DNA of 64,000 bases. It comes from Candidatus Nitrotoga sp. 1052 (GTDB lineage: Bacteria; Pseudomonadota; Gammaproteobacteria; Burkholderiales; Gallionellaceae). The position numbers and the translations under genes were made by a program. Of the stretch, positions 1-64,000 are shown piece by piece. How positions within the stretch are numbered: position 1 is the first letter of the stretch; every line of letters begins with the position of its first letter. Location of the stretch: positions 1 to 64,000 of the forward strand of contig NZ_CAKMHQ010000022.1 in assembly GCF_927312905.1 (NCBI RefSeq). Direction: 5' to 3'. Under the pieces are notes generated by a model, which was not told where the DNA came from, did no database searches, and saw nothing but the letters and a program-made list of their open reading frames with translations.

Positions 1-50
1 CCCGGCAATACCAGGTGGCTGGCAGAATTAACGGGTAGCCCGACAGGCTG

Positions 51-1898
51 CTAGACGACACAGCGGATGGAACCGCCAAGCTGCCCATGTTTGCCGACAG
101 TGTTCATGACTTCGCGCAACAGCTCCTGGTCGGTAATGTTGTCGCCGGCACGGGCATCGCGGGCGCGCTCCACAATCTCACGGCGGAAGAGCTCGATTTC
201 GTCCGCTGCCATGCCGCGAAAATTGTCGTCGAGGGCATCGCCGGCTTCGAGCTGCTCGCTGTCGATGAGGAGCGTGTTGGGGCGCGGCAGTGGATTGCTG
301 GTCGTTTCGTCGTAATTGCGGAACAGTGGCAAGGCACCGAGGAAGGGCGGCGGTGTGGTGCCGTCTTCGTTGGGCATTCGCTGGAAGCCGGAAATGAAGT
401 CGTAAACCAGCTTGGAGATGGCGGTGTTCTGGCAGACGATGATGAAACAGGGCGGCACCTTGATGCCCGCTTCATCCCAAAGTTTGAAGGTCTTCTCGTA
501 GTGGCCATACAGTGCTTGCAGCGCCGTTTGCAATAGTGTCGGCAGATTAAGCGGATCAAGTTCACCGGCAACGGTGCGACCCCCTCTTGGCAATCTGGGT
601 TGAGCATCCTTGAGGTTTTCCCAAAGGTCGCGGAACATCGGCATTTCCTGCCCCGGTATGTTCTGCGCCACCGGGACGCGCGGGAGTTTGACGATGCCGC
701 ACTCGATGGCATCCATCAGCGAGAAGTCGCTCATCGTCCACGGGAATAGCGTGCCTTCCGCGTAGCCGGAACCACTGAGGAAGAATGGGGTGGCGGATAA
801 ATCCATGACGCGGGCAACACCCAGTTTGCGATTCACGGCTTCGAGGCCGGAAATCCACAGGCGCGCGGCTTCGCTGTTTTTCTCGGCTTCTTTCTTTTCG
901 TCGCCTTTCAGGACTTCTTCGTCGGCGTCTTTTGGCTTTTCGCGATAGCAGTGGTGCGCTTCATCGTTGATGACGAGTATGTTCTTCATGCCCATCAAGT
1001 CGGGCATCACGCGCTGGAGCATCTGGCCTTCGGTTTCGAGCGTCTTGGGTTCTTCACCCGTGCGGCCCTGAAGCAATTGACGCCCACCCTTGGAAAGCTC
1101 GATGCGTTCGCGCATCTTGAAGGCGTGATAGTTGGTGATGACGATCTTGGCACGATTCACGTCGTCGAGCATGTCGCCCGGCACCAACTCGCGGTCTTTG
1201 TAGTAACTGTTGGGGTCATTGGGTTGCAAGACGCGCAGGCGATCCTTGATGGTCAAGCCGGGGGCGCAGATCAGAAAACCGCGCGTGAAATGCTTGCTGG
1301 CCGGACGGCGCACCGCATTGATGGTTTGCCAGGCAATGAGCATGGCCATCACTGTCGTCTTGCCTGCGCCGGTTGCGAGTTTCAGCGCCAGCCGCATCAG
1401 TTCTGGATTGGCATCCTTGTTCGCCGCAGCGAGATGATCGAGAACGCCTTTCCCATGCTTGGATTGGGGTGCAACCTCGGTGAGCCAGATCGCGGTTTCC
1501 ACCGCCTCCACCTGGCAGAAGAATGGGCGGACGCCGTTGAACTTGTGATGCCGCCAGTGTTGCAACAGGCGGGCTGTCTCTGGCGTAACCTGCCATTGAT
1601 TGGGGTTAGGCAGAGAACGCCAGGTATCTACTTGGCCGCGTACTTCATTGATGATCGAAGTGGGGTCGTACTGCTGCTCCTTCGTTGACAGCCCTGCTGC
1701 ATCTTCGAAAACAAACCCGGCCTGCTTGGCAGCACCTTTGCGCTTCTTGGGCTTCGGGATCGGCGTGATGAACTTCGCGGGGCGGCGAGTTTCAAGAATC
1801 TGCTGTGTGGGTTGCCCATCATCATCAAGCTCCCAATGCCTCGGCGGGCAATCATAAGGAGAGTTGAGAATGGGGTGATCAAAGAATGGGTTGGTCAT
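51..1898 (-). pseudogene. Truncated type III restriction-like DEAD/DEAH helicase
   Basis: N-terminal 615 residues of a type III Res-like restriction helicase. The protein has a Walker A motif ATGAGKTT at residues 175-182, a DEAH box at 312-315 and a SATPF motif III near 370. The family usually runs to about 900-1000 residues with motifs V and VI (GRxxR) and a nuclease-like end. Here the frame stops directly after residues SIRCVV, where relatives continue into the second RecA lobe, so motif VI is missing. The sequence beyond the stop (1-50) does not continue the protein, which points to a rearrangement or insertion rather than a point mutation. It carries AGCCCGACA at 37-45, also found at 14412-14420 beside a transposase remnant. 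The protein probably cannot hydrolyse ATP productively. It lies near a decayed methylase and a Fic gene, consistent with an eroded defence locus. Confidence 0.8.
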
Positions 1899-2059
1899 GG
1901 TCAGTGTCTATTGGTCTTGTTGGCGATGCAGATGTGTATCTGCTCGACGGCGGCCATTGTTTCATCTCAGGTGAAACTTGGGCTGCTGAAGTCCGGTAAT
2001 GTACTGTAATGTCCAGCATAATCCTATCGTTTAATACCACCCACCAGAGGAGCTAACAG

Positions 2060-2179
2060 ATGGCACGGAATTACGCCACCAAAAATATCTTCCAACAAAT
2101 GCCGAGCATCCTTGTGACAGGTGAGTGTGCGTGTGGCGTTGGGCTGACCGGTTACGCGAGCGACCCACAAGCCAGGTGA
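2060..2179 (+). pseudogene. Possible 5' fragment of an unknown gene
   Basis: A 39-codon frame starts with ATG at 2060 behind a good ribosome binding site (GAGGAG at about 2047). It begins MARNYATKNIFQQMP, which reads like the start of a real protein. From about 2117 onward it runs antisense through the methylase remnant, so only about 19 codons are likely native and the rest is chance reading after a junction. No function can be assigned. Confidence 0.3.
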
Positions 2180-2460
2180 GTAAGGTTTGTGCCGCATCGG
2201 CGAACACCAGCAGATGCTCGTGGGCGAGCTTGGTGGCTTCTTTCTCGATCTTCAGCAGCGCGGGGCGGGATATTGCTCGTGCTATCGGGTGAGCAGCGGA
2301 ACGCTGCGCTTCTGAGCAATGGTGGTGAGGGTGTGCACCTCGCCGTTGGCCGGAATCTCCTGCGGTTTGAGGCTGGCACGATCCTAGCCAAATTCGTTGA
2401 AAAGTTGTTCCAGGTTGAAGTCATTGAGCAACGGCTGGAAGCGCGCACAGGCTGTCGTCA
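2110..2460 (-). pseudogene. Decayed Eco57I/PglX-like DNA methylase N-terminus
   Basis: No single frame is open, but reading the minus strand across frames gives pieces that fit the N-terminus of a large restriction-modification methylase. In order these are ACARFQPLLNDFNLEQLF ending at a stop, then PQEIPANGEVHTLTTIAQKR, then LLKIEKEATKLAHEHLLVF followed by ADAAQTLLTWL, and finally a WVARVTGQPNATR piece. This pattern is typical of Eco57I-type class I methylases found with type III-like helicases. At least two frameshifts and one stop break it, and the catalytic domain is absent. With the truncated helicase upstream this was probably one restriction system. The family call is by motif memory only. 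Confidence 0.5.
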
Positions 2461-3621
2461 TAGCGCTTCACCGCCTTCATTCAGGATATTCAAATAACCG
2501 TCATACACAAATATGCGGTTGCGGCGCTGGCCGGTGAGTTCGCGCGCGATGCCGAGTTGGGTCAGGGTTTGCATGACTTTGCCGACGGTCGGGAAAGTCA
2601 TGCCTGTTTCCGTACACAGCAGTTTGAGGGTGGCAACGGGGTGGCTGCGCAAGGCGTTGAGTACGCGTTGGGCATTGGCCGCGCCGCGCCCGGTGGTTTG
2701 TATGTGTTGGCTATCCTGTTGGAACAGTTCGATCAGCCGCTGCGCGGTTTGCACGGCGCCTTGCGCGGTTTGCGCCACACCTTCGAGGAAAAAGTCGACC
2801 CAGGCTTCCCAGTCGCCATCGGTGCGCACCCGGTCGAGCAGCTCGTAATACAGGGGGCGATGTTGTTTGAAATACAGACTCAGGTACAGCAGCGGCTGCG
2901 TGAGCAGGCCGCCCTGATGCAACAGCAACGCGATGAGCAGGCGGCCGAGCCTGCCATTTCCATCGAGAAAGGGGTGGATGGTTTCAAATTGCACATGCGC
3001 CAAAGCAGCCTTGATCAGCACGGGGGTTGTATCGGCTGGCTGGTTGATGAATTGTTCCAGCGCTGCCATGCAGGGTTCCACTTCCTGCGGCGGGGGCGGC
3101 ACGAAGCGGGCATTGCCGGGGCGGGTGCCGCCGATCCAGCTCTGGCTGCGGCGAAAGTCCCCCGGCGCTTTGTCGCTGCCGCGACCGCGCGCCATGAGGT
3201 GGATATGCATTTCGCGCAATAGCCGGTTGCAGAGCGGGAAATCTGCACGCAGGCGTGCCATGCCGTATTCCAGCGCCGCGATGTAGTTGGATACCTCGAC
3301 CACGTCGTCAAAGGGCACGCCGGGTACTTCGTCCAGCTCGAACAGCAATAGATCGGACAACGAAGATTGCGTGCCTTCGATCTGCGAGGACAACACGGCT
3401 TCGCGGCGCACATAGGCGTACAGAAAAAGTTGCGGGTCGGGAAGCAGCGTGCTCACGCTGTCGAGCCGACCAATTGCCAGCGTGGTGCGTTCGAGCAGAC
3501 GTTGCCGCGCCCCGCTTAACTCCAGCGGGGGGGCGGGCGGCAATGGGCTGGGCACAAAGGCATTCACCATTTCTCCGCCTGCAAGGCTTGAGGTATAGCG
3601 GCCAGTGATGTCTCTGTGCAT
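2458..3621 (-). CDS. Fic family protein (predicted AMPylase) with winged-helix C-terminus
   Basis: 387 residues. The Fic core motif HPFLDGNGR is intact at residues 216-224, including the catalytic His216 and the Gly/Asn/Arg phosphate loop. Upstream, residues 78-83 (SSQIEG) match the (S/T)xxxE(G/N) inhibitory helix placed N-terminal to the core, as in class II Fic proteins, so activity is probably auto-inhibited. The last ~70 residues look like a helix-turn-helix module (ALRSHPVATLKLL...TFPTVGKVMQTL), common in this Fic subfamily. Family members transfer AMP to protein hydroxyls. The target here is unknown. It sits beside restriction-system remnants but is complete. ATG at 3621 is used; another Met at residue 19 is possible. 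Confidence 0.9.
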   Translation of the reverse strand: MHRDITGRYTSSLAGGEMVNAFVPSPLPPAPPLELSGARQRLLERTTLAIGRLDSVSTLLPDPQLFLYAYVRREAVLSSQIEGTQSSLSDLLLFELDEVPGVPFDDVVEVSNYIAALEYGMARLRADFPLCNRLLREMHIHLMARGRGSDKAPGDFRRSQSWIGGTRPGNARFVPPPPQEVEPCMAALEQFINQPADTTPVLIKAALAHVQFETIHPFLDGNGRLGRLLIALLLHQGGLLTQPLLYLSLYFKQHRPLYYELLDRVRTDGDWEAWVDFFLEGVAQTAQGAVQTAQRLIELFQQDSQHIQTTGRGAANAQRVLNALRSHPVATLKLLCTETGMTFPTVGKVMQTLTQLGIARELTGQRRNRIFVYDGYLNILNEGGEAL

Positions 3622-3817
3622 GGGCTACGAGCCTTTAATAAGAAATTATGTTATTTAAATTATAGCCTATTTATTTAATAAAGCCCATTCTTCCCAGGTG
3701 GACGTTCACCATCAGAGGGAGGAATAAAGGTCGGATTTCTTGATGGCCATGTCGGTTTATCCAGGGGGACTGGATTGTTGGATCAACTGACTGTAAGTCG
3801 AATCCATAGCTGCGTTG

Positions 3818-4579
3818 CTACTGGTCGCGCGTAATTATTTCGCCCTCAAGAGCCATCGCGAGTTCTGTTGGAGTCGGAAATAAATTACGATAGATAGCGT
3901 ACATTGAGCTAATCATCACTGGCAGTAAAACCAGCCAACCTAACATCATTGGCATGGAGGCAATCATCATGAAAAGTAACATCATCGCGCCATACAACGA
4001 CAGCGGGAGGATGTTGCGCAGACAGGCTAACAAGCTGGTTTTCAGCGCGTCAATGGGCGACATTTTGTCAAAGATTATCAGCATCGGAGCAAACTGCATC
4101 GACATTAGCAACACGCTGATCAATGCCATGCCTAACGTCAGTGCAATGCCCGCGCCCGCAGCGGCTTGTGCTAGTATTTCCGGGTTGTCCACCGGCTTGC
4201 CGCTCATCAGGACACTTACCAGAGTAGCGCCGCCGGTGAGCGTCATCACGCCTAATATCAGCATTTGGCTAATCAAGCTGATACCGCCTAATGTGACCAG
4301 TTGCGTAGTATTGTTGCGGAATCCAGCGAGCAAATGCGATAGTTCCAGTTCTTCGTCATGCTCCAGCGCATGGCAGCCAAGCATATAGCCAGCGAGCAGG
4401 ACCGGGAATAGCAGCGTGGCTAACGGGTCGCCGATCACCGGGATGGTAGCAATGCCGATTAGCCCGATTGCGCCGATGGCTGCCAGAACCACCCACAACA
4501 CCGGACTTTTTTTGAACAACCAGTACCCCTGCTTTATCCATAGCCAGCCATTGGCAATATTTACTTTTCGTGCCTCCAT
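3818..4579 (-). CDS. BPSS1780-family multi-pass membrane protein
   Basis: About 253 residues with five or six hydrophobic segments. The N-terminal signature (KVNIANGWLWIKQGYWLFKK) is that of the BPSS1780/DUF2189-like family, which has no defined function. I place the start at 4579 because a GCGAGG ribosome binding site lies at the right distance. An upstream ATG at 4606 would add nine residues inside the end of thrB. The gene follows thrB directly and is probably co-transcribed with it. An inner-membrane location is inferred from the hydrophobic profile. No catalytic motif is visible. Confidence 0.8.
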   Translation of the reverse strand: MEARKVNIANGWLWIKQGYWLFKKSPVLWVVLAAIGAIGLIGIATIPVIGDPLATLLFPVLLAGYMLGCHALEHDEELELSHLLAGFRNNTTQLVTLGGISLISQMLILGVMTLTGGATLVSVLMSGKPVDNPEILAQAAAGAGIALTLGMALISVLLMSMQFAPMLIIFDKMSPIDALKTSLLACLRNILPLSLYGAMMLLFMMIASMPMMLGWLVLLPVMISSMYAIYRNLFPTPTELAMALEGEIITRDQ

Positions 4580-4589
4580 TTTTGCCTCG

Positions 4590-5534
4590 CTATAGCCAAA
4601 TAACATTGCTGTTCGCGGCGATGTGCCGTTGCAGAATGCATTTAAATTGGTCTGGGTTGTGCGCGTGTATCAGTTCATTTTCGCGTGGCAAGTGCATATC
4701 GTACAGGCGCGATAGCCAGAAACGCAGTGCTGCTGCACGCAAGGCAATTGGCCAGGCAATATGTTCTTCCTTTTGCATTGGCCGCACCTCATGGTAGGCC
4801 TGCAACAGGGCTTGAGTGCGCGCCTTGTCCAGAATGCTGTCTGCGCCCATGCACCAGTCATTCACGGTGATGGCCACATCGTACAAGAGACTGTCGTTAC
4901 AGGCGAAGTAGAAATCGATCAGGCCGCCGATGCGCGCACCATCAAACAGTACATTGTCGCGGAATAGGTCAGCGTGGATCACGCCTTGCGGTAGCGCGGC
5001 AAGCGTATGTTTCCCGTGGAATGCAACTTCGCTTTCCAGTAGCGCTGCGTCCTGCGGTGATAGAAACGGTGTTACCTGTTGCGCGGCACGCGTACGCCAA
5101 ACTGCATCATGTGCGTTGGGCATGGTTTCCGCAAAGCTCCTTGCTGCATTGTGTAATCGGCCCAGCATTCCGCCTATAGCGGCACAGTGGATCACCTCTG
5201 GATTCATCAACGACTTGCCTGACAAACGACTGACAATGCACGCAGGCTTGCCATTCAGCTCGCTCAAGAATTGGTTATGCCGATTGGCCACTGGGCTGGG
5301 GCAAGGAATGCCGTGACGGGCCAAATGAGACATCAGATTGAGGTAGAACGGCAGTTCGCTGGCAGCAAGTTTTTCAAACAGCGTCAGCACGAAGCGGCCA
5401 TTGCTGGTAGTGACAAAGTAGTTGGTGTTCTCGATCCCCGAGGCAACACCTTGCAATTCCAGTAATTGGCCTAGCGAATAATCGTCCAGCCAAGAGATTA
5501 GTTCTGGCTCAGTAACACGGGTAAAAACTGCCAT
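4590..5534 (-). CDS. thrB: Homoserine kinase
   Basis: Phosphorylates L-homoserine to O-phosphohomoserine on the threonine branch of the aspartate pathway. 314 residues, normal for the protein-kinase-like (aminoglycoside phosphotransferase fold) ThrB of proteobacteria. The start MAVFTRVTEPEL is typical. The catalytic-loop motif VIHADLFRDN and the following metal-binding IDFYFAC are both intact. It lies between a DUF2782 gene (15 nt gap) and a membrane-protein gene, an arrangement common in betaproteobacteria near polA, and suggests a small operon read on the minus strand. No thr attenuator is visible upstream. Confidence 0.95.
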   Translation of the reverse strand: MAVFTRVTEPELISWLDDYSLGQLLELQGVASGIENTNYFVTTSNGRFVLTLFEKLAASELPFYLNLMSHLARHGIPCPSPVANRHNQFLSELNGKPACIVSRLSGKSLMNPEVIHCAAIGGMLGRLHNAARSFAETMPNAHDAVWRTRAAQQVTPFLSPQDAALLESEVAFHGKHTLAALPQGVIHADLFRDNVLFDGARIGGLIDFYFACNDSLLYDVAITVNDWCMGADSILDKARTQALLQAYHEVRPMQKEEHIAWPIALRAAALRFWLSRLYDMHLPRENELIHAHNPDQFKCILQRHIAANSNVIWL

Positions 5535-5549
5535 ATTTCGGAACTCGTA

Positions 5550-5954
5550 TCAGAATCTATGGATAATCCAACGTGGCATACGAAATCCTGGATCCAGATT
5601 TTGATAATGTGAAAATTTGCCATCGCCAAGGTCATCCACCAAATAATAGGGTGGTCCAACTTTCGGGGTAATCTTGATCATATAAAGCTTCCCGCCAGCG
5701 CGGTACTCTTCCACGGTCTGTTCAGGCTGCTTGGTGATGGTAATTTCCTGACCCAGAGCAGCGTCCTGCGTGCGATCATCGTCGGGCAATTTGTTGGACG
5801 GCTGGAGTGGCAACGGTAACAAATCAGTATGTTGTGCGTTGGCATCAAATGGCGGGGGAGGTGGCAACGGTTGCAGACCGGGCAGTTGCGGCTGTGCGGC
5901 GAAGGCTGTGCTGAACAAGCCACTCAGGAATAAGGTGGTAATCAGGCGCATCAT
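5550..5954 (-). CDS. DUF2782 periplasmic protein
   Basis: Small secreted protein with a signal peptide (MMRLITTLFLSGLFSTAFA, cleavage probably after AFA). A proline-rich linker follows, then a C-terminal DUF2782-like domain of about 80 residues ending PRWIIHRF. The track reading starts seven residues earlier, but the ATG at 5954 lies just behind CGGGGGA and gives a proper signal peptide. The function is unknown. The domain is regularly found between polA and thrB in betaproteobacteria, as here. Probably co-transcribed with thrB (15 nt gap). Confidence 0.85.
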   Translation of the reverse strand: MMRLITTLFLSGLFSTAFAAQPQLPGLQPLPPPPPFDANAQHTDLLPLPLQPSNKLPDDDRTQDAALGQEITITKQPEQTVEEYRAGGKLYMIKITPKVGPPYYLVDDLGDGKFSHYQNLDPGFRMPRWIIHRF

Positions 5955-6057
5955 ATTCCCCCGGTGATTTTCCATGGCCGCATTCTAGCTGATACGCAAG
6001 GAAAAAGCCTCTTAAAACGACCTGTTATTTAAATTTATTCCTTCATCCTTGCACCCA

Positions 6058-6774
6058 TCACAGGTTCAATTGCATTTCACGTTCAGCCTCAGAAAGCTCA
6101 AAGCCGCGGGTCTCATAATGACTGAAAATGGCGCTTACTACCTCTTCTGCATTATCGATCAACTGAACCAAATCCATGTCCTGCGGACTGATCATGCCTT
6201 CGGCGATCAGTGTTTGCCGGAACCAGTCCAGCATGCCGCGCCAAAATTCGCTGCCCACCAGAATGATGGGGATGCGTCGTGTCTTGCCGGTCTGCACCAG
6301 AGTGAGCGCTTCCATCAGCTCATCTAGCGTACCGAAGCCGCCAGGCATGACCACATAGGCACTGGCAAATTTAACGAACATGACCTTGCGCACAAAAAAG
6401 TGCTGGAAAGTCTGGCTGATATTTTGATAGGGATTGTTGTGCTGCTCGTGCGGTAATTGGATGTTCAGCCCTACACTGGGTGACTTGCCATAATATGCGC
6501 CCTTGTTGGCCGCTTCCATAATGCCGGGCCCTCCGCCCGAAATAACGGAAAAACCCGCATCGGATAGCAGCCGCGCAATTTCTTCTGTTTTTTTGTAATA
6601 TGGATGATTCGGCTTGGTGCGTGCGCTACCGAAAATGCTGACGGCTGGCTGGATGATATTCAGTCGGTCAGTGGCAGATACGAATTCTGACATAATGCCA
6701 AACACACGCCATGCCTCTTTTGAATTCCATACTTCCGGCAATTTCGAAGAAGGCAGTTTGGACTGATTGCTCAT
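6058..6774 (-). CDS. LOG-family protein (Rossmann-fold nucleotide hydrolase)
   Basis: 238 residues. Contains the LOG-family signatures SGGGPGIMEAANKGA and PGGFGTLDE, the second holding the catalytic Glu and phosphate-binding Gly-Gly. LOG proteins hydrolyse nucleoside 5'-monophosphates to base and ribose phosphate. Plant and some bacterial members release cytokinins, while most bacterial ones probably recycle nucleotides. The substrate cannot be told from sequence. The start is 24 nt from the polA start on the opposite strand, so the two promoters must overlap the coding ends. Confidence 0.9.
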   Translation of the reverse strand: MSNQSKLPSSKLPEVWNSKEAWRVFGIMSEFVSATDRLNIIQPAVSIFGSARTKPNHPYYKKTEEIARLLSDAGFSVISGGGPGIMEAANKGAYYGKSPSVGLNIQLPHEQHNNPYQNISQTFQHFFVRKVMFVKFASAYVVMPGGFGTLDELMEALTLVQTGKTRRIPIILVGSEFWRGMLDWFRQTLIAEGMISPQDMDLVQLIDNAEEVVSAIFSHYETRGFELSEAEREMQLNL

Positions 6775-6798
6775 GATTGAAGAACCCTTTTACAAAAA

Positions 6799-9537
6799 AT
6801 GAAAACATTGCTGCTGGTTGATGGCTCGTCTTATCTTTATCGCGCATTCCATGCAATGCCTGACCTGCGCAGCCCGCATGGTGAACCAACCGGGGCGATC
6901 TACGGTGTGCTTAACATGCTGCGCCGCCTGCGCGCCGATTACCCGGCGGATTATAGCGCCTGCGTCTTCGACGCCAAAGGTAAAACCTTCCGCGATGACT
7001 TATATGCCGACTACAAAGCGCATCGCCTTGCCATGCCAGAGGCTCTTGCCGCGCAAATTGCAGTGCTGCATCAGCTTATCGCCGCCTCCGGCTGGAATAT
7101 CCTGATGATTGACGGAGTGGAGGCGGACGATGTGATCGGTACACTGGCACAGCAGGCAACAGTAGGTGGCGCACGCTGCATTATCTCCACCGGCGATAAA
7201 GACCTAACGCAACTGGTAAACAGCCAAGTGCAACTGGTTAACACCATGAGCAATGAAACGCTGGACGAAGCGGGCGTGCTGGCTAAATTCGGTTTGCCGC
7301 CGGAACATATCGTCGATTACCTTACCCTGACCGGCGACACGGTGGATAACGTGCCGGGTGTGCCCAAGGTAGGCCCCAAGACTGCTGTCAAATGGCTAAG
7401 GCAATATGGCACGCTGGATAATTTAATGGCACATGCACACGAAATTTCCGGGGTGGTGGGGGACAACCTGCGCAACGCGCTGAACTGGCTGCCGCGAGGC
7501 CGCATGCTAATTACCGTAAAGTGCGACGTTGAATTGCCCGTACACTTTGATGAACTGGTGGCACCACCACCGGACAACGCGCAACTTCGCAGCGTGTTTG
7601 AACGTTGTGGTTTCAAAAGTTGGCTACGCGAACTTTCTCCTGCCGCGCCTTCGTCCTCAGCAAAACAAGTTGGGGAAGAGGATGGGATGCGGCAAGCCAG
7701 CATGTTTGCAGCAGAAGCGCCTGTGCTTGCCCCGGTGAATTACGAAACGATCCTGACGGAAACGCAACTCGACACCTGGCTGGAAAAAATCCTGCAGGCC
7801 GAATTGGTGAGCATGAACACCGAAACCACCGCACTGGACATGATGAGCGCACAACTGGTGGGCATCTCATTTGCCATCCAACCCCATCACGCAGCCTACC
7901 TGCCACTGGCACACCACTACCCCGGGGCACCGGATCAACTAAGCCGTGAGCATGCGCTATTAAAACTTAAGCCGTGGCTGGAAAGCGCCCAACACAAAAA
8001 ACTGGGACAAGATCTCAAATTTGATCAGCACATCTTTGCCAACCATGCTATTCAGCTTGCGGGCATCGCCGAGGACACACTGCTGCAATCTTACGTGCTG
8101 GAAAGCCACAAGCCGCACGACTTGGACAGCCTTGCGCTGCGACATCTCGGCGTGAAGACCACAAGCTATGCCGAAGTAGTAGGCAAGGGTGTCAAACAAA
8201 TTTGCTTCGATCAAGTGGACTTGGCAACCGCTACAAACTATGCAGCAGAAAATGCCGACATTACTCTGCAACTGCATCAAGCACTGATTTCGCAGATCAA
8301 GCTGCAAGGCAAGCTGGATGAGGTGTACCGCAATATAGAACTACCCGCACGACAAGTGCTATACATCATGGAGCGCAATGGCGTATTGATAGACAGCGTC
8401 AAGCTGGCGGGACAGAGCCGCGAACTGGGCGAGAAACTCATTAACATTGAAGCGCAGGCATACGCGGCGGCAGGGCAGAAATTTAATCTCAACTCGCCCA
8501 AGCAAATCCAGGAAATCCTGTTCGATAAACTCGGCCTGCCCGTCAAGAAAAAAACTCCCAGTGGCACGCCCTCCACTGACGAAGAGGTGTTGCAGGAACT
8601 GGCGCTGGATTACCCGCTTCCCAAACTCCTGCTCGAATATCGTGGCATGGCGAAACTTAAATCCACTTACACCGATAAGCTGCCGCAAATGGTTAATCGC
8701 AAAACCGGGCGCGTGCATACCAGCTACTCGCAGGCTGTGGCAGTGACAGGACGATTGGCTTCCAGCGATCCCAACTTGCAGAACATCCCGGTGCGCACAA
8801 TTGAAGGGCGCCGCATTCGTGAAGCGTTCATCGCACCGCCCGGTAGCCGCATCGTCTCTGCCGACTATTCGCAAATCGAATTGCGCATCATGGCACACCT
8901 GTCTGGTGACCAGGGCTTGCTCAGGGCTTTCGCGAATGCCGAGGACATCCATCGCGCCACTGCGGCGGAAGTTTTTTCCACCCCGCTGGATGCCGTGAGC
9001 AATGAGCAACGGCGTTACGCCAAGGTCATCAACTTCGGCCTTATCTACGGCATGTCCGCATTCGGCCTGGCTTCGCAACTTAATATCGAGCGTAGCGCCG
9101 CGCAGCAATATATAGATCTCTATTTCATGCGCTACCCCGGCGTGGCCGACTACATGCAGCGCACGCGCCAGCAGGCTAAGCAGCAAGGCTACGTGGAAAC
9201 GGTATTCGGGCGCAGATTGTGGCTGCCGGAAATTAACGGCGGCAACGGCATGCGCCGCCAAGCCGCCGAACGTGCCGCCATTAATGCGCCCATGCAGGGC
9301 ACCGCAGCAGATTTAATCAAGCTGGCAATGGCCGCAGTGCAAAATTGGATAGAGCGCGAACAGATGCATACTCGACTTATCATGCAAGTTCATGATGAAC
9401 TGGTGCTCGAAGTGCCGGAGAATGAATTGGCGCTAGTAAAAGAAAATCTGCCTGGGCTGATGTGCCACGTGGCCGAGTTGAAGGTGCCGCTTGAAGTTGG
9501 GCTTGGTGAAGGCGAGAATTGGGAAGCGGCGCATTGA
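6799..9537 (+). CDS. polA: DNA polymerase I, proofreading site substituted
   Basis: 912 residues, colinear with E. coli Pol I. The 5'-3' flap exonuclease occupies about 1-290 (LVDGSSYLYRAFHA, EADDVIG, DNVPGVPKVGPKTA). A 3'-5' exonuclease-fold domain covers about 310-500 and the polymerase about 520-912, with SADYSQIELR, INFGLIYGMS and QVHDELV intact. The polymerase and flap nuclease therefore look active in replication and repair. In the 3'-5' domain, residues matching E. coli Asp355 and Asp501 are Asn (Asn340 in MNTET, Asn485 in YAAENAD). Glu342 and Asp409 are kept. The family loses proofreading when these Asp residues are changed, so this enzyme is probably exonuclease-weak or -dead. The ATG at 6799 matches the conserved start; its ribosome binding site is weak. 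Confidence 0.97.
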   Translation: MKTLLLVDGSSYLYRAFHAMPDLRSPHGEPTGAIYGVLNMLRRLRADYPADYSACVFDAKGKTFRDDLYADYKAHRLAMPEALAAQIAVLHQLIAASGWNILMIDGVEADDVIGTLAQQATVGGARCIISTGDKDLTQLVNSQVQLVNTMSNETLDEAGVLAKFGLPPEHIVDYLTLTGDTVDNVPGVPKVGPKTAVKWLRQYGTLDNLMAHAHEISGVVGDNLRNALNWLPRGRMLITVKCDVELPVHFDELVAPPPDNAQLRSVFERCGFKSWLRELSPAAPSSSAKQVGEEDGMRQASMFAAEAPVLAPVNYETILTETQLDTWLEKILQAELVSMNTETTALDMMSAQLVGISFAIQPHHAAYLPLAHHYPGAPDQLSREHALLKLKPWLESAQHKKLGQDLKFDQHIFANHAIQLAGIAEDTLLQSYVLESHKPHDLDSLALRHLGVKTTSYAEVVGKGVKQICFDQVDLATATNYAAENADITLQLHQALISQIKLQGKLDEVYRNIELPARQVLYIMERNGVLIDSVKLAGQSRELGEKLINIEAQAYAAAGQKFNLNSPKQIQEILFDKLGLPVKKKTPSGTPSTDEEVLQELALDYPLPKLLLEYRGMAKLKSTYTDKLPQMVNRKTGRVHTSYSQAVAVTGRLASSDPNLQNIPVRTIEGRRIREAFIAPPGSRIVSADYSQIELRIMAHLSGDQGLLRAFANAEDIHRATAAEVFSTPLDAVSNEQRRYAKVINFGLIYGMSAFGLASQLNIERSAAQQYIDLYFMRYPGVADYMQRTRQQAKQQGYVETVFGRRLWLPEINGGNGMRRQAAERAAINAPMQGTAADLIKLAMAAVQNWIEREQMHTRLIMQVHDELVLEVPENELALVKENLPGLMCHVAELKVPLEVGLGEGENWEAAH

Positions 9538-9621
9538 GCAGCCTCGTTGTTGCTTGGCATGGGCTTCTGGAAAGCCCGCACCCGTTTTATATTCTGATAA
9601 GTGCCCGAACCTGCAAGCGAT

Positions 9622-9745
9622 GTAGAAAGCTTATCACCGGGCGATGCTCACTATCTACTGCGCTGGTCGCTCATCAAAGCCGGGTTCTCGCGGCGGCTGG
9701 CAGCGCAGTGAGATGTTGGGCTTTATTACATTTAGCCCAACCGAG
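9622..9745 (+). pseudogene. REP-associated (RAYT) transposase fragment
   Basis: Codons from 9637 read PGDAHYLLRWSLIKAGFSRR and end at a stop at 9709-9711. This fits the 'GDADF..RWRLIK..FSR' block of Y1/IS200-like REP-associated transposases. The N-terminal HUH half and the C-terminal block are missing. Immediately after the stop a palindrome GTTGGGCT/AGCCCAAC (9715-9722 and 9734-9741) follows, also present after the second fragment at 14640. It is an internally deleted, non-functional copy. Confidence 0.6.
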
Positions 9746-9819
9746 CTTAGTGCCGCAATGCGCAAGCTGGTGCATTTGAGCTTAGGCATTTACCTTATGA
9801 ATTGCTCTCTTATAAAAAT

Positions 9820-11391
9820 CTACTGTGCTAACTCGGCAGCCTCGACCACCACTTTATATAACCGCTCTTCTTGTGCAGTGGCTATTTTAGTGCCGACTGC
9901 CACTTGATTACGCTTACCAGGAGCTACACCGCCTTTAATTATTAAAGGGGCGCTTTGTGACACAGCTCGTCCTGTTTTCGCATCATATTTCACTACACGC
10001 ACTTGAACTCGACCTACTGGAATAGAGGTGCTATTTTGCACGACAGCATATAAATTACCCGTATTATCCGCCTGCACACCTGCCTGAATATACTTCGCAG
10101 GGTTGCTTGGTAAATCTAAGTGTACGGCACGTGCTGTTGCTTCTTTGCCAATATCTGAATTAGAAGCCGAGGCAATTTGATAATGTTGCAGTGCTTCATC
10201 TGTTTGACCGCGCTCTTCAGCGATTTGGCCTAACAACGCATGACCAGGTGCAGTAGGTAGTAATTCATTGGCACGCTTAAGAAAAGGATCAGCTTCGGCT
10301 TTTTTCCCTAAATTGAATAGCGCAATGCCACTTTGAATGTGCGGTTTAAAGTAATCAGGTTGCATTTTGATGGCTTTATCATAAAACGATAAAGCCTCTT
10401 CTGGTTTGTTCTGAGTTAAAGCAATGTCACCCAATAGCTCTTGAAAACGTGCTTCACGTGGTTCGGCGGCAATGGCTTGTTTTGCTAATGTGGTGGCTTT
10501 CGCTGTATCTTTAGCCGCTAGTGCTTTTACGCCTTCGTCATAAGCTTTATAGGCTGCCTGAGTAGATTTCAATTTGCCTACTTTTTGCGCATAAACCTCT
10601 TTACCCCATTCCCCGCCAGCACCGACTGTTGCCAATGTGATTTTGTTGGCAGCCACACGCTCAGGTGATGGTGGATGGCTGGCAAATAAACCCTCAATAA
10701 AATTACTTTGACGTCCAGCACTTAACTTGACGAAAGTCTCTTGCAAGGTCACGGCAGCTGTTGGGTCGTAACCCGCTTTTTTCATATATTGCATACCATA
10801 TAGATCCGCTTCTCTTTCTGCATCGCGCCCATATTTACTCGTGGCAAGTTGTGCGCCTAGTTGAGCGCCGCCAACAATCAGGTTTGCATAATCAGTGTTT
10901 TGCGCGCCTATACCAACTGCAATCATTGCTCCTTGCATGAGTATCCCGCGCTCCATGTTTTTTGCTCCATGTCTTGCGGCGGCGTGGACCATTTCATGCC
11001 CCATGACCGCGGCAAGTTCAGCCTCGCTATTGAGTTCGTAAAGCAGTCCACGATTAAAAGCGATTTTTCCACCAGGCATCGCCCAGGCATTGGGTATGGA
11101 CTCATTTAGCACCGTGTATTCATAAGGTAGTTTACGATCAGAAGCCGCGGCAAGCTTATCGCCTACACTTTGCACATAAGCGGTGAGTTCAGGGTCGATA
11201 ATGTAATCGCCACCTTGTGATTGGCGAGCAGGACCATAATTTTGTGTACCAATTGATATTTCTTGAGATTCAGACACAATTTGAAATTCCTTTTTTTTAG
11301 TAACGGGATTCGTGCCGCATGCTGAAGTTAATAATGTGACCGTCGTTAATAAGGTAAATATTAAGTTTCTAGTGTTTATTTGATTCAACAT
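9820..11391 (-). CDS. M48-family metalloprotease lipoprotein with C-terminal TPR repeats
   Basis: 523 residues, BepA/YfgC-like. A lipoprotein-type signal ends TSAC (Cys25). The peptidase domain carries the zinc motif HEMVH at residues 132-136 and a downstream EREADLYG supplying the third ligand. About three or four TPRs follow from residue ~280 (e.g. AIAAEPREARFQELLGDIA). Relatives act in the periplasm on outer-membrane protein assembly, degrading or maturing stalled substrates. Composition is noticeably AT-richer than polA next door, with codon choices such as TTA and AAA, hinting at different ancestry. It stands alone, facing away from the co-polymerase gene. A Zn-dependent protease role is well supported; the substrate is inferred. 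Confidence 0.92.
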   Translation of the reverse strand: MLNQINTRNLIFTLLTTVTLLTSACGTNPVTKKKEFQIVSESQEISIGTQNYGPARQSQGGDYIIDPELTAYVQSVGDKLAAASDRKLPYEYTVLNESIPNAWAMPGGKIAFNRGLLYELNSEAELAAVMGHEMVHAAARHGAKNMERGILMQGAMIAVGIGAQNTDYANLIVGGAQLGAQLATSKYGRDAEREADLYGMQYMKKAGYDPTAAVTLQETFVKLSAGRQSNFIEGLFASHPPSPERVAANKITLATVGAGGEWGKEVYAQKVGKLKSTQAAYKAYDEGVKALAAKDTAKATTLAKQAIAAEPREARFQELLGDIALTQNKPEEALSFYDKAIKMQPDYFKPHIQSGIALFNLGKKAEADPFLKRANELLPTAPGHALLGQIAEERGQTDEALQHYQIASASNSDIGKEATARAVHLDLPSNPAKYIQAGVQADNTGNLYAVVQNSTSIPVGRVQVRVVKYDAKTGRAVSQSAPLIIKGGVAPGKRNQVAVGTKIATAQEERLYKVVVEAAELAQ

Positions 11392-11987
11392 GAGGATTCC
11401 CTTAGCTATAGGTTGGAGCCTAGTAGGTTAACGCAAAGTCGGTTAAAGAATAGTGGAATAGATAGGTATGGTAATAGCTTTTTGTAAGCCTGAAAGTAAA
11501 AATATAGTTAAACGATTGAGTCATTGAATGATATAGCACGTTGCTTTCAAAATAATCAAGCACGCAATCAGGCAGGTCCAACCTATCGAGCTAAAATTCT
11601 AAATCGTCTCAGCATGCCCTCCCGAGCGCCGCACAGAGTACCTGCGCAAGCCCAAGATCTTTTCGACCCCACCTGATTCCAGCTAATCTTTCTTAACGCT
11701 CTTTATGATTAAGCTGACCTTCTGCCTTGTGCGTATTTCGCGTAAGCAGAAAAAAGAACCCACAGCCAACATTTTTTGCTACCGGTTAGGCACAAATTAT
11801 GTGAATTTCGGATGACTTGCAGGTCAGGTTGACGACCAAACTGCTTTCCGATACATTCGGTGAGTATGAAAAAGCGCGTTTATTTTTCCTATACGCCAGC
11901 TCATCCCGCCATGAATTGAGTATTCTTCAATTTCAAAGGCGGCCTGATTTAAGTCCTTGCACAGCCGCTGCCAGAAAGGTCTTAGCC
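11392..11987. other. Divergent intergenic region
   Basis: 596 nt between the start of the M48 gene (minus) and the start of the co-polymerase gene (plus). It must hold both promoters, but I could not pick convincing -35/-10 pairs. One imperfect hairpin (TTCTGC at 11720-11725 with GCAGAA at 11746-11751, inner GCG/CGC) is visible. It has no trailing T-run on either strand, so it is not a clear terminator. No further gene seen. Confidence 0.6.
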
Positions 11988-14036
11988 ATGTTCTCTTCTC
12001 CCACGCAGCGCGCCAACAGACGCAAACTTCTTGTTTTTGCAGGCACATTTTTGGTTCTGGCTACCATCGGCCTGTTTTACAACTATTCGCGCCCCGCAAT
12101 CTATCTGGCCGGCGCGAGGGTTCAGATCAACCCCGGTGCGGTTCAGGTTGAAGCGGCCGTGTCCACCGGCGGCACGCAAGGCGCCAACGTGCCGCGCTCG
12201 CTCTTGAACGAGCTGCAAGTGCTGACCAGCCGCCCGCTGGTCAAGGCGGTGCTGGAAAAATTGCCCGACACACAGCGTGACACCGCTTCCCGGTTGGGAG
12301 CGGACCCGGTCTCCGCCTTGCAGGCGGGGCTGCAGGCCAGGGTGGCCGAGGGGACGGATGTGGTCGAGTTGTCATCACGCGGTCCCGATGCTGCACTTGC
12401 CGCCACGCTGGTCAATGAATTGGTCGTTGCCTACACCGGCCAGCTGAACGATGCCTATGCAAAAACCTCAGGCAGCTCGTTGATTCAGATCAGTGACGAA
12501 GTCGCCAAACTTACCCAAAAGGTTCAAACCCAGCGCCGCCAGATGGAAGACTTTCGCCTGCGCCATAACATCGTCTCCTTCGAGCGCGAAGAAAACGAAG
12601 TCTTGGGCCGCATCAAAGGCCAAACCGAAGCGCTCAACAAAGCCCAGGAAACATTGGCGATTGCCGAAGGCAAACTGCGCGCGATGACCGAATCTGCAGC
12701 CGTTGGCAGGCCCATTGCAGCGCCGGTGCGACCCAACGCCACGCTGGACAATCTGGAGCAGCGCGCATCCCAAGCCCGCGAAGAACTCAGCGAGCTGAGC
12801 CGTGGCTACACGCCTGCATACATGGCAATGGACCCACGCGCACGCGCGGTCAAGAATCGCCTGGCCGAGCTAGAGCGTCAGATTGTCAACCAGCGGCAAA
12901 GCAGTGGGCAGGTGGCGCAGTCAGACCAGAGCTCGGCGTTGGCTGACGCGCGTGACGGGGTCAACGCGGCGCGCGATACCGTTGCCCGCATGGCGCAGCA
13001 GGCCTCAGGCAACCGTGGTGCGCTGCAGCAGTTTGCCGCGCGCTTCAATGAATTTCGCACCATGCGCGACGAACTTGCGCCGCTGGAGTCGCTGCTGCGC
13101 GACGCGACCCAGCGCAAGGCGCGCCAGGAGGCGGGTGAGGCCGCGCGCAGGCCATCGGTGCGGGTGGTGGAGCCTGCTTTTGCACCGCGCGAGCCGTGGC
13201 AGCCGCAGTACACGCGCGATGCGGCCATCGTGCTGGGCGGTGCATTTTTGCTGGCGCTGCTGGCGATGTGGGTGGTTGAACTGTTCAACCGGGTTGACGC
13301 GCCGCCCACTTGGATCGTGTCTCAGCCATCACCTTACCCGGGCAATCCGAACTACGGCTTGGGATATGACTCGGGGCAGGACAATGTGGCTGCCCTAGCG
13401 CACCGAATGCCGCTTGCGGTGGAATACGACGGGCGCGCGACGATGCTGCCGCCCGTGATCCAACCGCGCGAGCTGCTGCAAGAAGAGCTGGCAGGCATCC
13501 TGACCAATGCCTCGCCCACAGTGTTGCTGTTTGCCCACCTGCTGCTCAGGGGAGTCAGTCCGGAAGAGGCGATCACGCTGCGCGGCAGTGATGTCAATAC
13601 GGCCGCGCGGACACTGCACGTCGCAAGCAGCCATGAAGGCGACGATTCGCGAACTGCAGCGCGCGACATTCCGCTGGACGGCACCTTGCATGAGGTGATC
13701 GTCAACACTTTCAAAACCACCCCGGCAGGCGACGCCCAACCGTTGCTCGGCGATGCGAATGCTAAACCGGTTGCGCTCAATGACCTGACGACAGAACTGC
13801 TTTACGCGGCCCATGACGCGGGCGTCGACCAGCCCGCTGAAGTCACGCCTGACGCGCTGCGCCACACCTATGCCGCCTTTCTGGCCCGCCAGGGCATTCG
13901 CATGGCAGACCTCGCCCGCGCGGTCGGGCAAATGAGCGCAGCGCAGGCGGCCATCTACAGCGCCATGGCACCCGCCGGAAAACGGCTGGGGCTGGAGCAG
14001 GTGGAGCGCTTAATGTCGGTGGCGCGACAGGCCTAG
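11988..14036 (+). CDS. Wzz/GumC-type polysaccharide co-polymerase fused to a degenerate tyrosine-recombinase-like domain
   Basis: 682 residues from the ATG at 11988, chosen because AGAAAGG lies 8 nt upstream; a frame extending back to 11817 lacks such support. The first transmembrane segment is about 14-33, followed by a periplasmic region with coiled coil (170-380). A proline-rich stretch (APREPWQP, 399-406) leads to the second transmembrane segment at 411-431. This is the architecture of chain-length-determining co-polymerases in the inner membrane. The cytoplasmic end (about 490-682) resembles the catalytic domain of tyrosine recombinases: LLRGVSPEEAITLR like box I and TPDALRHTYAAFL like box II. 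Of the catalytic set, box I Arg is Ser524, the hairpin Lys is absent, His of HxxR is Asp622 and the later His is Gln648. Only Arg625 and Tyr657 remain. It is thus unlikely to recombine DNA. No other polysaccharide gene is adjacent. Confidence 0.8.
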   Translation: MFSSPTQRANRRKLLVFAGTFLVLATIGLFYNYSRPAIYLAGARVQINPGAVQVEAAVSTGGTQGANVPRSLLNELQVLTSRPLVKAVLEKLPDTQRDTASRLGADPVSALQAGLQARVAEGTDVVELSSRGPDAALAATLVNELVVAYTGQLNDAYAKTSGSSLIQISDEVAKLTQKVQTQRRQMEDFRLRHNIVSFEREENEVLGRIKGQTEALNKAQETLAIAEGKLRAMTESAAVGRPIAAPVRPNATLDNLEQRASQAREELSELSRGYTPAYMAMDPRARAVKNRLAELERQIVNQRQSSGQVAQSDQSSALADARDGVNAARDTVARMAQQASGNRGALQQFAARFNEFRTMRDELAPLESLLRDATQRKARQEAGEAARRPSVRVVEPAFAPREPWQPQYTRDAAIVLGGAFLLALLAMWVVELFNRVDAPPTWIVSQPSPYPGNPNYGLGYDSGQDNVAALAHRMPLAVEYDGRATMLPPVIQPRELLQEELAGILTNASPTVLLFAHLLLRGVSPEEAITLRGSDVNTAARTLHVASSHEGDDSRTAARDIPLDGTLHEVIVNTFKTTPAGDAQPLLGDANAKPVALNDLTTELLYAAHDAGVDQPAEVTPDALRHTYAAFLARQGIRMADLARAVGQMSAAQAAIYSAMAPAGKRLGLEQVERLMSVARQA

Positions 14037-14169
14037 ATTCGCTCGCTTTGCTGGGCAAAGGCCATCATCGTGTCCTGCATCAAATGCATAGCGAACTATC
14101 TATATCATAAGAGCGCTACATGCCTATTTGATTTCCTGTGAAGGTTGGAAATCGGATTTAAAGCCTGTT

Positions 14170-14196
14170 TCATATCACCCGTGATATGAGTTTTTT
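14170..14196 (+). terminator. Rho-independent terminator after the co-polymerase gene
   Basis: A perfect 9-bp inverted repeat TCATATCAC/GTGATATGA with a two-base CC spacer, followed by G and six T. It lies 134 nt past the stop at 14036. The tiny loop means the last one or two pairs probably open. Confidence 0.65.
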
Positions 14197-14405
14197 GGTA
14201 TTGAACCTGTCAACTGATTCTGTGAGCTAAATGCGGCATTGGCTCTCGTATGATATGGATAGCTTGCTATTATTATTGATATTAGTTCATTGGGTACCCG
14301 GTTTTTTTTGCGCTAAATTGACCCGCTGTGCACGCGCCACCGACTAATCTGCAAGAATTAAAAATCTTTGCGGCGCACTTTCAGGTCGGTAGATTGAGCT
14401 GAATA

Positions 14406-14660
14406 AAATGAAGCCCGACATTACCAGGAGTGGGTGAGCAGATGTGTTACCGACGAAGCCGATACAGCTGACTATCTTCTGCGCTGGTCGCTTACCGAGG
14501 CCGGATTCTCGTGGCGGCTGGCAAAAAAGCCAGCACATTCGTGCCAGCCGCCAAGCCAAGCGTGAGCGCGGCATCTGGCAGCATCGGATGTGGGGCGAGA
14601 AAACAGGTGATGGAGTAGATGGTTATGGTGAGCGGTGAGATGTTGGGCTTCATTTCATTC
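14406..14660 (+). pseudogene. Decayed RAYT transposase remnant flanked by inverted repeats
   Basis: Frame from 14462 reads DTADYLLRWSLTEAGFSWRL, like the fragment at 9637. A second frame then reads RQAKRERGIWQHRMWGE (14553-14603), matching the 'GERGIWQRRFWEH' block that follows in RAYT transposases. The two pieces are out of frame, and the N-terminal HUH domain and later Tyr block are gone. The segment is bounded by 14406-14421 and 14640-14655, which are inverted copies of each other with one mismatch (AAATGAAGCCCGACAT). The right copy also contains a TTGGGC/GCCCAA palindrome like that at 9715. Confidence 0.6.
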
Positions 14661-14681
14661 TGCCCAAACCTACCAAGCTAG

Positions 14682-15173
14682 TTAGTTAACACAAGACACG
14701 TGGCTTAAACCGTTTTCGTCACCGTAGTTAACGATGCCGCCCTCCAGGTTAACGATAAACTGGAGGCCAAAAACAGTGCCGGGCGTGGATGACCAAACGT
14801 CGTACAGTGTCCAACCCTGGGCACGTAGTGCTGAAACATTAGTGCGGTAAATGTTCTCATGACGAATACCTAGCGTACTTCCATCATATCGAGTGAGTGC
14901 GACCAGCTCGTCTTTGGTTGGCAGACGCCATTTGTATCCCAGAGCCGTGGATGATGAGCAGATATTCTTAGCCTCAGCCAAGGTAACAGCGGTTGCTGTA
15001 ATGGGTGCCCAAGTGAGTTTGCCATGGACGATGTAACCAGGAGGTAATTTTACCGGTGCGGCGCTTGGCACCGCAGCCTTTTCCAGCGGATCCGCCGACG
15101 CTATATTCAAAGTTAACAACAAGACGGTCAAAGTTATGAGTAGTTTTTTCATGTGGGAGAGTAGTTTTTTCAT
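14682..15173 (-). CDS. Secreted DUF1566 (Lcl-like) protein
   Basis: About 163 residues. A signal peptide (MKKLL...TLNIASA) is followed by a DUF1566-type domain with its usual WRLPTKDELVAL motif and a C-terminal W-S-S-T segment. DUF1566 occurs in surface or secreted proteins, including collagen-like Lcl of Legionella, but its role is undefined. The start is ambiguous: ATG codons at 15173 and 15152 each begin MKKLL, because 21 nt at the 5' end are tandemly duplicated. Neither has a good ribosome binding site. The longer open frame to 15335 lacks signal-peptide character and is not used. Confidence 0.7.
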   Translation of the reverse strand: MKKLLSHMKKLLITLTVLLLTLNIASADPLEKAAVPSAAPVKLPPGYIVHGKLTWAPITATAVTLAEAKNICSSSTALGYKWRLPTKDELVALTRYDGSTLGIRHENIYRTNVSALRAQGWTLYDVWSSTPGTVFGLQFIVNLEGGIVNYGDENGLSHVSCVN

Positions 15174-15364
15174 GTGGTAATAGTACGCTTCATGCACCCT
15201 TAGAACAAGTATGTATGCATCAAAAAGTGGGGTTACCCATGCACCTTGACGGTGTTTGGTGTTGCGCCAGGTGTCAGAATCGGCGGCCCTAAAATCAGGG
15301 TAAATCATTTTACCTGCCTGACAGTCAGGTGCCATTACCTGTACCGGAATTGAAAAATGGAAAC

Positions 15365-15390
15365 AGGGGGCGCTACCCTTTATAGTTTAT
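15365..15390. repeat. Short GGGGRCGCTAC repeat, copy 1
   Basis: GGGGGCGCTACCCTTTATAG just past the end of the GT2 gene. A near copy is at 31091 (GGGGACGCTACACTTTTATT). It resembles the dispersed intergenic tags found beside IS200-like/RAYT remnants; the assignment is tentative. Confidence 0.35.
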
Positions 15391-15395
15391 TGAAT

Positions 15396-16160
15396 TCAGC
15401 TTCGAGCTACCCGAAAACTACCACCGATGCGTAGCATTTGTGCACGATCAAGGTTCTTCGCTAATGCCACTTGGCGGTTATTGCATTCTTGAACTGGCAG
15501 GCGGCCTTGATACTTTTCCATAAACCTGGCACTAAATACTGCGTACTTCTCACAATAATTTCCGCGCGACTGGTGGGCTATTAAAATATCGTTGCATACC
15601 GCCAATTTGAATCCGGCCAAATAGGCTGCGAAGGTAAAGTCGATGTCATAGATATGGAAGCCATCGAAATTTTGTTCATCGAAACGTATTTCATTGACCA
15701 CCCGCCGATTCACGGCAAAGAAAAATCCGTCCAAAGCTTGAATTCCTTCAACGACCACCGAATTTATCTCGCCCCACACCGACAAGTCGAAGCGATTGCC
15801 GGGCCATTCATCACCGGTAACCGGGTAGGCAACAGTGCCGTGCAAGTAGGGGTCTCCCGCAAATCCCCAGTTGCTGGCGACTAAATGACTTGTGCCGGCG
15901 CAGCCGACCACATCGTAGACTTGCAGATATTGGCGCAAACGAGGATAAAAATCGGGCGAGATTATCTCGATGTCATCATGGCAAAAAATCAGGATGTCGC
16001 CCCGGCTTTGGGTGATGCCGCGGTTATAGCCTTCGCACAGTGACTGCGCGTCGTGGATGCCGATGATCTCAAACGGCGCGTCCCCCAGCAGCTCCTTGTA
16101 GTTTTTCGAGACGAACTCGAATTTTTCCGGATTGATGCTGCAAATGATAATCGAAATCAT
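15396..16160 (-). CDS. GT2-like glycosyltransferase
   Basis: About 254 residues with a GT-A fold. MISIIICSINP is the nucleotide-sugar-binding first strand and FCHDDIEI holds the metal-binding DDxE-type motif. A later LDGFFFAV segment resembles acceptor-side motifs. The family transfers sugar from a nucleotide donor; donor and acceptor are unknown. I prefer the ATG at 16160, since the GTG at 16205 overlaps the upstream stop and adds a polar tail before the first strand. It follows the 717-aa GT41 gene by 34 nt and closes the cluster, so it may extend or prime the glycan those enzymes attach. Confidence 0.85.
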   Translation of the reverse strand: MISIIICSINPEKFEFVSKNYKELLGDAPFEIIGIHDAQSLCEGYNRGITQSRGDILIFCHDDIEIISPDFYPRLRQYLQVYDVVGCAGTSHLVASNWGFAGDPYLHGTVAYPVTGDEWPGNRFDLSVWGEINSVVVEGIQALDGFFFAVNRRVVNEIRFDEQNFDGFHIYDIDFTFAAYLAGFKLAVCNDILIAHQSRGNYCEKYAVFSARFMEKYQGRLPVQECNNRQVALAKNLDRAQMLRIGGSFRVARS

Positions 16161-16194
16161 GTTAGCTGGCTCCGTTTCAATCGAGATGTGGCTA

Positions 16195-18348
16195 CTAGTC
16201 GCCACATTGCACGTTGAATTCAGAATGATAAAACGATTCTATTTGACGTAATGACGTATCCATCTCGAAGATTCTATTGCTGCCGGTAATGATGCGCTGA
16301 ACAACTTGCTGGCGCCATGCATTGTCTGTGCCGATCTTGATGGCTATCTCGATATAGTCATCCTGGTCTTTGGCTATCAGTTCATCCAGCCCCATGCATT
16401 TCAGCATTCCGTAGCTTTGCCGACCGCGCATGAATTCTCCCGGCAAAGTTACCACTGGCAAGCCGCAAGCAAGCGCATCCAGAGTTGTGTTGCCGCCTGA
16501 CCAATGCAGGGTATCGAGCATCACATCACTCAGCATATTGACGCGTAGGTAATCATCGTGCGCCATTGACGGCAGAATAATGCCCCGCCCTTGCGGCTCC
16601 AGGCCGCACGCGCGCAGGGTCTGCGCCAGCCGGGCAAAAAAGGCGTTGGTGATGTTGGGGTGGCGGCCGGCAAACAGCACGATGACTCCATCCGGGTCGC
16701 GCTCAAGAATGTTAGCCAGCAGTGCATCGTTGTCCGGATGGATCTTGAATAATGATTGCGGGCACAGATACAGCGTCTTATCTCCCGGTAACGCAAAGTC
16801 GGCGCGACGCGCTGGCGTGGGTAGCACAGGCTTGCTGTAATAAGTGCCTAGGCCCTCGAGCAATATCAATTTTTCTGAATAATGGAGCTCGGCGTTATCG
16901 GGCTCCATTGCGGCGCTTGAAAAATAATAGTCGATATTTGCGTGGCCGCTGGTCACAGGGTGTCCCCAGCCAGCACATTGCACCGGCGCCAGTCGCATGG
17001 CAGCCAGCAGGAAACTGCTGTTATCCATGCCGAGCTCCGGGTAAACCAGTACATCCAGGTCATCCGTCAGCACAGATGCGGCGATACTGCCCGGCGATAC
17101 AGGGCCCGCGACAAGGTGGCGAAAGTGGTCGCAAGCGTCGACAATTTCCTGGGTAACAGAATCTGTTTCCTGGCGGGTATGGTAGACAAAAATTTCAAAT
17201 TGCTCGCGATCGAGCTGCATGATCCAGCTGCGGAAATACATACCAACCGTGCAATTTCTGAAAAAACTGGACAGATAACCGATGCGCAAGCGGCGCCCCG
17301 CTGCGTCTTTTTTCGCGCGCAGCTGCATGAATTGCGGCGCGATTTTCTCCAGCATGGCAGCAACAAAATGCGCATAGTCTATTTGCAGCTGCTTGTCGTC
17401 AAGACCTTGGTAGGCCAAGTAAAAATTGCTCCAGCGCAGTTCATCCAATAGTTGCTCGGGCTGGTTGTGAGAAATAAAGTCTGGAATATTTGCGTGCAGG
17501 ATTTTCAGGCCATCAGCGAATCGCTGTCGTGCTTCCAGCAAATCATTCTGATTGCGGTATACGGCAGGCAATGACAGCAAGGCACCGAGTGCTGATTTCA
17601 GTTCATGCGGATTCAGCGTTTGCGCTTGCCGATAGGCCGCAAGTGTGTGTTCGATGCGGCCTTGCTCCCAGAACACGCGGGCAAGTTTGTTGAGTTCCGC
17701 GCCATTCTTGCCCGGCTTCATTTGCGCGGCATGGGTGAAGCTGGCTTCCGCTTCATCGAGCTTGCCCAGTTGGTGCTGAACAGAACCGAGATAGTTGTAA
17801 GCCTGGACGTGATCCGGCTTCAAGCGAAGCGCATGGTTGAAGCTGGTTTCCGCCGAATTGAGTTGTCCTAAATCCAGGTGAGTGATGCCCAGGTTGTAAT
17901 GGGCCAGCGCGTAATCCGGTTTCAGCAGAACAGCCTGCGCAAACTGCTGCTGAGCGCCAGCGAAATCACCCAGCGCACGAAGCGAGGTGCCCAGGTTGTT
18001 ATAAGCTCCGGGATAATCCGGCTTGTGATGGATTGCATCGCGGAAATTTGCAGCGGCTTGCGCGAAGCGTTTTTGGTCATGCAGAATAATGCCGATATTG
18101 TTGTAGGCCTCGGCATAGTCTGGCTTCACGCGAATTGCATTTTGCAGGCTAGCGACGGCCTCATCTGGCCGGTGCAGATCTTCCAGCGTGAGTCCGCGCA
18201 GAAAATGATTGCGCGACTCTTGCGGGCTGAGAGCGATGGCTTGATCAAGATACGCCAACGCCCGCTGTAAATTTCCGCTTTGCCTGGCCAGTGCGGCTGC
18301 CTGCTGCGGCGCCTCGGCCTGATTAAGTAAATCGGGGCTATCAGTCAT
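16195..18348 (-). CDS. TPR-GT41 protein, O-GlcNAc-transferase/SPINDLY-like (Cys at the catalytic-His position)
   Basis: 717 residues. At least five TPRs span about 20-250, with Asn-ladder signatures such as AYNNIGIIL and AYNNLGTSL. A linker and a GT41 catalytic region cover about 350-700. Recognisable GT41 blocks are CAGWGHPVTSGHA (458-470), YLCPQSLFKIHPDN (527-540, Lys535 matching the UDP-contacting Lys of human OGT), and DTLHWSGGNTTLDAL then GLPVVTLPG. In RIGYLSSFFRNCTVG the position usually occupied by the conserved His is Cys366. The predicted role is cytoplasmic O-linked sugar transfer onto protein Ser/Thr. Second last in the minus-strand cluster; 15 nt after the double-module gene. Confidence 0.88.
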   Translation of the reverse strand: MTDSPDLLNQAEAPQQAAALARQSGNLQRALAYLDQAIALSPQESRNHFLRGLTLEDLHRPDEAVASLQNAIRVKPDYAEAYNNIGIILHDQKRFAQAAANFRDAIHHKPDYPGAYNNLGTSLRALGDFAGAQQQFAQAVLLKPDYALAHYNLGITHLDLGQLNSAETSFNHALRLKPDHVQAYNYLGSVQHQLGKLDEAEASFTHAAQMKPGKNGAELNKLARVFWEQGRIEHTLAAYRQAQTLNPHELKSALGALLSLPAVYRNQNDLLEARQRFADGLKILHANIPDFISHNQPEQLLDELRWSNFYLAYQGLDDKQLQIDYAHFVAAMLEKIAPQFMQLRAKKDAAGRRLRIGYLSSFFRNCTVGMYFRSWIMQLDREQFEIFVYHTRQETDSVTQEIVDACDHFRHLVAGPVSPGSIAASVLTDDLDVLVYPELGMDNSSFLLAAMRLAPVQCAGWGHPVTSGHANIDYYFSSAAMEPDNAELHYSEKLILLEGLGTYYSKPVLPTPARRADFALPGDKTLYLCPQSLFKIHPDNDALLANILERDPDGVIVLFAGRHPNITNAFFARLAQTLRACGLEPQGRGIILPSMAHDDYLRVNMLSDVMLDTLHWSGGNTTLDALACGLPVVTLPGEFMRGRQSYGMLKCMGLDELIAKDQDDYIEIAIKIGTDNAWRQQVVQRIITGSNRIFEMDTSLRQIESFYHSEFNVQCGD

Positions 18349-18363
18349 GGCTACAGGGGATAC

Positions 18364-21300
18364 TCATCGCGATGTTACGATGCCTTTCTGCAGCAACGCT
18401 TGTCGATAGGCTTCTTCCAGATGACGCACATGATCATCCATGTTGACTAGCGGCGAGTCGGCCAAACCGCGCCGGATAGCATCCGTAACACTGGCGTAGA
18501 ACGTTTGATCGTTAGCGAGGCGTTTGACGATGTCGATATATTCCTGTTCGTTGCAGGCAATCGTTGCCGTTACTCCAAGATTCGTCAGAATGCTGAAGCC
18601 GGTGCGTTCGCCGTGCCGTTCCCCGCGCAGCGTGACCACCGGCACGCCCATATCGAGCGCTTCCAGCGTACCATTGACTCCGCCAAACGGCAGTGTATCC
18701 AGCACCATGTCAACCATGGTATAGCGCGCCTGGTTGTGGGCTTCATCCTTGCCGGCCGGGATGAAAACGACGCGGGTTGCCGCTATGCCAGCGGCCTTGA
18801 GTCGTTGCAGGTAGCCAGCTTTAGCTTCAATGTTGTGCGGCGAGAACGCGAGTACCGCGCTCGGCAGTGCTTCCAGCACCCGGCGCCACAATGCGAGACA
18901 GCGCGGACTCAGCTTAATCAAAGTGACAAAAGCCCCCAGCACTATAGCGTTCTTTTTTATGCCGAGTTTTGTGCGCTGATAGTTGTGCTGGCTGGCTGGC
19001 GCGATGTGGCGATAAGGAAATACACAGCCCTGCATCGGCAACAGGCGCTCCAGCAGATACGCCTGATTTTCTGTAGTGTCGGCGTATTGATCGGTTAGCT
19101 TGAAATCGATGCTATCCAGCCCCACCGCCCCGGCGCTGGCAATGTGGGTGATCTGCAGGCGCGCTGGTTTGTACGCCAGAATCGCTGGCAGGCTGCCCTT
19201 GGTGTGGGTGGACAGATCCACCAGAATATCCAGGTTGTCCTCGGTAATGCGATTGGCCGCACTGAGCGCGTCGAGATTTGCGATGCCGACAAATCGATGG
19301 CTGCAGGCACGGAAGCGCTCGGTCCACGCATCTTCCTGCGATGACAGCGAATAGCAGTACACCTCGAATTGCCCGGTATCATGGCGAGAAATGGCCTGAT
19401 ATATCATTTTTCCCATCACGTGATCGCGCAAATCAGCGGACAAATAGCCCAGCCGGATCATGCCGCCAGCGCGGGTGGGCAGCGACAATTGGGGGGAGTT
19501 CGTCTGCTTGCTCAATTGGTTGTAGCGCTGGTACAGGGCAAACAGACGCTCTGGAGGAAAGTCAAAAAACAATAGCAGATACAGTATTTCCTCCAGCCGG
19601 TCGAGTGCATCGGCGTCATTGAGGAACGCATATTTATCGCTTAGCAAGTCGTCCAGATACGCTTGTTGCTGTTCGACTTCACCCAGATACTGGCAAGCTT
19701 GCAGGCCATACACCGCGAGCATGACGGAGGGCGGCGCGTGGCGCCGGAACTGTTTAAAATTTTCCAGCCACGGATTGATTTTGCCGGCATCGAACAACAC
19801 ATCGCCCAGATGGTAATAGGCCGGCGCATGATCCGGTTGAATACCCAGGATCTTTTGGTAGCAGGCAGCAGCGCGTTCGGCCTTGCCTTGCTGCTGGAAC
19901 AGTACGCCCAGGTTGAATAAGGCCTCGGTGTTGCTTGGCTCCAGCGCCAGGGCACGATGATAGGTGGCCATTGCCGCGTCTGGCATACCTTGCTTTTGAT
20001 ATACCACGCCAAGATTGAAATACGCGGACGGTTCCTGCGGCTGACTTTGGATTGCCTGCTGCAAGGTGGTGACGGCTTGCGGCAGATGGCCAGCCCCGGT
20101 CAGGGCGCGGCCTAGCCCGTTCAGCGCTGCAAAATGACTAGGCTTGATTTGCAGCGCCTTGTTAAAACCGGCGACCGAATCCGCCATCTGTCCCTGCTTC
20201 AAATAAAGGTTGCCAAGTGCCAGGTGCGCATCAAGATAGCTCGGGCTAATCGCAATTGCACGTTGAAGTTGCACGACGGCATCATCTTCCTGACCGGTTT
20301 GTTCCAGTAGTACGCCATATAAATAGAGGGCGGCGGCATGGTCGGGCTCATGCAATAGTACCTGCCGGTAATGGTCTGCGGCTTCCATCAAGTTGTTGGC
20401 CTGGTGTTGCCGCACTGCTTTCTGGAACAGCGCTTTATTATCGTCGTTTACGACTGAATCTTTTAGGGGGCATTGGGCGATAGCATGGCGATAAGCATCT
20501 TCCAGATGCCGGGTATAAGCTTCCATGTCAACCAGCGGCGAATCAACAAGACCACGCCGGATCTGTTCCACCACCATGCTGCGCCAGCCAGCATCGCTCG
20601 CCAGACGGCAAGCGAGATCGATATATTCGGCTTCGTTGTGGGCAATTGTTTCAGGCACGCCGAGGTTCATCAGAATACTGTAGGAGGTGCGCTCACTATG
20701 GCGCTGGCCGCACAATGTGATCACCGGCACCCCCATATCCAGCGCTGCCAGAGTCGTATCACCACCGCTGTAGGGGAAAGTGTCGAGCGCTATATCGAGC
20801 AGTGCATAACGTGCGCGGTTAAACTGCTCGTCCTTTGCCGCAGGGATGAACTTCACTCGCACCGGATCAATTCCGGCCGCTGCAATTTGACGTAAATAGC
20901 TGGCTTTTTCGTTTTCTTTCAGCGGTGAAAATGCCAGCACGGCATGTTCGACTCTCGTCATGATGGCAGCCCAGGTTTGCAGACTACGCGGGCTGAATTT
21001 CATTATGTTAGCGAAAACGCCTAATACCACTGCATTTTCGGCAATGCCTAACTCGGCCCGGCTTAAATGGATATCCGAAGCAGGTTCAACATGGTGAAAG
21101 GGGAATAGACAGCCTTCCATCGGTAACAGCTTTTCGATCAAATATGCCGCATTTTCCGGCACGTCGGCATAATGATCGGTCAGCTTGTAGTCAACCGTAT
21201 CCAGGCCTATGCCACCGTGAGAGCCAAGATGGGTGATCAGCACCCGTGCCGGTTTGTAGGCGAGGATCAATGCATTGGAATAGGAAGTGTGGTTGCACAG

Positions 21301-22326
21301 GTCGATCAATATGTCGAGGTCGTCTTCGGCGATCATCTTGGCGGCTTGCCGCGCGGACAGCGTGTGCAGATCAACGAATTTATCACTGATCGTGACAAAC
21401 TGCTTGGTGAGTGCATCTTCCTGGCTCGCCAGGGAATACAGATGCAATTCAAACTGGCTGCGATCATGGCGCGCCAGCACTTCGACCATAAGTTTGCCCA
21501 TCACATGTACGCGAAAATCCGCCGACAAATAGCCAATGCGCAATTTTGTGCGCTGCGTCCGGTAGGGAGAAACCAGCGGGAATTCGGAGAAATGTTGGCG
21601 TTTAACTGCCTCATTGTAGGCATGATACAGACGCAGTAGCTGCGCTTGCGGCAGATCGAAGTACTGCGCCACACTTAAAATATTATCCAGCACCCCGATG
21701 TCGCCATCTTTGAGTGGATGTGCCGACAAGGCTTGCAGGTAGTTTTGTTCGCGGGTGAAATCGCCCAGGTAGCGACAAGCGGAAAGTCCGGCAACAAAAA
21801 ACCAGTCAGTTTTTTTATCCAGGCGCTCATATTTCTTGAATGCATCCAGCCATTCCTCGGTGCGGTCGAGAAATTTCAGCAGCGAACAGAGATTGTCATA
21901 AGCTTCCTCATAGTCCGGCGCAATTTTTAGCGCCGCCTGGAAGTGCTCCACCGCCAAACTGAACCGTTTCTGTTTTTTAAGTATCAGGCCTAAATTGAAT
22001 TGCGCCTGTGGCAGTCTGGAATTGCTTGCCAAGGCACGGCTGTAGGATTGCCGAGCATCCTCCAGACGCTCCAGGTTTTGATAGATATTGCCCAGATTGT
22101 TGTGTGCTTCGGCAAAGCCGGGATTGATTTCGATGGCGCGCTGGTAGCTGGCAATTGCCGCATCGGTTTGATTCAGGTATTGCAGCGCCAGTGCCAAATT
22201 GTAGTGACATTGTGGGTGCCTGGGCTGCAGCGCCAGAACTTGCCGGTAGGCCATCATGGCGTCCACTAGCCGTCCTGCTTGATGATACTGCACTGCCTGT
22301 TGAAACAATTGGTCGGGATTATTCAT
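18364..22326 (-). CDS. Tandem double-module TPR-GT41-TPR-GT41 glycosyltransferase
   Basis: 1320 residues containing two full modules. Module 1: TPRs about 5-150, GT41 about 260-615. Module 2: TPRs about 630-850, GT41 about 955-1310. The modules are clearly paralogous: GLDTVDYKLTDHYAD against GLDSIDFKLTDQYAD, and SGGDTTLAALDMGVPVITL against GGVNGTLEALDMGVPVVTL. Both keep the His of the first GT41 block (His274 in FRVHVMG, His969 in LRDHVMG) and a Lys in IMKFSPRSL (Lys443) and LIKLSPRCL. Each is also preceded by a 'YLGxxxxQxxYL' helix segment. Most GT41 proteins have one catalytic domain, so the enzyme may act at two sites or dimerise in cis. The frame is continuous across the junction at residues 615-635. 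Confidence 0.88.
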   Translation of the reverse strand: MNNPDQLFQQAVQYHQAGRLVDAMMAYRQVLALQPRHPQCHYNLALALQYLNQTDAAIASYQRAIEINPGFAEAHNNLGNIYQNLERLEDARQSYSRALASNSRLPQAQFNLGLILKKQKRFSLAVEHFQAALKIAPDYEEAYDNLCSLLKFLDRTEEWLDAFKKYERLDKKTDWFFVAGLSACRYLGDFTREQNYLQALSAHPLKDGDIGVLDNILSVAQYFDLPQAQLLRLYHAYNEAVKRQHFSEFPLVSPYRTQRTKLRIGYLSADFRVHVMGKLMVEVLARHDRSQFELHLYSLASQEDALTKQFVTISDKFVDLHTLSARQAAKMIAEDDLDILIDLCNHTSYSNALILAYKPARVLITHLGSHGGIGLDTVDYKLTDHYADVPENAAYLIEKLLPMEGCLFPFHHVEPASDIHLSRAELGIAENAVVLGVFANIMKFSPRSLQTWAAIMTRVEHAVLAFSPLKENEKASYLRQIAAAGIDPVRVKFIPAAKDEQFNRARYALLDIALDTFPYSGGDTTLAALDMGVPVITLCGQRHSERTSYSILMNLGVPETIAHNEAEYIDLACRLASDAGWRSMVVEQIRRGLVDSPLVDMEAYTRHLEDAYRHAIAQCPLKDSVVNDDNKALFQKAVRQHQANNLMEAADHYRQVLLHEPDHAAALYLYGVLLEQTGQEDDAVVQLQRAIAISPSYLDAHLALGNLYLKQGQMADSVAGFNKALQIKPSHFAALNGLGRALTGAGHLPQAVTTLQQAIQSQPQEPSAYFNLGVVYQKQGMPDAAMATYHRALALEPSNTEALFNLGVLFQQQGKAERAAACYQKILGIQPDHAPAYYHLGDVLFDAGKINPWLENFKQFRRHAPPSVMLAVYGLQACQYLGEVEQQQAYLDDLLSDKYAFLNDADALDRLEEILYLLLFFDFPPERLFALYQRYNQLSKQTNSPQLSLPTRAGGMIRLGYLSADLRDHVMGKMIYQAISRHDTGQFEVYCYSLSSQEDAWTERFRACSHRFVGIANLDALSAANRITEDNLDILVDLSTHTKGSLPAILAYKPARLQITHIASAGAVGLDSIDFKLTDQYADTTENQAYLLERLLPMQGCVFPYRHIAPASQHNYQRTKLGIKKNAIVLGAFVTLIKLSPRCLALWRRVLEALPSAVLAFSPHNIEAKAGYLQRLKAAGIAATRVVFIPAGKDEAHNQARYTMVDMVLDTLPFGGVNGTLEALDMGVPVVTLRGERHGERTGFSILTNLGVTATIACNEQEYIDIVKRLANDQTFYASVTDAIRRGLADSPLVNMDDHVRHLEEAYRQALLQKGIVTSR

Positions 22327-22332
22327 GGTTGA

Positions 22333-24513
22333 TTAATTACAATTGTTATCAGAAGGTGGGCTTAATGGTCGAGCATTTAATGCCACGGCAAAAAACTGCT
22401 CCATCTGACGCAATGGCGCCTCCACCGCAAAGATGACGTCGCTCCTTGTGGTTATTTGTTGCACAACTTGCTGATGCCAAGCCCGGTCTGCACCGAGTCT
22501 GGTTGCTATCTCTATATAATCTTTGTGATCGTGTGCGATCAGCTCATTCAAGCCCATACACTTCAACATGCCGTAGCTTTGCCGCCCGCGCATAAATTGC
22601 CCTGGCATCGTTACCACGGGTAAACCGCAGGCTAGCGCATCCAGAGTTGTATTGCCGCCGGACCAATGCAGGGTATCGAGCATTACGTCGCACAGCATAT
22701 TGACCCGCAAATAATTTTCATGGCCCATGCGCGGCAAGATTTTAATTTGACCGCTTTTCTCCATCCCGCTTTCATCCAATGCACTTTCAAGCCGCTTCAT
22801 AAAAGCACGGGTAATTGAAATGTCTGTGGCTTGAAAAAAGACCAGCACAGCTTTTTTATTCCATGCCAAAATTTCCAGCATCAGCCTATCGTTATCGGGA
22901 TGAATTTTATATAACGATTGCGGGCAAAGATAAAGAATACGATTTTCTGGCAATGAAAAGTCTGAGCGCTCGGCTGGAGAAGGAAGTGCCGGTTTTAAAT
23001 AGCACGTTCCGATTCCCTCCAGCAATATTAATTGTTCACTATAGTGAGCCTGCGCGTTTTCTGGCTCCATTAATGCACTGGAAAAGTAATAATCCATATT
23101 GGCATGTCCGGTGGTTACCGGATGTCCCCAGGCAGCACATTGCATTGGTGCCAAGCGCATGGCCGCTAATACAAATGCCCCCGGGTCCATTCCAATTTCC
23201 GGATAAATCAAGATATCCAGCTGGTCTTTCTTGACCTGTCTGCCAATATAATCAACGTCGCCAACAAGATGTTTATAGCTGTCAGAAGCATCGGTAAATT
23301 CTTCAGTTACTTGATCCTGCATATGCCCAATGTAATAGCAATAAATTTCGAACATCCCCCGGTCAAGAGAAGTAACCCAGCTTTTAAAATAAGACCCTAC
23401 GGTGCAATCGCGCATAAAACTCGACAAGAAGCCAATGCGCAAACGTCGTTGGCTGGCTGCAGGATCCTGCTTTATGGGCTGCATTAAATCTGGCGTTGCA
23501 ACCTGAAGAATATCCGCCACAAAATGTGCATATTCCACTTGCAAAGATTTGTCATCTTGACCTTGATAAGCCAGATAAAAATTTGTCCAGCTCAATCCCG
23601 ACAATAATTCTTTTGATTCTATTTCAAGGAAGTTTTCGGTGTTATCTCGTAAAGTCTTCAGACCCTCAGTGTAACGTTTGCGTACTGCGGACAATTCTGC
23701 GGCATTGGAATAAATCGCGGGCAACATCAGATGAGCGCCGATGAATGCCTTCAAGCCATTTGGCTTTAATGACAAGGCATGCTGATAAACGGATGCCGCT
23801 TCGATATTTTTGCTCTGTTCTTTTAAAGAATAAGCCAAGTTGTTTAGCACTTGAATATTATCTGGATCGAGAAAGAGCGCTCGGCGTAACACTTTCTCGG
23901 CCTCTTCCATCTTCAACTGCACAAGAAGGGCATGGCCCAAGCCAAAATGGGCATAAATATTATCCGGCTGAAGTTCAATGGATTTGCGGTAACAGCTCTC
24001 AGCCTCTTCCATTCTTGCTTGTGCTTGATATGCGCTGCCCAAATTGTTGTAAGCGAGTATGTAATCTGGTTTTAACCTTACTGCTTCGAGAAAGGCAACC
24101 GTTGCCTCGTCAATTTTTCCCTGTAAATTAAGTACGCTTCCCAAGTTATTCCAAGCCTGGGGAAAGTCGGGAAGAAATTTTAACGCTAGGCTAAAATTAG
24201 CTGCAGCTTCATCAAGACTCCCCTTTATTTGATATAGCGTGCCCAACTGATTATATGCTCGTGCAAAATTTGGATTCAGTTCAAGTGCTTTACAAAAATA
24301 TCCTGCTGCTTCGTCAAACTTCCCTTGCGCCTGCGAGACCAAACCCAAAGCAAGCCAATAATGTGGCTGCTTTGAGTCAGCCTGTATTGCCTTGTTAAAA
24401 TAACATGCTGCTTGTTCGAAATTTTTCGAACTAAAAGTCTTCAATCCCAACTGATAAAGAACCTCTGGGTGAATAGAGGCGCCGATAGGAATTGGCTGAT
24501 TTTCATTTTGCAT
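22333..24513 (-). CDS. TPR-GT41 protein, O-GlcNAc-transferase/SPINDLY-like (paralogue)
   Basis: 726 residues. About seven TPRs in residues 15-250 and a GT41 region about 355-720. It is closely related to the 717-aa protein: both have GHPVT.GHAN.DYYFSSA, CPQSL.KIHPDN, LDTLHWSGGNTTLDALA and FMRGRQSYGMLKCMGL. It shares the same replacement at the conserved His (Cys370 in MRDCTVG). First gene of the cluster in transcription order and only 6 nt before the double-module gene, so almost certainly one operon. It is slightly more AT-rich than its neighbours. The predicted role is O-glycosylation of a protein not encoded nearby. Confidence 0.88.
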   Translation of the reverse strand: MQNENQPIPIGASIHPEVLYQLGLKTFSSKNFEQAACYFNKAIQADSKQPHYWLALGLVSQAQGKFDEAAGYFCKALELNPNFARAYNQLGTLYQIKGSLDEAAANFSLALKFLPDFPQAWNNLGSVLNLQGKIDEATVAFLEAVRLKPDYILAYNNLGSAYQAQARMEEAESCYRKSIELQPDNIYAHFGLGHALLVQLKMEEAEKVLRRALFLDPDNIQVLNNLAYSLKEQSKNIEAASVYQHALSLKPNGLKAFIGAHLMLPAIYSNAAELSAVRKRYTEGLKTLRDNTENFLEIESKELLSGLSWTNFYLAYQGQDDKSLQVEYAHFVADILQVATPDLMQPIKQDPAASQRRLRIGFLSSFMRDCTVGSYFKSWVTSLDRGMFEIYCYYIGHMQDQVTEEFTDASDSYKHLVGDVDYIGRQVKKDQLDILIYPEIGMDPGAFVLAAMRLAPMQCAAWGHPVTTGHANMDYYFSSALMEPENAQAHYSEQLILLEGIGTCYLKPALPSPAERSDFSLPENRILYLCPQSLYKIHPDNDRLMLEILAWNKKAVLVFFQATDISITRAFMKRLESALDESGMEKSGQIKILPRMGHENYLRVNMLCDVMLDTLHWSGGNTTLDALACGLPVVTMPGQFMRGRQSYGMLKCMGLNELIAHDHKDYIEIATRLGADRAWHQQVVQQITTRSDVIFAVEAPLRQMEQFFAVALNARPLSPPSDNNCN

Positions 24514-25094
24514 TTTTGATGCCTTAATCTGACGCGAATCCTGAATTCAAAGTGCAGCATCTCACTGCTTTCTCAAAAAAATTCAGCACCTCAATCAACT
24601 GCCTTCGCTATTTATCTGCAAAGGAAAAAGTGCGAGTTATTGAGTATGGATACTCAAATCTCCGGATAGCAGTGATTGCGTATATAATTTGCGGCGAGCG
24701 CGAACAAGGGAACGGAAAGTGAAACAGTCTTTTGCAAGCTAAAATGAGACGCGCCTCAGCCATGACCAGAGCAGACATCAACGCAATGCCCAATGCCAAA
24801 AACAAGGACACAGTATAGCAAGAAAGCTGTCCCGTCAGACTCCACAGCTATCTTTGATTTATCTGAGCGCCCCAAAAATAATACCTGTTCTTACACTAAG
24901 AACATATGGCAAATAGCATTCATCTCTGCCGGCCATGGGTTCGTTGCTATAAAAAATTCGCGCGTTTCTTGCCAAAAATACGGCCAGGAATTAGCCTTCA
25001 AAATCCCGTAGTTTTGAAAATAAAGTGGTCATCCAAGTTTCAATGAAACGAATATCAGACCTTTTAATTTAATTAAACTTATCGAAGAGTCCAA
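24514..25094. other. Divergent intergenic region
   Basis: 581 nt between the first glycosyltransferase gene (minus) and the methyltransferase gene (plus). It is AT-rich and should contain both promoters. TATATAAT at about 24680 is a possible -10 element, but I could not pair it with a good -35. Short frames here have no protein-like character. Confidence 0.5.
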
Positions 25095-26321
25095 ATGAAT
25101 CAACCAAACAATATTGATCCTGCAGAATTAAATGTCCAGCCTATCGCTAACATTTATCAAGAAGGGCAGATCATAAAAGTTCAGATGAGCCTTCAGGTTC
25201 GGGACATCTGTGTTTTTGATCCTGTAATGCGCTTGTTCATTCGTCATGAGGGAGCTGACACCTATTTGGTGGCTTCTGATACGCATCAAGGTGGAATATT
25301 TCTGCCTTGGCTGCCACGCGGCGAGTTCTGCTTCAACTTTGAATGGCCAGTATCACTTCCTCCGGGCAATTATGAACTTGGAATTTCATGGGGAACTGTA
25401 AGCCAGGTTCGTGCACCGGATTCATTACAATTATTTTCCATCCACGGGATTGAGTCCGCACAGCAGATTTTGTTGGGTACGTGGAGTATTAACCCGGAAA
25501 CGGACACTCTTTTAAATCAGCTGTCATGGCGTCAAGGTATGACTAATTGGTTTCATCGTCATTTTTGTCATGCCGCAAAAGTCATTGGAGAGCTTTGTCT
25601 CGCTAATTCTGAAAAGCTGCATGGCAGAATTTTGGATATCGGTGCGGGCGAAGGAATTACAGACTTGAGCATCGTTCTGCGCTATCAGCCGCAAGAACTC
25701 GTCGCCTTGGATATTGTGGATTACATAAAAGAATTACCTAGAGTCGCTCGGGAAAATGGATTGCCTTTACAAAAAATGCCTGACAACTTTACTTTTTTAC
25801 AGCAAAGCTGTGAGGAAATCCCCTATGCCGATGAAAGCTTTGACGTTGTGATCTCTTGGGGCTCGCTTGAACATATTGCAGGGGGATATCGAAAAACATT
25901 GGACGAAGTTTATCGGGTATTGAAACCGGGCGGATTATTTTTCGTCGCCCCCGGCTTGTACTATTCGGCGATAGGAAGCCACTTGGGCGAATTCGATCCA
26001 ACACCACATTTGCATCTGCGCATCCCAGAAGCTGATTTGAAAGAAATGGTAATGACCACAAAACCTACGATAATGGATCGTTCAGGTTTTAATGTCACAA
26101 ATGAAGATTATTGGCGTTTTTATAAAGAACTTAATCCTATTCGCCTGGCTGATTTTGAAAAAGAATTGCGAAGCTATGGGTACATTTTAATCCGCGCAGC
26201 AATCAGAACCAGCGAAGTAGTTGAGTATGATGCGGCCTTACAGCCGTATAGCATTCTGGATTTGGCTGTAGAAGAGCCCTACATAACGGTTCAAAAACCG
26301 GAAAAAAATCTCAATTCTTAG
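25095..26321 (+). CDS. Class I methyltransferase with N-terminal Wzt-C-like carbohydrate-binding domain
   Basis: 408 residues. The first ~115 form a beta-sandwich-like segment resembling the C-terminal O-antigen-binding domain of Wzt transporters (IYQEGQIIKVQM, FEWPVSLPPGNYELGISW). Residues about 150-330 are a class I SAM-dependent methyltransferase with ILDIGAGEG (179-187), a following acidic ALDIVDY and FDVVISWGSLEHI. The combination suggests methylation of a glycan end recognised by the sugar-binding part, as in O-antigen capping. It stands opposite the glycosyltransferase operon and may modify its products. The ATG at 25095 is used. Confidence 0.82.
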   Translation: MNQPNNIDPAELNVQPIANIYQEGQIIKVQMSLQVRDICVFDPVMRLFIRHEGADTYLVASDTHQGGIFLPWLPRGEFCFNFEWPVSLPPGNYELGISWGTVSQVRAPDSLQLFSIHGIESAQQILLGTWSINPETDTLLNQLSWRQGMTNWFHRHFCHAAKVIGELCLANSEKLHGRILDIGAGEGITDLSIVLRYQPQELVALDIVDYIKELPRVARENGLPLQKMPDNFTFLQQSCEEIPYADESFDVVISWGSLEHIAGGYRKTLDEVYRVLKPGGLFFVAPGLYYSAIGSHLGEFDPTPHLHLRIPEADLKEMVMTTKPTIMDRSGFNVTNEDYWRFYKELNPIRLADFEKELRSYGYILIRAAIRTSEVVEYDAALQPYSILDLAVEEPYITVQKPEKNLNS

Positions 26322-26382
26322 AAAAAATGGCATCCTAAAGAGGGCGTTGATTCGAGGATATTGCAAGTTTGTACAAATTAAA

Positions 26383-29352
26383 TCAACGATGATCAACAAG
26401 CTTAAGGGCTACGTCACTTATCTTGACACCCGCTTTTTGCTGCGCAGCAGGCAGCTGCCACTGCAGCGTCAAGCGCGACATCTGCCGTTTTTGAAACGCG
26501 GGGAAAAGGCAACGTGCCCTGTTTTGCCCGATTGACTGGAGTAAGCAGGACAACTTTTCGCCATTCTCCAGTAATAACACGGCTGATGCTTTGGTTTGCT
26601 GCGGCCAGCTCCCGGTTACGACAAGTTCAGTCGGCGCCGTCAGATAGCGCATTTCCCACTGCGGTGAAACCAGACCAATGTGCTCAGCTTCACCGGTCAG
26701 GTGCAACTCTCCATAACCGCTTGTCAGATGTGTTTCTGCTGCCGGGGTCCAGCCATCATTGCTTTTCACCAAAGCATTGCCAAACGGATAAAACAGGCTG
26801 CCGACCGGCCACGCTTGCATTGCGCGCAGCCACCAGACGAACTGGTACTCATAGGCCGAACCTTCCATCACATCGTAGGCCTTGAAATTATTCGGGTGCA
26901 CCATGCGGTCACCCACGTAACTGCCCCACATCGGTGACAGGAAATGCGCACCGCCGTTTATTAGCGCCTGCATGGTGGCATAGGATTCATTGTGATCCGG
27001 CAATTTTTCTGGAAACGCAATCGTAGCGGGATGGAATTCCACCACGCCCCATGCAGGATCGGTGCGCCGGATGTTGTCGATCAGGCTGCTACCGCTACGC
27101 GGCTTGCCTTCGTTGCGGCTGCCTGGGCCATACAAAATCACGCCCAAATGGCCTTGGCGTGGCTTGGCACCTTCTATCGACACCCCAGCCTGGTCGTTCC
27201 AGCCATTGGCATGATCGGTGATACTTACTGCGACATCCGCCTGGATAAAGGTTTGGCTGGTATAGATACGCGCTGGCGGCAAGCCTGCCTCTACTGCCCA
27301 GGTAGCGAGGTCGTCATAATGGCGCGCCACTAGATGACGCCTGAATTGCGTCCATAATTGCTGCCATTGATCGTCGTAATCGATGGATTTGCGTGGTGGT
27401 TCAATGGCGCTAACTTCCTTCCAGGATCGCTTGCCGAGACGGTTTGCGTCGGCCAGAGTCAACCCGGGTTCATGTCGGGAGAAGGCTAATTCGCCATCAT
27501 TTGCGTACGGGCCGAGGTGGAACAGCCATTCGCGGTATTGGCGCAATGTGTCCGGATTGTAGTCGTACCACTGGGTCTGGTAGAACCACGGATTGATGTA
27601 CTCATCCGGGTCGAGGTTGATCATCACATAACTTGCGGGATGCGTCTGATTGAATTTGACAATTTCGCGCACGGCGGCTTGCAGGTTACGCTTCTTGTAA
27701 TCAAGAAAGCGGCGGTTGTAGCGGTTCAGGCTCATCATGCGTGCCAATTCTGGACTGTCGGTGGCACCGGCCAAATTTTTCAGGGCGTCGTCTGGCTCAG
27801 ACTTGTCGAACTGGTTCCATTGCACGGCGCGCTCGTCTTGCTCCAGCATATCGACAATATCCAGATCCGGCGCGGCGAACTTGGAATCGGCCCAGACGCC
27901 GCCATCCAGTGTGATCATCGACGGTGCGCGGAAACCTAGCGCAGTCTCGAGTAACTCACTCAAGGATTCACCGCTCATACCCTTGCCGTTGCGACTGCGC
28001 AAGCGCTCAGGAAAATTGGGGTCAAATATATAATCGGCCTGCTCACCTTTGGTGGTACGCATATATTCAACACGCCCGCGGAAACCGATTTCAACACAGC
28101 CGCCTTGTGCCATGTCGCGTAATTCCTGCAACTGGCGAAAGTTACTGCGAAAATCCACCGCCCCGCCGGGATAAAATACTCGCAACTTCTCGCCAGAACA
28201 GGTTTGTCTTGCGGTTGGGTTTTTATCGAGCACCAGCGGCCCGGGCAATACAGCAATATTGCCCGCATTGTCCTCCACCCGCACCTGTAATCGCTGCAAG
28301 CCGGACGGTATCACGGCGAATGGCACATTCATACCGTACAGATCGCCTTCCTTCAGCGGCGCATCGCCCGCCTTGTCGCGGTTAAAGCGGGGGTCTGAAA
28401 AAGCCGATAGCAACTGCTCTTTTTTTGTCAGCGTCATCTTTCCAAGGGGCGTGCCGGTTTCAGTTTCCACATCTGCAGACCGGATGCCTTGCTCATCGGC
28501 CAGCCAAGCGCGCAGCTCTATTGCGGCTGGCGACATCATTTTGTCATGTTGCGCCAATATCTTGCCAAACGGCAGGTCGTTGATCACCTGCGGCCCGACG
28601 ATTTCGCTGTTATGTCCTTTGCCATCTTCGAACAGAATTCTCAGGTGATAGCGACCGCGCGGCAACTTATGTATTGGCAGCACCCCCTCGAAACCGCTGG
28701 TTGCTGCCTGCGGCCAAGCTGGAAACACCTTGGCAACGTCATCCCGCTTATTGCTGGCTGACAACACCAACATTTCTTTATCCTGCGCCAATACCCGTAT
28801 TTTCACCGGCACCTTCCCCGCCACCGCCCAGCCGCTAATCAAATTGCGGCCATCCGCCTTGATCGGCTCGGTTACGTCTAACACCCCAAATGGCTTTGAA
28901 AAATCAACTGGCACCCGGCCGGCGTTAAATACCTTGCCGACACCGTTTGCCGCGCGCACTTCCAGCGCTGCGGTATGCGGTGGAATAACGCCGCGCGAAA
29001 ATGCAAAGGTATATCCGGAAACAGGCGGGAATTTGCATTGCGGAAGGGCTGAAGTCACATCTGTTCTGACGACGCTCGGCTTGGCACTGGCGAGCAATTT
29101 GCCGTTCGCCCACATCTCGACACGGCTTATTCCATCAGCATCGGCTGCCCAGCCCTCTATATAAATGCTGGCTTGGCCGGTCGAATCGACTAGTTTTGGC
29201 GTATCAACCGCGCCGCGTGCTTCGCAGACTGGCGGTGCCATTTCAATTTTTATTTGCGGCCAAACAAGACTGGCGGCACCTCCGCCAATTGCGATAACTG
29301 ATAAAGTTACAACTACCGTTAGTAGCAATTTTTTATTAAGGTGGCTAATCAT
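26383..29352 (-). CDS. Membrane-anchored multidomain protein, glycosidase-like
   Basis: 989 residues. One N-terminal membrane anchor or uncleaved signal (8-30) is followed by three Ig-like beta modules (about 45-155, 160-260 and 265-375; note IEGWAADADG, ISGWAVAGK and LRAWLADEQG). A large C-terminal region (385-860) has features of a (beta/alpha)8 glycoside hydrolase: TLDGGVWADS and the acidic NLDPDEYINPWF (579-590), where Asp583/Glu584 are candidate catalytic acids. A further beta region ends the protein. I cannot place it in a numbered family. It is convergent with the methyltransferase gene and next to the glycosylation cluster, consistent with trimming an envelope or extracellular glycan. 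Confidence 0.6.
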   Translation of the reverse strand: MISHLNKKLLLTVVVTLSVIAIGGGAASLVWPQIKIEMAPPVCEARGAVDTPKLVDSTGQASIYIEGWAADADGISRVEMWANGKLLASAKPSVVRTDVTSALPQCKFPPVSGYTFAFSRGVIPPHTAALEVRAANGVGKVFNAGRVPVDFSKPFGVLDVTEPIKADGRNLISGWAVAGKVPVKIRVLAQDKEMLVLSASNKRDDVAKVFPAWPQAATSGFEGVLPIHKLPRGRYHLRILFEDGKGHNSEIVGPQVINDLPFGKILAQHDKMMSPAAIELRAWLADEQGIRSADVETETGTPLGKMTLTKKEQLLSAFSDPRFNRDKAGDAPLKEGDLYGMNVPFAVIPSGLQRLQVRVEDNAGNIAVLPGPLVLDKNPTARQTCSGEKLRVFYPGGAVDFRSNFRQLQELRDMAQGGCVEIGFRGRVEYMRTTKGEQADYIFDPNFPERLRSRNGKGMSGESLSELLETALGFRAPSMITLDGGVWADSKFAAPDLDIVDMLEQDERAVQWNQFDKSEPDDALKNLAGATDSPELARMMSLNRYNRRFLDYKKRNLQAAVREIVKFNQTHPASYVMINLDPDEYINPWFYQTQWYDYNPDTLRQYREWLFHLGPYANDGELAFSRHEPGLTLADANRLGKRSWKEVSAIEPPRKSIDYDDQWQQLWTQFRRHLVARHYDDLATWAVEAGLPPARIYTSQTFIQADVAVSITDHANGWNDQAGVSIEGAKPRQGHLGVILYGPGSRNEGKPRSGSSLIDNIRRTDPAWGVVEFHPATIAFPEKLPDHNESYATMQALINGGAHFLSPMWGSYVGDRMVHPNNFKAYDVMEGSAYEYQFVWWLRAMQAWPVGSLFYPFGNALVKSNDGWTPAAETHLTSGYGELHLTGEAEHIGLVSPQWEMRYLTAPTELVVTGSWPQQTKASAVLLLENGEKLSCLLQSIGQNRARCLFPAFQKRQMSRLTLQWQLPAAQQKAGVKISDVALKLVDHR

Positions 29353-29782
29353 TACATTGCTTTTATTAGTGGTATGGCTTCTGAAGGGGCACTGGAACGG
29401 ATATTCTGTGACGGATATTGAGGAAAGTACATTCCAAAAATTAACAGCGAGTGACGGGGATAGCCAAGATACAAGTTGCAGCTAATGAAATAATACCATT
29501 TACGGTTCGTAAATGATGTTTGTACGAGATTAGCGATTAGGGCAGCACTCCATAGGTAATTAATAGCGCGAGCCAAGTCCCAAGTACAAAGCGCAGCATG
29601 ATGCTGCTTGAAGTTAAATTATCCATTGAGACCGAGTCCATTAAAAGTAATGGAGTTCCTAATGGTATAAACTAATGGCTTCGAAGGTTTATTCGCCGCC
29701 AATAAGGTCGTGAGTTTAACAAGTTTGGGGCGGGCGGCAGATAAACGCTATTCATTAGGCGAACCCGCGAGGAGTCAAAAAG
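29353..29782. other. Intergenic region
   Basis: 430 nt, AT-rich, between the divergent 989-aa gene (minus) and the 122-aa gene (plus). A short inverted repeat, TTTACG...CGTAAA near 29498-29510, is visible. No RNA gene or open frame of note is recognised. Confidence 0.5.
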
Positions 29783-30151
29783 TTGAGCAAGAAAATATTC
29801 CGTTCGATTACTGAGCCCGTTCGTAAAGGCCTTTCTTGGGAGAAGTGCTGGAAGGCTGAAGATCAAGGTTCAATCCGGAGTTGGGAAACCGGGCGTGAAC
29901 TGAGAATATCAAAGCCGGAACTTGCTGCTCGCGCCGAACGTGGCGAATTACCAGCTTTGGATTGGAAAGGCGGACTAGATAAGCCAATCAAAGGCGAAAA
30001 GTGGGGTACGTATTTATACCTGGCTCAGCTGCAAGGTCTGAAAGACGAAGATCTCAATATTGACCTTGCAGTAGACGTCAAACTGGTCTGTGCTAGTACA
30101 GGTGTACAAGTGACATACACCAGTGATATCTCTAAGTATGGCGGTGCATAA
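29783..30151 (+). CDS. Hypothetical protein coupled to exonuclease-BRCT gene
   Basis: 122 residues, not recognised. Starts at TTG 29783 behind a strong GAGGAG (about 29769), which decides the start. Charged, with no signal peptide or membrane segment. It begins with a basic helix (KKIFRSITEPVRKGLSWEKCW) and ends with a beta-rich part (IDLAVDVKLVCASTGVQVTY). Its stop TAA is followed immediately by the ATG of the next gene, so the two are translationally coupled and probably act together. Possibly a partner or regulator of the nuclease; that is inference. Confidence 0.6.
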   Translation: MSKKIFRSITEPVRKGLSWEKCWKAEDQGSIRSWETGRELRISKPELAARAERGELPALDWKGGLDKPIKGEKWGTYLYLAQLQGLKDEDLNIDLAVDVKLVCASTGVQVTYTSDISKYGGA

Positions 30152-31042
30152 ATGCAGGATATTGAGAATATAAGTTTTGTTGCGCTCGATGTAGAAACAG
30201 CTAACGCAAATATGGCTTCCATATGCCAAATTGGTCTTGTCGAGTACGTTGATGGGCGTTTAGTACACGAATGGAAGTCATACATTGATCCTGATGACTA
30301 TTTTGATGGTTTGAATATATCCATCCATGGGATCACAGAAGAAACCGTTGATGGGTCACCTACATTATTGGATTTAAGCGACAAAATACTCTCAATACTT
30401 GATGGGAAAGTTGCAGTTTGTCATACCCATTTCGACAGAGTAGCAATTAGCCAAGCTTGTCGAAGATACGAGATTGCCGTCCCAAATTGTAGTTGGCTAG
30501 ATTCCGCAAGAGTTGCTCGTAGAACGTGGATTGATTGCGCTTGGAAAGGATATGGTCTTTCGCCTGTTTCAAAGATGCTGGGTTTTCAGTTCAAACATCA
30601 TGATGCTCTTGAAGATGCCAAAGCATCTGCTCATATTCTTATCAGGGCATGTAAAGAGAAGGGTCTTGATATCGATGGTTGGTTGTCGAGAGTAAGAGGC
30701 CCAATAATTCCCGGGGTCGGAGGCAGTACTGGAATAAGACGAGGGGGAAATCCAGATGGCGAGCTTGCTGGAGAAGTTCTGGTCTTTACTGGTGCTCTCC
30801 AAATATGCCGGCAAGAGGCCGCCAACTTTGCAGCATCAGTCGGTTGCCAAGTCGCACCATCAGTTACTCAGAAAACAACCATCCTTGTAGTTGGGGATCA
30901 AGATATTAGCAAGCTTGCAGGTCATGACAAGAGTGCCAAGCATAGAAAGGCAGCGGAACTAATTGCTCAAGGTGCTCCAATAAGAATTATCGGGGAAAGC
31001 GATTTCAAGGAACTAGTAAGGCTTACACAGGAATATGCCTAA
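30152..31042 (+). CDS. DEDD-family 3'-5' exonuclease with C-terminal BRCT domain
   Basis: 296 residues. The N-terminal RNase T/DNA polymerase III epsilon-like domain (about 8-175) has ExoI LDVET (Asp13, Glu15), ExoII HTHFDRVAI and ExoIII HHDALEDAK, giving a complete DEDDh set. A BRCT domain (about 205-296) follows with GEVLVFTGAL, GCQVAPSVTQKTTILVVGD and a KHRKAAELI helix, as in the C-terminus of NAD-dependent ligase. Proteins of this architecture are usually annotated only as 'exonuclease' and a role in DNA repair is inferred. It starts with zero spacing after the 122-aa gene. Confidence 0.88.
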   Translation: MQDIENISFVALDVETANANMASICQIGLVEYVDGRLVHEWKSYIDPDDYFDGLNISIHGITEETVDGSPTLLDLSDKILSILDGKVAVCHTHFDRVAISQACRRYEIAVPNCSWLDSARVARRTWIDCAWKGYGLSPVSKMLGFQFKHHDALEDAKASAHILIRACKEKGLDIDGWLSRVRGPIIPGVGGSTGIRRGGNPDGELAGEVLVFTGALQICRQEAANFAASVGCQVAPSVTQKTTILVVGDQDISKLAGHDKSAKHRKAAELIAQGAPIRIIGESDFKELVRLTQEYA

Positions 31043-31090
31043 CAAACCGCTCCTGAGTGACCAAAACATCCTGTCCTCGCTTTGGAAAAA

Positions 31091-31115
31091 GGGGACGCTA
31101 CACTTTTATTTCATT
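31091..31115. repeat. Short GGGGRCGCTAC repeat, copy 2
   Basis: GGGGACGCTACACTTTTATT between two converging genes, similar to the sequence at 15366. Probably a trace of a small mobile element; not a terminator by itself. Confidence 0.35.
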
Positions 31116-31158
31116 AGCCCAGAAAAGTCCATGTCACAGCCAACGGCCAAGTTCATGC

Positions 31159-32574
31159 TTAGTTTCCAGAAAGTGAATCCAGCAGGGCCTTGAAATCAGG
31201 AGACTGATCCAGCAACTGTGGGCCAATGTCGACAAGGTCTTTCACTTGATCGCGCGACAAGGAAAAACTGGTCGGCAGGCCAAGAAAGTAGTTGCGCCGC
31301 CCGGAATCTGGAATCGCCTCGAAATTCACCTCAATCACGTAGGGGTCGATGGTCTTTGCCAATTGTGGCAAGCGCTGACCCATGCATTTATCCAGCATTT
31401 TCTGACAGGCTGTTATCACCATTTGCGTTTGCTTGCGCGCAGCCGCAAGATCACGCATGAATTCGATGGTCTCGAAGCTGTAGTTGTCTAACGCGATAGT
31501 TGCGGTCTTGAAGGCCACCGTGCCGAGACTGGGAGGACTCTTGGAGCGGCTGAGGTCACCTTGGTCGTCGGTGCGCGCATTGACGACCAAGAAGACCAAT
31601 TTCTCGATTTTTCCCTCACTTATCAAGCTTCGAATAAAGCCACTGGTCCGCAAAAACGCATCTTCAAGCGGACGTAGCCCGATGTTGTCCGCCAACCCCC
31701 CGTCCATGAGATGCACATAAGGGCGCGCCTCCTTATCGAGATAGGCCAGCTGGTTGAGTGCCCACTGATAACGACGGCGGTTGACATAGAAATCTTCTAT
31801 TCCAAGTTTGACATCCGTTGGCACAACGTAATTCTCAGGGCTTGCGTAATTCTTCAGGCTCAATGGGCTCAGCAAAAAGGGAAATGCCGATGAGGCGGTA
31901 ACCGCCCTGGAAATAGGATAAGTCGCCAGATCAGAGCCAAGAAAGTCAAACTGGGCCTGAGTGAATTGGAATCCGTCACCATTGGCCAAGTTGGTGGAGT
32001 TGATGATTACAAAAGGTCGTTTCTTAAGGCCAGCCAGATCCTTGAAAGTCTTGCCTTCGAACAACACCTCATCGTAAAGCTCCGCTGCCAGGTCGATGCG
32101 ACTGAAGTTGGGCGAAGCCAAGCGCAACCAGTTGGTTGGAGCCAGCGCTTTGCCAAGCAACTCCCCTTGCACATTTCGCTCAAGAAAACGCGATCTGAAG
32201 TCGGAGAAAATCCGCTCTCCGAAGAGGCCATAATAGGCCGCGGTGAACGAGCCACCGGAGACCGAAGAAATGCAATCAACCTCATCCAACAGGCTTTTAG
32301 TTACTCCTTCCCAGACAATCTTGGTGTCGCGCAGTTTTTCCATTACCCCATAGGAAAATGCCGCAGCGCGGGTGCCGCCGCCGGAAAAAACCAGGCAGAC
32401 GAACAGTGAGTTCGTATTGGGAGGGATGGGATCCTGAACAAATTGGTAGCCACTATCCTGTTGAAAGGTTGCAAGTGGAGTGTTGACGGGATAGTGCGCG
32501 CACCCGGACGCCGCCAAGACCAGCAAGAGTGCCAGAACGGCCATGGCCATGGCCCGGCAGCTATACGGGATCAA
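31159..32574 (-). CDS. Patatin-like phospholipase lipoprotein
   Basis: 471 residues. Signal peptide with lipobox AASGC (Cys25). Patatin domain from about 55: oxyanion loop SGGGTRA (64-70), nucleophile in SVSGGS (Ser106) and the dyad Asp in LMDGGLADN. All catalytic elements are present, so it is predicted to hydrolyse lipid acyl esters at the outer membrane or in the periplasm. The start overlaps the end of the small upstream gene by 14 nt, indicating coupling. It is last in the minus-strand redox cluster. The lipoprotein plus hydrolase arrangement near RoxA-like cytochromes could indicate processing of a hydrophobic substrate; that is speculation. Confidence 0.88.
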   Translation of the reverse strand: MIPYSCRAMAMAVLALLLVLAASGCAHYPVNTPLATFQQDSGYQFVQDPIPPNTNSLFVCLVFSGGGTRAAAFSYGVMEKLRDTKIVWEGVTKSLLDEVDCISSVSGGSFTAAYYGLFGERIFSDFRSRFLERNVQGELLGKALAPTNWLRLASPNFSRIDLAAELYDEVLFEGKTFKDLAGLKKRPFVIINSTNLANGDGFQFTQAQFDFLGSDLATYPISRAVTASSAFPFLLSPLSLKNYASPENYVVPTDVKLGIEDFYVNRRRYQWALNQLAYLDKEARPYVHLMDGGLADNIGLRPLEDAFLRTSGFIRSLISEGKIEKLVFLVVNARTDDQGDLSRSKSPPSLGTVAFKTATIALDNYSFETIEFMRDLAAARKQTQMVITACQKMLDKCMGQRLPQLAKTIDPYVIEVNFEAIPDSGRRNYFLGLPTSFSLSRDQVKDLVDIGPQLLDQSPDFKALLDSLSGN

Positions 32575-32773
32575 AGGTCACCTCCATCGGCGTAAGCGGC
32601 GAAGTGTCGCGTAAGACAATCTTTATTGATGGAGGGGTGAAATTGCACGGTGGGCCCAGCGCTACAATGTGAGCCCCCGCTTCGAGTTCGATGATCTCCT
32701 CGGTTCGTCCAGAAAAAATGTCATCGACCACCACTCGCCGAGAGCGTGAAAAATGTACCAGCAGATATTCCAT
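32561..32773 (-). CDS. Small hypothetical protein
   Basis: 70 residues from the ATG at 32773, which lies behind AAGGAGA; the frame extends to 32806 without an equivalent site. No signal peptide. Begins MEYLLVHFSRSRRVVVDD and is predicted to be mostly beta strand, with a PEGA-like or sheath-like look but no certain match. It overlaps the patatin gene and follows the 485-aa cytochrome gene by 75 nt. Function unknown. Confidence 0.6.
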   Translation of the reverse strand: MEYLLVHFSRSRRVVVDDIFSGRTEEIIELEAGAHIVALGPPCNFTPPSIKIVLRDTSPLTPMEVTFDPV

Positions 32774-32847
32774 AGCATTCTCCTTGAGATTTGAAAAAGT
32801 CCGCATTTGCCTCTGTTGTTATTGTCGTTATTAGGGCAATACGTTCC

Positions 32848-34305
32848 TTACAAGGTCCTCAGATATTCTATTAGTGCATGCTTGTCCTCTTCCGGCAGCC
32901 CGGTGCCGAAATCGTGGCCCATGTTGCCGTTGCCACGCAGGGTGGTGTCGTATTTCGTACCCGCCCTTTCTGCTTCTGGGCCTTGCGAAATGAAGCCCAT
33001 CTTGGCGGGATCATAAACATCATAGCCACGCCAAAATGCCTGCGGTCGCTGGCTGGGTGGTTTTAACAGATCCCTGAGTGAGGGGATGGAGCCGTTGTGA
33101 AGATAAGGCGCGCGCAGCCAGATGCCATCGAGGAACTGGGCGACGTAACCGATCAACGGTTCTTCCACCAGGCCTTTGCGTTCAAGCCCCATGTCTCTGA
33201 CAACTTTATTTGCTTCGATGGCAGCCTGTTGGTTCCAGGTGTCCATGCGTCCGCGGTCGGTGCCAATTTCTGCAAGGGGAATGCGCGTTCCGGTGCGGGC
33301 GGAAGCATGGCATTGCATGCAGTTTGCATCAAACACCGGCTTGCCCTTAGCGGCCAGGGCTTGGTCTATGGTGAAGGGATATTTCGGTGCGGGCGTGTTG
33401 CCGAGATAGTCGAGCAACCAGTCGATCTGTTTCAAAAAATCATTTTTGTCATGCGGTGCCGCACCCAGCAAGCCCAGAGCGGAATCCATGACGACCGAAC
33501 GCGGGTCATGGGAATCACCAGCAAAGTTCATGCGATGGCCCAACTCAGGTTTGTATTTTTTCAGATTCCATACCGAAGGCATGTCGGTGGGCCCAAACGT
33601 GTCATCCATTTTCCAGCGGATCATGAAATACTTGGTCAGGTTCATCGCATCATCGCGCCCTCTTCCCCATTCAGGAAAGTCATGACGATAGATCCACTGG
33701 AATTGCCCTTCGCGCTCCAGCAGCCTTTTTTTAGTGATAGGGATAATGAGGAAGCGGTAAGCCATGCGGTCGATCCAGTCGAGCTTGGCGGCGCCGTTAA
33801 TCTCGGACATCAAATTGTCGGCATTAAAACGCGGGTCTTTCGCACAGTCGACCAGGAAGCGGAAGAAGGCTTCCAGATCAAGCGTGTGGTTGGGGCCAGT
33901 GGCGATGAGAACAGGATTCTCGTTATGCGCTTTGCGGTAACTTGCCACATGACAGGCGGCGCAGTTGTTGGCCACGCGATCAAAACCGATACGGCGTTTG
34001 GTGAAGCCGATGGGTAGCTCTTTTCCCTGCTCCCAGTTCACGCCAAAGGCGGCAAGGCCACCCGGCTTCGGCAATTTTTCCGGAAACATGCGCGGCAGCA
34101 CATAGAAAATCCAGTAGGGAATGCCGGCATCGAATTCAGCGCCGATGGAGCCGTATTTGAAGCGTTCCTCCGCGCTGGAGAACGACGGTTGGCCGTAATC
34201 GCGGAAGAAACGATCCCAGCCGACATAGCCAAGAACCGCGACCATGATGAGGGCAACAATGCCGAGTGGGATCAGCCAGCGAGAGCATTTGCAGAGTTTG
34301 GCCAT
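32848..34305 (-). CDS. Di-heme cytochrome c, RoxA-like family (1)
   Basis: 485 residues with an N-terminal membrane anchor (about 11-30). Heme c motifs CAACH at 115-119 and CMQCH at 329-333. The C-terminal part contains WLRAPYLHNGSIPSL and ends GHDFGTGLPEEDKHALIEYL, which recur in the neighbouring cytochromes and are typical of the di-heme family that includes the rubber oxygenase RoxA and di-heme peroxidase relatives. Exported, heme added in the periplasm. Whether it is an oxygenase, peroxidase or electron carrier cannot be decided. A strong AAGGAGA ribosome site lies before the ATG at 34305. Confidence 0.85.
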   Translation of the reverse strand: MAKLCKCSRWLIPLGIVALIMVAVLGYVGWDRFFRDYGQPSFSSAEERFKYGSIGAEFDAGIPYWIFYVLPRMFPEKLPKPGGLAAFGVNWEQGKELPIGFTKRRIGFDRVANNCAACHVASYRKAHNENPVLIATGPNHTLDLEAFFRFLVDCAKDPRFNADNLMSEINGAAKLDWIDRMAYRFLIIPITKKRLLEREGQFQWIYRHDFPEWGRGRDDAMNLTKYFMIRWKMDDTFGPTDMPSVWNLKKYKPELGHRMNFAGDSHDPRSVVMDSALGLLGAAPHDKNDFLKQIDWLLDYLGNTPAPKYPFTIDQALAAKGKPVFDANCMQCHASARTGTRIPLAEIGTDRGRMDTWNQQAAIEANKVVRDMGLERKGLVEEPLIGYVAQFLDGIWLRAPYLHNGSIPSLRDLLKPPSQRPQAFWRGYDVYDPAKMGFISQGPEAERAGTKYDTTLRGNGNMGHDFGTGLPEEDKHALIEYLRTL

Positions 34306-34364
34306 GATATTTCTCCTTCCTTATTGATCTTTTTGTTCATGCACATTCCTTCCCTTACCATCAG

Positions 34365-34417
34365 TCCCTCTCCCTGTGGGTGAGGGAAGCAAAGCCCTTC
34401 TCTCTGTGGGAGAAGGG
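34365..34417. repeat. Two adjacent hairpins of a dispersed CCCTCTCCC-type repeat
   Basis: TCCCTC/GAGGGA hairpin (34365-34387, with inner CCC/GGG) and CCCTTCTC/GAGAAGGG (34395-34417), both with a TGTGG-like loop. Similar tags are widespread in intergenic DNA of proteobacteria. Located in the 175-nt gap between two paralogous cytochrome genes, so it might also act as a processing or attenuation site. Confidence 0.5.
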
Positions 34418-34480
34418 TGGGGATGAGGGAAATGACCTTGAATGGAAATTCTGCCATGTGTTTTGGAGTACTCAATTAAG

Positions 34481-35968
34481 TCAGAATGTTTTAAGGTATT
34501 CGATCAGCGCCCATTTATCGGCATCAAGCAATTCAGTTCCGTAAGCCTTGCCTGTATGACCCGCCTTGCTGTTGCCGGGCTTTTCTGTGTCGTAGGCAAA
34601 GTAGGATTTATCGCCATCCTTCGCCACGTCCGAGACGAATCCCAATTTCACCGGATCATAGAGATCGTTGCCGCGATAAAAAAGGGTTGGACGTTGGGTT
34701 GCCGGTTGCAGCAGGTCCCACAACGTCGGCACGGAGCCATTGTGTAAATACGGCGCGCGCAGCCACAGACCGTCCAGTGGGGAGTTGGCATAACCCCAGG
34801 TTTTGCGGAAGTGTGTGAACTTATAGTCCGTTCCGGCGTACGGCGTGCCCAGGTTTTCGGCGAGCGCAGGGGTAAAGGAATTCAGCCGGTTGGGGTCGGT
34901 GCCGATCTCATTCAGGGGCGTGACTTTGCCGACATATTCCCCGGAGAAATCGCTGCCGCTTGCGCCGTGGCAGGCAGCGCAATATTCCTTGTAAATCGCT
35001 GCGCCGTGCTGTGCTTTGACCTGATCGATGGGGAAGCTTTTACCAAATGCAGGCGGTGTGGCGCTGGCATTCCATGTCTGGATACGCGTCATGGCGGCGT
35101 GGTCCAGGCTGGGCGGCGTGGCACCCGTGCCGAAGGCGGCGTTGAGATTGCGTTCTTCTACGTGATTGTTGTTGCCATCCCAATGTAACTGCATGCTGGT
35201 TTTCTTGCCCTGATTCCAAATAGTTGGAAAGTCGGCAGTGCCCAGCAGCTCCTCGTGCGGCAATTGTTCGATGGGAAAATTGAACAGGGCCTTGGCGGAA
35301 TTGAATGTATCGACCCGGCCCGGCCCCCAATCCGGCTGTGCGTCAATGAAGCGCATGCGATGCATGAGGGAGGTGACGCGGTCGCGCATCAACGCGATGG
35401 CAACAGGGTAAACCACGTAGCGATCCAGCAGAGAAAGCTCAGCGCCCTGTTCTTTGCTGGCTTGGGCTCGAATGACTGGCACCAGATATTCGGCACTGAA
35501 TTTCACGTCGCGCATACAGTTATTGATGAATTTCTCGAAGGCCATCAGATTAAAAGTGTTGGCGCCCATGCCAACCACCAGCTGGGGCTTGGCATCAGCT
35601 TTCGCACGTACGGTGGAGGTGTGGCACACTGCGCAGTTGAGAAAAGTGCGGTCGATGCCCAAATGCCTGCGTTGACTCATGCCGACCGGAAGATCGTGGC
35701 CAGACTCAAAAATCATGCCCAGTGACGCATAACCCTTGCCGGGAAGATATTGGCCGCAGATTTCTGGCAACGCCAGGAATACCCGCTTGGGAAAGCCCAT
35801 CACGCGGTCGCCGCCCGTAGAACCGTATTTAAAATGCTCGACCGGATCGGCATACACTACGGGTTCATCGCTGCAAAAACGCAACCCGGCGATCAGCAGC
35901 ACAAATGCGATCAGGATAATGCCTGACCACAACAAGATACGACAGACTATGCAGGAGGAGATTTTCAT
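34481..35968 (-). CDS. Di-heme cytochrome c, RoxA-like family (2)
   Basis: 495 residues, paralogue of the 485-aa protein with the same layout. Membrane anchor about 10-30. Heme motifs CAVCH (112-116) and CAACH (330-334). Shared blocks include LDGLWLRAPYLHNGSVPTL and a GTELLDADKWALIEYL end. The middle has a segment rich in His and Asn (LHWDGNNNHVEERN) not present in its paralogue. Cys150 and other free Cys occur. The ribosome site AAGGAAG precedes the ATG. Tandem arrangement suggests gene duplication within the cluster. Confidence 0.85.
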   Translation of the reverse strand: MKISSCIVCRILLWSGIILIAFVLLIAGLRFCSDEPVVYADPVEHFKYGSTGGDRVMGFPKRVFLALPEICGQYLPGKGYASLGMIFESGHDLPVGMSQRRHLGIDRTFLNCAVCHTSTVRAKADAKPQLVVGMGANTFNLMAFEKFINNCMRDVKFSAEYLVPVIRAQASKEQGAELSLLDRYVVYPVAIALMRDRVTSLMHRMRFIDAQPDWGPGRVDTFNSAKALFNFPIEQLPHEELLGTADFPTIWNQGKKTSMQLHWDGNNNHVEERNLNAAFGTGATPPSLDHAAMTRIQTWNASATPPAFGKSFPIDQVKAQHGAAIYKEYCAACHGASGSDFSGEYVGKVTPLNEIGTDPNRLNSFTPALAENLGTPYAGTDYKFTHFRKTWGYANSPLDGLWLRAPYLHNGSVPTLWDLLQPATQRPTLFYRGNDLYDPVKLGFVSDVAKDGDKSYFAYDTEKPGNSKAGHTGKAYGTELLDADKWALIEYLKTF

Positions 35969-35988
35969 AAGGGAATCTTCCTTTCAGT

Positions 35989-37974
35989 TCATTGTATGGT
36001 GGCGGGCAGGCAACTGCGCAGTTGTTCGAAAGACCGCGTAAGTACGGCATCAGGCTGGCCTCCCTGGTTGACGATACGCTGGCGCGCAGCTTCGATTAGA
36101 TCAGCCAATGGCGCGGAGCTTGCCCAGCTTGTTTCATCGAAGCCATATGCAGCAAGTGCCGGGGTCGGCGGCATGGTGGTTTTACCGCGCTTCGCCTCTG
36201 CCACATGCCACATGCTCAGGCGATAAAAAATGCGTTCAGCGCAATGATCGAGGCGAGCATTGACGGTGGCATCATCGCCGTGCAAAAAATTCGGCGGAAA
36301 ATTAGTTGTGCTGCCATGACATGGTCCGCAGTATTGTAGAAAGCGTGTCGCACTGCCTGAGAGTTTGCGCGGCGCTACGATTTCCAATTTTGCGGGCGGC
36401 AGCTTGTTCGCTAAAGTTTCTCGCGTCAAAACTTCGCGCTTGTCCATGCCCAATGCAGCTTGCAATTCAGCGAGTGCGCGGCTGCCGTCAAAAATGCTTG
36501 CCGTCATCAGCGGCAATCGAGGCAACACAGAGCGCACAGCCGCGTAATCATCGATCAGTGTGAGTGTTGCGGAACCTTGATCGGCGCGCAAGGTGTCGAG
36601 TTGCAACCGTGACCAGCGGCGACCGTCGGACAAACGAGCCCAACTCGCTCCGCGTTTGGGTATTAGCTCGATCTGTCCCGCTTTAGTCATCCGGCCAGAG
36701 AGTGTCAAGTCAAGTGCGGTCTTCGCACGGCCCTCTTGCAGTCGGTCAATCTGTCCGCTGAGGTTGCTTCCGGTGCTTTGAAATACTCCCGACAATTGCA
36801 CATCTGGGGTAGCGCAATTGAACACTACACGTCCCGGTTTGCGCGTAAAACGACATGGCAGCGAGAGTGTTTGCGGCTGCGCCTTGGTATGTGTTACCAG
36901 CGCTTGATCAAATGCTTGAACGTCAGCTTTATTCAGCAATCCGGCCAGTCCGGCTACTAATCGAGTTTTATCTGGAGTAGTCCAGCGCTGTAATGGCGGA
37001 CGCGGATTAAGCGGTTCAAATTGGGCGGGAATGTACGCCAGCTGTGCCAGCTCCGCCAAGGGATGGGACAATACGGCATTTGATTTGATGTGGGGTTCAA
37101 CGACATTCGCGAACGGATCGCGATTGGGAATGCTGGATCCAGGAATACTGAGACCTTGCGGCCATATTTTTGTCCAGCGCATTTCCAGATCAGCGAATTT
37201 CAATTCATCGGCTTCAGGCAAATTTCCGGACATGGCATAGGCAAGTGCGGCATCGAGCCATTGTGCGCGGCAAGCATTGCTGCATGCTTCGCGCCATATC
37301 TGCAGCCATACCTGGAACATATTGGCACGCTCTGCCGCAGCATCAATAGCACTGGAGATATCTGTTCCAGAAAGCGGGATACCATAAAAATCGCGTCCGG
37401 TGGCTTTAAGGCGCGAGGCGATGGCAGGGTTGGCTGGCGTTTCATCCCACAATGGGCGTGAGAAAATTGGCGCATTATTTTGGTGGCAGGCAAGACACAG
37501 TGCGCGGCTCGCATAGTAGGTTTTCGGCTGTGCGCCAGCGCGGTAATCACGTACGACCTGGAATTCAAAACGCCCGGCCTGCTCGTTATAGCTAATAATT
37601 TCGACTGATTCGGCGCGCTCGTTATAGCCTAAAAACAGCTGGTCATGCAGCGGCGTGTAACCTGCTTTGGAGTTGCCATCCACCGCTGCGACCACGCTTG
37701 GATAATGGAAAAAATCGGGTGCGGCGACGGAACGCCGTAGCGAGCGTCCCAGAGGAATCAGCGTGATTTTGAAAGGTGACAAGCCGTCCCCCGATGCTTC
37801 GAGTTGCGAGCGGATGCGCGCTATAAGGCGCGACAAAGGATACGGCACGGGCGCATTACCAATCAAATAATCAAAGCGAGAGCGGCCTGTCGGAGGCAGG
37901 TCGCCGTCATCCGCAGCGGCACCAATGCTAAAACAGCACAGCAACGCCATGATGCCTCCTGTTATCCGGTTCAT
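35989..37974 (-). CDS. Di-heme exported protein
   Basis: 661 residues from the ATG at 37974 (MNRITGGIMALLCC..., signal peptide to about AAA). It has a GGAAAG site; a 14-residue upstream extension is rejected. Two CxxCH motifs are far apart: CLACH early (residue ~160 of the mature numbering frame, 174-178 in the longer frame) and CGPCH near the end (563-567 in the longer frame), the latter in a small cytochrome c-like domain. The central ~330 residues lack a recognised domain. It lies between the lipoprotein and two cytochrome genes with gaps of about 20 nt, so co-transcribed. Probably periplasmic redox protein of unknown reaction. Confidence 0.75.
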   Translation of the reverse strand: MNRITGGIMALLCCFSIGAAADDGDLPPTGRSRFDYLIGNAPVPYPLSRLIARIRSQLEASGDGLSPFKITLIPLGRSLRRSVAAPDFFHYPSVVAAVDGNSKAGYTPLHDQLFLGYNERAESVEIISYNEQAGRFEFQVVRDYRAGAQPKTYYASRALCLACHQNNAPIFSRPLWDETPANPAIASRLKATGRDFYGIPLSGTDISSAIDAAAERANMFQVWLQIWREACSNACRAQWLDAALAYAMSGNLPEADELKFADLEMRWTKIWPQGLSIPGSSIPNRDPFANVVEPHIKSNAVLSHPLAELAQLAYIPAQFEPLNPRPPLQRWTTPDKTRLVAGLAGLLNKADVQAFDQALVTHTKAQPQTLSLPCRFTRKPGRVVFNCATPDVQLSGVFQSTGSNLSGQIDRLQEGRAKTALDLTLSGRMTKAGQIELIPKRGASWARLSDGRRWSRLQLDTLRADQGSATLTLIDDYAAVRSVLPRLPLMTASIFDGSRALAELQAALGMDKREVLTRETLANKLPPAKLEIVAPRKLSGSATRFLQYCGPCHGSTTNFPPNFLHGDDATVNARLDHCAERIFYRLSMWHVAEAKRGKTTMPPTPALAAYGFDETSWASSAPLADLIEAARQRIVNQGGQPDAVLTRSFEQLRSCLPATIQ

Positions 37975-37997
37975 GTAAGACTTTCCGCATACACCAG

Positions 37998-38843
37998 CTA
38001 TGCGCCAGACCAGCACTCCTGGGCGATTTTACCGGCGAGAAAATCGGCCTCGCCTGCTTTGGCTAGCGTTTTATTTTCAAGTATGAAATTCAGCCCGAAA
38101 GCGCGATCAAGATAAGCACGGCCCAGATACAGGCCGGGACGTATCATGCGGATTTCATCGCGCACCTTGAGGCCGTTGCGGCCAGCCAGAGAATCCGGCC
38201 TCTCGCGATAGCCGGGGAGCTCGTCGGTAAAGGCATAGTCGATGATGATGGACTCGCGCCGGGAATCCAGCAGGCTTTGACCGCAGTACAGTTTAGCTGG
38301 GAACAGCAGCCATGCATCCCGGCCATCAACACTGATTTTTGGAATCTCACCCGCGCCGATGATGGGACGAAGAATGGTCAGATCCTCAATGCGGTTGCGC
38401 AGCACTTTTTCATCGCGATAAAAAACCTTGCCCTTCCATAAGGTCTCACCAATGATTTCCAGCTTTTTACCCTTAAACTGTGCTGCCAAGCCTTTCAGGC
38501 CGCCAAGTATTTCAGCAAGGCGTAGCTTGCCGCTACTGCCCTTGGGAAAGACGATACTGCCGTCGAATGCACCATCGGGGATAGGCCCGGCAGGCAGACG
38601 TGCATAGAGCTGGTCGAGCTGCTCCTGTGACAACGTGTCGAGATACTGGGGCGTAACCTTGACGAGTTCTTTAGCTGACAGCGGGTGCTCGTATTCAAGC
38701 TGAGCCAGATCGGGCTTCGCGGCATAGCCCTCGCCGAAAGCCGCATAAAAAATATCAGGTTTAGCCGTAACCAAATTTTTGATGTAATCACAGCCTGACA
38801 ATGGCAAAACGGCAGCAATCATAAGTAGGGGCAGGGTACGCAT
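37998..38843 (-). CDS. Hypothetical lipoprotein of the cytochrome cluster
   Basis: 281 residues. A lipoprotein signal peptide ends LSGC (Cys18). The rest is soluble with no recognised domain. Pattern of alternating helices and strands; a conserved-looking RPGLYLGRAYLDRAFGLNFIL segment near the C-terminus is reminiscent of lipocalin-like or flavin/heme-binding folds, but this is not firm. The strong AAGGAGA before the ATG and 11 nt spacing to the 847-aa cytochrome gene show an operon. Likely a membrane-tethered partner of the cytochromes. Confidence 0.7.
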   Translation of the reverse strand: MRTLPLLMIAAVLPLSGCDYIKNLVTAKPDIFYAAFGEGYAAKPDLAQLEYEHPLSAKELVKVTPQYLDTLSQEQLDQLYARLPAGPIPDGAFDGSIVFPKGSSGKLRLAEILGGLKGLAAQFKGKKLEIIGETLWKGKVFYRDEKVLRNRIEDLTILRPIIGAGEIPKISVDGRDAWLLFPAKLYCGQSLLDSRRESIIIDYAFTDELPGYRERPDSLAGRNGLKVRDEIRMIRPGLYLGRAYLDRAFGLNFILENKTLAKAGEADFLAGKIAQECWSGA

Positions 38844-38854
38844 ATTGGTTCTCC

Positions 38855-41398
38855 TTAAAGCGTTGCCAGAAAGGCGATCAGAGCTTTTTTGTCGGAGGGT
38901 GACAGATCTTCGCCAAAACGATGGCCGTCATTTTCGATTTCCGCATTGCATGAGGAATACACCTCACCCAACAGCGGCAGTCGCGCACGGGCCGATTTGA
39001 TTGCGTCAACCAGTTTGCCCGGGTCCTGTACTATGGCATTGGCAGTATCCTGCATTGCCAGTACAAGCTGGTGTGCGTTGGCTGCCCCTAATTGTGTTGT
39101 ATAGTTTTTTTCGAGCTGCTGCGGATGCAGCTTGGCCGCGATCAGATCGGCGATGAATGCCTTGTGCTGAAAGTTACCCACTTTGCCTGCGGTCGATCCC
39201 GCAGGAATACGCACCGAGAAGCCGACGAGCTTTTCTTCAGAACCGTCCCAAACTCGTGGGCCAACATCAAGCACAATGTCCCGATCAAGTTTGGTCGCCT
39301 TAAGAATGCGCTGTGACGGATTTAGCAGGTCATTCATCGATGCGACATACAACTTGAAGCGGCCATCCACACTGGGGTCGTATTTCCAGCAAGCAGGGCT
39401 TTTATCAAACGGCAGCGTAGGGTGGCCAGGCTTGCTGGCATCGACATAGCTGTTACGGTAGAAGTCATATGATCCGGTGCTGCCCCCACATAATTCCGGC
39501 CCTACCGAATTGTTGTGCAGGAAAGGAGCATGTGCCCACAGATTGAGCAATGAGATATTGCGGTAATAACCACGCCCTCCACCATTCTGCTCAGGGATAT
39601 TCGGCTCGACGGGGCGGGCATAATAATTCTCGGACGCAAACTCTTCCCATACATGCCCTTGCATATGATTGGAATGCAGGGCACGGCAACGATTAGTGCC
39701 AATCTCGGACACCGGGGAAAGCGCGTCGTTTCCAAGCCAGTCGGCGCGCAAACCGGTCTTGGGATCAAGCGCGTGAAAATCCACGGTCTCTGCCGGCGCT
39801 TTGCTGCTTGAATGGCAACGCGCGCAATTGGCGGCGAACACAGTACGGCCACGGCTGACTGCGCCCTTGCCGAATTCTTGCTCAAGATCAGCAGTCAAAT
39901 CATCTTTGCCATAGGCGGCCTTCGATGGGTGAGTATTTGCACGTGCAGTTTGCAGATCGATCGCTGCGCTTTCAGGCGATAGAAAGAAGGCCAAAATGTC
40001 ATGCAAACGATCTTCTATGGCGCGGAAATTGGGGCAGTCGCGACGGCACTGGCCGAGGCTAAAAGGCGTCTGGCCGAAGTTGCGCGCGGCAGGATCGAGC
40101 TGGCGCAGATCGGTTAGATGATTCAGCCAGCACTTTTCTGCGCACGAACCAATGTTGAAATACACACGCTGGATCGCTCCTACCGCACCTGTTGAGTCTT
40201 CACCGCCCTTGAGTATATGGTGCACTGCCTCTGTCTTGAGGCTGCGCTGCCAGCACTTGCCGGGCTTATTTGGCTCACACCAGCACTCATGCTCTTTCGC
40301 GCCGCTGGAGCAGGCGTCTGCCTTGCGCCACCTGAGAACCTGGGTATTGTCGTGAACCGGGCGCTGCGCAATGTTGATAAGCGCATTGATGGTGCCAGCG
40401 TTGTTGATCTGATCGGTGGGGATAGCCGAGGTATCGGACGTGCCAGGACGTGCGTGAGCAAACACTTGCCATTCCAGGGTATCGCTGGGCATACCCGAAA
40501 CCATGATTTCAGAAATACGGATGTACTGATTGCCGACCAAGCCGGTGATGTTTTCCCATTTCGGATGGGCTGGATCAATGGGTGGCTTGGCCGGGTTAAA
40601 AGCAATGTGGCAGGCGCCGCATGCCATGCCGATGCGGAACGGCGGCTCGATGGAGCCGTCGCTAAGGTGACTCAGCTTGGCATCATTGCGTTTAGGGTCG
40701 CTGCTGATTTTACGGTCATAACCTTCCCAGGTTCCCAAACTGCCATTGAGTTTTTTCCATGCCACGGGATCAAATTTTGGATTGGGGAATTTGCGAAACC
40801 CTAATGCCCCGGTTGAGGTACCAAAAGCCAGATTACAGGCATCTTCACGTCCGTCCTGATGTCCCTTGGGGTCGGTAGATTCGGCAGGTGCATCCTTGAA
40901 ATCGCAGGCTGGGTCACGATAGCCAGACTTGCCGACAAATTTCAGCAGCGTCTCATCACCCGGGCACCAATCAAAACCATAGGTTTCTTCCCGACTTTTG
41001 GCCGGGCAATTTGGACTGCCTGGGGTGCAGCAGCCGGGATCATTAATTAGTCCCCATGTTTTAAAGCGCTGCTCACGCTGATCGCCGCGCAGCACCCGGA
41101 ACCAATCGATTAATACGCCGACGCGCTGCTGAAAAGTGTACGTATGAAAACGCTCGTTGCCTGCGGTCGCCTTGAACCATATTTCGCGTCCCGCACGCGC
41201 ACTTGGACTGAGGCCAACTTCGACAGAATGAAACCCATCATCCGTATAGGCGCTGTTTTGTTGACTGGTCATTTGCACCTGTGCAGCGGATGGCTGGGTT
41301 GCGATCTCTGCCTGAGCTATCTCGGGTTGCTTTGTGAACCACGCTAGTGCAGCAATGGCTGCAACGGCCATTGTGGCGAGCCAGATTGATGTTTTCAT
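38855..41398 (-). CDS. Large di-heme cytochrome c, RoxA-like, with Cys-rich insertions
   Basis: 847 residues with a signal/anchor at 1-22. Heme motifs CGACH (260-264) and CARCH (525-529). The C-terminal half matches the two smaller paralogues: LLNLWAHAPFLHNNSVG and an end GHRFGEDLSPSDKKALIAFL. The N-terminal and central parts hold many additional Cys outside heme motifs (CCTPGSPNC at 123-131, ECWCEPNKPGKC at 371-382, CAEKC at 419-423, CRRDC at 451-455), suggesting disulfides or metal sites. It is about twice the size of its relatives. First of the cytochrome genes in transcription order. Predicted periplasmic or surface redox enzyme; substrate unknown. Confidence 0.82.
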   Translation of the reverse strand: MKTSIWLATMAVAAIAALAWFTKQPEIAQAEIATQPSAAQVQMTSQQNSAYTDDGFHSVEVGLSPSARAGREIWFKATAGNERFHTYTFQQRVGVLIDWFRVLRGDQREQRFKTWGLINDPGCCTPGSPNCPAKSREETYGFDWCPGDETLLKFVGKSGYRDPACDFKDAPAESTDPKGHQDGREDACNLAFGTSTGALGFRKFPNPKFDPVAWKKLNGSLGTWEGYDRKISSDPKRNDAKLSHLSDGSIEPPFRIGMACGACHIAFNPAKPPIDPAHPKWENITGLVGNQYIRISEIMVSGMPSDTLEWQVFAHARPGTSDTSAIPTDQINNAGTINALINIAQRPVHDNTQVLRWRKADACSSGAKEHECWCEPNKPGKCWQRSLKTEAVHHILKGGEDSTGAVGAIQRVYFNIGSCAEKCWLNHLTDLRQLDPAARNFGQTPFSLGQCRRDCPNFRAIEDRLHDILAFFLSPESAAIDLQTARANTHPSKAAYGKDDLTADLEQEFGKGAVSRGRTVFAANCARCHSSSKAPAETVDFHALDPKTGLRADWLGNDALSPVSEIGTNRCRALHSNHMQGHVWEEFASENYYARPVEPNIPEQNGGGRGYYRNISLLNLWAHAPFLHNNSVGPELCGGSTGSYDFYRNSYVDASKPGHPTLPFDKSPACWKYDPSVDGRFKLYVASMNDLLNPSQRILKATKLDRDIVLDVGPRVWDGSEEKLVGFSVRIPAGSTAGKVGNFQHKAFIADLIAAKLHPQQLEKNYTTQLGAANAHQLVLAMQDTANAIVQDPGKLVDAIKSARARLPLLGEVYSSCNAEIENDGHRFGEDLSPSDKKALIAFLATL

Positions 41399-41441
41399 GT
41401 TCTTTCCCTTCCGTGCTTTACTGTTTTAATAAATCACGCAG

Positions 41442-41897
41442 CTACCTTCCTGTGGCCGAGAATGCATCAGTCTGTCCCGGCTTGCGCAACATCTTGTTCA
41501 CCTCATCCTGATGCGTGGTTTCTTCGGCGATCATGTTGCGAGCATATTCTTCGAGCCGAACATCCTTGTCCTTAGCGAGAGCAAGCAATTCGTAATAGGC
41601 CTGCAGTGCCTCTACTTCGTGCGCCAGCGATTCGCGCATAATGTCGCCGATATCGTGGGTGTGTGTATCCAGCAGAGCGCCGATGCCCAGCGACGGGTGC
41701 CCACCCAGCCAGGTCACCAGCTCACCGGCCTGACGTGCGTGAACCAGTCCCTCGTCGGCTTGCTTCTGCAGCCAGTCAACGATGGGGATGCGGTTGTAGC
41801 CATACACCATCAGCGCGTAATGGGTGTAGCGCACCACACCGGCCAGTTCCAGTTCCATAATGCGATTAAGTATTTTCAATACGGCGTCTTTGTCCAT
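41442..41897 (-). CDS. Ferritin-like di-iron protein (bacterioferritin/DPS type)
   Basis: 151 residues from the ATG at 41897, chosen for its CAGGAGA site. A four-helix bundle is predicted with di-iron type ligands: Glu in MELELAGVVRYTHYAL, ExxxH in EGLVHARQ, Glu in EVEALQAYYELL and EExxH in EETTHQDE. These match the bacterioferritin-like ferritin subclass. It may store or oxidise iron or detoxify peroxide, a natural companion to heme-rich exported proteins. Cytoplasmic, as no signal peptide is present. 43 nt upstream of the large cytochrome gene. Confidence 0.85.
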   Translation of the reverse strand: MDKDAVLKILNRIMELELAGVVRYTHYALMVYGYNRIPIVDWLQKQADEGLVHARQAGELVTWLGGHPSLGIGALLDTHTHDIGDIMRESLAHEVEALQAYYELLALAKDKDVRLEEYARNMIAEETTHQDEVNKMLRKPGQTDAFSATGR

Positions 41898-42049
41898 AAT
41901 CAATTTCTCCTGTATGAAATTAAGTTGGTGCCAACGGCTTGCGAGTGCCATTGGGGTATGACCCCATCGATTTCGGGAACCACGGCTTTCTGTCCCCTTT
42001 TACCCAAGAAACCATAGTCGGCCCTCTGTTATTGCACCGAATACGCCTA

Positions 42050-42436
42050 CTACAATCCGTAATGCGCAGCTGTGTTCAGAAATCCCCGCCAACGGATAAT
42101 TTTGCCGTTTTTTACCGTGAACACATGAACCCATTCGCTCTCAAATTTTTTGTTGGTGTCACGCGCAGTTGCATCCTCCCAGCCCAGCACGGTGACATGC
42201 TCGTTGGCCTCGATAAATTCGCGCGGCTCGAAGGCATGTATATCGTCGGAGTGCGCCACCGCCGCAAAAAAATCGGCCACTTCTTTATGGTTTTTTCGCC
42301 GCCCGGCATAAGGTAAAGTCGTCGGACCAACTAACTCCCAATCGACTTCGTCAGCGACCAGATTCAGAATCGCCGGTACATCCCCGCGGCCGAATGCCTC
42401 ATAAGCTTGTTTCACGATAGCGGTAGCTGTTCCCAA
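42050..42436 (-). CDS. SnoaL/NTF2-like protein
   Basis: 128 residues of the NTF2-like cone fold: helical start (TAIVKQAYEAFGRGDVPAIL), then curved sheet ending VHVFTVKNGKIIRWRGF. Close to 'nuclear transport factor 2/ketosteroid isomerase-like' hypothetical proteins. The start codon is TTG at 42436, decided by the strong AGGAGGAG just upstream. No export signal. The fold binds small hydrophobic ligands or catalyses isomerisation and hydrolysis; no specific catalytic residues can be asserted. Confidence 0.82.
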   Translation of the reverse strand: MGTATAIVKQAYEAFGRGDVPAILNLVADEVDWELVGPTTLPYAGRRKNHKEVADFFAAVAHSDDIHAFEPREFIEANEHVTVLGWEDATARDTNKKFESEWVHVFTVKNGKIIRWRGFLNTAAHYGL

Positions 42437-42612
42437 TGTTTACTCCTCCTGTTCGATCTTGTTAAGAATGCCTTGCATTAGTAATGGCGCTACTAAATCC
42501 ATAATTAGATGGCTCCCATTAGCCGACCCATGTCACAAGCAAGCCAACGATTCCATGACGGCATCAGCCGCCTGTTTCCAGCGCTTGAATTCCCATTGCC
42601 CATGAGGTTGCA

Positions 42613-43047
42613 TTATTTGGTTTCAAATTTGGACTCTCGTTGCACATAAAAAGCACCCAGTGCAGTGGTGGCCAATGCCTGCACCAGGGATAGCGGTATT
42701 TTCGAATTCTGGAGATATGTAACTAGCGGTACATCAGTAAAAGGTGACAACAATGGCGTAATAAACAGCAGCAAGAGATAGACTACAGAAAGCCAAAGCG
42801 CAAGGCGGTACATGAATGAATCCACAGACTCACCTTTTTCAGCTTTACGTCTGAGATCATTGAACATCACGCCAACGATAAGAGAGAGATTCGGCGTAAC
42901 CACAGGGAGAAACCAATCCCATAGCACAGCGCCGTGCCCCTGGTTACCGAAAGTGTCGAGAATGAGCAATGCAATAAAAGTTAAACCGGCGCCACTAAAC
43001 CATACGATGGCTAGTTTTTGTCTTGCGGCTTTAATGGAGACAAGCAT
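42613..43047 (-). CDS. Small membrane protein, about four transmembrane helices
   Basis: 144 residues. Hydrophobic segments at about 10-30, 42-62, 80-102 and 115-135, with short charged loops (NDLRRKAEKGESVD). No family recognised. It directly follows the FecR-domain gene (2 nt gap), so it is co-transcribed and may be functionally tied to it. Confidence 0.7.
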   Translation of the reverse strand: MLVSIKAARQKLAIVWFSGAGLTFIALLILDTFGNQGHGAVLWDWFLPVVTPNLSLIVGVMFNDLRRKAEKGESVDSFMYRLALWLSVVYLLLLFITPLLSPFTDVPLVTYLQNSKIPLSLVQALATTALGAFYVQRESKFETK

Positions 43048-43049
43048 GG

Positions 43050-44363
43050 TTAGCCCCCTAATGCCTTCAAGATGTTGGCCGCTTTCAGGTGTTGCTGGCC
43101 ATTGCGCTCGGAAGGTTTATTCAGCCTAGCGGGTTCTCTTCGGCTGGGGATTTCGAATTCATATATCAAAGCGGTAGCTTCCATATCCTCATCATAAATT
43201 TGCTTCGACAGGACTTTTGGAAGCTTTGAACCACCTTTGCCTACCCAAAGTTTTGCTTGTTCCATATCGATTTTTTCCCCGCTGGTAATAATAGGAACAG
43301 GGGTGAAAACAAACGCAATAACACGAAAAAGCCCCTCATCCTTACCCAGCAATGCCTTCAGGTACGATTCCAAATTAAAAGGCTTGATACTGGCTGGATC
43401 AACTTTTATTTTCCAGCGTACATTGGGTGGAGAGGGCGTGGCATCTCGGTTGATTCGTTCAAGCTGGCTGATCAACGCAAACCCTTCAGGAACAGCATAA
43501 TATCCAGGGCTGGAATAGCCGTTATCAGTCAGTGCTTTTTCTAGCCTGGCGGCTACGCTTGCCCAGGTTTGTGCCTGGGTATTATTCGGCACAAGGAGTT
43601 CACGCGGGATTTTCTGATGCGTTGAAGCATCCGGTGGCGGCCAGAATATCGGTAGTGAGGTTGCGGCTGAATCTGGAACTGCTGCCGCTGCAGTGCCGCT
43701 TAGCTCTGCCGTCCAATTGGCGGCAGTCTTGACATCAGTAATCACTGGTTTGGTGCATTTTTTGCCTTGTTCCGCATAGCTGATAGTAGACGTGCGGATA
43801 GGGCACGTACCAAAAGCCGTGCCAAACTCCACAAGGCCTTCTATGACTGTTAAAACACTGTTGCCGTCTTGTAAGGCTTCAATGATGAACTCAGTTCCTC
43901 TAACTACGGCAATGGCCACAGGCGTTTCAACTTCTAATTGCTTCGGCCCGCCACTGGTTTTGACCCATAACATGCCCTGTTTCAGGCGGAGAATACGTGT
44001 TATCCCGCTTTCTTTTTCCCAGCGTGAAACAATCTTGAAACTGGTGTTCCGGTTAAGTCCTACCTGAATACCGCTTTTCAGTTCTATCAGTGCGACGCTC
44101 TTGTCATCTGTGCGCAATACATCTCCTTCAAAAAGCGCCAGTGCACCTTTTCCCCGCAAACGCTCCTCTATCCCATCCACTCTCACTACGACCAATGAGC
44201 CCTTGGCGTTCTTGGCAATGCCGACAGCAGTAGTCTCGGCTCTGGCTGTAACAGGTATGAACAAGGTGAACCCAGATACGTACAGAACCCATAGGAGCAG
44301 AACAAAATATTGTCTGTTCCGACTGTTTATTTGAGGCATACCGAGGTAGCCTAAATGATTCAT
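43050..44363 (-). CDS. FecR-domain exported protein
   Basis: 437 residues. An N-terminal hydrophobic segment (about 19-42, ending ARA) acts as signal peptide. A FecR domain follows (about 45-190; LFEGDVLRTDDKSVALIEL, GMLWVKTSGGPKQLEVETPVAIAVVRGTEF, VIEGLVEF). This version resembles the stand-alone periplasmic FecR domains, not the anti-sigma type, since no FecI sigma factor lies nearby. Residues 230-437 are an unknown domain, proline-rich at first. GAGGAG before the ATG supports the start. Likely a surface or periplasmic scaffold or ligand-binding protein. Confidence 0.8.
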   Translation of the reverse strand: MNHLGYLGMPQINSRNRQYFVLLLWVLYVSGFTLFIPVTARAETTAVGIAKNAKGSLVVVRVDGIEERLRGKGALALFEGDVLRTDDKSVALIELKSGIQVGLNRNTSFKIVSRWEKESGITRILRLKQGMLWVKTSGGPKQLEVETPVAIAVVRGTEFIIEALQDGNSVLTVIEGLVEFGTAFGTCPIRTSTISYAEQGKKCTKPVITDVKTAANWTAELSGTAAAAVPDSAATSLPIFWPPPDASTHQKIPRELLVPNNTQAQTWASVAARLEKALTDNGYSSPGYYAVPEGFALISQLERINRDATPSPPNVRWKIKVDPASIKPFNLESYLKALLGKDEGLFRVIAFVFTPVPIITSGEKIDMEQAKLWVGKGGSKLPKVLSKQIYDEDMEATALIYEFEIPSRREPARLNKPSERNGQQHLKAANILKALGG

Positions 44364-44393
44364 TCGTTTCTCCTCATTATTTTGATAACCTGC

Positions 44394-45380
44394 TTAATTG
44401 CGTGACATCACCACCCTGATGGGTTTGAGGCCTACGGGTACAGTGGCGAGGAGTGCATTGGTACCGGTATCGATCACATGCAAGTTATTAGAGCCCTCAT
44501 TTCCGACATAAATGCGGGTGCCCTCCGTGTTCGCCAGAATGCCATTGGGCTTCTCACCAACCGGAATGCGCTCAACAACCTGCATTCTGGTGTTATTGAT
44601 GCTTACAACGGCGACATGATTCGCACCGCTCACGGTGACATATGCATTAGGGCCCACCATGCCTTTGTAAGCGAAAGCAATTTGCTGTGGATTGGGGCCT
44701 ACCTCAAAGGTTGCAACTTTGGTCTGAGTGGCGGGGTCGATCACATAAATGTCATTGCCCCCGGAATTGGCTCCCCAGATACGCCCATCAGGTCCCAGCG
44801 TCAAAAAATGCGGGTTGGATCCAACCGGAATGGTTTTGATTACCTGATAGGAGGCGGTGTCAACCACTGCAACGGTTTTGTCGCCCTGATTGCTCACATA
44901 GGCGAAGCTTCCATCCCGAGAAAAAGTCAGGCCGGTAGGACCTTTTCCGACAGCTAACGTACCTACGATGCGGAAGCCGTCCGTATCCACTATTGAGATC
45001 GTGTCATCGCCAATATTGGCAACCCAGGCAAACCGGTTGTCATTGGTGAGTGCAACCACATGGCAGCGGCTCCCGGTGTAAATTGACGCAATCGTTTCCA
45101 GTGCTTTGGTATCAATGACAGAAAGCCGCCCTGAGGCAAGGTTGGTCGCGTATAAGCGCGTTCCATCACGGGATAACGCAAGATCATGGGTCGAGAAATT
45201 TTTGGGGTCTACGGTGGCAATCACCTTGAACGTCAGCGCGTCAATCACGGTAACCGAGTTAGAACTCTCATTAGCAACAAAAACACGCGGAGGTGTTTTA
45301 CCCGAAAGTTTTTTTTCAAGTTCGGCGCAGCTTGAAAGCAGGCTGAGTGAGAGCACTAAAATTGCGGCACGGGTTATCAT
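44394..45380 (-). CDS. YVTN beta-propeller lipoprotein
   Basis: 328 residues. Lipobox LLSSC (Cys18), then seven repeats of the YVTN/YncE 40-residue type (VFVANESSNSVTVID, LYATNLASGRLSVID, AWVANIGDDTISIVD, AYVSNQGDKTVAVVD, IYVGNEGSNNLHVID), giving a complete seven-bladed propeller. Family members sit at the cell surface or in the periplasm and bind ligands or form part of secreted complexes, and some act in metal or redox systems. Follows the 190-aa protein gene and precedes the FecR gene by 31 nt. Ligand unknown. Confidence 0.9.
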   Translation of the reverse strand: MITRAAILVLSLSLLSSCAELEKKLSGKTPPRVFVANESSNSVTVIDALTFKVIATVDPKNFSTHDLALSRDGTRLYATNLASGRLSVIDTKALETIASIYTGSRCHVVALTNDNRFAWVANIGDDTISIVDTDGFRIVGTLAVGKGPTGLTFSRDGSFAYVSNQGDKTVAVVDTASYQVIKTIPVGSNPHFLTLGPDGRIWGANSGGNDIYVIDPATQTKVATFEVGPNPQQIAFAYKGMVGPNAYVTVSGANHVAVVSINNTRMQVVERIPVGEKPNGILANTEGTRIYVGNEGSNNLHVIDTGTNALLATVPVGLKPIRVVMSRN

Positions 45381-45457
45381 AAAAAAAGCTTCATCTTGGT
45401 GTAGCGCTTCTAGAATAACGATACATAAAAAAGCCCAAATTACCGTTGCAACATCAT

Positions 45458-45512
45458 GGAACAGACCACAGTTTCTTCAAGTCGGATGTAACAAAAAACC
45501 ATGGCCTGCCCC
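45458..45512. repeat. Imperfect inverted repeat, family GACC-ACGGTTTCTT, copy A
   Basis: Left arm 45458-45477 (GGAACAGACCACAGTTTCTT) and right arm 45493-45512 (AAAAAACCATGGCCTGCCCC), forming an imperfect hairpin between the 190-aa protein gene and the propeller gene. Same design as copies at 46180 and 47551. Confidence 0.55.
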
Positions 45513-45561
45513 ATGTTTTTCCTCTGTAGCTTGAATTGTTTTTGCTAGCGTAAATCGATAC

Positions 45562-46134
45562 TTACTTTACCGGCGCCATCAAGTGCTGGTACGGCGTGTC
45601 TGGAAACATTACGAAGGGCAGCGAGACATCGGGGTCAGCGCTCTTCGGATACGTATCGTAGAAGCTGGCGTCGGCGCCGACGATCATCACGTGAGGCCCG
45701 GTCTTGATCCAATGATTTTTGGCATCCGGCTTGGTCGCAAAGGGGTCGGTATTGCTGGCGTCCGTTCCACCGGCGAGCATGTACATAAAACCAACTTTGC
45801 CTGGGGTGGGGTTCGTATGCGCGATCCACGCATGGACCCATTCCAAGGCGTTCTTATCCATACACATGGGGTCGGGCCCGGGAGTCGCCGGATTGTCCGG
45901 CATGCAGGTGAAGCCGTTTGTTCCTTGGCGCACGGTGCGCATTTTGCCGTCTGCCTCCATGGCCACGATGGTTGCACCCTTCGCAACCTTGGCTGGCGCC
46001 GCGGACATCGCGCTTGCGATCATTTTTTTATCGCTGACCGACGCCTTTGCGCCTGCGGCATAGGCATTCGTTGTCAATACAGACATTGCTGCAATTCCCA
46101 TCATGCCACTTACGATTTTATTCAGTTGGTACAT
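45562..46134 (-). CDS. Small exported hypothetical protein
   Basis: 190 residues. Signal peptide cleaved after NAYA (about residue 26). Mature protein ~16 kDa with two Cys about 15 apart (FTCMPDNPATPGPDPMC), likely a disulfide, and an HxHxH-free, Asp/Pro-rich body (PDNPATPGPDPMCMDKNALEW). A conserved hypothetical protein of proteobacteria whose N-terminal part reads SAAPAKVAKGATIVAME. Strong AAGGAGA before the ATG. Starts 10 nt after the PEP-CTERM stop, hence same operon. Function unknown. Confidence 0.75.
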   Translation of the reverse strand: MYQLNKIVSGMMGIAAMSVLTTNAYAAGAKASVSDKKMIASAMSAAPAKVAKGATIVAMEADGKMRTVRQGTNGFTCMPDNPATPGPDPMCMDKNALEWVHAWIAHTNPTPGKVGFMYMLAGGTDASNTDPFATKPDAKNHWIKTGPHVMIVGADASFYDTYPKSADPDVSLPFVMFPDTPYQHLMAPVK

Positions 46135-46144
46135 TTAGGTCTCC

Positions 46145-47488
46145 TTAGGTTAGTTGCGTAAAAGTGTGGGAAAACATGAGGAAACAGGGCCACGGTTTCT
46201 TCGGGTTAGAAATGCCAGAAAACCGTGGTCTGTCCCCTGTTGTTTGTCTCCTATTGCGCCTTCTCCTGTTCACTGCCCTCGACAAAGACCAGCCAGTCAA
46301 TCCCGCGATCAACAGCAACAACGTGTCGGGCTCAGGAATCGATGCCAACGCTTGTCCAGAACCTGAGAAATCAATGGTCACGTCGAGTTCGTGTCCACCA
46401 AAGTCTCCAAAATTATAGTCGAGGGTAATCTCCCCAAGGGGAATAGTAAGCTCCCCGCTTGTTCCGATCAGAGGAAGAATACCCTCGAACATTCCAGAGT
46501 CATCGGCCGTTACCACAACGCCATCGAGAATCTCCATCATGAGGTTACCCGTCTGAAGAGTGTATGGACTGTCGATCACGATAGAGAACAGTAGGTTCTC
46601 CGCATTCGTCTTAAAGAGACCAGCCGCACTATCCCACAGGAAATCGCCTTCGCCGAACATGTCCAACGTTATGTCTAACAAAGTCCCCGAGAGAATCTCG
46701 CCAGTAACAAGATCCGTGACCTGGAAATCGATCGGATCCTTCGCCCGCCGAACGTTTTCTTTCCGCAAATTTCCGGCGGCCGCTGCACCAGCGATCGTCG
46801 CTCGGATGTCCGGCCGCCACTGAATGTTTCCATTCTTGAGTTTGGTACCTCCATTAGCCGTGACCTGAGCAAAACCAAAGGCGTAGGCCTCTGAAGGACT
46901 CGGCTGGCGAGTAACAGTGTCAAAGACAGCTTGCGCAAAACCATCAACTTGGATCGCTCCAGACACAGCACCACCGACACCAAAAGGACTGACTCCGAAC
47001 CGGGAATTTGCCTGCGCCGAGTTCGGCCCGGGAGGGACGTTCGCAGTAGTGACCGCACCAGGCGGAAACGCAATCCCTGTTGCTGGCACCGCGAAGGAGC
47101 CGCGATTCACAAGTCCGTTGTTGTTCCCGTTGGCGGAGGAGTTTGAAACTCTTCCAATTGAATCGGAACGATCGAAACCCGCAGGATCGAAACCGGGTGG
47201 TTGCACAGCGGGATTCACGTCCGATCTCAGATTCGGGTCCCTGACCCATGCGTGATCGAAATAGTACGCCGTCACCCTTGGCACCACTGTGCCGCCCGGC
47301 TCCAATCTAAACTGATGCGTCACCTTGAAGTCTTTCCTGTCCGTGATTACGGCAGCGACACCTGACTGCATTGATGCAGCAGCGAGTATACATACGGCAA
47401 TCAACCCACCAACACGGGCCGTCGGAACGAAATAGGGGACACACTTCCGCTGGATAAATGTCATGACATGCTTCAAATATTTCAACAT
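46145..47488 (-). CDS. PEP-CTERM sorting-domain protein with a repeat-encoded C-terminal extension
   Basis: 447 residues. A hydrophobic export segment (about 25-45) is followed by a secreted beta-rich body with long Gly/Asn-rich stretches. The PEP-CTERM signal is complete: Pro-Glu-Pro at 385-387, a transmembrane helix, then an Arg cluster ending about residue 414. Exosortase normally cleaves at PEP and the protein normally ends soon after the Arg cluster. Here 33 extra residues follow, encoded by the inverted repeat at 46180-46239. The strong AGGAGG precedes ATG 47488. No exosortase gene is in the window. PEP-CTERM proteins go with exopolysaccharide; they are surface or biofilm proteins. Confidence 0.8.
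   Translation of the reverse strand: MLKYLKHVMTFIQRKCVPYFVPTARVGGLIAVCILAAASMQSGVAAVITDRKDFKVTHQFRLEPGGTVVPRVTAYYFDHAWVRDPNLRSDVNPAVQPPGFDPAGFDRSDSIGRVSNSSANGNNNGLVNRGSFAVPATGIAFPPGAVTTANVPPGPNSAQANSRFGVSPFGVGGAVSGAIQVDGFAQAVFDTVTRQPSPSEAYAFGFAQVTANGGTKLKNGNIQWRPDIRATIAGAAAAGNLRKENVRRAKDPIDFQVTDLVTGEILSGTLLDITLDMFGEGDFLWDSAAGLFKTNAENLLFSIVIDSPYTLQTGNLMMEILDGVVVTADDSGMFEGILPLIGTSGELTIPLGEITLDYNFGDFGGHELDVTIDFSGSGQALASIPEPDTLLLLIAGLTGWSLSRAVNRRRRNRRQTTGDRPRFSGISNPKKPWPCFLMFSHTFTQLT
46180..46239. repeat. Imperfect inverted repeat, copy B (inside the PEP-CTERM gene)
   Basis: Left arm 46180-46201 (GAAACAGGGCCACGGTTTCT) and right arm 46217-46239 (AGAAAACCGTGGTCTGTCCC). Best-conserved member: 20-bp arms with about three mismatches. 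It lies within the last ~100 nt of the 447-aa reading frame. Confidence 0.7.
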
Positions 47489-47550
47489 AGCCTTTCCTCC
47501 TATTGCTGACTGTTAAACCCACAAAGGGAATAACGCGCCGCGAGAAAACA

Positions 47551-47606
47551 CAGACAAACCATAATTTCCTCAGTCAAAAATCTTCAGAAATTGTGATCTG
47601 TCCCCT
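47551..47606. repeat. Imperfect inverted repeat, copy C
   Basis: Left arm 47551-47570 (CAGACAAACCATAATTTCCT) and right arm 47586-47606 (AGAAATTGTGATCTGTCCCC). Lies about 60 nt upstream of the PEP-CTERM gene start, in its likely promoter region. Confidence 0.5.
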
Positions 47607-47612
47607 ATTGCG

Positions 47613-47984
47613 TTGCTACTTCGTTTTCCGCCTGATGCGGAACGTCCCGGGGATGGTGTTCGCATCGTCATCATGTCTTGTGTCAGTTCTTAATCTAGAA
47701 TTTCATCCATTTTGATTCTCCATTTATTTTTATGGTCACTATGGCTCGAACACTTCCAACAAGTGCTGATGAAACATTTTCCCATTTGGGGAGCATCAGG
47801 AAAATTAATACTACCTGCCTGAAACGAAAATGGAATAAGCAATTTCCTTATTTTTGATATGGGAACATAAAAATCTCCCGTTTTTCTACTCAGTTTTGCT
47901 GCATGATGAGGCATTCTCAAGAAGAATGGCAGCATCCACCCGATGAACATCGAATACGATGTCAGCGCGCCCCCGACCTGAATT
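47613..47984. other. Intergenic region without clear gene
   Basis: About 370 nt between repeat C and the IS5 remnant. An 86-codon frame on the minus strand (47690-47950) has no ribosome binding site of note and no protein-like pattern, so it is left out. Nothing else is recognised. Confidence 0.5.
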
Positions 47985-48450
47985 TTTAGACATCTAGACC
48001 CGCACGACCAAGCTCACGGAAATAGGTGATCCTTTGGTAGAACTGAACGTCGGTGGAGCGGAATGCATTTCGTCCTGATGCGGCATGGGTGCATGCCAGG
48101 ACGGAAAGGGAAGAGCAACACCGGGCTGCCCATTGATGTGATGCTCGTGGTCAAGATGCTGATTCTCGAGCATCTCTACAACTTTTCTGACGAAGGGATT
48201 GAAAACCATGTCCGTGACCGACTCCCCTTTATGCGTTTTCTGGGGCTGAAACTGGAAGACCGGAACTTGGCGCCAAGACGGCCTGGCTGTTCCGGAAACG
48301 GGTCAAGACCTGAAGGCAGGTGGAGTGTTATTTGACCGATTTCGCGAGCAACTAACGGCCCATGGCTATGTGGCTCTAGCAGGTCAAATGGTAGACGCCA
48401 CTTTCGTGGAACTATCGCACCAACTCATCCACCGGGAAGAAAAACCGGAT
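47985..48450 (+). pseudogene. IS5-family transposase remnant
   Basis: Reading across three frames gives the N-terminal two thirds of an IS5/IS1031-type transposase: KLTEIGDPLVELN, then VMLVVKMLILEHLYNFSDEG and NHVRDRLPFMRFLGLKLEDR, then AKTAWLFRKRVK and LFDRFREQLTAHGYVALAGQ with MVDATFVE. At least two frameshifts and one premature stop separate these. The DDE catalytic C-terminal half is absent, replaced by sequence next to the gyrB end. Inactive. Confidence 0.75.
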
Positions 48451-48526
48451 CAAAGAATACTTAAACTTGATAGAATTTGTCGATTTATAGATACACCCTT
48501 AAATTTGCTTAGCAACCGACATTATT

Positions 48527-50917
<2,391 letters not shown>

Positions 50918-50922
50918 TCAGT

Positions 50923-50938
50923 TGTTTCACGTGAAACA
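50923..50938. promoter_or_regulatory. parS: parS centromere site (ParB-binding)
   Basis: TGTTTCACGTGAAACA, a perfect 16-bp palindrome identical to the canonical chromosomal parS sequence. It is in the gyrB-dnaN intergenic region about 3 kb from dnaA, where parS sites typically cluster. ParB binds here to organise origin segregation and to load SMC. parA/parB themselves are not in the window. Confidence 0.93.
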
Positions 50939-51132
50939 TTAAGAATGCATTCGTAAATATTACTTACTTCGAATGACATTTGAGGCAATTAAATACATCA
51001 AAAATGTGTACGAAAATCAATTTTTACTCACCATCGTTTTCAGTATATATACGGTTTCTTAAATATTGGCCGAGAGATATTAAGTTTGTGTTTTTTGATT
51101 TTCATAAACATTATTTAATAATTTATTCATTA

Positions 51133-52239
51133 TTAAATACGCATTGGCATAACAACGTACTTAAATTCTTCATTACCTGGAATTGTGATCAAAATACTGC
51201 TATTTGCATCACCAAATGAGAATGTTACTGTTTCAGTAGTAGCATTATTTAATCCATCCATTAAATAATTAACGTTAAAACCAACATCAAGTGCATTTCC
51301 TTGATAGTCTATTTCCATGTCTTCCTGTGCTTCTTCCTGCTCGCTATTATTACTTATGATGCGCAGATTTTTTTCTGTCAGGACAAAACGTACCCCCCTG
51401 AATTTTTCATTAGATAGAATTGCTGCGCGTTGCAATGCTTGTAATATTTCAATTCTATTTAACGTAAGCTGGTTAGTGTAACTGGGAATAACACGTTCAT
51501 AATCTGGAAACTTTCCGTCAATTACCTTAGAAATTAAAATAACATCGGAAAAAGTCATGCGGACTTGATTTTCAGCTAATTCAAATGTGATTTTCTCTTC
51601 TGTCTCAGCTAAAAGTTTAATTAGCTCATTAATTGTTTTTCTAGGCAGGATAATTTCACGTTTAGCATATTCTTGATCAAGCTTGGTAATGATATAAGCA
51701 AGGCGATGCCCATCTGTTGCTATTAGTTTTAAAAAGTTCCCATCAATGACTAATAAAACACCATTTAAATAATAACGAATATCCTGCTGTGCCATGGCAT
51801 ATTGAACCATACCCAACAACTTTTTAAGCTTTCCTTGTTCAATTTGAACTTTTACGGCTTGTTCTAACTGTTCCAAAACTTTTGGAAAATCTTGAGCAGG
51901 TAAAGTTTGTAAAGTAAATTTACTTTTATTTACTTTTACTAAAAGACGATTTTCATGAATATCTAATGTAACTTTACTTCTTTCAGGTAATACCTTAAGA
52001 ATTTCTTGTAATTTTTTAGCAGCTACAGTAATTGCTGTATCAGGGCTTGTTTGATTTGCATCGGTAAATTGCGTTGCAATTTGAATCTCAAGATCAGTCG
52101 CTACAAAACGTATATTTGATCCGGATTTTTCAATTAATACATTTGACAGAATTGGGAGAGGTTGTTTACGTTCTACTATTCCAATGATTTTCTGAAGGGG
52201 ATTTAGTAAATTGTCTTTTTCAATCTTTTCAATAAACAT
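51133..52239 (-). CDS. dnaN: DNA polymerase III beta subunit (sliding clamp)
   Basis: 368 residues, normal for the clamp, three repeated domains. N-terminus (PLQKIIGIVERKQPLPILSNVLI) and C-terminus (KYVVMPMRI) match the family. The dimeric ring tethers polymerase III to DNA and binds DnaA-inactivating partners. Located 203 nt downstream of dnaA and 224 nt upstream of gyrB. Low GC compared with the rest of the window, as is much of this origin segment. Confidence 0.98.
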   Translation of the reverse strand: MFIEKIEKDNLLNPLQKIIGIVERKQPLPILSNVLIEKSGSNIRFVATDLEIQIATQFTDANQTSPDTAITVAAKKLQEILKVLPERSKVTLDIHENRLLVKVNKSKFTLQTLPAQDFPKVLEQLEQAVKVQIEQGKLKKLLGMVQYAMAQQDIRYYLNGVLLVIDGNFLKLIATDGHRLAYIITKLDQEYAKREIILPRKTINELIKLLAETEEKITFELAENQVRMTFSDVILISKVIDGKFPDYERVIPSYTNQLTLNRIEILQALQRAAILSNEKFRGVRFVLTEKNLRIISNNSEQEEAQEDMEIDYQGNALDVGFNVNYLMDGLNNATTETVTFSFGDANSSILITIPGNEEFKYVVMPMRI

Positions 52240-52442
52240 TCTTATATATCCTTAATAATAACAATAATAGATATTATATATAGTGAATAACTCAGTATTT
52301 TTATTTGTTTATAACACATTAGAGTTTATAAAAAGATGTGGATAAATGATGTTTTTGATGATGTAATTTTTGTGTATAGTTTTAAAAAAATAATTTTTGG
52401 AATAGTTACTCACAAAAATAAATACAGTATTAACTAAGATTA
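52240..52442. other. oriC: AT-rich dnaA-dnaN spacer, candidate oriC
   Basis: 203 nt, very AT-rich. A perfect DnaA box TGTGGATAA is at 52337-52345, with one-mismatch copies AGTGAATAA at 52282-52290 and TGTGTATAG at 52371-52379, all in the same orientation. A run of A/T at about 52380-52400 could unwind. The clustered boxes support an origin here, though the dnaA-rpmH spacer also has a DnaA box. Confidence 0.5.
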
Positions 52443-53795
52443 TTAGTTTCGTAATGTTTGATTAAGTAAATTGAAATCTGCATTAAGAGGTGAATTCAGA
52501 TTGCGTAAGCTCTCGATGGTCTTACATGCATACATAACCGTTGTATGGTCACGGCCTCCAAAAGCAGCTCCAATTTCCGGTAAGCTTAATTGTGTTAATT
52601 CCCTTGCTAAACACATTGCAATTTGTCTAGGTCTGGCAATTAAGCGCGTACGCTTCTTGGAAAGAAGATCAGTGACCTTGATACGGTAAAAATCAGCCAC
52701 AGTTTTTTGAATATTTTCTATGGAAATTTGTTTATTTTGAGAAGCCAACAAATCTTTAAGTGCTTCCTTTGCAAGCTCTACAGAGATGGTGCGTTTGTGA
52801 AATCTGGAATAAGCATCAATACGTTTAAGTGCACCTTCTAATTCACGGATATTAGAACGAATGTGCTTGGCAATAAAAAAAGCAACATCTTCACTTATCG
52901 GATTGTTAGAAATAACAGCTTTCTGTAACAAAATTGCTACCCGCATTTCTAAACCAGGTGGTTCAACGGCTACTGTTAATCCCCAACTGAACCGAGAAGT
53001 AAGTCGTGGCGTCATTCCAGAAATTTCTTTGGGGAAGGTATCGCAGGTGATTACAACTTGTTTATGTCCATCAATCAATGAATTGAGAGTATAAAAAAAC
53101 TCTTGTTGGGTTCCAGTTTTATCAGCGATAAATTGAATATCGTCAATCAATAGCAAATCTAATGAGTTGTAGAATTGTTTGAATTCATTAAATTTTTTAG
53201 TTTGAAATGCGCGGACAACATCTGAAATATAATTAGTAGCATGAACATAGCAAATTTTTGCCTGTGCATTTTCATGCTTGATATGATTTCCAATAGCCTG
53301 GATTAAGTGAGTTTTTCCTAATCCGACCCCACCGTAAATAAATAATGGGTTGTACGTTGTGCCGGGAGTTTCAGCAACTTGTATTGCTGCTGCATGAGCC
53401 AATTGGTTTGCTTTACCAGTAACAAAGTTTTCGAAAGACAGTAAAGGATTAAGTTTATTTTGATTTTTGTGCTTATTGAGCGTGAGTTGAGATACAGACG
53501 GGACAATATTGGTTATAGCAACTGGTAATTTAGATGGGAGCAAATTGAGTGGTTTTTCGCCTATGCGCAACTCAAAACTTGGCGGGCAAGAAAGAAATAA
53601 CTCTGCTTGCTTGGAGATTTCTGGTAAAAACCGTTCCTGCACGAGTTTCAACGTAAAACTATTAGGTGCAGTCAAGGTAATTTGATTACCATGAATTTCA
53701 AAAACCAGAGGTTTAATCCAAGAATTAAATTGTTGTGAGGTAAGCGTACCTTCAAAAAAAAGAAGACAGGAGTTCCATAATGTTTTGTCTTGCAT
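52443..53795 (-). CDS. dnaA: Chromosomal replication initiator DnaA
   Basis: 450 residues from the ATG at 53795 (MQDKTLWNSCLLFFEG), the usual domain I start. The longer frame to 53846 adds an unlikely tail. AAA+ domain with Walker A GGVGLGKTHL and Walker B LLIDDIQF. The C-terminal DNA-binding signature GGRDHTTVMYA is intact. Domain II is short, as in betaproteobacteria. Binds DnaA boxes and opens oriC. Confidence 0.98.
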   Translation of the reverse strand: MQDKTLWNSCLLFFEGTLTSQQFNSWIKPLVFEIHGNQITLTAPNSFTLKLVQERFLPEISKQAELFLSCPPSFELRIGEKPLNLLPSKLPVAITNIVPSVSQLTLNKHKNQNKLNPLLSFENFVTGKANQLAHAAAIQVAETPGTTYNPLFIYGGVGLGKTHLIQAIGNHIKHENAQAKICYVHATNYISDVVRAFQTKKFNEFKQFYNSLDLLLIDDIQFIADKTGTQQEFFYTLNSLIDGHKQVVITCDTFPKEISGMTPRLTSRFSWGLTVAVEPPGLEMRVAILLQKAVISNNPISEDVAFFIAKHIRSNIRELEGALKRIDAYSRFHKRTISVELAKEALKDLLASQNKQISIENIQKTVADFYRIKVTDLLSKKRTRLIARPRQIAMCLARELTQLSLPEIGAAFGGRDHTTVMYACKTIESLRNLNSPLNADFNLLNQTLRN

Positions 53796-53854
53796 AATTT
53801 TCGGATGACAATGCAAAAAAATCTTCGAACATTCTACTACATGCAAGGCAAAAA

Positions 53855-53863
53855 TTATTCACA
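53855..53863 (+). promoter_or_regulatory. DnaA box upstream of dnaA
   Basis: TTATTCACA fits the TTWTNCACA consensus. Located 60 nt upstream of the dnaA start, so it may serve autoregulation or belong to oriC. Confidence 0.6.
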
Positions 53864-53897
53864 GTAGATAAGTGATTGAAGGAACATTTTAAATTCG

Positions 53898-53959
53898 CCA
53901 CAATCACTATTGTGGGCTGATTTGAATCCGGACAAATCATTTGTTACAAGTCCGGACAA
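53898..53959. repeat. Palindrome and paired TCCGGACAA repeats in the dnaA-rpmH spacer
   Basis: A 7-bp inverted repeat CCACAAT/ATTGTGG (53898-53904, 53909-53915) is followed by two direct repeats TCCGGACAA at 53927-53935 and 53951-53959, each with the palindrome TCCGGA at its core. They sit between the dnaA start and the rpmH promoter. They look like protein-binding sites; the protein is unknown. Confidence 0.55.
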
Positions 53960-53993
53960 TATATCTGTTCGTTACATAATAGATAAAATAAGC

Positions 53994-54022
53994 TTGACAT
54001 AAACCCCCGTAAATAATGTAAT
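53994..54022 (+). promoter_or_regulatory. rpmH promoter (sigma-70 type)
   Basis: -35 TTGACA at 53994-53999, a 17-nt spacer and -10 TGTAAT at 54017-54022 (one mismatch to TATAAT). It is the expected strong promoter for rpmH-rnpA, with the start predicted near 54029. Confidence 0.8.
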
Positions 54023-54064
54023 AGCGGGTTTTCAAGTATTAATTATTAATTAGGGGCATTAACA

Positions 54065-54199
54065 ATGAAACGTACATATCAACCGTCCGTCACTAAAAGG
54101 AAAAGGACTCATGGATTTCTGGTGCGCATGAGAACCAAGGGAGGAAGAGCAGTTATAGCAGCTCGTAGAGCTAAAGGCCGTGTGCGCCTTGCCGTTTAA
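54065..54199 (+). CDS. rpmH: Ribosomal protein L34
   Basis: 44-residue basic protein, [19 protein letters not shown]... ending RLAV, identical in layout to bacterial L34. A large-subunit component. Preceded by AGGGG about 9 nt before the ATG. Overlaps the start of rnpA by 20 nt. Confidence 0.97.
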
Positions 54200-54539
54200 G
54201 GCCAAACAAACTTTACCTCCATGCCGCCGGATAAAGCAACCGATAGAGTTTGAGTTGGCGCTTCGTGCCGATTGTTTAACTAATAAATGGTTTACAGTCT
54301 ATATACGAAAAAATGAGAATGGCTATTCCCGTCTTGGGGTAATAGCCAGCAAAAGAAGCATGCCAAAGGCAGTATCTAGAAATTTTGCAAAGCGCATGAT
54401 TCGAAATATATTTCGACTTAATTTTTCAGTCGCATACTCGGTGGATGTTGTGGTGCGGGCCAAGCGGCAATTTAATTCTGAAACTGCGGCTGAAGGACGG
54501 CTGGCCTTGTTACAGTTATTTCAATCTGTCCGCATGTGA
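54180..54539 (+). CDS. rnpA: Ribonuclease P protein component
   Basis: 119 residues with the conserved [13 protein letters not shown] motif that binds RNase P RNA and pre-tRNA 5' leader. It matures tRNA 5' ends together with the RNA subunit. Start is GTG at 54180 within the rpmH end, the usual overlapping arrangement. A TTG at 54189 is an alternative. Overlaps yidD by one nt. Confidence 0.95.
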
Positions 54540-54748
54540 TGCGACAACTCTTAATCAGGTTGATAGGTTTATATCAATATTTGCTGAGTCCGCTCATGCC
54601 ACCGACCTGTCGTTTTACTCCAAGTTGTTCTCAATATGCTCGTGAGGTTATCTCTAAACATGGTGCTTGGTGTGGTACTTGGTTGAGCATAAAGCGGGTG
54701 ATCCGTTGCAACCCCTGGAATCCAGGTGGTTATGATCCCGCCCCATAG
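54539..54748 (+). CDS. yidD: Membrane protein insertion efficiency factor YidD
   Basis: 69 residues. Signature [11 protein letters not shown] and a C-terminal [11 protein letters not shown] block are intact. Assists YidC/SecYEG insertion. ATG at 54539 shares the A of the rnpA TGA; a GTG at 54536 is possible. Always between rnpA and yidC. Confidence 0.95.
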
Positions 54749-54768
54749 ATTTACATAGGCGAAACCAT

Positions 54769-56427
54769 ATGGATTTTCACAAGCTGTTTAGGTTGTTCTT
54801 TTTTTTGACGTTCTCAATATCAATAATGTTGTTGTGGAACAGTTGGCAACGCACTCAGCAACCAGTAGCGCGAACAGTGCCTGCTCCTGCTGCCGTTCCG
54901 AAAGCTGTCATGCCAGCAGGTGGTGCTCCCGATATAGCAGCTACGGTTAGCCCTGAGGCAATTGCGGTTGCTACCCAAAGAAAGACTCAAGCCGGGCAAA
55001 AAATTACTGTAAAAACAGATTATCTAATCGCAGAAATAAATACTCTGGGCGGGGATTTGCGTCGCTTGGAGTTTTTGCAGCAGCGGGATAGCAAAAACAA
55101 GAACAAACCGTTCGTGTTGCTGCAGGAACAAGGAGCGCACACGTATATCGCCCAAACGGGTTTACTTGGCACCGGATTGCCCACGCACAATACGGCATTC
55201 ACGGCTCAGGCTAACGAATATCTATTAACCGAAGGTAAAGACACAATTGAAGTGCGATTACTTGCAACAAATGTTGCCGGTGCAAAAGTAACTAAATTTT
55301 ATGTGTTCCATCGTGATGGCTACTTGGTAGATGTCGGCTACGAAATTGAAAACATTGGAACCAGTCCGCTTTCTCCCTCTGCTTATTTTCAGTTGGTGCG
55401 CGACAAATCCACACCTGAAGGTGCATCAATGTTTTTGCCCACTTACACGGGCACTGCGATTTATACAGAGAAGGAAAAATTTCAGAAGGTGGGCTTTACT
55501 GATATTGAGAAGGGAAATGCCAAGCATTCTCAAAATGCTGACAATGGTTGGGTGGGTATGTTGCAACATTATTTTGTAGCGGCATGGTTACCTAAAGATA
55601 AGGTACAGCGAGAGTTTTACACCAGGAAGCTGGAAAACGAGCTTTATTCGGTAGGCGTCATTTTACCAGTAGCGGCCATTGCACCAGGTCAGAGTGCAAA
55701 GATTAGCGTGCCACTTTATGCTGGACCGGCGCAAACTTCGTTGGATGAAATTGCACCAGGGTTGGGGTTAACAGTAGATTATGGCTGGCTGACAATCATT
55801 TCGACCCCATTGTTCTGGTTGCTTTCCTATCTGTATGGCTGGGTATACAACTGGGGTGTAGCCATTATCCTGTTGACTTTTTTTATTAAGTTGTTATTTT
55901 TTCCATTGTCTGCGGCCAGTTATCGCTCAATGGGGAAAATGCGTGTAGTGGCCCCCAAGCTGGAGAAAATCAAGCAGCAATATGGGGATGACCGCGAGCG
56001 CCTACATAAAGCTATGATGGAATTGTATAAGACGGAGAAAATTAATCCGCTTGGGGGTTGTTTGCCGATGCTCGTTCAGATACCAGTATTTATCGCGCTA
56101 TACTGGGCAATTCTTGCAAGTGTCGAATTACGTTATGCCCCGTTTTTCGGCTGGATTACCGATTTGTCGGTGCCTGATCCATATTATGTTTTACCGTTAA
56201 TCATGGGCGCCACCATGATAATCCAAAGTAAGTTAAACCCTGTTCCACCCGACCCGCTGCAAGCCAAGCTTATGAAACTGTTGCCCATTGTATTTAGTGT
56301 GGTATTTTTCTTCTTTCCGGCCGGGTTGGTGCTGTACTCTATTGTAAACAATATACTTTCCATCGTTCAACAGTGGTACATTACGCGTGGACTGGAGGCT
56401 AATGTCAAAGGCGCTGCTAAAGCCTGA
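54769..56427 (+). CDS. yidC: Membrane protein insertase YidC
   Basis: 552 residues, usual for proteobacteria. N-terminal membrane segment (about 5-24), a large periplasmic beta domain (40-340), then five C-terminal transmembrane helices with NWGVAIILLTFFIKLLFFPL and the LPMLVQIPVFIALYW core. Inserts inner-membrane proteins alone or with SecYEG, including F-ATPase subunits. The stop overlaps the mnmE start by 26 nt. Confidence 0.97.
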   Translation: MDFHKLFRLFFFLTFSISIMLLWNSWQRTQQPVARTVPAPAAVPKAVMPAGGAPDIAATVSPEAIAVATQRKTQAGQKITVKTDYLIAEINTLGGDLRRLEFLQQRDSKNKNKPFVLLQEQGAHTYIAQTGLLGTGLPTHNTAFTAQANEYLLTEGKDTIEVRLLATNVAGAKVTKFYVFHRDGYLVDVGYEIENIGTSPLSPSAYFQLVRDKSTPEGASMFLPTYTGTAIYTEKEKFQKVGFTDIEKGNAKHSQNADNGWVGMLQHYFVAAWLPKDKVQREFYTRKLENELYSVGVILPVAAIAPGQSAKISVPLYAGPAQTSLDEIAPGLGLTVDYGWLTIISTPLFWLLSYLYGWVYNWGVAIILLTFFIKLLFFPLSAASYRSMGKMRVVAPKLEKIKQQYGDDRERLHKAMMELYKTEKINPLGGCLPMLVQIPVFIALYWAILASVELRYAPFFGWITDLSVPDPYYVLPLIMGATMIIQSKLNPVPPDPLQAKLMKLLPIVFSVVFFFFPAGLVLYSIVNNILSIVQQWYITRGLEANVKGAAKA

Positions 56428-57751
56428 TGTTATTGCCGCAATCGCTACTCCTCATGGGCAAGGTGGTATCGGCGTGGTCAGGCTCTCCGGCCATGACCTT
56501 GGCCTATTGGCACAAACCCTGTTAGGGAAAGTACCTGTACCGCGGCACGCGACTTATGCTTCATTTCTGGATGCGCAAGGGCAGGTTATGGATCAGGGTA
56601 TCGCTCTGTTCTTTCCCGCCCCGCATTCCTACACCGGCGAGGACATTTTAGAATTGCAGGGGCACGGCGGCACAGCCATACTGCAATTGGTGTTGCAGCG
56701 CTGTCTTGAACTTGGAGCTCGCCTCGCCCAGCCGGGCGAATTTACGCAGCGTGCATTCCTTAATGAAAAACTTGATTTGGCTCAAGCAGAAAGCGTAGCC
56801 GACCTCATAGCTGCTACCACCAGTCAGGCTGCACGGAGTGCCATGCGTTCGCTACAAGGCGAATTTTCCCAAGCAATCCATCGCTTAGTGGACGGATTAG
56901 TTTTGTTACGGATGTTGGTCGAAGCCATGTTGGATTTTCCGGAAGAAGAGATTGATGCTCCAGATGTCACTCAACGTGATACACGACTAGTCGCATTACG
57001 AGCAGAATTAGAAAAAATTTTGAGTTCGGCGCAACAGGGAAGTCTGTTACGAGAAGGCGCGCATATCGTGCTGGTTGGCCAACCTAATGTTGGCAAGTCA
57101 AGTCTACTTAACCGATTGAGTGGGGAGGATGTCGCGTTAGTTAGCGAATTCCCAGGCACCACGCGCGATCTCATTAGCCAATCTATTCAGATCAGTGGTG
57201 TGCCATTGCATATTATAGATACGGCGGGCTTACGCGAGGCAGAAGATGCAGTGGAACAGATGGGGATTGCGCGTACATATGAAGCGCTAAAAAAAGCTGA
57301 TGCCATCCTGATCCTGTTGGATGCCCGCCACGGCATGACTGAGGATGACCAGAAAATTTTAGACGAGTTACCGCGTGAAATTCCGCGATTACATGTCTTT
57401 AATAAAGTTGACTTGCTTGCCCAGCATGCATATATAAAAGAACATAACGACGAATGCCACATTTATCTGTCTGCCAAAACAGGCGAGGGGCTTGAGTTCC
57501 TGCGTAATAAGTTGCTGACATTGCTTGGCTGGCATCAAGAAGCAGGCATATTTATGGCTCGTGAACGCCATGTTAATGCGTTATTAGACGCACGTGACCA
57601 TTTGCAGCGGGCAGCAGGGGAAATCAACCGTCCAGAACTTTGCGCGGAAGAGCTGCGACTGGCTCAAGAAGGTCTAAATTCTATTACAGGTGAGTTTAGT
57701 GCGGATGATCTGCTCGGTGAAATATTCAGCCGGTTTTGTATCGGAAAATAA
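56402..57751 (+). CDS. mnmE: tRNA modification GTPase MnmE
   Basis: 449 residues from the ATG at 56402 (MSKALLKPDVIAAIATP), inside the yidC end. The tetrahydrofolate-binding domain is N-terminal, then an inserted G domain: GQPNVGKSSLLNRL, DTAGLREAED, NKVD. Ends with the required CIGK catalytic Cys motif. With MnmG (not in the window) it makes the 5-carboxymethylaminomethyl group on wobble uridine. The gene converges with glmU with a 47-nt gap. Confidence 0.97.
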   Translation: MSKALLKPDVIAAIATPHGQGGIGVVRLSGHDLGLLAQTLLGKVPVPRHATYASFLDAQGQVMDQGIALFFPAPHSYTGEDILELQGHGGTAILQLVLQRCLELGARLAQPGEFTQRAFLNEKLDLAQAESVADLIAATTSQAARSAMRSLQGEFSQAIHRLVDGLVLLRMLVEAMLDFPEEEIDAPDVTQRDTRLVALRAELEKILSSAQQGSLLREGAHIVLVGQPNVGKSSLLNRLSGEDVALVSEFPGTTRDLISQSIQISGVPLHIIDTAGLREAEDAVEQMGIARTYEALKKADAILILLDARHGMTEDDQKILDELPREIPRLHVFNKVDLLAQHAYIKEHNDECHIYLSAKTGEGLEFLRNKLLTLLGWHQEAGIFMARERHVNALLDARDHLQRAAGEINRPELCAEELRLAQEGLNSITGEFSADDLLGEIFSRFCIGK

Positions 57752-57798
57752 ACGTTAAAGATTAACATTGCAAGTATGGCGTAATCTATTAAGGTATT

Positions 57799-59160
57799 TT
57801 ACTTTTTTTTGCTTGGCCTCTGCCAGCCCGGCAGAGTAATTTGTTTGACACGTGACAGGGTCAATTCACCTTCCGGTGCATCGCTCGTAATGGTGGAGCC
57901 CGCGCCTATGGTGGCACCACGTCCGATTTTTACGGGTGCTACCAGTTGCGTATTTGACCCGATAAAAACATCATCCTCGATGATAGTGCGATGTTTGTTT
58001 GCGCCATCATAATTGCAGGTGATAGTGCCTGCTCCTATGTTGACGCGGCTACCGACGCTACTATCACCAATATAGCTTAAGTGGTTAGCCTTGCTATGGG
58101 AGGCAATTTCACTGTTTTTTACCTCGACAAAGTTTCCAATGTGCACCTCGTTATGTAATTTGCTGCCGGGTCGAAGGCGGGCATAAGGACCAATACGGCA
58201 GTTGTCACCGATCATTACTTGATCAATATGGCTATATGGTTCGATGTAGGTATTGGCGCCAATGCGAGTGTTTTTTATAACGCTGTAAGCGCCTACGCGC
58301 ACGCCATTTCCTAGATAATTATCGCCTTCGAAGATGCAGCCAACATCAATTTCAACATCACGTCCGCATACCAGTTTGCCGCGCACATCGAGGCGCGCAG
58401 GATCAGCCAACGTAACACCCTTTACCAATAACTGGTGTGCCTGTTCATTTTGCCAGACACGTTCCAGTTCGGCCAGTTGCGCTTTGCTGTTGACGCCTAC
58501 CACTTCCCACCCATGAGCGGGTTGTACCGTATGCACTGCAACGCCCTGCGCCACCGCCATGCCGACTATGTCGGTCAGGTAGTACTCACGTTGTGCATTT
58601 TCATTGCGCAATTTCGACAACCAGTTACGCAGTAGATGAGTGGGAACGGCAAGGATGCCAGTATTCACTTCGCGGATGGCGCGCTGCTCTGCAGTGGCAT
58701 CCTTCTCCTCCACTATGCAGTTTACGTTGCCTGCGCTATCGCGCACGATACGTCCGTAACCGGCAGGGTTGCTAAGGTGAATGGTGAGCAGAGTGAGAGC
58801 TTGCTGCGCCACCAACATTTTTTCCAATGTGCCTGGCTGAATAAGCGGCACGTCGCCATACAGCACCAGCGTAAATGAGTCATCATTTAATTGTGGCAGT
58901 GCTTGCTGTACCGCATGACCAGTCCCGAGCTGCGGCTCCTGCAAAACAAAATCAGCCTCATACTTCGCCATCGCCTGCGGCACCGCGTCGCCTCCATGAC
59001 CATACACCACGCAGGTTATACCGGAAGCAAATTGTACAGCGGTATCGAGTACATGTTGCAACAGTGGACGACCGGCCAAGGAATGCAGCACCTTTGGTTT
59101 ATCTGAGTGCATGCGCTGTCCCCTGCCAGCAGCAAGAATAACGATATTGAGCGTAGTCAT
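57799..59160 (-). CDS. glmU: Bifunctional UDP-GlcNAc pyrophosphorylase/GlcN-1-P acetyltransferase
   Basis: 453 residues from the ATG at 59160 ([12 protein letters not shown]). The frame extends 25 residues further without support. N-terminal uridylyltransferase with [16 protein letters not shown]-terminal left-handed beta-helix acetyltransferase. Supplies UDP-GlcNAc for peptidoglycan and LPS, and is the likely donor for the O-GlcNAc-type enzymes at 16195-24513. Downstream of atpC on the same strand, after a terminator. Confidence 0.97.
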
Positions 59161-59202
59161 GTTGTATGCGATATAAAATTTGATTAAGAAGTATAAACAA
59201 AA

Positions 59203-59222
59203 AAAGCGGCCTAAGCCGCTTT
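59203..59222 (-). terminator. Terminator after the atp operon
   Basis: 8-bp stem AAAGCGGC/GCCGCTTT with a CTAA loop. On the minus strand the stem runs into a T-run (GCCGCTTTTTTTG). Lies 29 nt past the atpC stop and before glmU, so the latter probably has its own promoter. Confidence 0.85.
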
Positions 59223-59250
59223 CATTGCAAATCACATTAATCCAATAGAA

Positions 59251-59679
59251 TTAGTGTGGTTGTTGCTTGCGCAATTTCTGAATTGCTTGCAACTGGGCAA
59301 GCGCTTCAGATAGCTCAGCTTGCGCGGTAGCGTAGTCGATATCAGAAGCACGGTTCTTCATTGCTTCTTCCGCTGCGCGCTTAGCTTCGAGTGAGCGTGC
59401 TTCATCCAAGTCTGCACCGCGAATGGCAGTATCAGCTAAAATCGTAACCACGCCGGGCTGCACTTCCAGCATTCCGCCAGAAACGTAAATCAGCACAAAT
59501 TCACTTTGATCCGGCAGTTTGAGGCGTACCGAACCTGGTTTAATGCGCGTTAGTAGTGGTGCATGGCGTGGGTAAATCCCCAGTTCGCCCATTTCACCCG
59601 GAACGACGACCATTTCTACAAGGCCAGAGAAAATGGACTCTTCTGCGCTCACTACATCAACATGAACAGTCATTGCCAT
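59251..59679 (-). CDS. atpC: F1 ATP synthase epsilon subunit
   Basis: 142 residues. Beta-sandwich ([15 protein letters not shown]) then a two-helix C-terminus that inhibits the enzyme. Part of the rotor stalk. 47 nt after atpD. Confidence 0.95.
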
Positions 59680-59726
59680 AATTTTCCTTATTACTGCGAC
59701 ACTTGGCCCAATTACAGCGTTAAATA

Positions 59727-61356
<1,630 letters not shown>

Positions 61357-62226
61357 CTAACTTACAGCTGCTGCGCCACCGACAATTTCTGATATTTCCT
61401 TGGTAATCGCTGCTTGACGCGCTTTATTGTAAATCAGCTTAAGTTCGCCAATTACTTCCTTCGCATTATCGGACGCAGCCTTCATGGCCACCATGCGTGC
61501 ACTCTGTTCAGACGCCTGATTTTCGGTCACCGCGTTATAAACTAATGATTCAATATAGCGCACCAGCAATTCATCCACTACGGCCTTGGCATCAGGTTCA
61601 TAAATGTAATCCCATGTACTACCATTCGCAGGTTCCAGACTTTCACTCGAGAGCGGCAGTAATTGCTCCATTCTGGGCTCTTGTTTCATGGTGTTAACGA
61701 AACCGTTATAACTAATGTAAATTGCATCAATCTCGCCGGCGTTGTAAGCATCAAGCATCACCTTGACCGCTCCAATCAGTTTCTCGATGTGTGGAATGTC
61801 CCCCAGTCCGGTCATATGCGATTTAACTTTTGCACCGATACGGGACATAAAGCTAAATCCTTTATTACCAATAGCGCATATGCTGATGCCTTTGTTCTCG
61901 CCTTCCAATTCCTTCATCCGCGCCACTACCAGACGCAGTATGTTGGTATTGAGACCACCGCACAATCCTTTGTCAGAGGTGATAATAATCACAGCGACGT
62001 TCTTGATAACATCGCGTTTGACCAGAAATGGATGCTTATATTCCGGATTAGCGCGCGACAAATGCGCTGCAACCTGACGAATTTTTTCCGCATAAGGGCG
62101 AGCGGCACGCATGCGTTCCTGAGCCTTACGCATTTTGGAAGCTGCCACCATTTCCATGGCTCGCGTGATCTTGCGCGTATTTTCTACGCTCTTGATTTTA
62201 GTACGTATTTCTTTGCTGCCAGCCAT
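61357..62226 (-). CDS. atpG: F1 ATP synthase gamma subunit
   Basis: 289 residues. Conserved start [20 protein letters not shown] and C-terminal coiled coil ([20 protein letters not shown]-like). Central rotor shaft of F1. 15 nt after atpA. Confidence 0.97.
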
Positions 62227-62241
62227 TATCTTGCCCCCAGC

Positions 62242-63783
62242 TTAGTAAACTGCAGTGGACTTGAATTTATCAATTGCAGCAATCAAGATTTTTTCGTTGT
62301 CGGCAGACAGATCCTTACTGGATTCGATTGCCTCCTCTAAGGTCTTGTATTGGGATTTTACGAACGCGTGCAGCCCGATTTCGAATGCCAGGACCTTGTT
62401 CATAGGCACATCATCGAAGGAGCCCTTGTTGATCGCGAACAGCGTTATTGCCATTTCTGCTACTGATAATGGTGCATATTGCGGCTGCTTCATCAATTCC
62501 ATTACCAGACGGCCACGTTCCAGTTGTTTGCGAGTAGCTTCGTCCAAATCAGAAGCGAATTGCGCGAAGGCGGCCAATTCACGGTACTGTGCCAATGCCA
62601 AACGTACGCCACCTCCCAGTTTTTTGATGACTTTGGTTTGCGCCGCGCCGCCCACGCGAGACACTGAAATGCCGGCGTTGATCGCTGGACGGATACCCGC
62701 ATTGAATAAATCTGTTTCCAGGAAAATCTGACCGTCGGTAATGGAAATTACGTTGGTGGGCACAAAAGCGGACACGTCACCTGCAGCAGTTTCAATCACC
62801 GGCAGCGCAGTCAGCGAGCCAGTCTTGCCTTTGACTTCGCCATTTGTAAACTTTTCAACATATTCCTCATTCACTCGTGCACTGCGCTCCAGCAAACGGG
62901 AGTGCAAGTAGAACACGTCTCCAGGGTAGGCTTCACGACCCGGTGGTCGGCGTAACAACAATGATATCTGGCGATAAGCCCAAGCTTGTTTGGTTAAGTC
63001 GTCGTAAACAATCAACGCGTCCTGGCCGCGATCGCGATAGTACTCGCCCATAGTGCAACCGGCGTATGGCGCCAGAAATTGCATTGCCGCAGAATCAGAG
63101 GCGGTTGCCACAACCACAATGGTGTATTCCATCGCGCCGTGCTCTTCCAGCTTGCGCACTACGTTGGCGACAGTAGATGCCTTTTGACCGATCGCAACGT
63201 AGATACAGGTCATGCTCTGACCCTTCTGGTTGATGATGGCATCTACCGCTACGGCAGTCTTTCCGGTCTGGCGATCACCAATGATCAGTTCGCGCTGTCC
63301 GCGACCAACCGGAACCATAGAATCAATGGCCTTGAGGCCGGTCTGCACTGGTTGTGACACCGACTTGCGGTCAATTACACCGGGCGCAACCTTCTCTATC
63401 TTGTCGGTCATCTTGGCGTTGACCGGACCCTTGCCGTCAATAGGTTGTCCTAGGGCATTCACTACGCGACCGATCAGTTCAGGGCCGACAGGTACTTCCA
63501 GAATCCGGCCAGTGCACTTGACAGTGTCCCCCTCGGTAATATGCTCATAGTCACCCAGTACCACTGAGCCAACGGAGTCGCGCTCTAGATTGAGAGCCAG
63601 ACCGAAGGTATTGCCGGGAAACTCTAGCATTTCGCCCTGCATCACGTCTGATAGGCCGTGAATACGTACGATACCATCGGTTACGCTAACCACCGTACCT
63701 TCCGTGCGCGCTTGGGATAACGCCTCGAAATTCTCGATGCGGCTATGAATCAAATTACTAATTTCAGAAGGGTTGAGCTTCAT
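62242..63783 (-). CDS. atpA: F1 ATP synthase alpha subunit
   Basis: 513 residues. P-loop GDRQTGKT and the typical ALSQARTEG-like start region. Non-catalytic nucleotide-binding subunit. 31 nt after atpH. Confidence 0.97.
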
Positions 63784-63814
63784 CTACTTTTCCTTAATTT
63801 CAATATATCTGTCA

Positions 63815-64000
63815 TCAAGCCAAGGCGTTGGCTAACTCGGAAAGGTGGGTGCGCGCAGAACCATCTATCACCTTGTCACCGGCGCGGATAATTATTCCGC
63901 CTAATAATTTGCGGTCAGTTTCACAGCTAAGCCTGATCTCACGGCCCATGCGTTTTTTAAGCGCCACAGTAATTTTTTGCTTTTGCGCTTCGCTCAAATC
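63815..64000 (-). CDS. atpH: F1 ATP synthase delta subunit (partial, cut by window end)
   Basis: C-terminal 61 residues only. LSCETDRKLLGGIIIRAGDKVIDGS is the conserved delta-subunit end. The rest lies beyond position 64000. Links F1 to the b stalk. Confidence 0.93.
   Translation of the reverse strand, partial: DLSEAQKQKITVALKKRMGREIRLSCETDRKLLGGIIIRAGDKVIDGSARTHLSELANALA

Follow-up and report, generated by a model that had tools for sequence, protein, structure and literature searches.

A gene of Candidatus Nitrotoga sp. 1052, located in the window analysed here (the whole stretch of 64,000 nucleotides), codes for a polysaccharide co-polymerase of the Wzz/GumC type whose cytoplasmic end is a relative of the tyrosine recombinases with a broken active site. 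This is the protein that the original prediction, made from the DNA letters, had described, and profile matches (TIGR03007 and PF00589) together with an active site that is broken in 28/28 family members uphold it. We put at about one half the probability that it is an accessory co-polymerase in which the exapted recombinase domain serves as a phosphorylation-independent cytoplasmic scaffold, either ring-forming or partner-docking. Architecture, broken site, selection, acidic charge and co-occurrence with other genes come from sequence comparison, while control of the oligomer, docking of the tail and the XrtA substrate are what we infer.

The fusion protein would be an accessory component of the inner membrane, whose periplasmic region would act on repeat-unit polymerisation, as in other Wzz/GumC proteins, the substrate being most likely the exopolysaccharide of the XrtA (exosortase/PEP-CTERM) system, whose genes lie at other places in these genomes. 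The cytoplasmic domain would descend from a tyrosine recombinase that was joined once in an ancestor and lost its catalysis and its basic charge, and its fold and the tail that follows the Tyr may have been kept as a ring-forming or partner-docking module. This module would steady or gate the co-polymerase oligomer without phosphorylation, in place of the Wzc kinase or of the pseudokinase recruited by EpsV/HfsA. The ring is proposed because in recombinases such as Cre the helix after the Tyr packs into the neighbouring subunit, cyclically. A more tentative idea is that this could be a third way of running a co-polymerase, in which a recombinase domain captured once, with catalysis and DNA affinity lost, is now a cytoplasmic ring-forming regulator of exopolysaccharide assembly, the inherited cyclic packing of tail to neighbour replacing the kinase ring.

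The literature searches made here (open-licence PMC papers) found no description of such a protein. If the reading is true, it represents a conserved case of a DNA-recombinase fold shifted from DNA work into cell-envelope machinery, and it extends phosphorylation-independent control of co-polymerases beyond pseudokinases. Carriers of the fusion include a genus of nitrite oxidisers and genomes that encode ammonia/methane monooxygenase, and the aggregation of such nitrifiers matters in wastewater treatment.

Gene and domain architecture

The fusion gene is single-copy in its genome and, as originally claimed, forms a continuous frame of 682 codons from the ATG at 11988 to the stop at 14034-14036. 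An in-frame TTG lies upstream of this ATG at 11817, but the MF start given by the ATG is common to the orthologues of the genus. The features are listed below; residue counts refer to the 28 members whose residues were examined (7 of the genus, 14 from profile searches of the order, class and phylum, and 7 more of family f16); of the 47 matches found in the family of the distant relative G051, 12 were read.

11988..14036, + strand: co-polymerase/pseudo-recombinase fusion gene, 682 aa, one open frame
12021..12089, + strand: predicted first membrane helix, residues ~12-34 (hydropathy reaches 1.94 over residues 14-32)
12090..13211, + strand: presumed periplasmic co-polymerase region, about residues 35-408 (TIGR03007 match 11-432)
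13212..13280, + strand: predicted second membrane helix, residues ~409-431 (hydropathy reaches 2.53 over residues 412-430)
13281..13457, + strand: linker presumed to be cytoplasmic, residues ~432-490 (lacks a core-binding domain; dN/dS 0.220 for 433-490)
13458..14033, + strand: residues 491-682, homologous to the catalytic domain of recombinases but with the active site broken (PF00589, fold search, dN/dS 0.173)
13557..13559, + strand: Ser524, position of the first catalytic Arg (Arg in 0/28 members)
13566..13568, + strand: Glu527, position of the catalytic Asp/Glu, kept (Glu 26/28, Asp 2/28)
13851..13853, + strand: Asp622, position of the first catalytic His (His in 0/28)
13860..13862, + strand: Arg625, position of the second catalytic Arg (Arg 25/28, His 3/28)
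13929..13931, + strand: Gln648, position of the second catalytic His/Trp (His 2/28, Trp 0/28)
13956..13958, + strand: Tyr657, position of the nucleophile (Tyr 24/28)
13959..14033, + strand: tail after Tyr657, with a near-invariant Pro662 (Pro 27/28)

The co-polymerase half

TIGR03007, the chain-length determinant of the XrtA system, matches residues 11-432 with 75.3 bits (E 2.9e-21), far from the equivalog cut-off of 278.85. Because this score is well below the family cut-off, the N-terminal half is a relative of TIGR03007 and not a member. The Pfam family Wzz gives 13.3 bits with the window protein, below its cut-off of 25.5; with E values of up to 0.1 allowed, it matches 7/12 family members, the best of them at 0.00053. 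To this homology is added a predicted helix near each end of the predicted periplasmic region, as in Wzz/GumC proteins, the periplasmic location of residues ~35-408 being deduced from these two helices. A BY-kinase domain is absent, since the whole protein, searched against Pfam at E up to 1, gives only PF00589 and the weak Wzz match, and a BY-pseudokinase domain is not found in the protein either, the C-terminal domain matching recombinases by sequence.

Homology of the cytoplasmic domain to tyrosine recombinases

PF00589 (Phage_integrase) matches residues 518-660 with 29.1 bits against a cut-off of 27.1, and 11/12 family members at E up to 0.1; with a score over the cut-off, such proteins may be labelled as integrases by automatic annotation. 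When run against PDB sequences, a profile of 10 family members recovers an integrase (3nkh, E 4.1e-10), an archaeal XerC-like protein (4a8e, 4.9e-10), XerA (5hxy, E 6.8e-8) and others, which makes the C-terminal domain, by sequence, a relative of the tyrosine recombinases. The pseudo-recombinase profile also matches chain 14 of PDB 9i5v (401 residues, named ribosome-associated translation inhibitor RaiA; E 0.007), which is either another reuse of the recombinase fold or a chance match; a literature search turned up nothing to explain it.

A fold search had been proposed together with the original prediction as a check on this resemblance, and it does find recombinases with the better of two structure models. 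The first model, made from five near-identical genus sequences, was poor (pLDDT 47.6), and its top 14 Foldseek matches were all tyrosine recombinases, none of them significant (best E 0.26). The second (pLDDT 69.2, pTM 0.67) was made from an alignment that included five true recombinases, which makes its fold match circular in part; kinship is claimed on the strength of the sequence evidence. Its best Foldseek match is XerA (E 7.0e-5, query TM-score 0.50, rmsd 7.2), and the 13 chains at E up to 0.001 are all recombinases or integrases (query TM about 0.5, rmsd 7-10); VIA-align pairs it with the P2 integrase over 142 aligned residues (rmsd 3.5) at Z 10.4, a value that the tool itself notes as modest for a mainly helical domain. 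A core-binding domain was not found, the ~60 residues between the second helix and the domain giving no Pfam match at E up to 1.

The window's genome contains a recombinase match with three internal stop codons (G000:C85:26911-27507), that is, a decayed integrase. A phage origin of the domain was considered and rejected, as no relative was confirmed among the 65 pattern matches that the domain profile produced in a scan of viral contigs.

Distribution and origin of the fusion

The two-part protein is found in 63 genomes of the window's class (which we take to be Gammaproteobacteria in GTDB's sense), and in 62 of these the match extends over both halves, which for members that were not read individually is judged by the span of the profile match. 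The prevalence is a lower bound, because strict E-values were used and at most two or three candidates were scored per genome in large samples. With the two parts in one frame in so many genomes, as recovered by the fused-protein profiles, the possibility of a one-off fusion that had been raised at the outset is discarded. A search of 61 genomes with the single protein recovered the 7 of the genus and, in G051, a distant relative of full length (30% identity over residues 11-672); in 4 other genomes a single part matches. Profiles of the fused protein recovered it in 10/399 genomes of the order and in 7/19 genomes of Candidatus Nitrotoga, in the class sample in 8/369 genomes, 6 of them fused (G000 and G051 were already known; G554 and G597, which match the co-polymerase part only, were dropped as members), in the phylum sample in 3/398, one of them new, and in 47/120 genomes of the family of G051. 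The only matches that cover less than the full span are those of G1246, which stops within the first half, and G134, both at contig edges. PF02461 (ammonia/methane monooxygenase) is present in 5 of the 15 fusion genomes tested, namely G674 and four of the five f16 genomes, and because of the latter f16 is probably Nitrosomonadaceae.

The trees of the two halves are each compatible with one fusion event. In the tree of the C-terminal domain (28 fused proteins and 26 control recombinases) and in that of the N-terminal half (28 fused proteins and 9 other co-polymerases), the fused proteins lie on one side of a branch with an SH-aLRT of 99, although both were built by a quick method with few outgroups, and the program warned of long branches meeting. 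Within the family the two topologies coincide for the genus, for g20 and for most of f16, and at least one of them places G102, G482, G518, G739 and G1091 poorly.

Genomic context and link to the XrtA system

The fusion gene stands as an orphan. In the window it lies between an M48 peptidase gene (9820-11391, - strand, ~600 bp away) and, on the other side, a gene with an Lcl_C domain (14682-15335, - strand, ~650 bp away), beyond which, at 15396-24513 (- strand), the window has a glycosyltransferase gene together with three TPR/glycosyltransferase-41 genes. No regular neighbour was found among the 14 loci compared and 5 more, and a conserved operon was rejected, as no cluster is regularly beside the gene. 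Clusters joining distant loci are limited to C3 (L039, L041, L044) and C12, an ABC ATPase (L019, L021); the 5 further loci share a few weak gene pairs, none of them a regular neighbour, and synteny is shared by two of the four g30 loci (L040, L041) and is partial among the g20 loci and within the genus. A Pfam scan of 20 flanking genes from 10 other loci returned mostly housekeeping or unrelated functions (glutamate synthase, ThiG, DNA ligase, PEP carboxylase and others), with four genes lacking any Pfam match and a flippase-like polysaccharide gene adjoining the fusion in G334 only. The orphan position and the XrtA link had not been foreseen in the original prediction.

Most PEP-CTERM genes are described as forming operons of their own, with sigma-54 sites (PMC1569441). 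A sigma-54 promoter for the fusion gene was rejected after a scan of the 500 bp upstream (354 bp for G007) of 18 fusion genes, in which the start of G008 was off by one base: the best site, in G414, fits 10/13 positions and is equalled in 16/200 shuffles, and the other genes are matched by more shuffles. Promoter- and terminator-like sites were no more frequent than in shuffles.

Several other features of these regions were recorded. The three adjacent large TPR proteins of the window (16195-24513, - strand; 717, 1320 and 726 aa) have OGT-like glycosyltransferase-41 domains, and relatives of these genes adjoin the fusion gene in G008 and G015. Two tandem proteins of 485 and 495 aa with RoxA-like cytochrome-c domains are encoded at 32848-35968 (- strand), and near them two large proteins (35989-38016 and 38855-41398) give no Pfam match at E up to 1e-10. 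At 48527-57751, gyrB, dnaN and dnaA (- strand) lie beside yidC and mnmE (+ strand), the usual surroundings of a replication origin. In G051, transposase-like frames in two overlapping pieces (L008, 198-1258) lie directly upstream of the fusion gene, according to our own reading of the frames.

The fusion co-occurs with the XrtA system encoded elsewhere in the genome. A canonical TIGR03007 gene, over cut-off, is present in 20/21 fusion genomes (the sole one lacking it being the draft G134) against 5/12 genomes without fusion in a set of 33, and exosortases in 21/21 against 10/19, the genomes without fusion having been chosen by the authors in both comparisons. XrtA exosortase frames are typically over 490 aa, and frames longer than 490 aa are present in 20/21 fusion genomes (not in G674) against 6/19 (p 3e-5, kinship ignored). 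In an even sample of the order, a canonical TIGR03007 gene is present in 9/10 fusion genomes against 99/389 others (p 4.7e-5, kinship ignored; the draws of 399 genomes for fusion and for TIGR03007 were taken as identical). The window's genome carries the exosortase ~9 kb from the canonical gene, on a different contig (C29). With 108/399 order genomes containing it, the canonical gene is widespread, and because only 9/108 of those genomes carry the fusion, the latter is an optional extra to the canonical XrtA chain-length gene. The XrtA substrate is a guess, because the gene has no conserved neighbour and only one of 20 flanking genes is flippase-like.

What the cytoplasmic domain may do

The positions conserved in at least 26/28 members (L519, L520, G522, E527, L531, R559, D610, T627, L632, Q635, G636, L642, G647 and P662) are mostly skeleton. 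That these best conserved residues are spread over the fold while most of the domain varies agrees with another reading, in which the domain, instead of being a ring module, docks a partner from the cytoplasm (glycosyltransferase, kinase or small ligand) and this partner signals to the co-polymerase. The orphan position of the gene would allow such a partner to act in trans, although no candidate stands out among the flanking genes scanned, and we regard this reading as possible, with odds well short of even.

A membrane-anchored nucleic-acid binder, which would link the polysaccharide machinery with transcription or the chromosome, has some precedent: MrpR, a recombinase fold without catalysis (PMC10516654), YopR and, going by PDB entry titles, SroF show that this fold can serve as a repressor (PDB rows 8bpz, 9rgl, 9rd5). 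Net charge argues against it. Per 100 residues, the family domains average -4.1 (range -6.9 to 1.4, n=28), whereas 26 true recombinase domains from five of the fusion genomes average +2.9 (range -1.7 to 7.3), a difference with p 7e-10 when related sequences are treated as independent. In that count the controls were limited to the Pfam match, whereas the family domains extended to the C-terminus; cutting the latter back to residues 503-660 leaves their mean at -4.1, with 27/28 negative (p 5e-10, kinship ignored). Net charge, summed over the whole domain, is negative in 26/28 family members and positive in 25/26 controls, the slightly basic exceptions of the family being G141 and G1232 (whole domain) and G739 (trimmed). 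The controls are 26 of 55 recombinase rows, two of which are fusion genes; four loci (L079, L083, L085, L096) and the rows without a locus were left out. Because the domain is acidic where real recombinases are basic, binding of DNA or other nucleic acid by it seems unlikely, and the missing N-terminal core-binding domain (Pfam) and the loss of the first Arg and the first His in every member examined point the same way.

An intact catalytic set is found in none of the 28 members. The first Arg is replaced by Thr, Ser, Ala or Gly, the second His persists in two proteins (G014 and G141), and the acidic residue is the sole catalytic position kept in all of them. The window protein lacks a Lys in the hairpin region 541-560; outside the genus, the hairpin on which the catalytic Lys sits is shortened, and the tally covers the other six positions. 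The residues originally assigned (Ser524, Asp622, Arg625, Gln648, Tyr657 and no Lys) are as stated; besides Arg625 and Tyr657, said to be the only ones kept, the acidic Glu527 is also present. Among the 28, the losses of the first Arg and of the first His are universal, and the second His is kept in the two cases above. A correction is that Arg625 and Tyr657 are not kept throughout the family. The preservation of Asp/Glu, and of Arg and Tyr in most members, would agree with a domain that keeps a chemistry of its own, or with a Tyr phosphorylated by another kinase as in Wzc tails. This is quite doubtful, as Arg and Tyr are lost together in three members of one genus (G090, G134 and G173, with His replacing the Arg) and Tyr also in G482, in domains that otherwise align throughout; because of these losses (3 and 4 of 28 members), Arg625 and Tyr657 are probably structural remnants and not retained chemistry.

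A neutral passenger of an accidental fusion, which the lost catalysis and the failure to find the gene in 12/19 genus genomes could suggest, is highly improbable given that both halves are kept in distant families, that the only shorter matches lie at contig edges, and that 7 genus orthologues show no stop codon and low dN/dS values (0.146 for residues 1-432, 0.220 for 433-490 and 0.173 for 491-682), according to which the pseudo-recombinase domain is under purifying selection.

Comparison with known systems

An accessory co-polymerase with an exapted cytoplasmic scaffold would resemble several known systems, each in part. Like the fusion protein, co-polymerases of the PCP-2a (Wzc) type combine in a single chain two membrane helices, a region in the periplasm and a cytoplasmic domain at the C-terminus, although their cytoplasmic domain is a bacterial tyrosine kinase and that of the fusion protein belongs to the recombinase family; Wzc octamers are reported to come apart on phosphorylation of the tail (PMC8285477). 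The EpsV/EcpK and HfsA/HfsB pairs come closer in logic, since there too a dead enzyme domain is proposed to serve a co-polymerase without phosphorylation: the corresponding paper (PMC12004946) proposes the pseudokinases EcpK and HfsB as scaffolds for kinase-less co-polymerases and mentions fused pseudokinase forms, so that the domain is a pseudokinase, separate or fused, where here it is a recombinase domain. The TIGR03007 determinant is the closest curated family of the N-terminal half and is present in nearly all fusion genomes, but it has ~500 aa and no extra domain, whereas the fusion protein forms its own branch, far below the cut-off.

For the C-terminal domain, MrpR/YopR of phage SPbeta (and, by its PDB title, SroF of phi3T) share the recombinase fold, and MrpR has likewise lost catalytic Arg and His residues; it is, however, a DNA-binding repressor that keeps the core-binding domain, and the accessible part of its description mentions no role in polysaccharides. 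XerA, XerC, XerD and the P2 integrase share the sequence family and the predicted fold of the domain but are DNA recombinases with intact active sites, and the Xer-type controls from the host genomes are basic.
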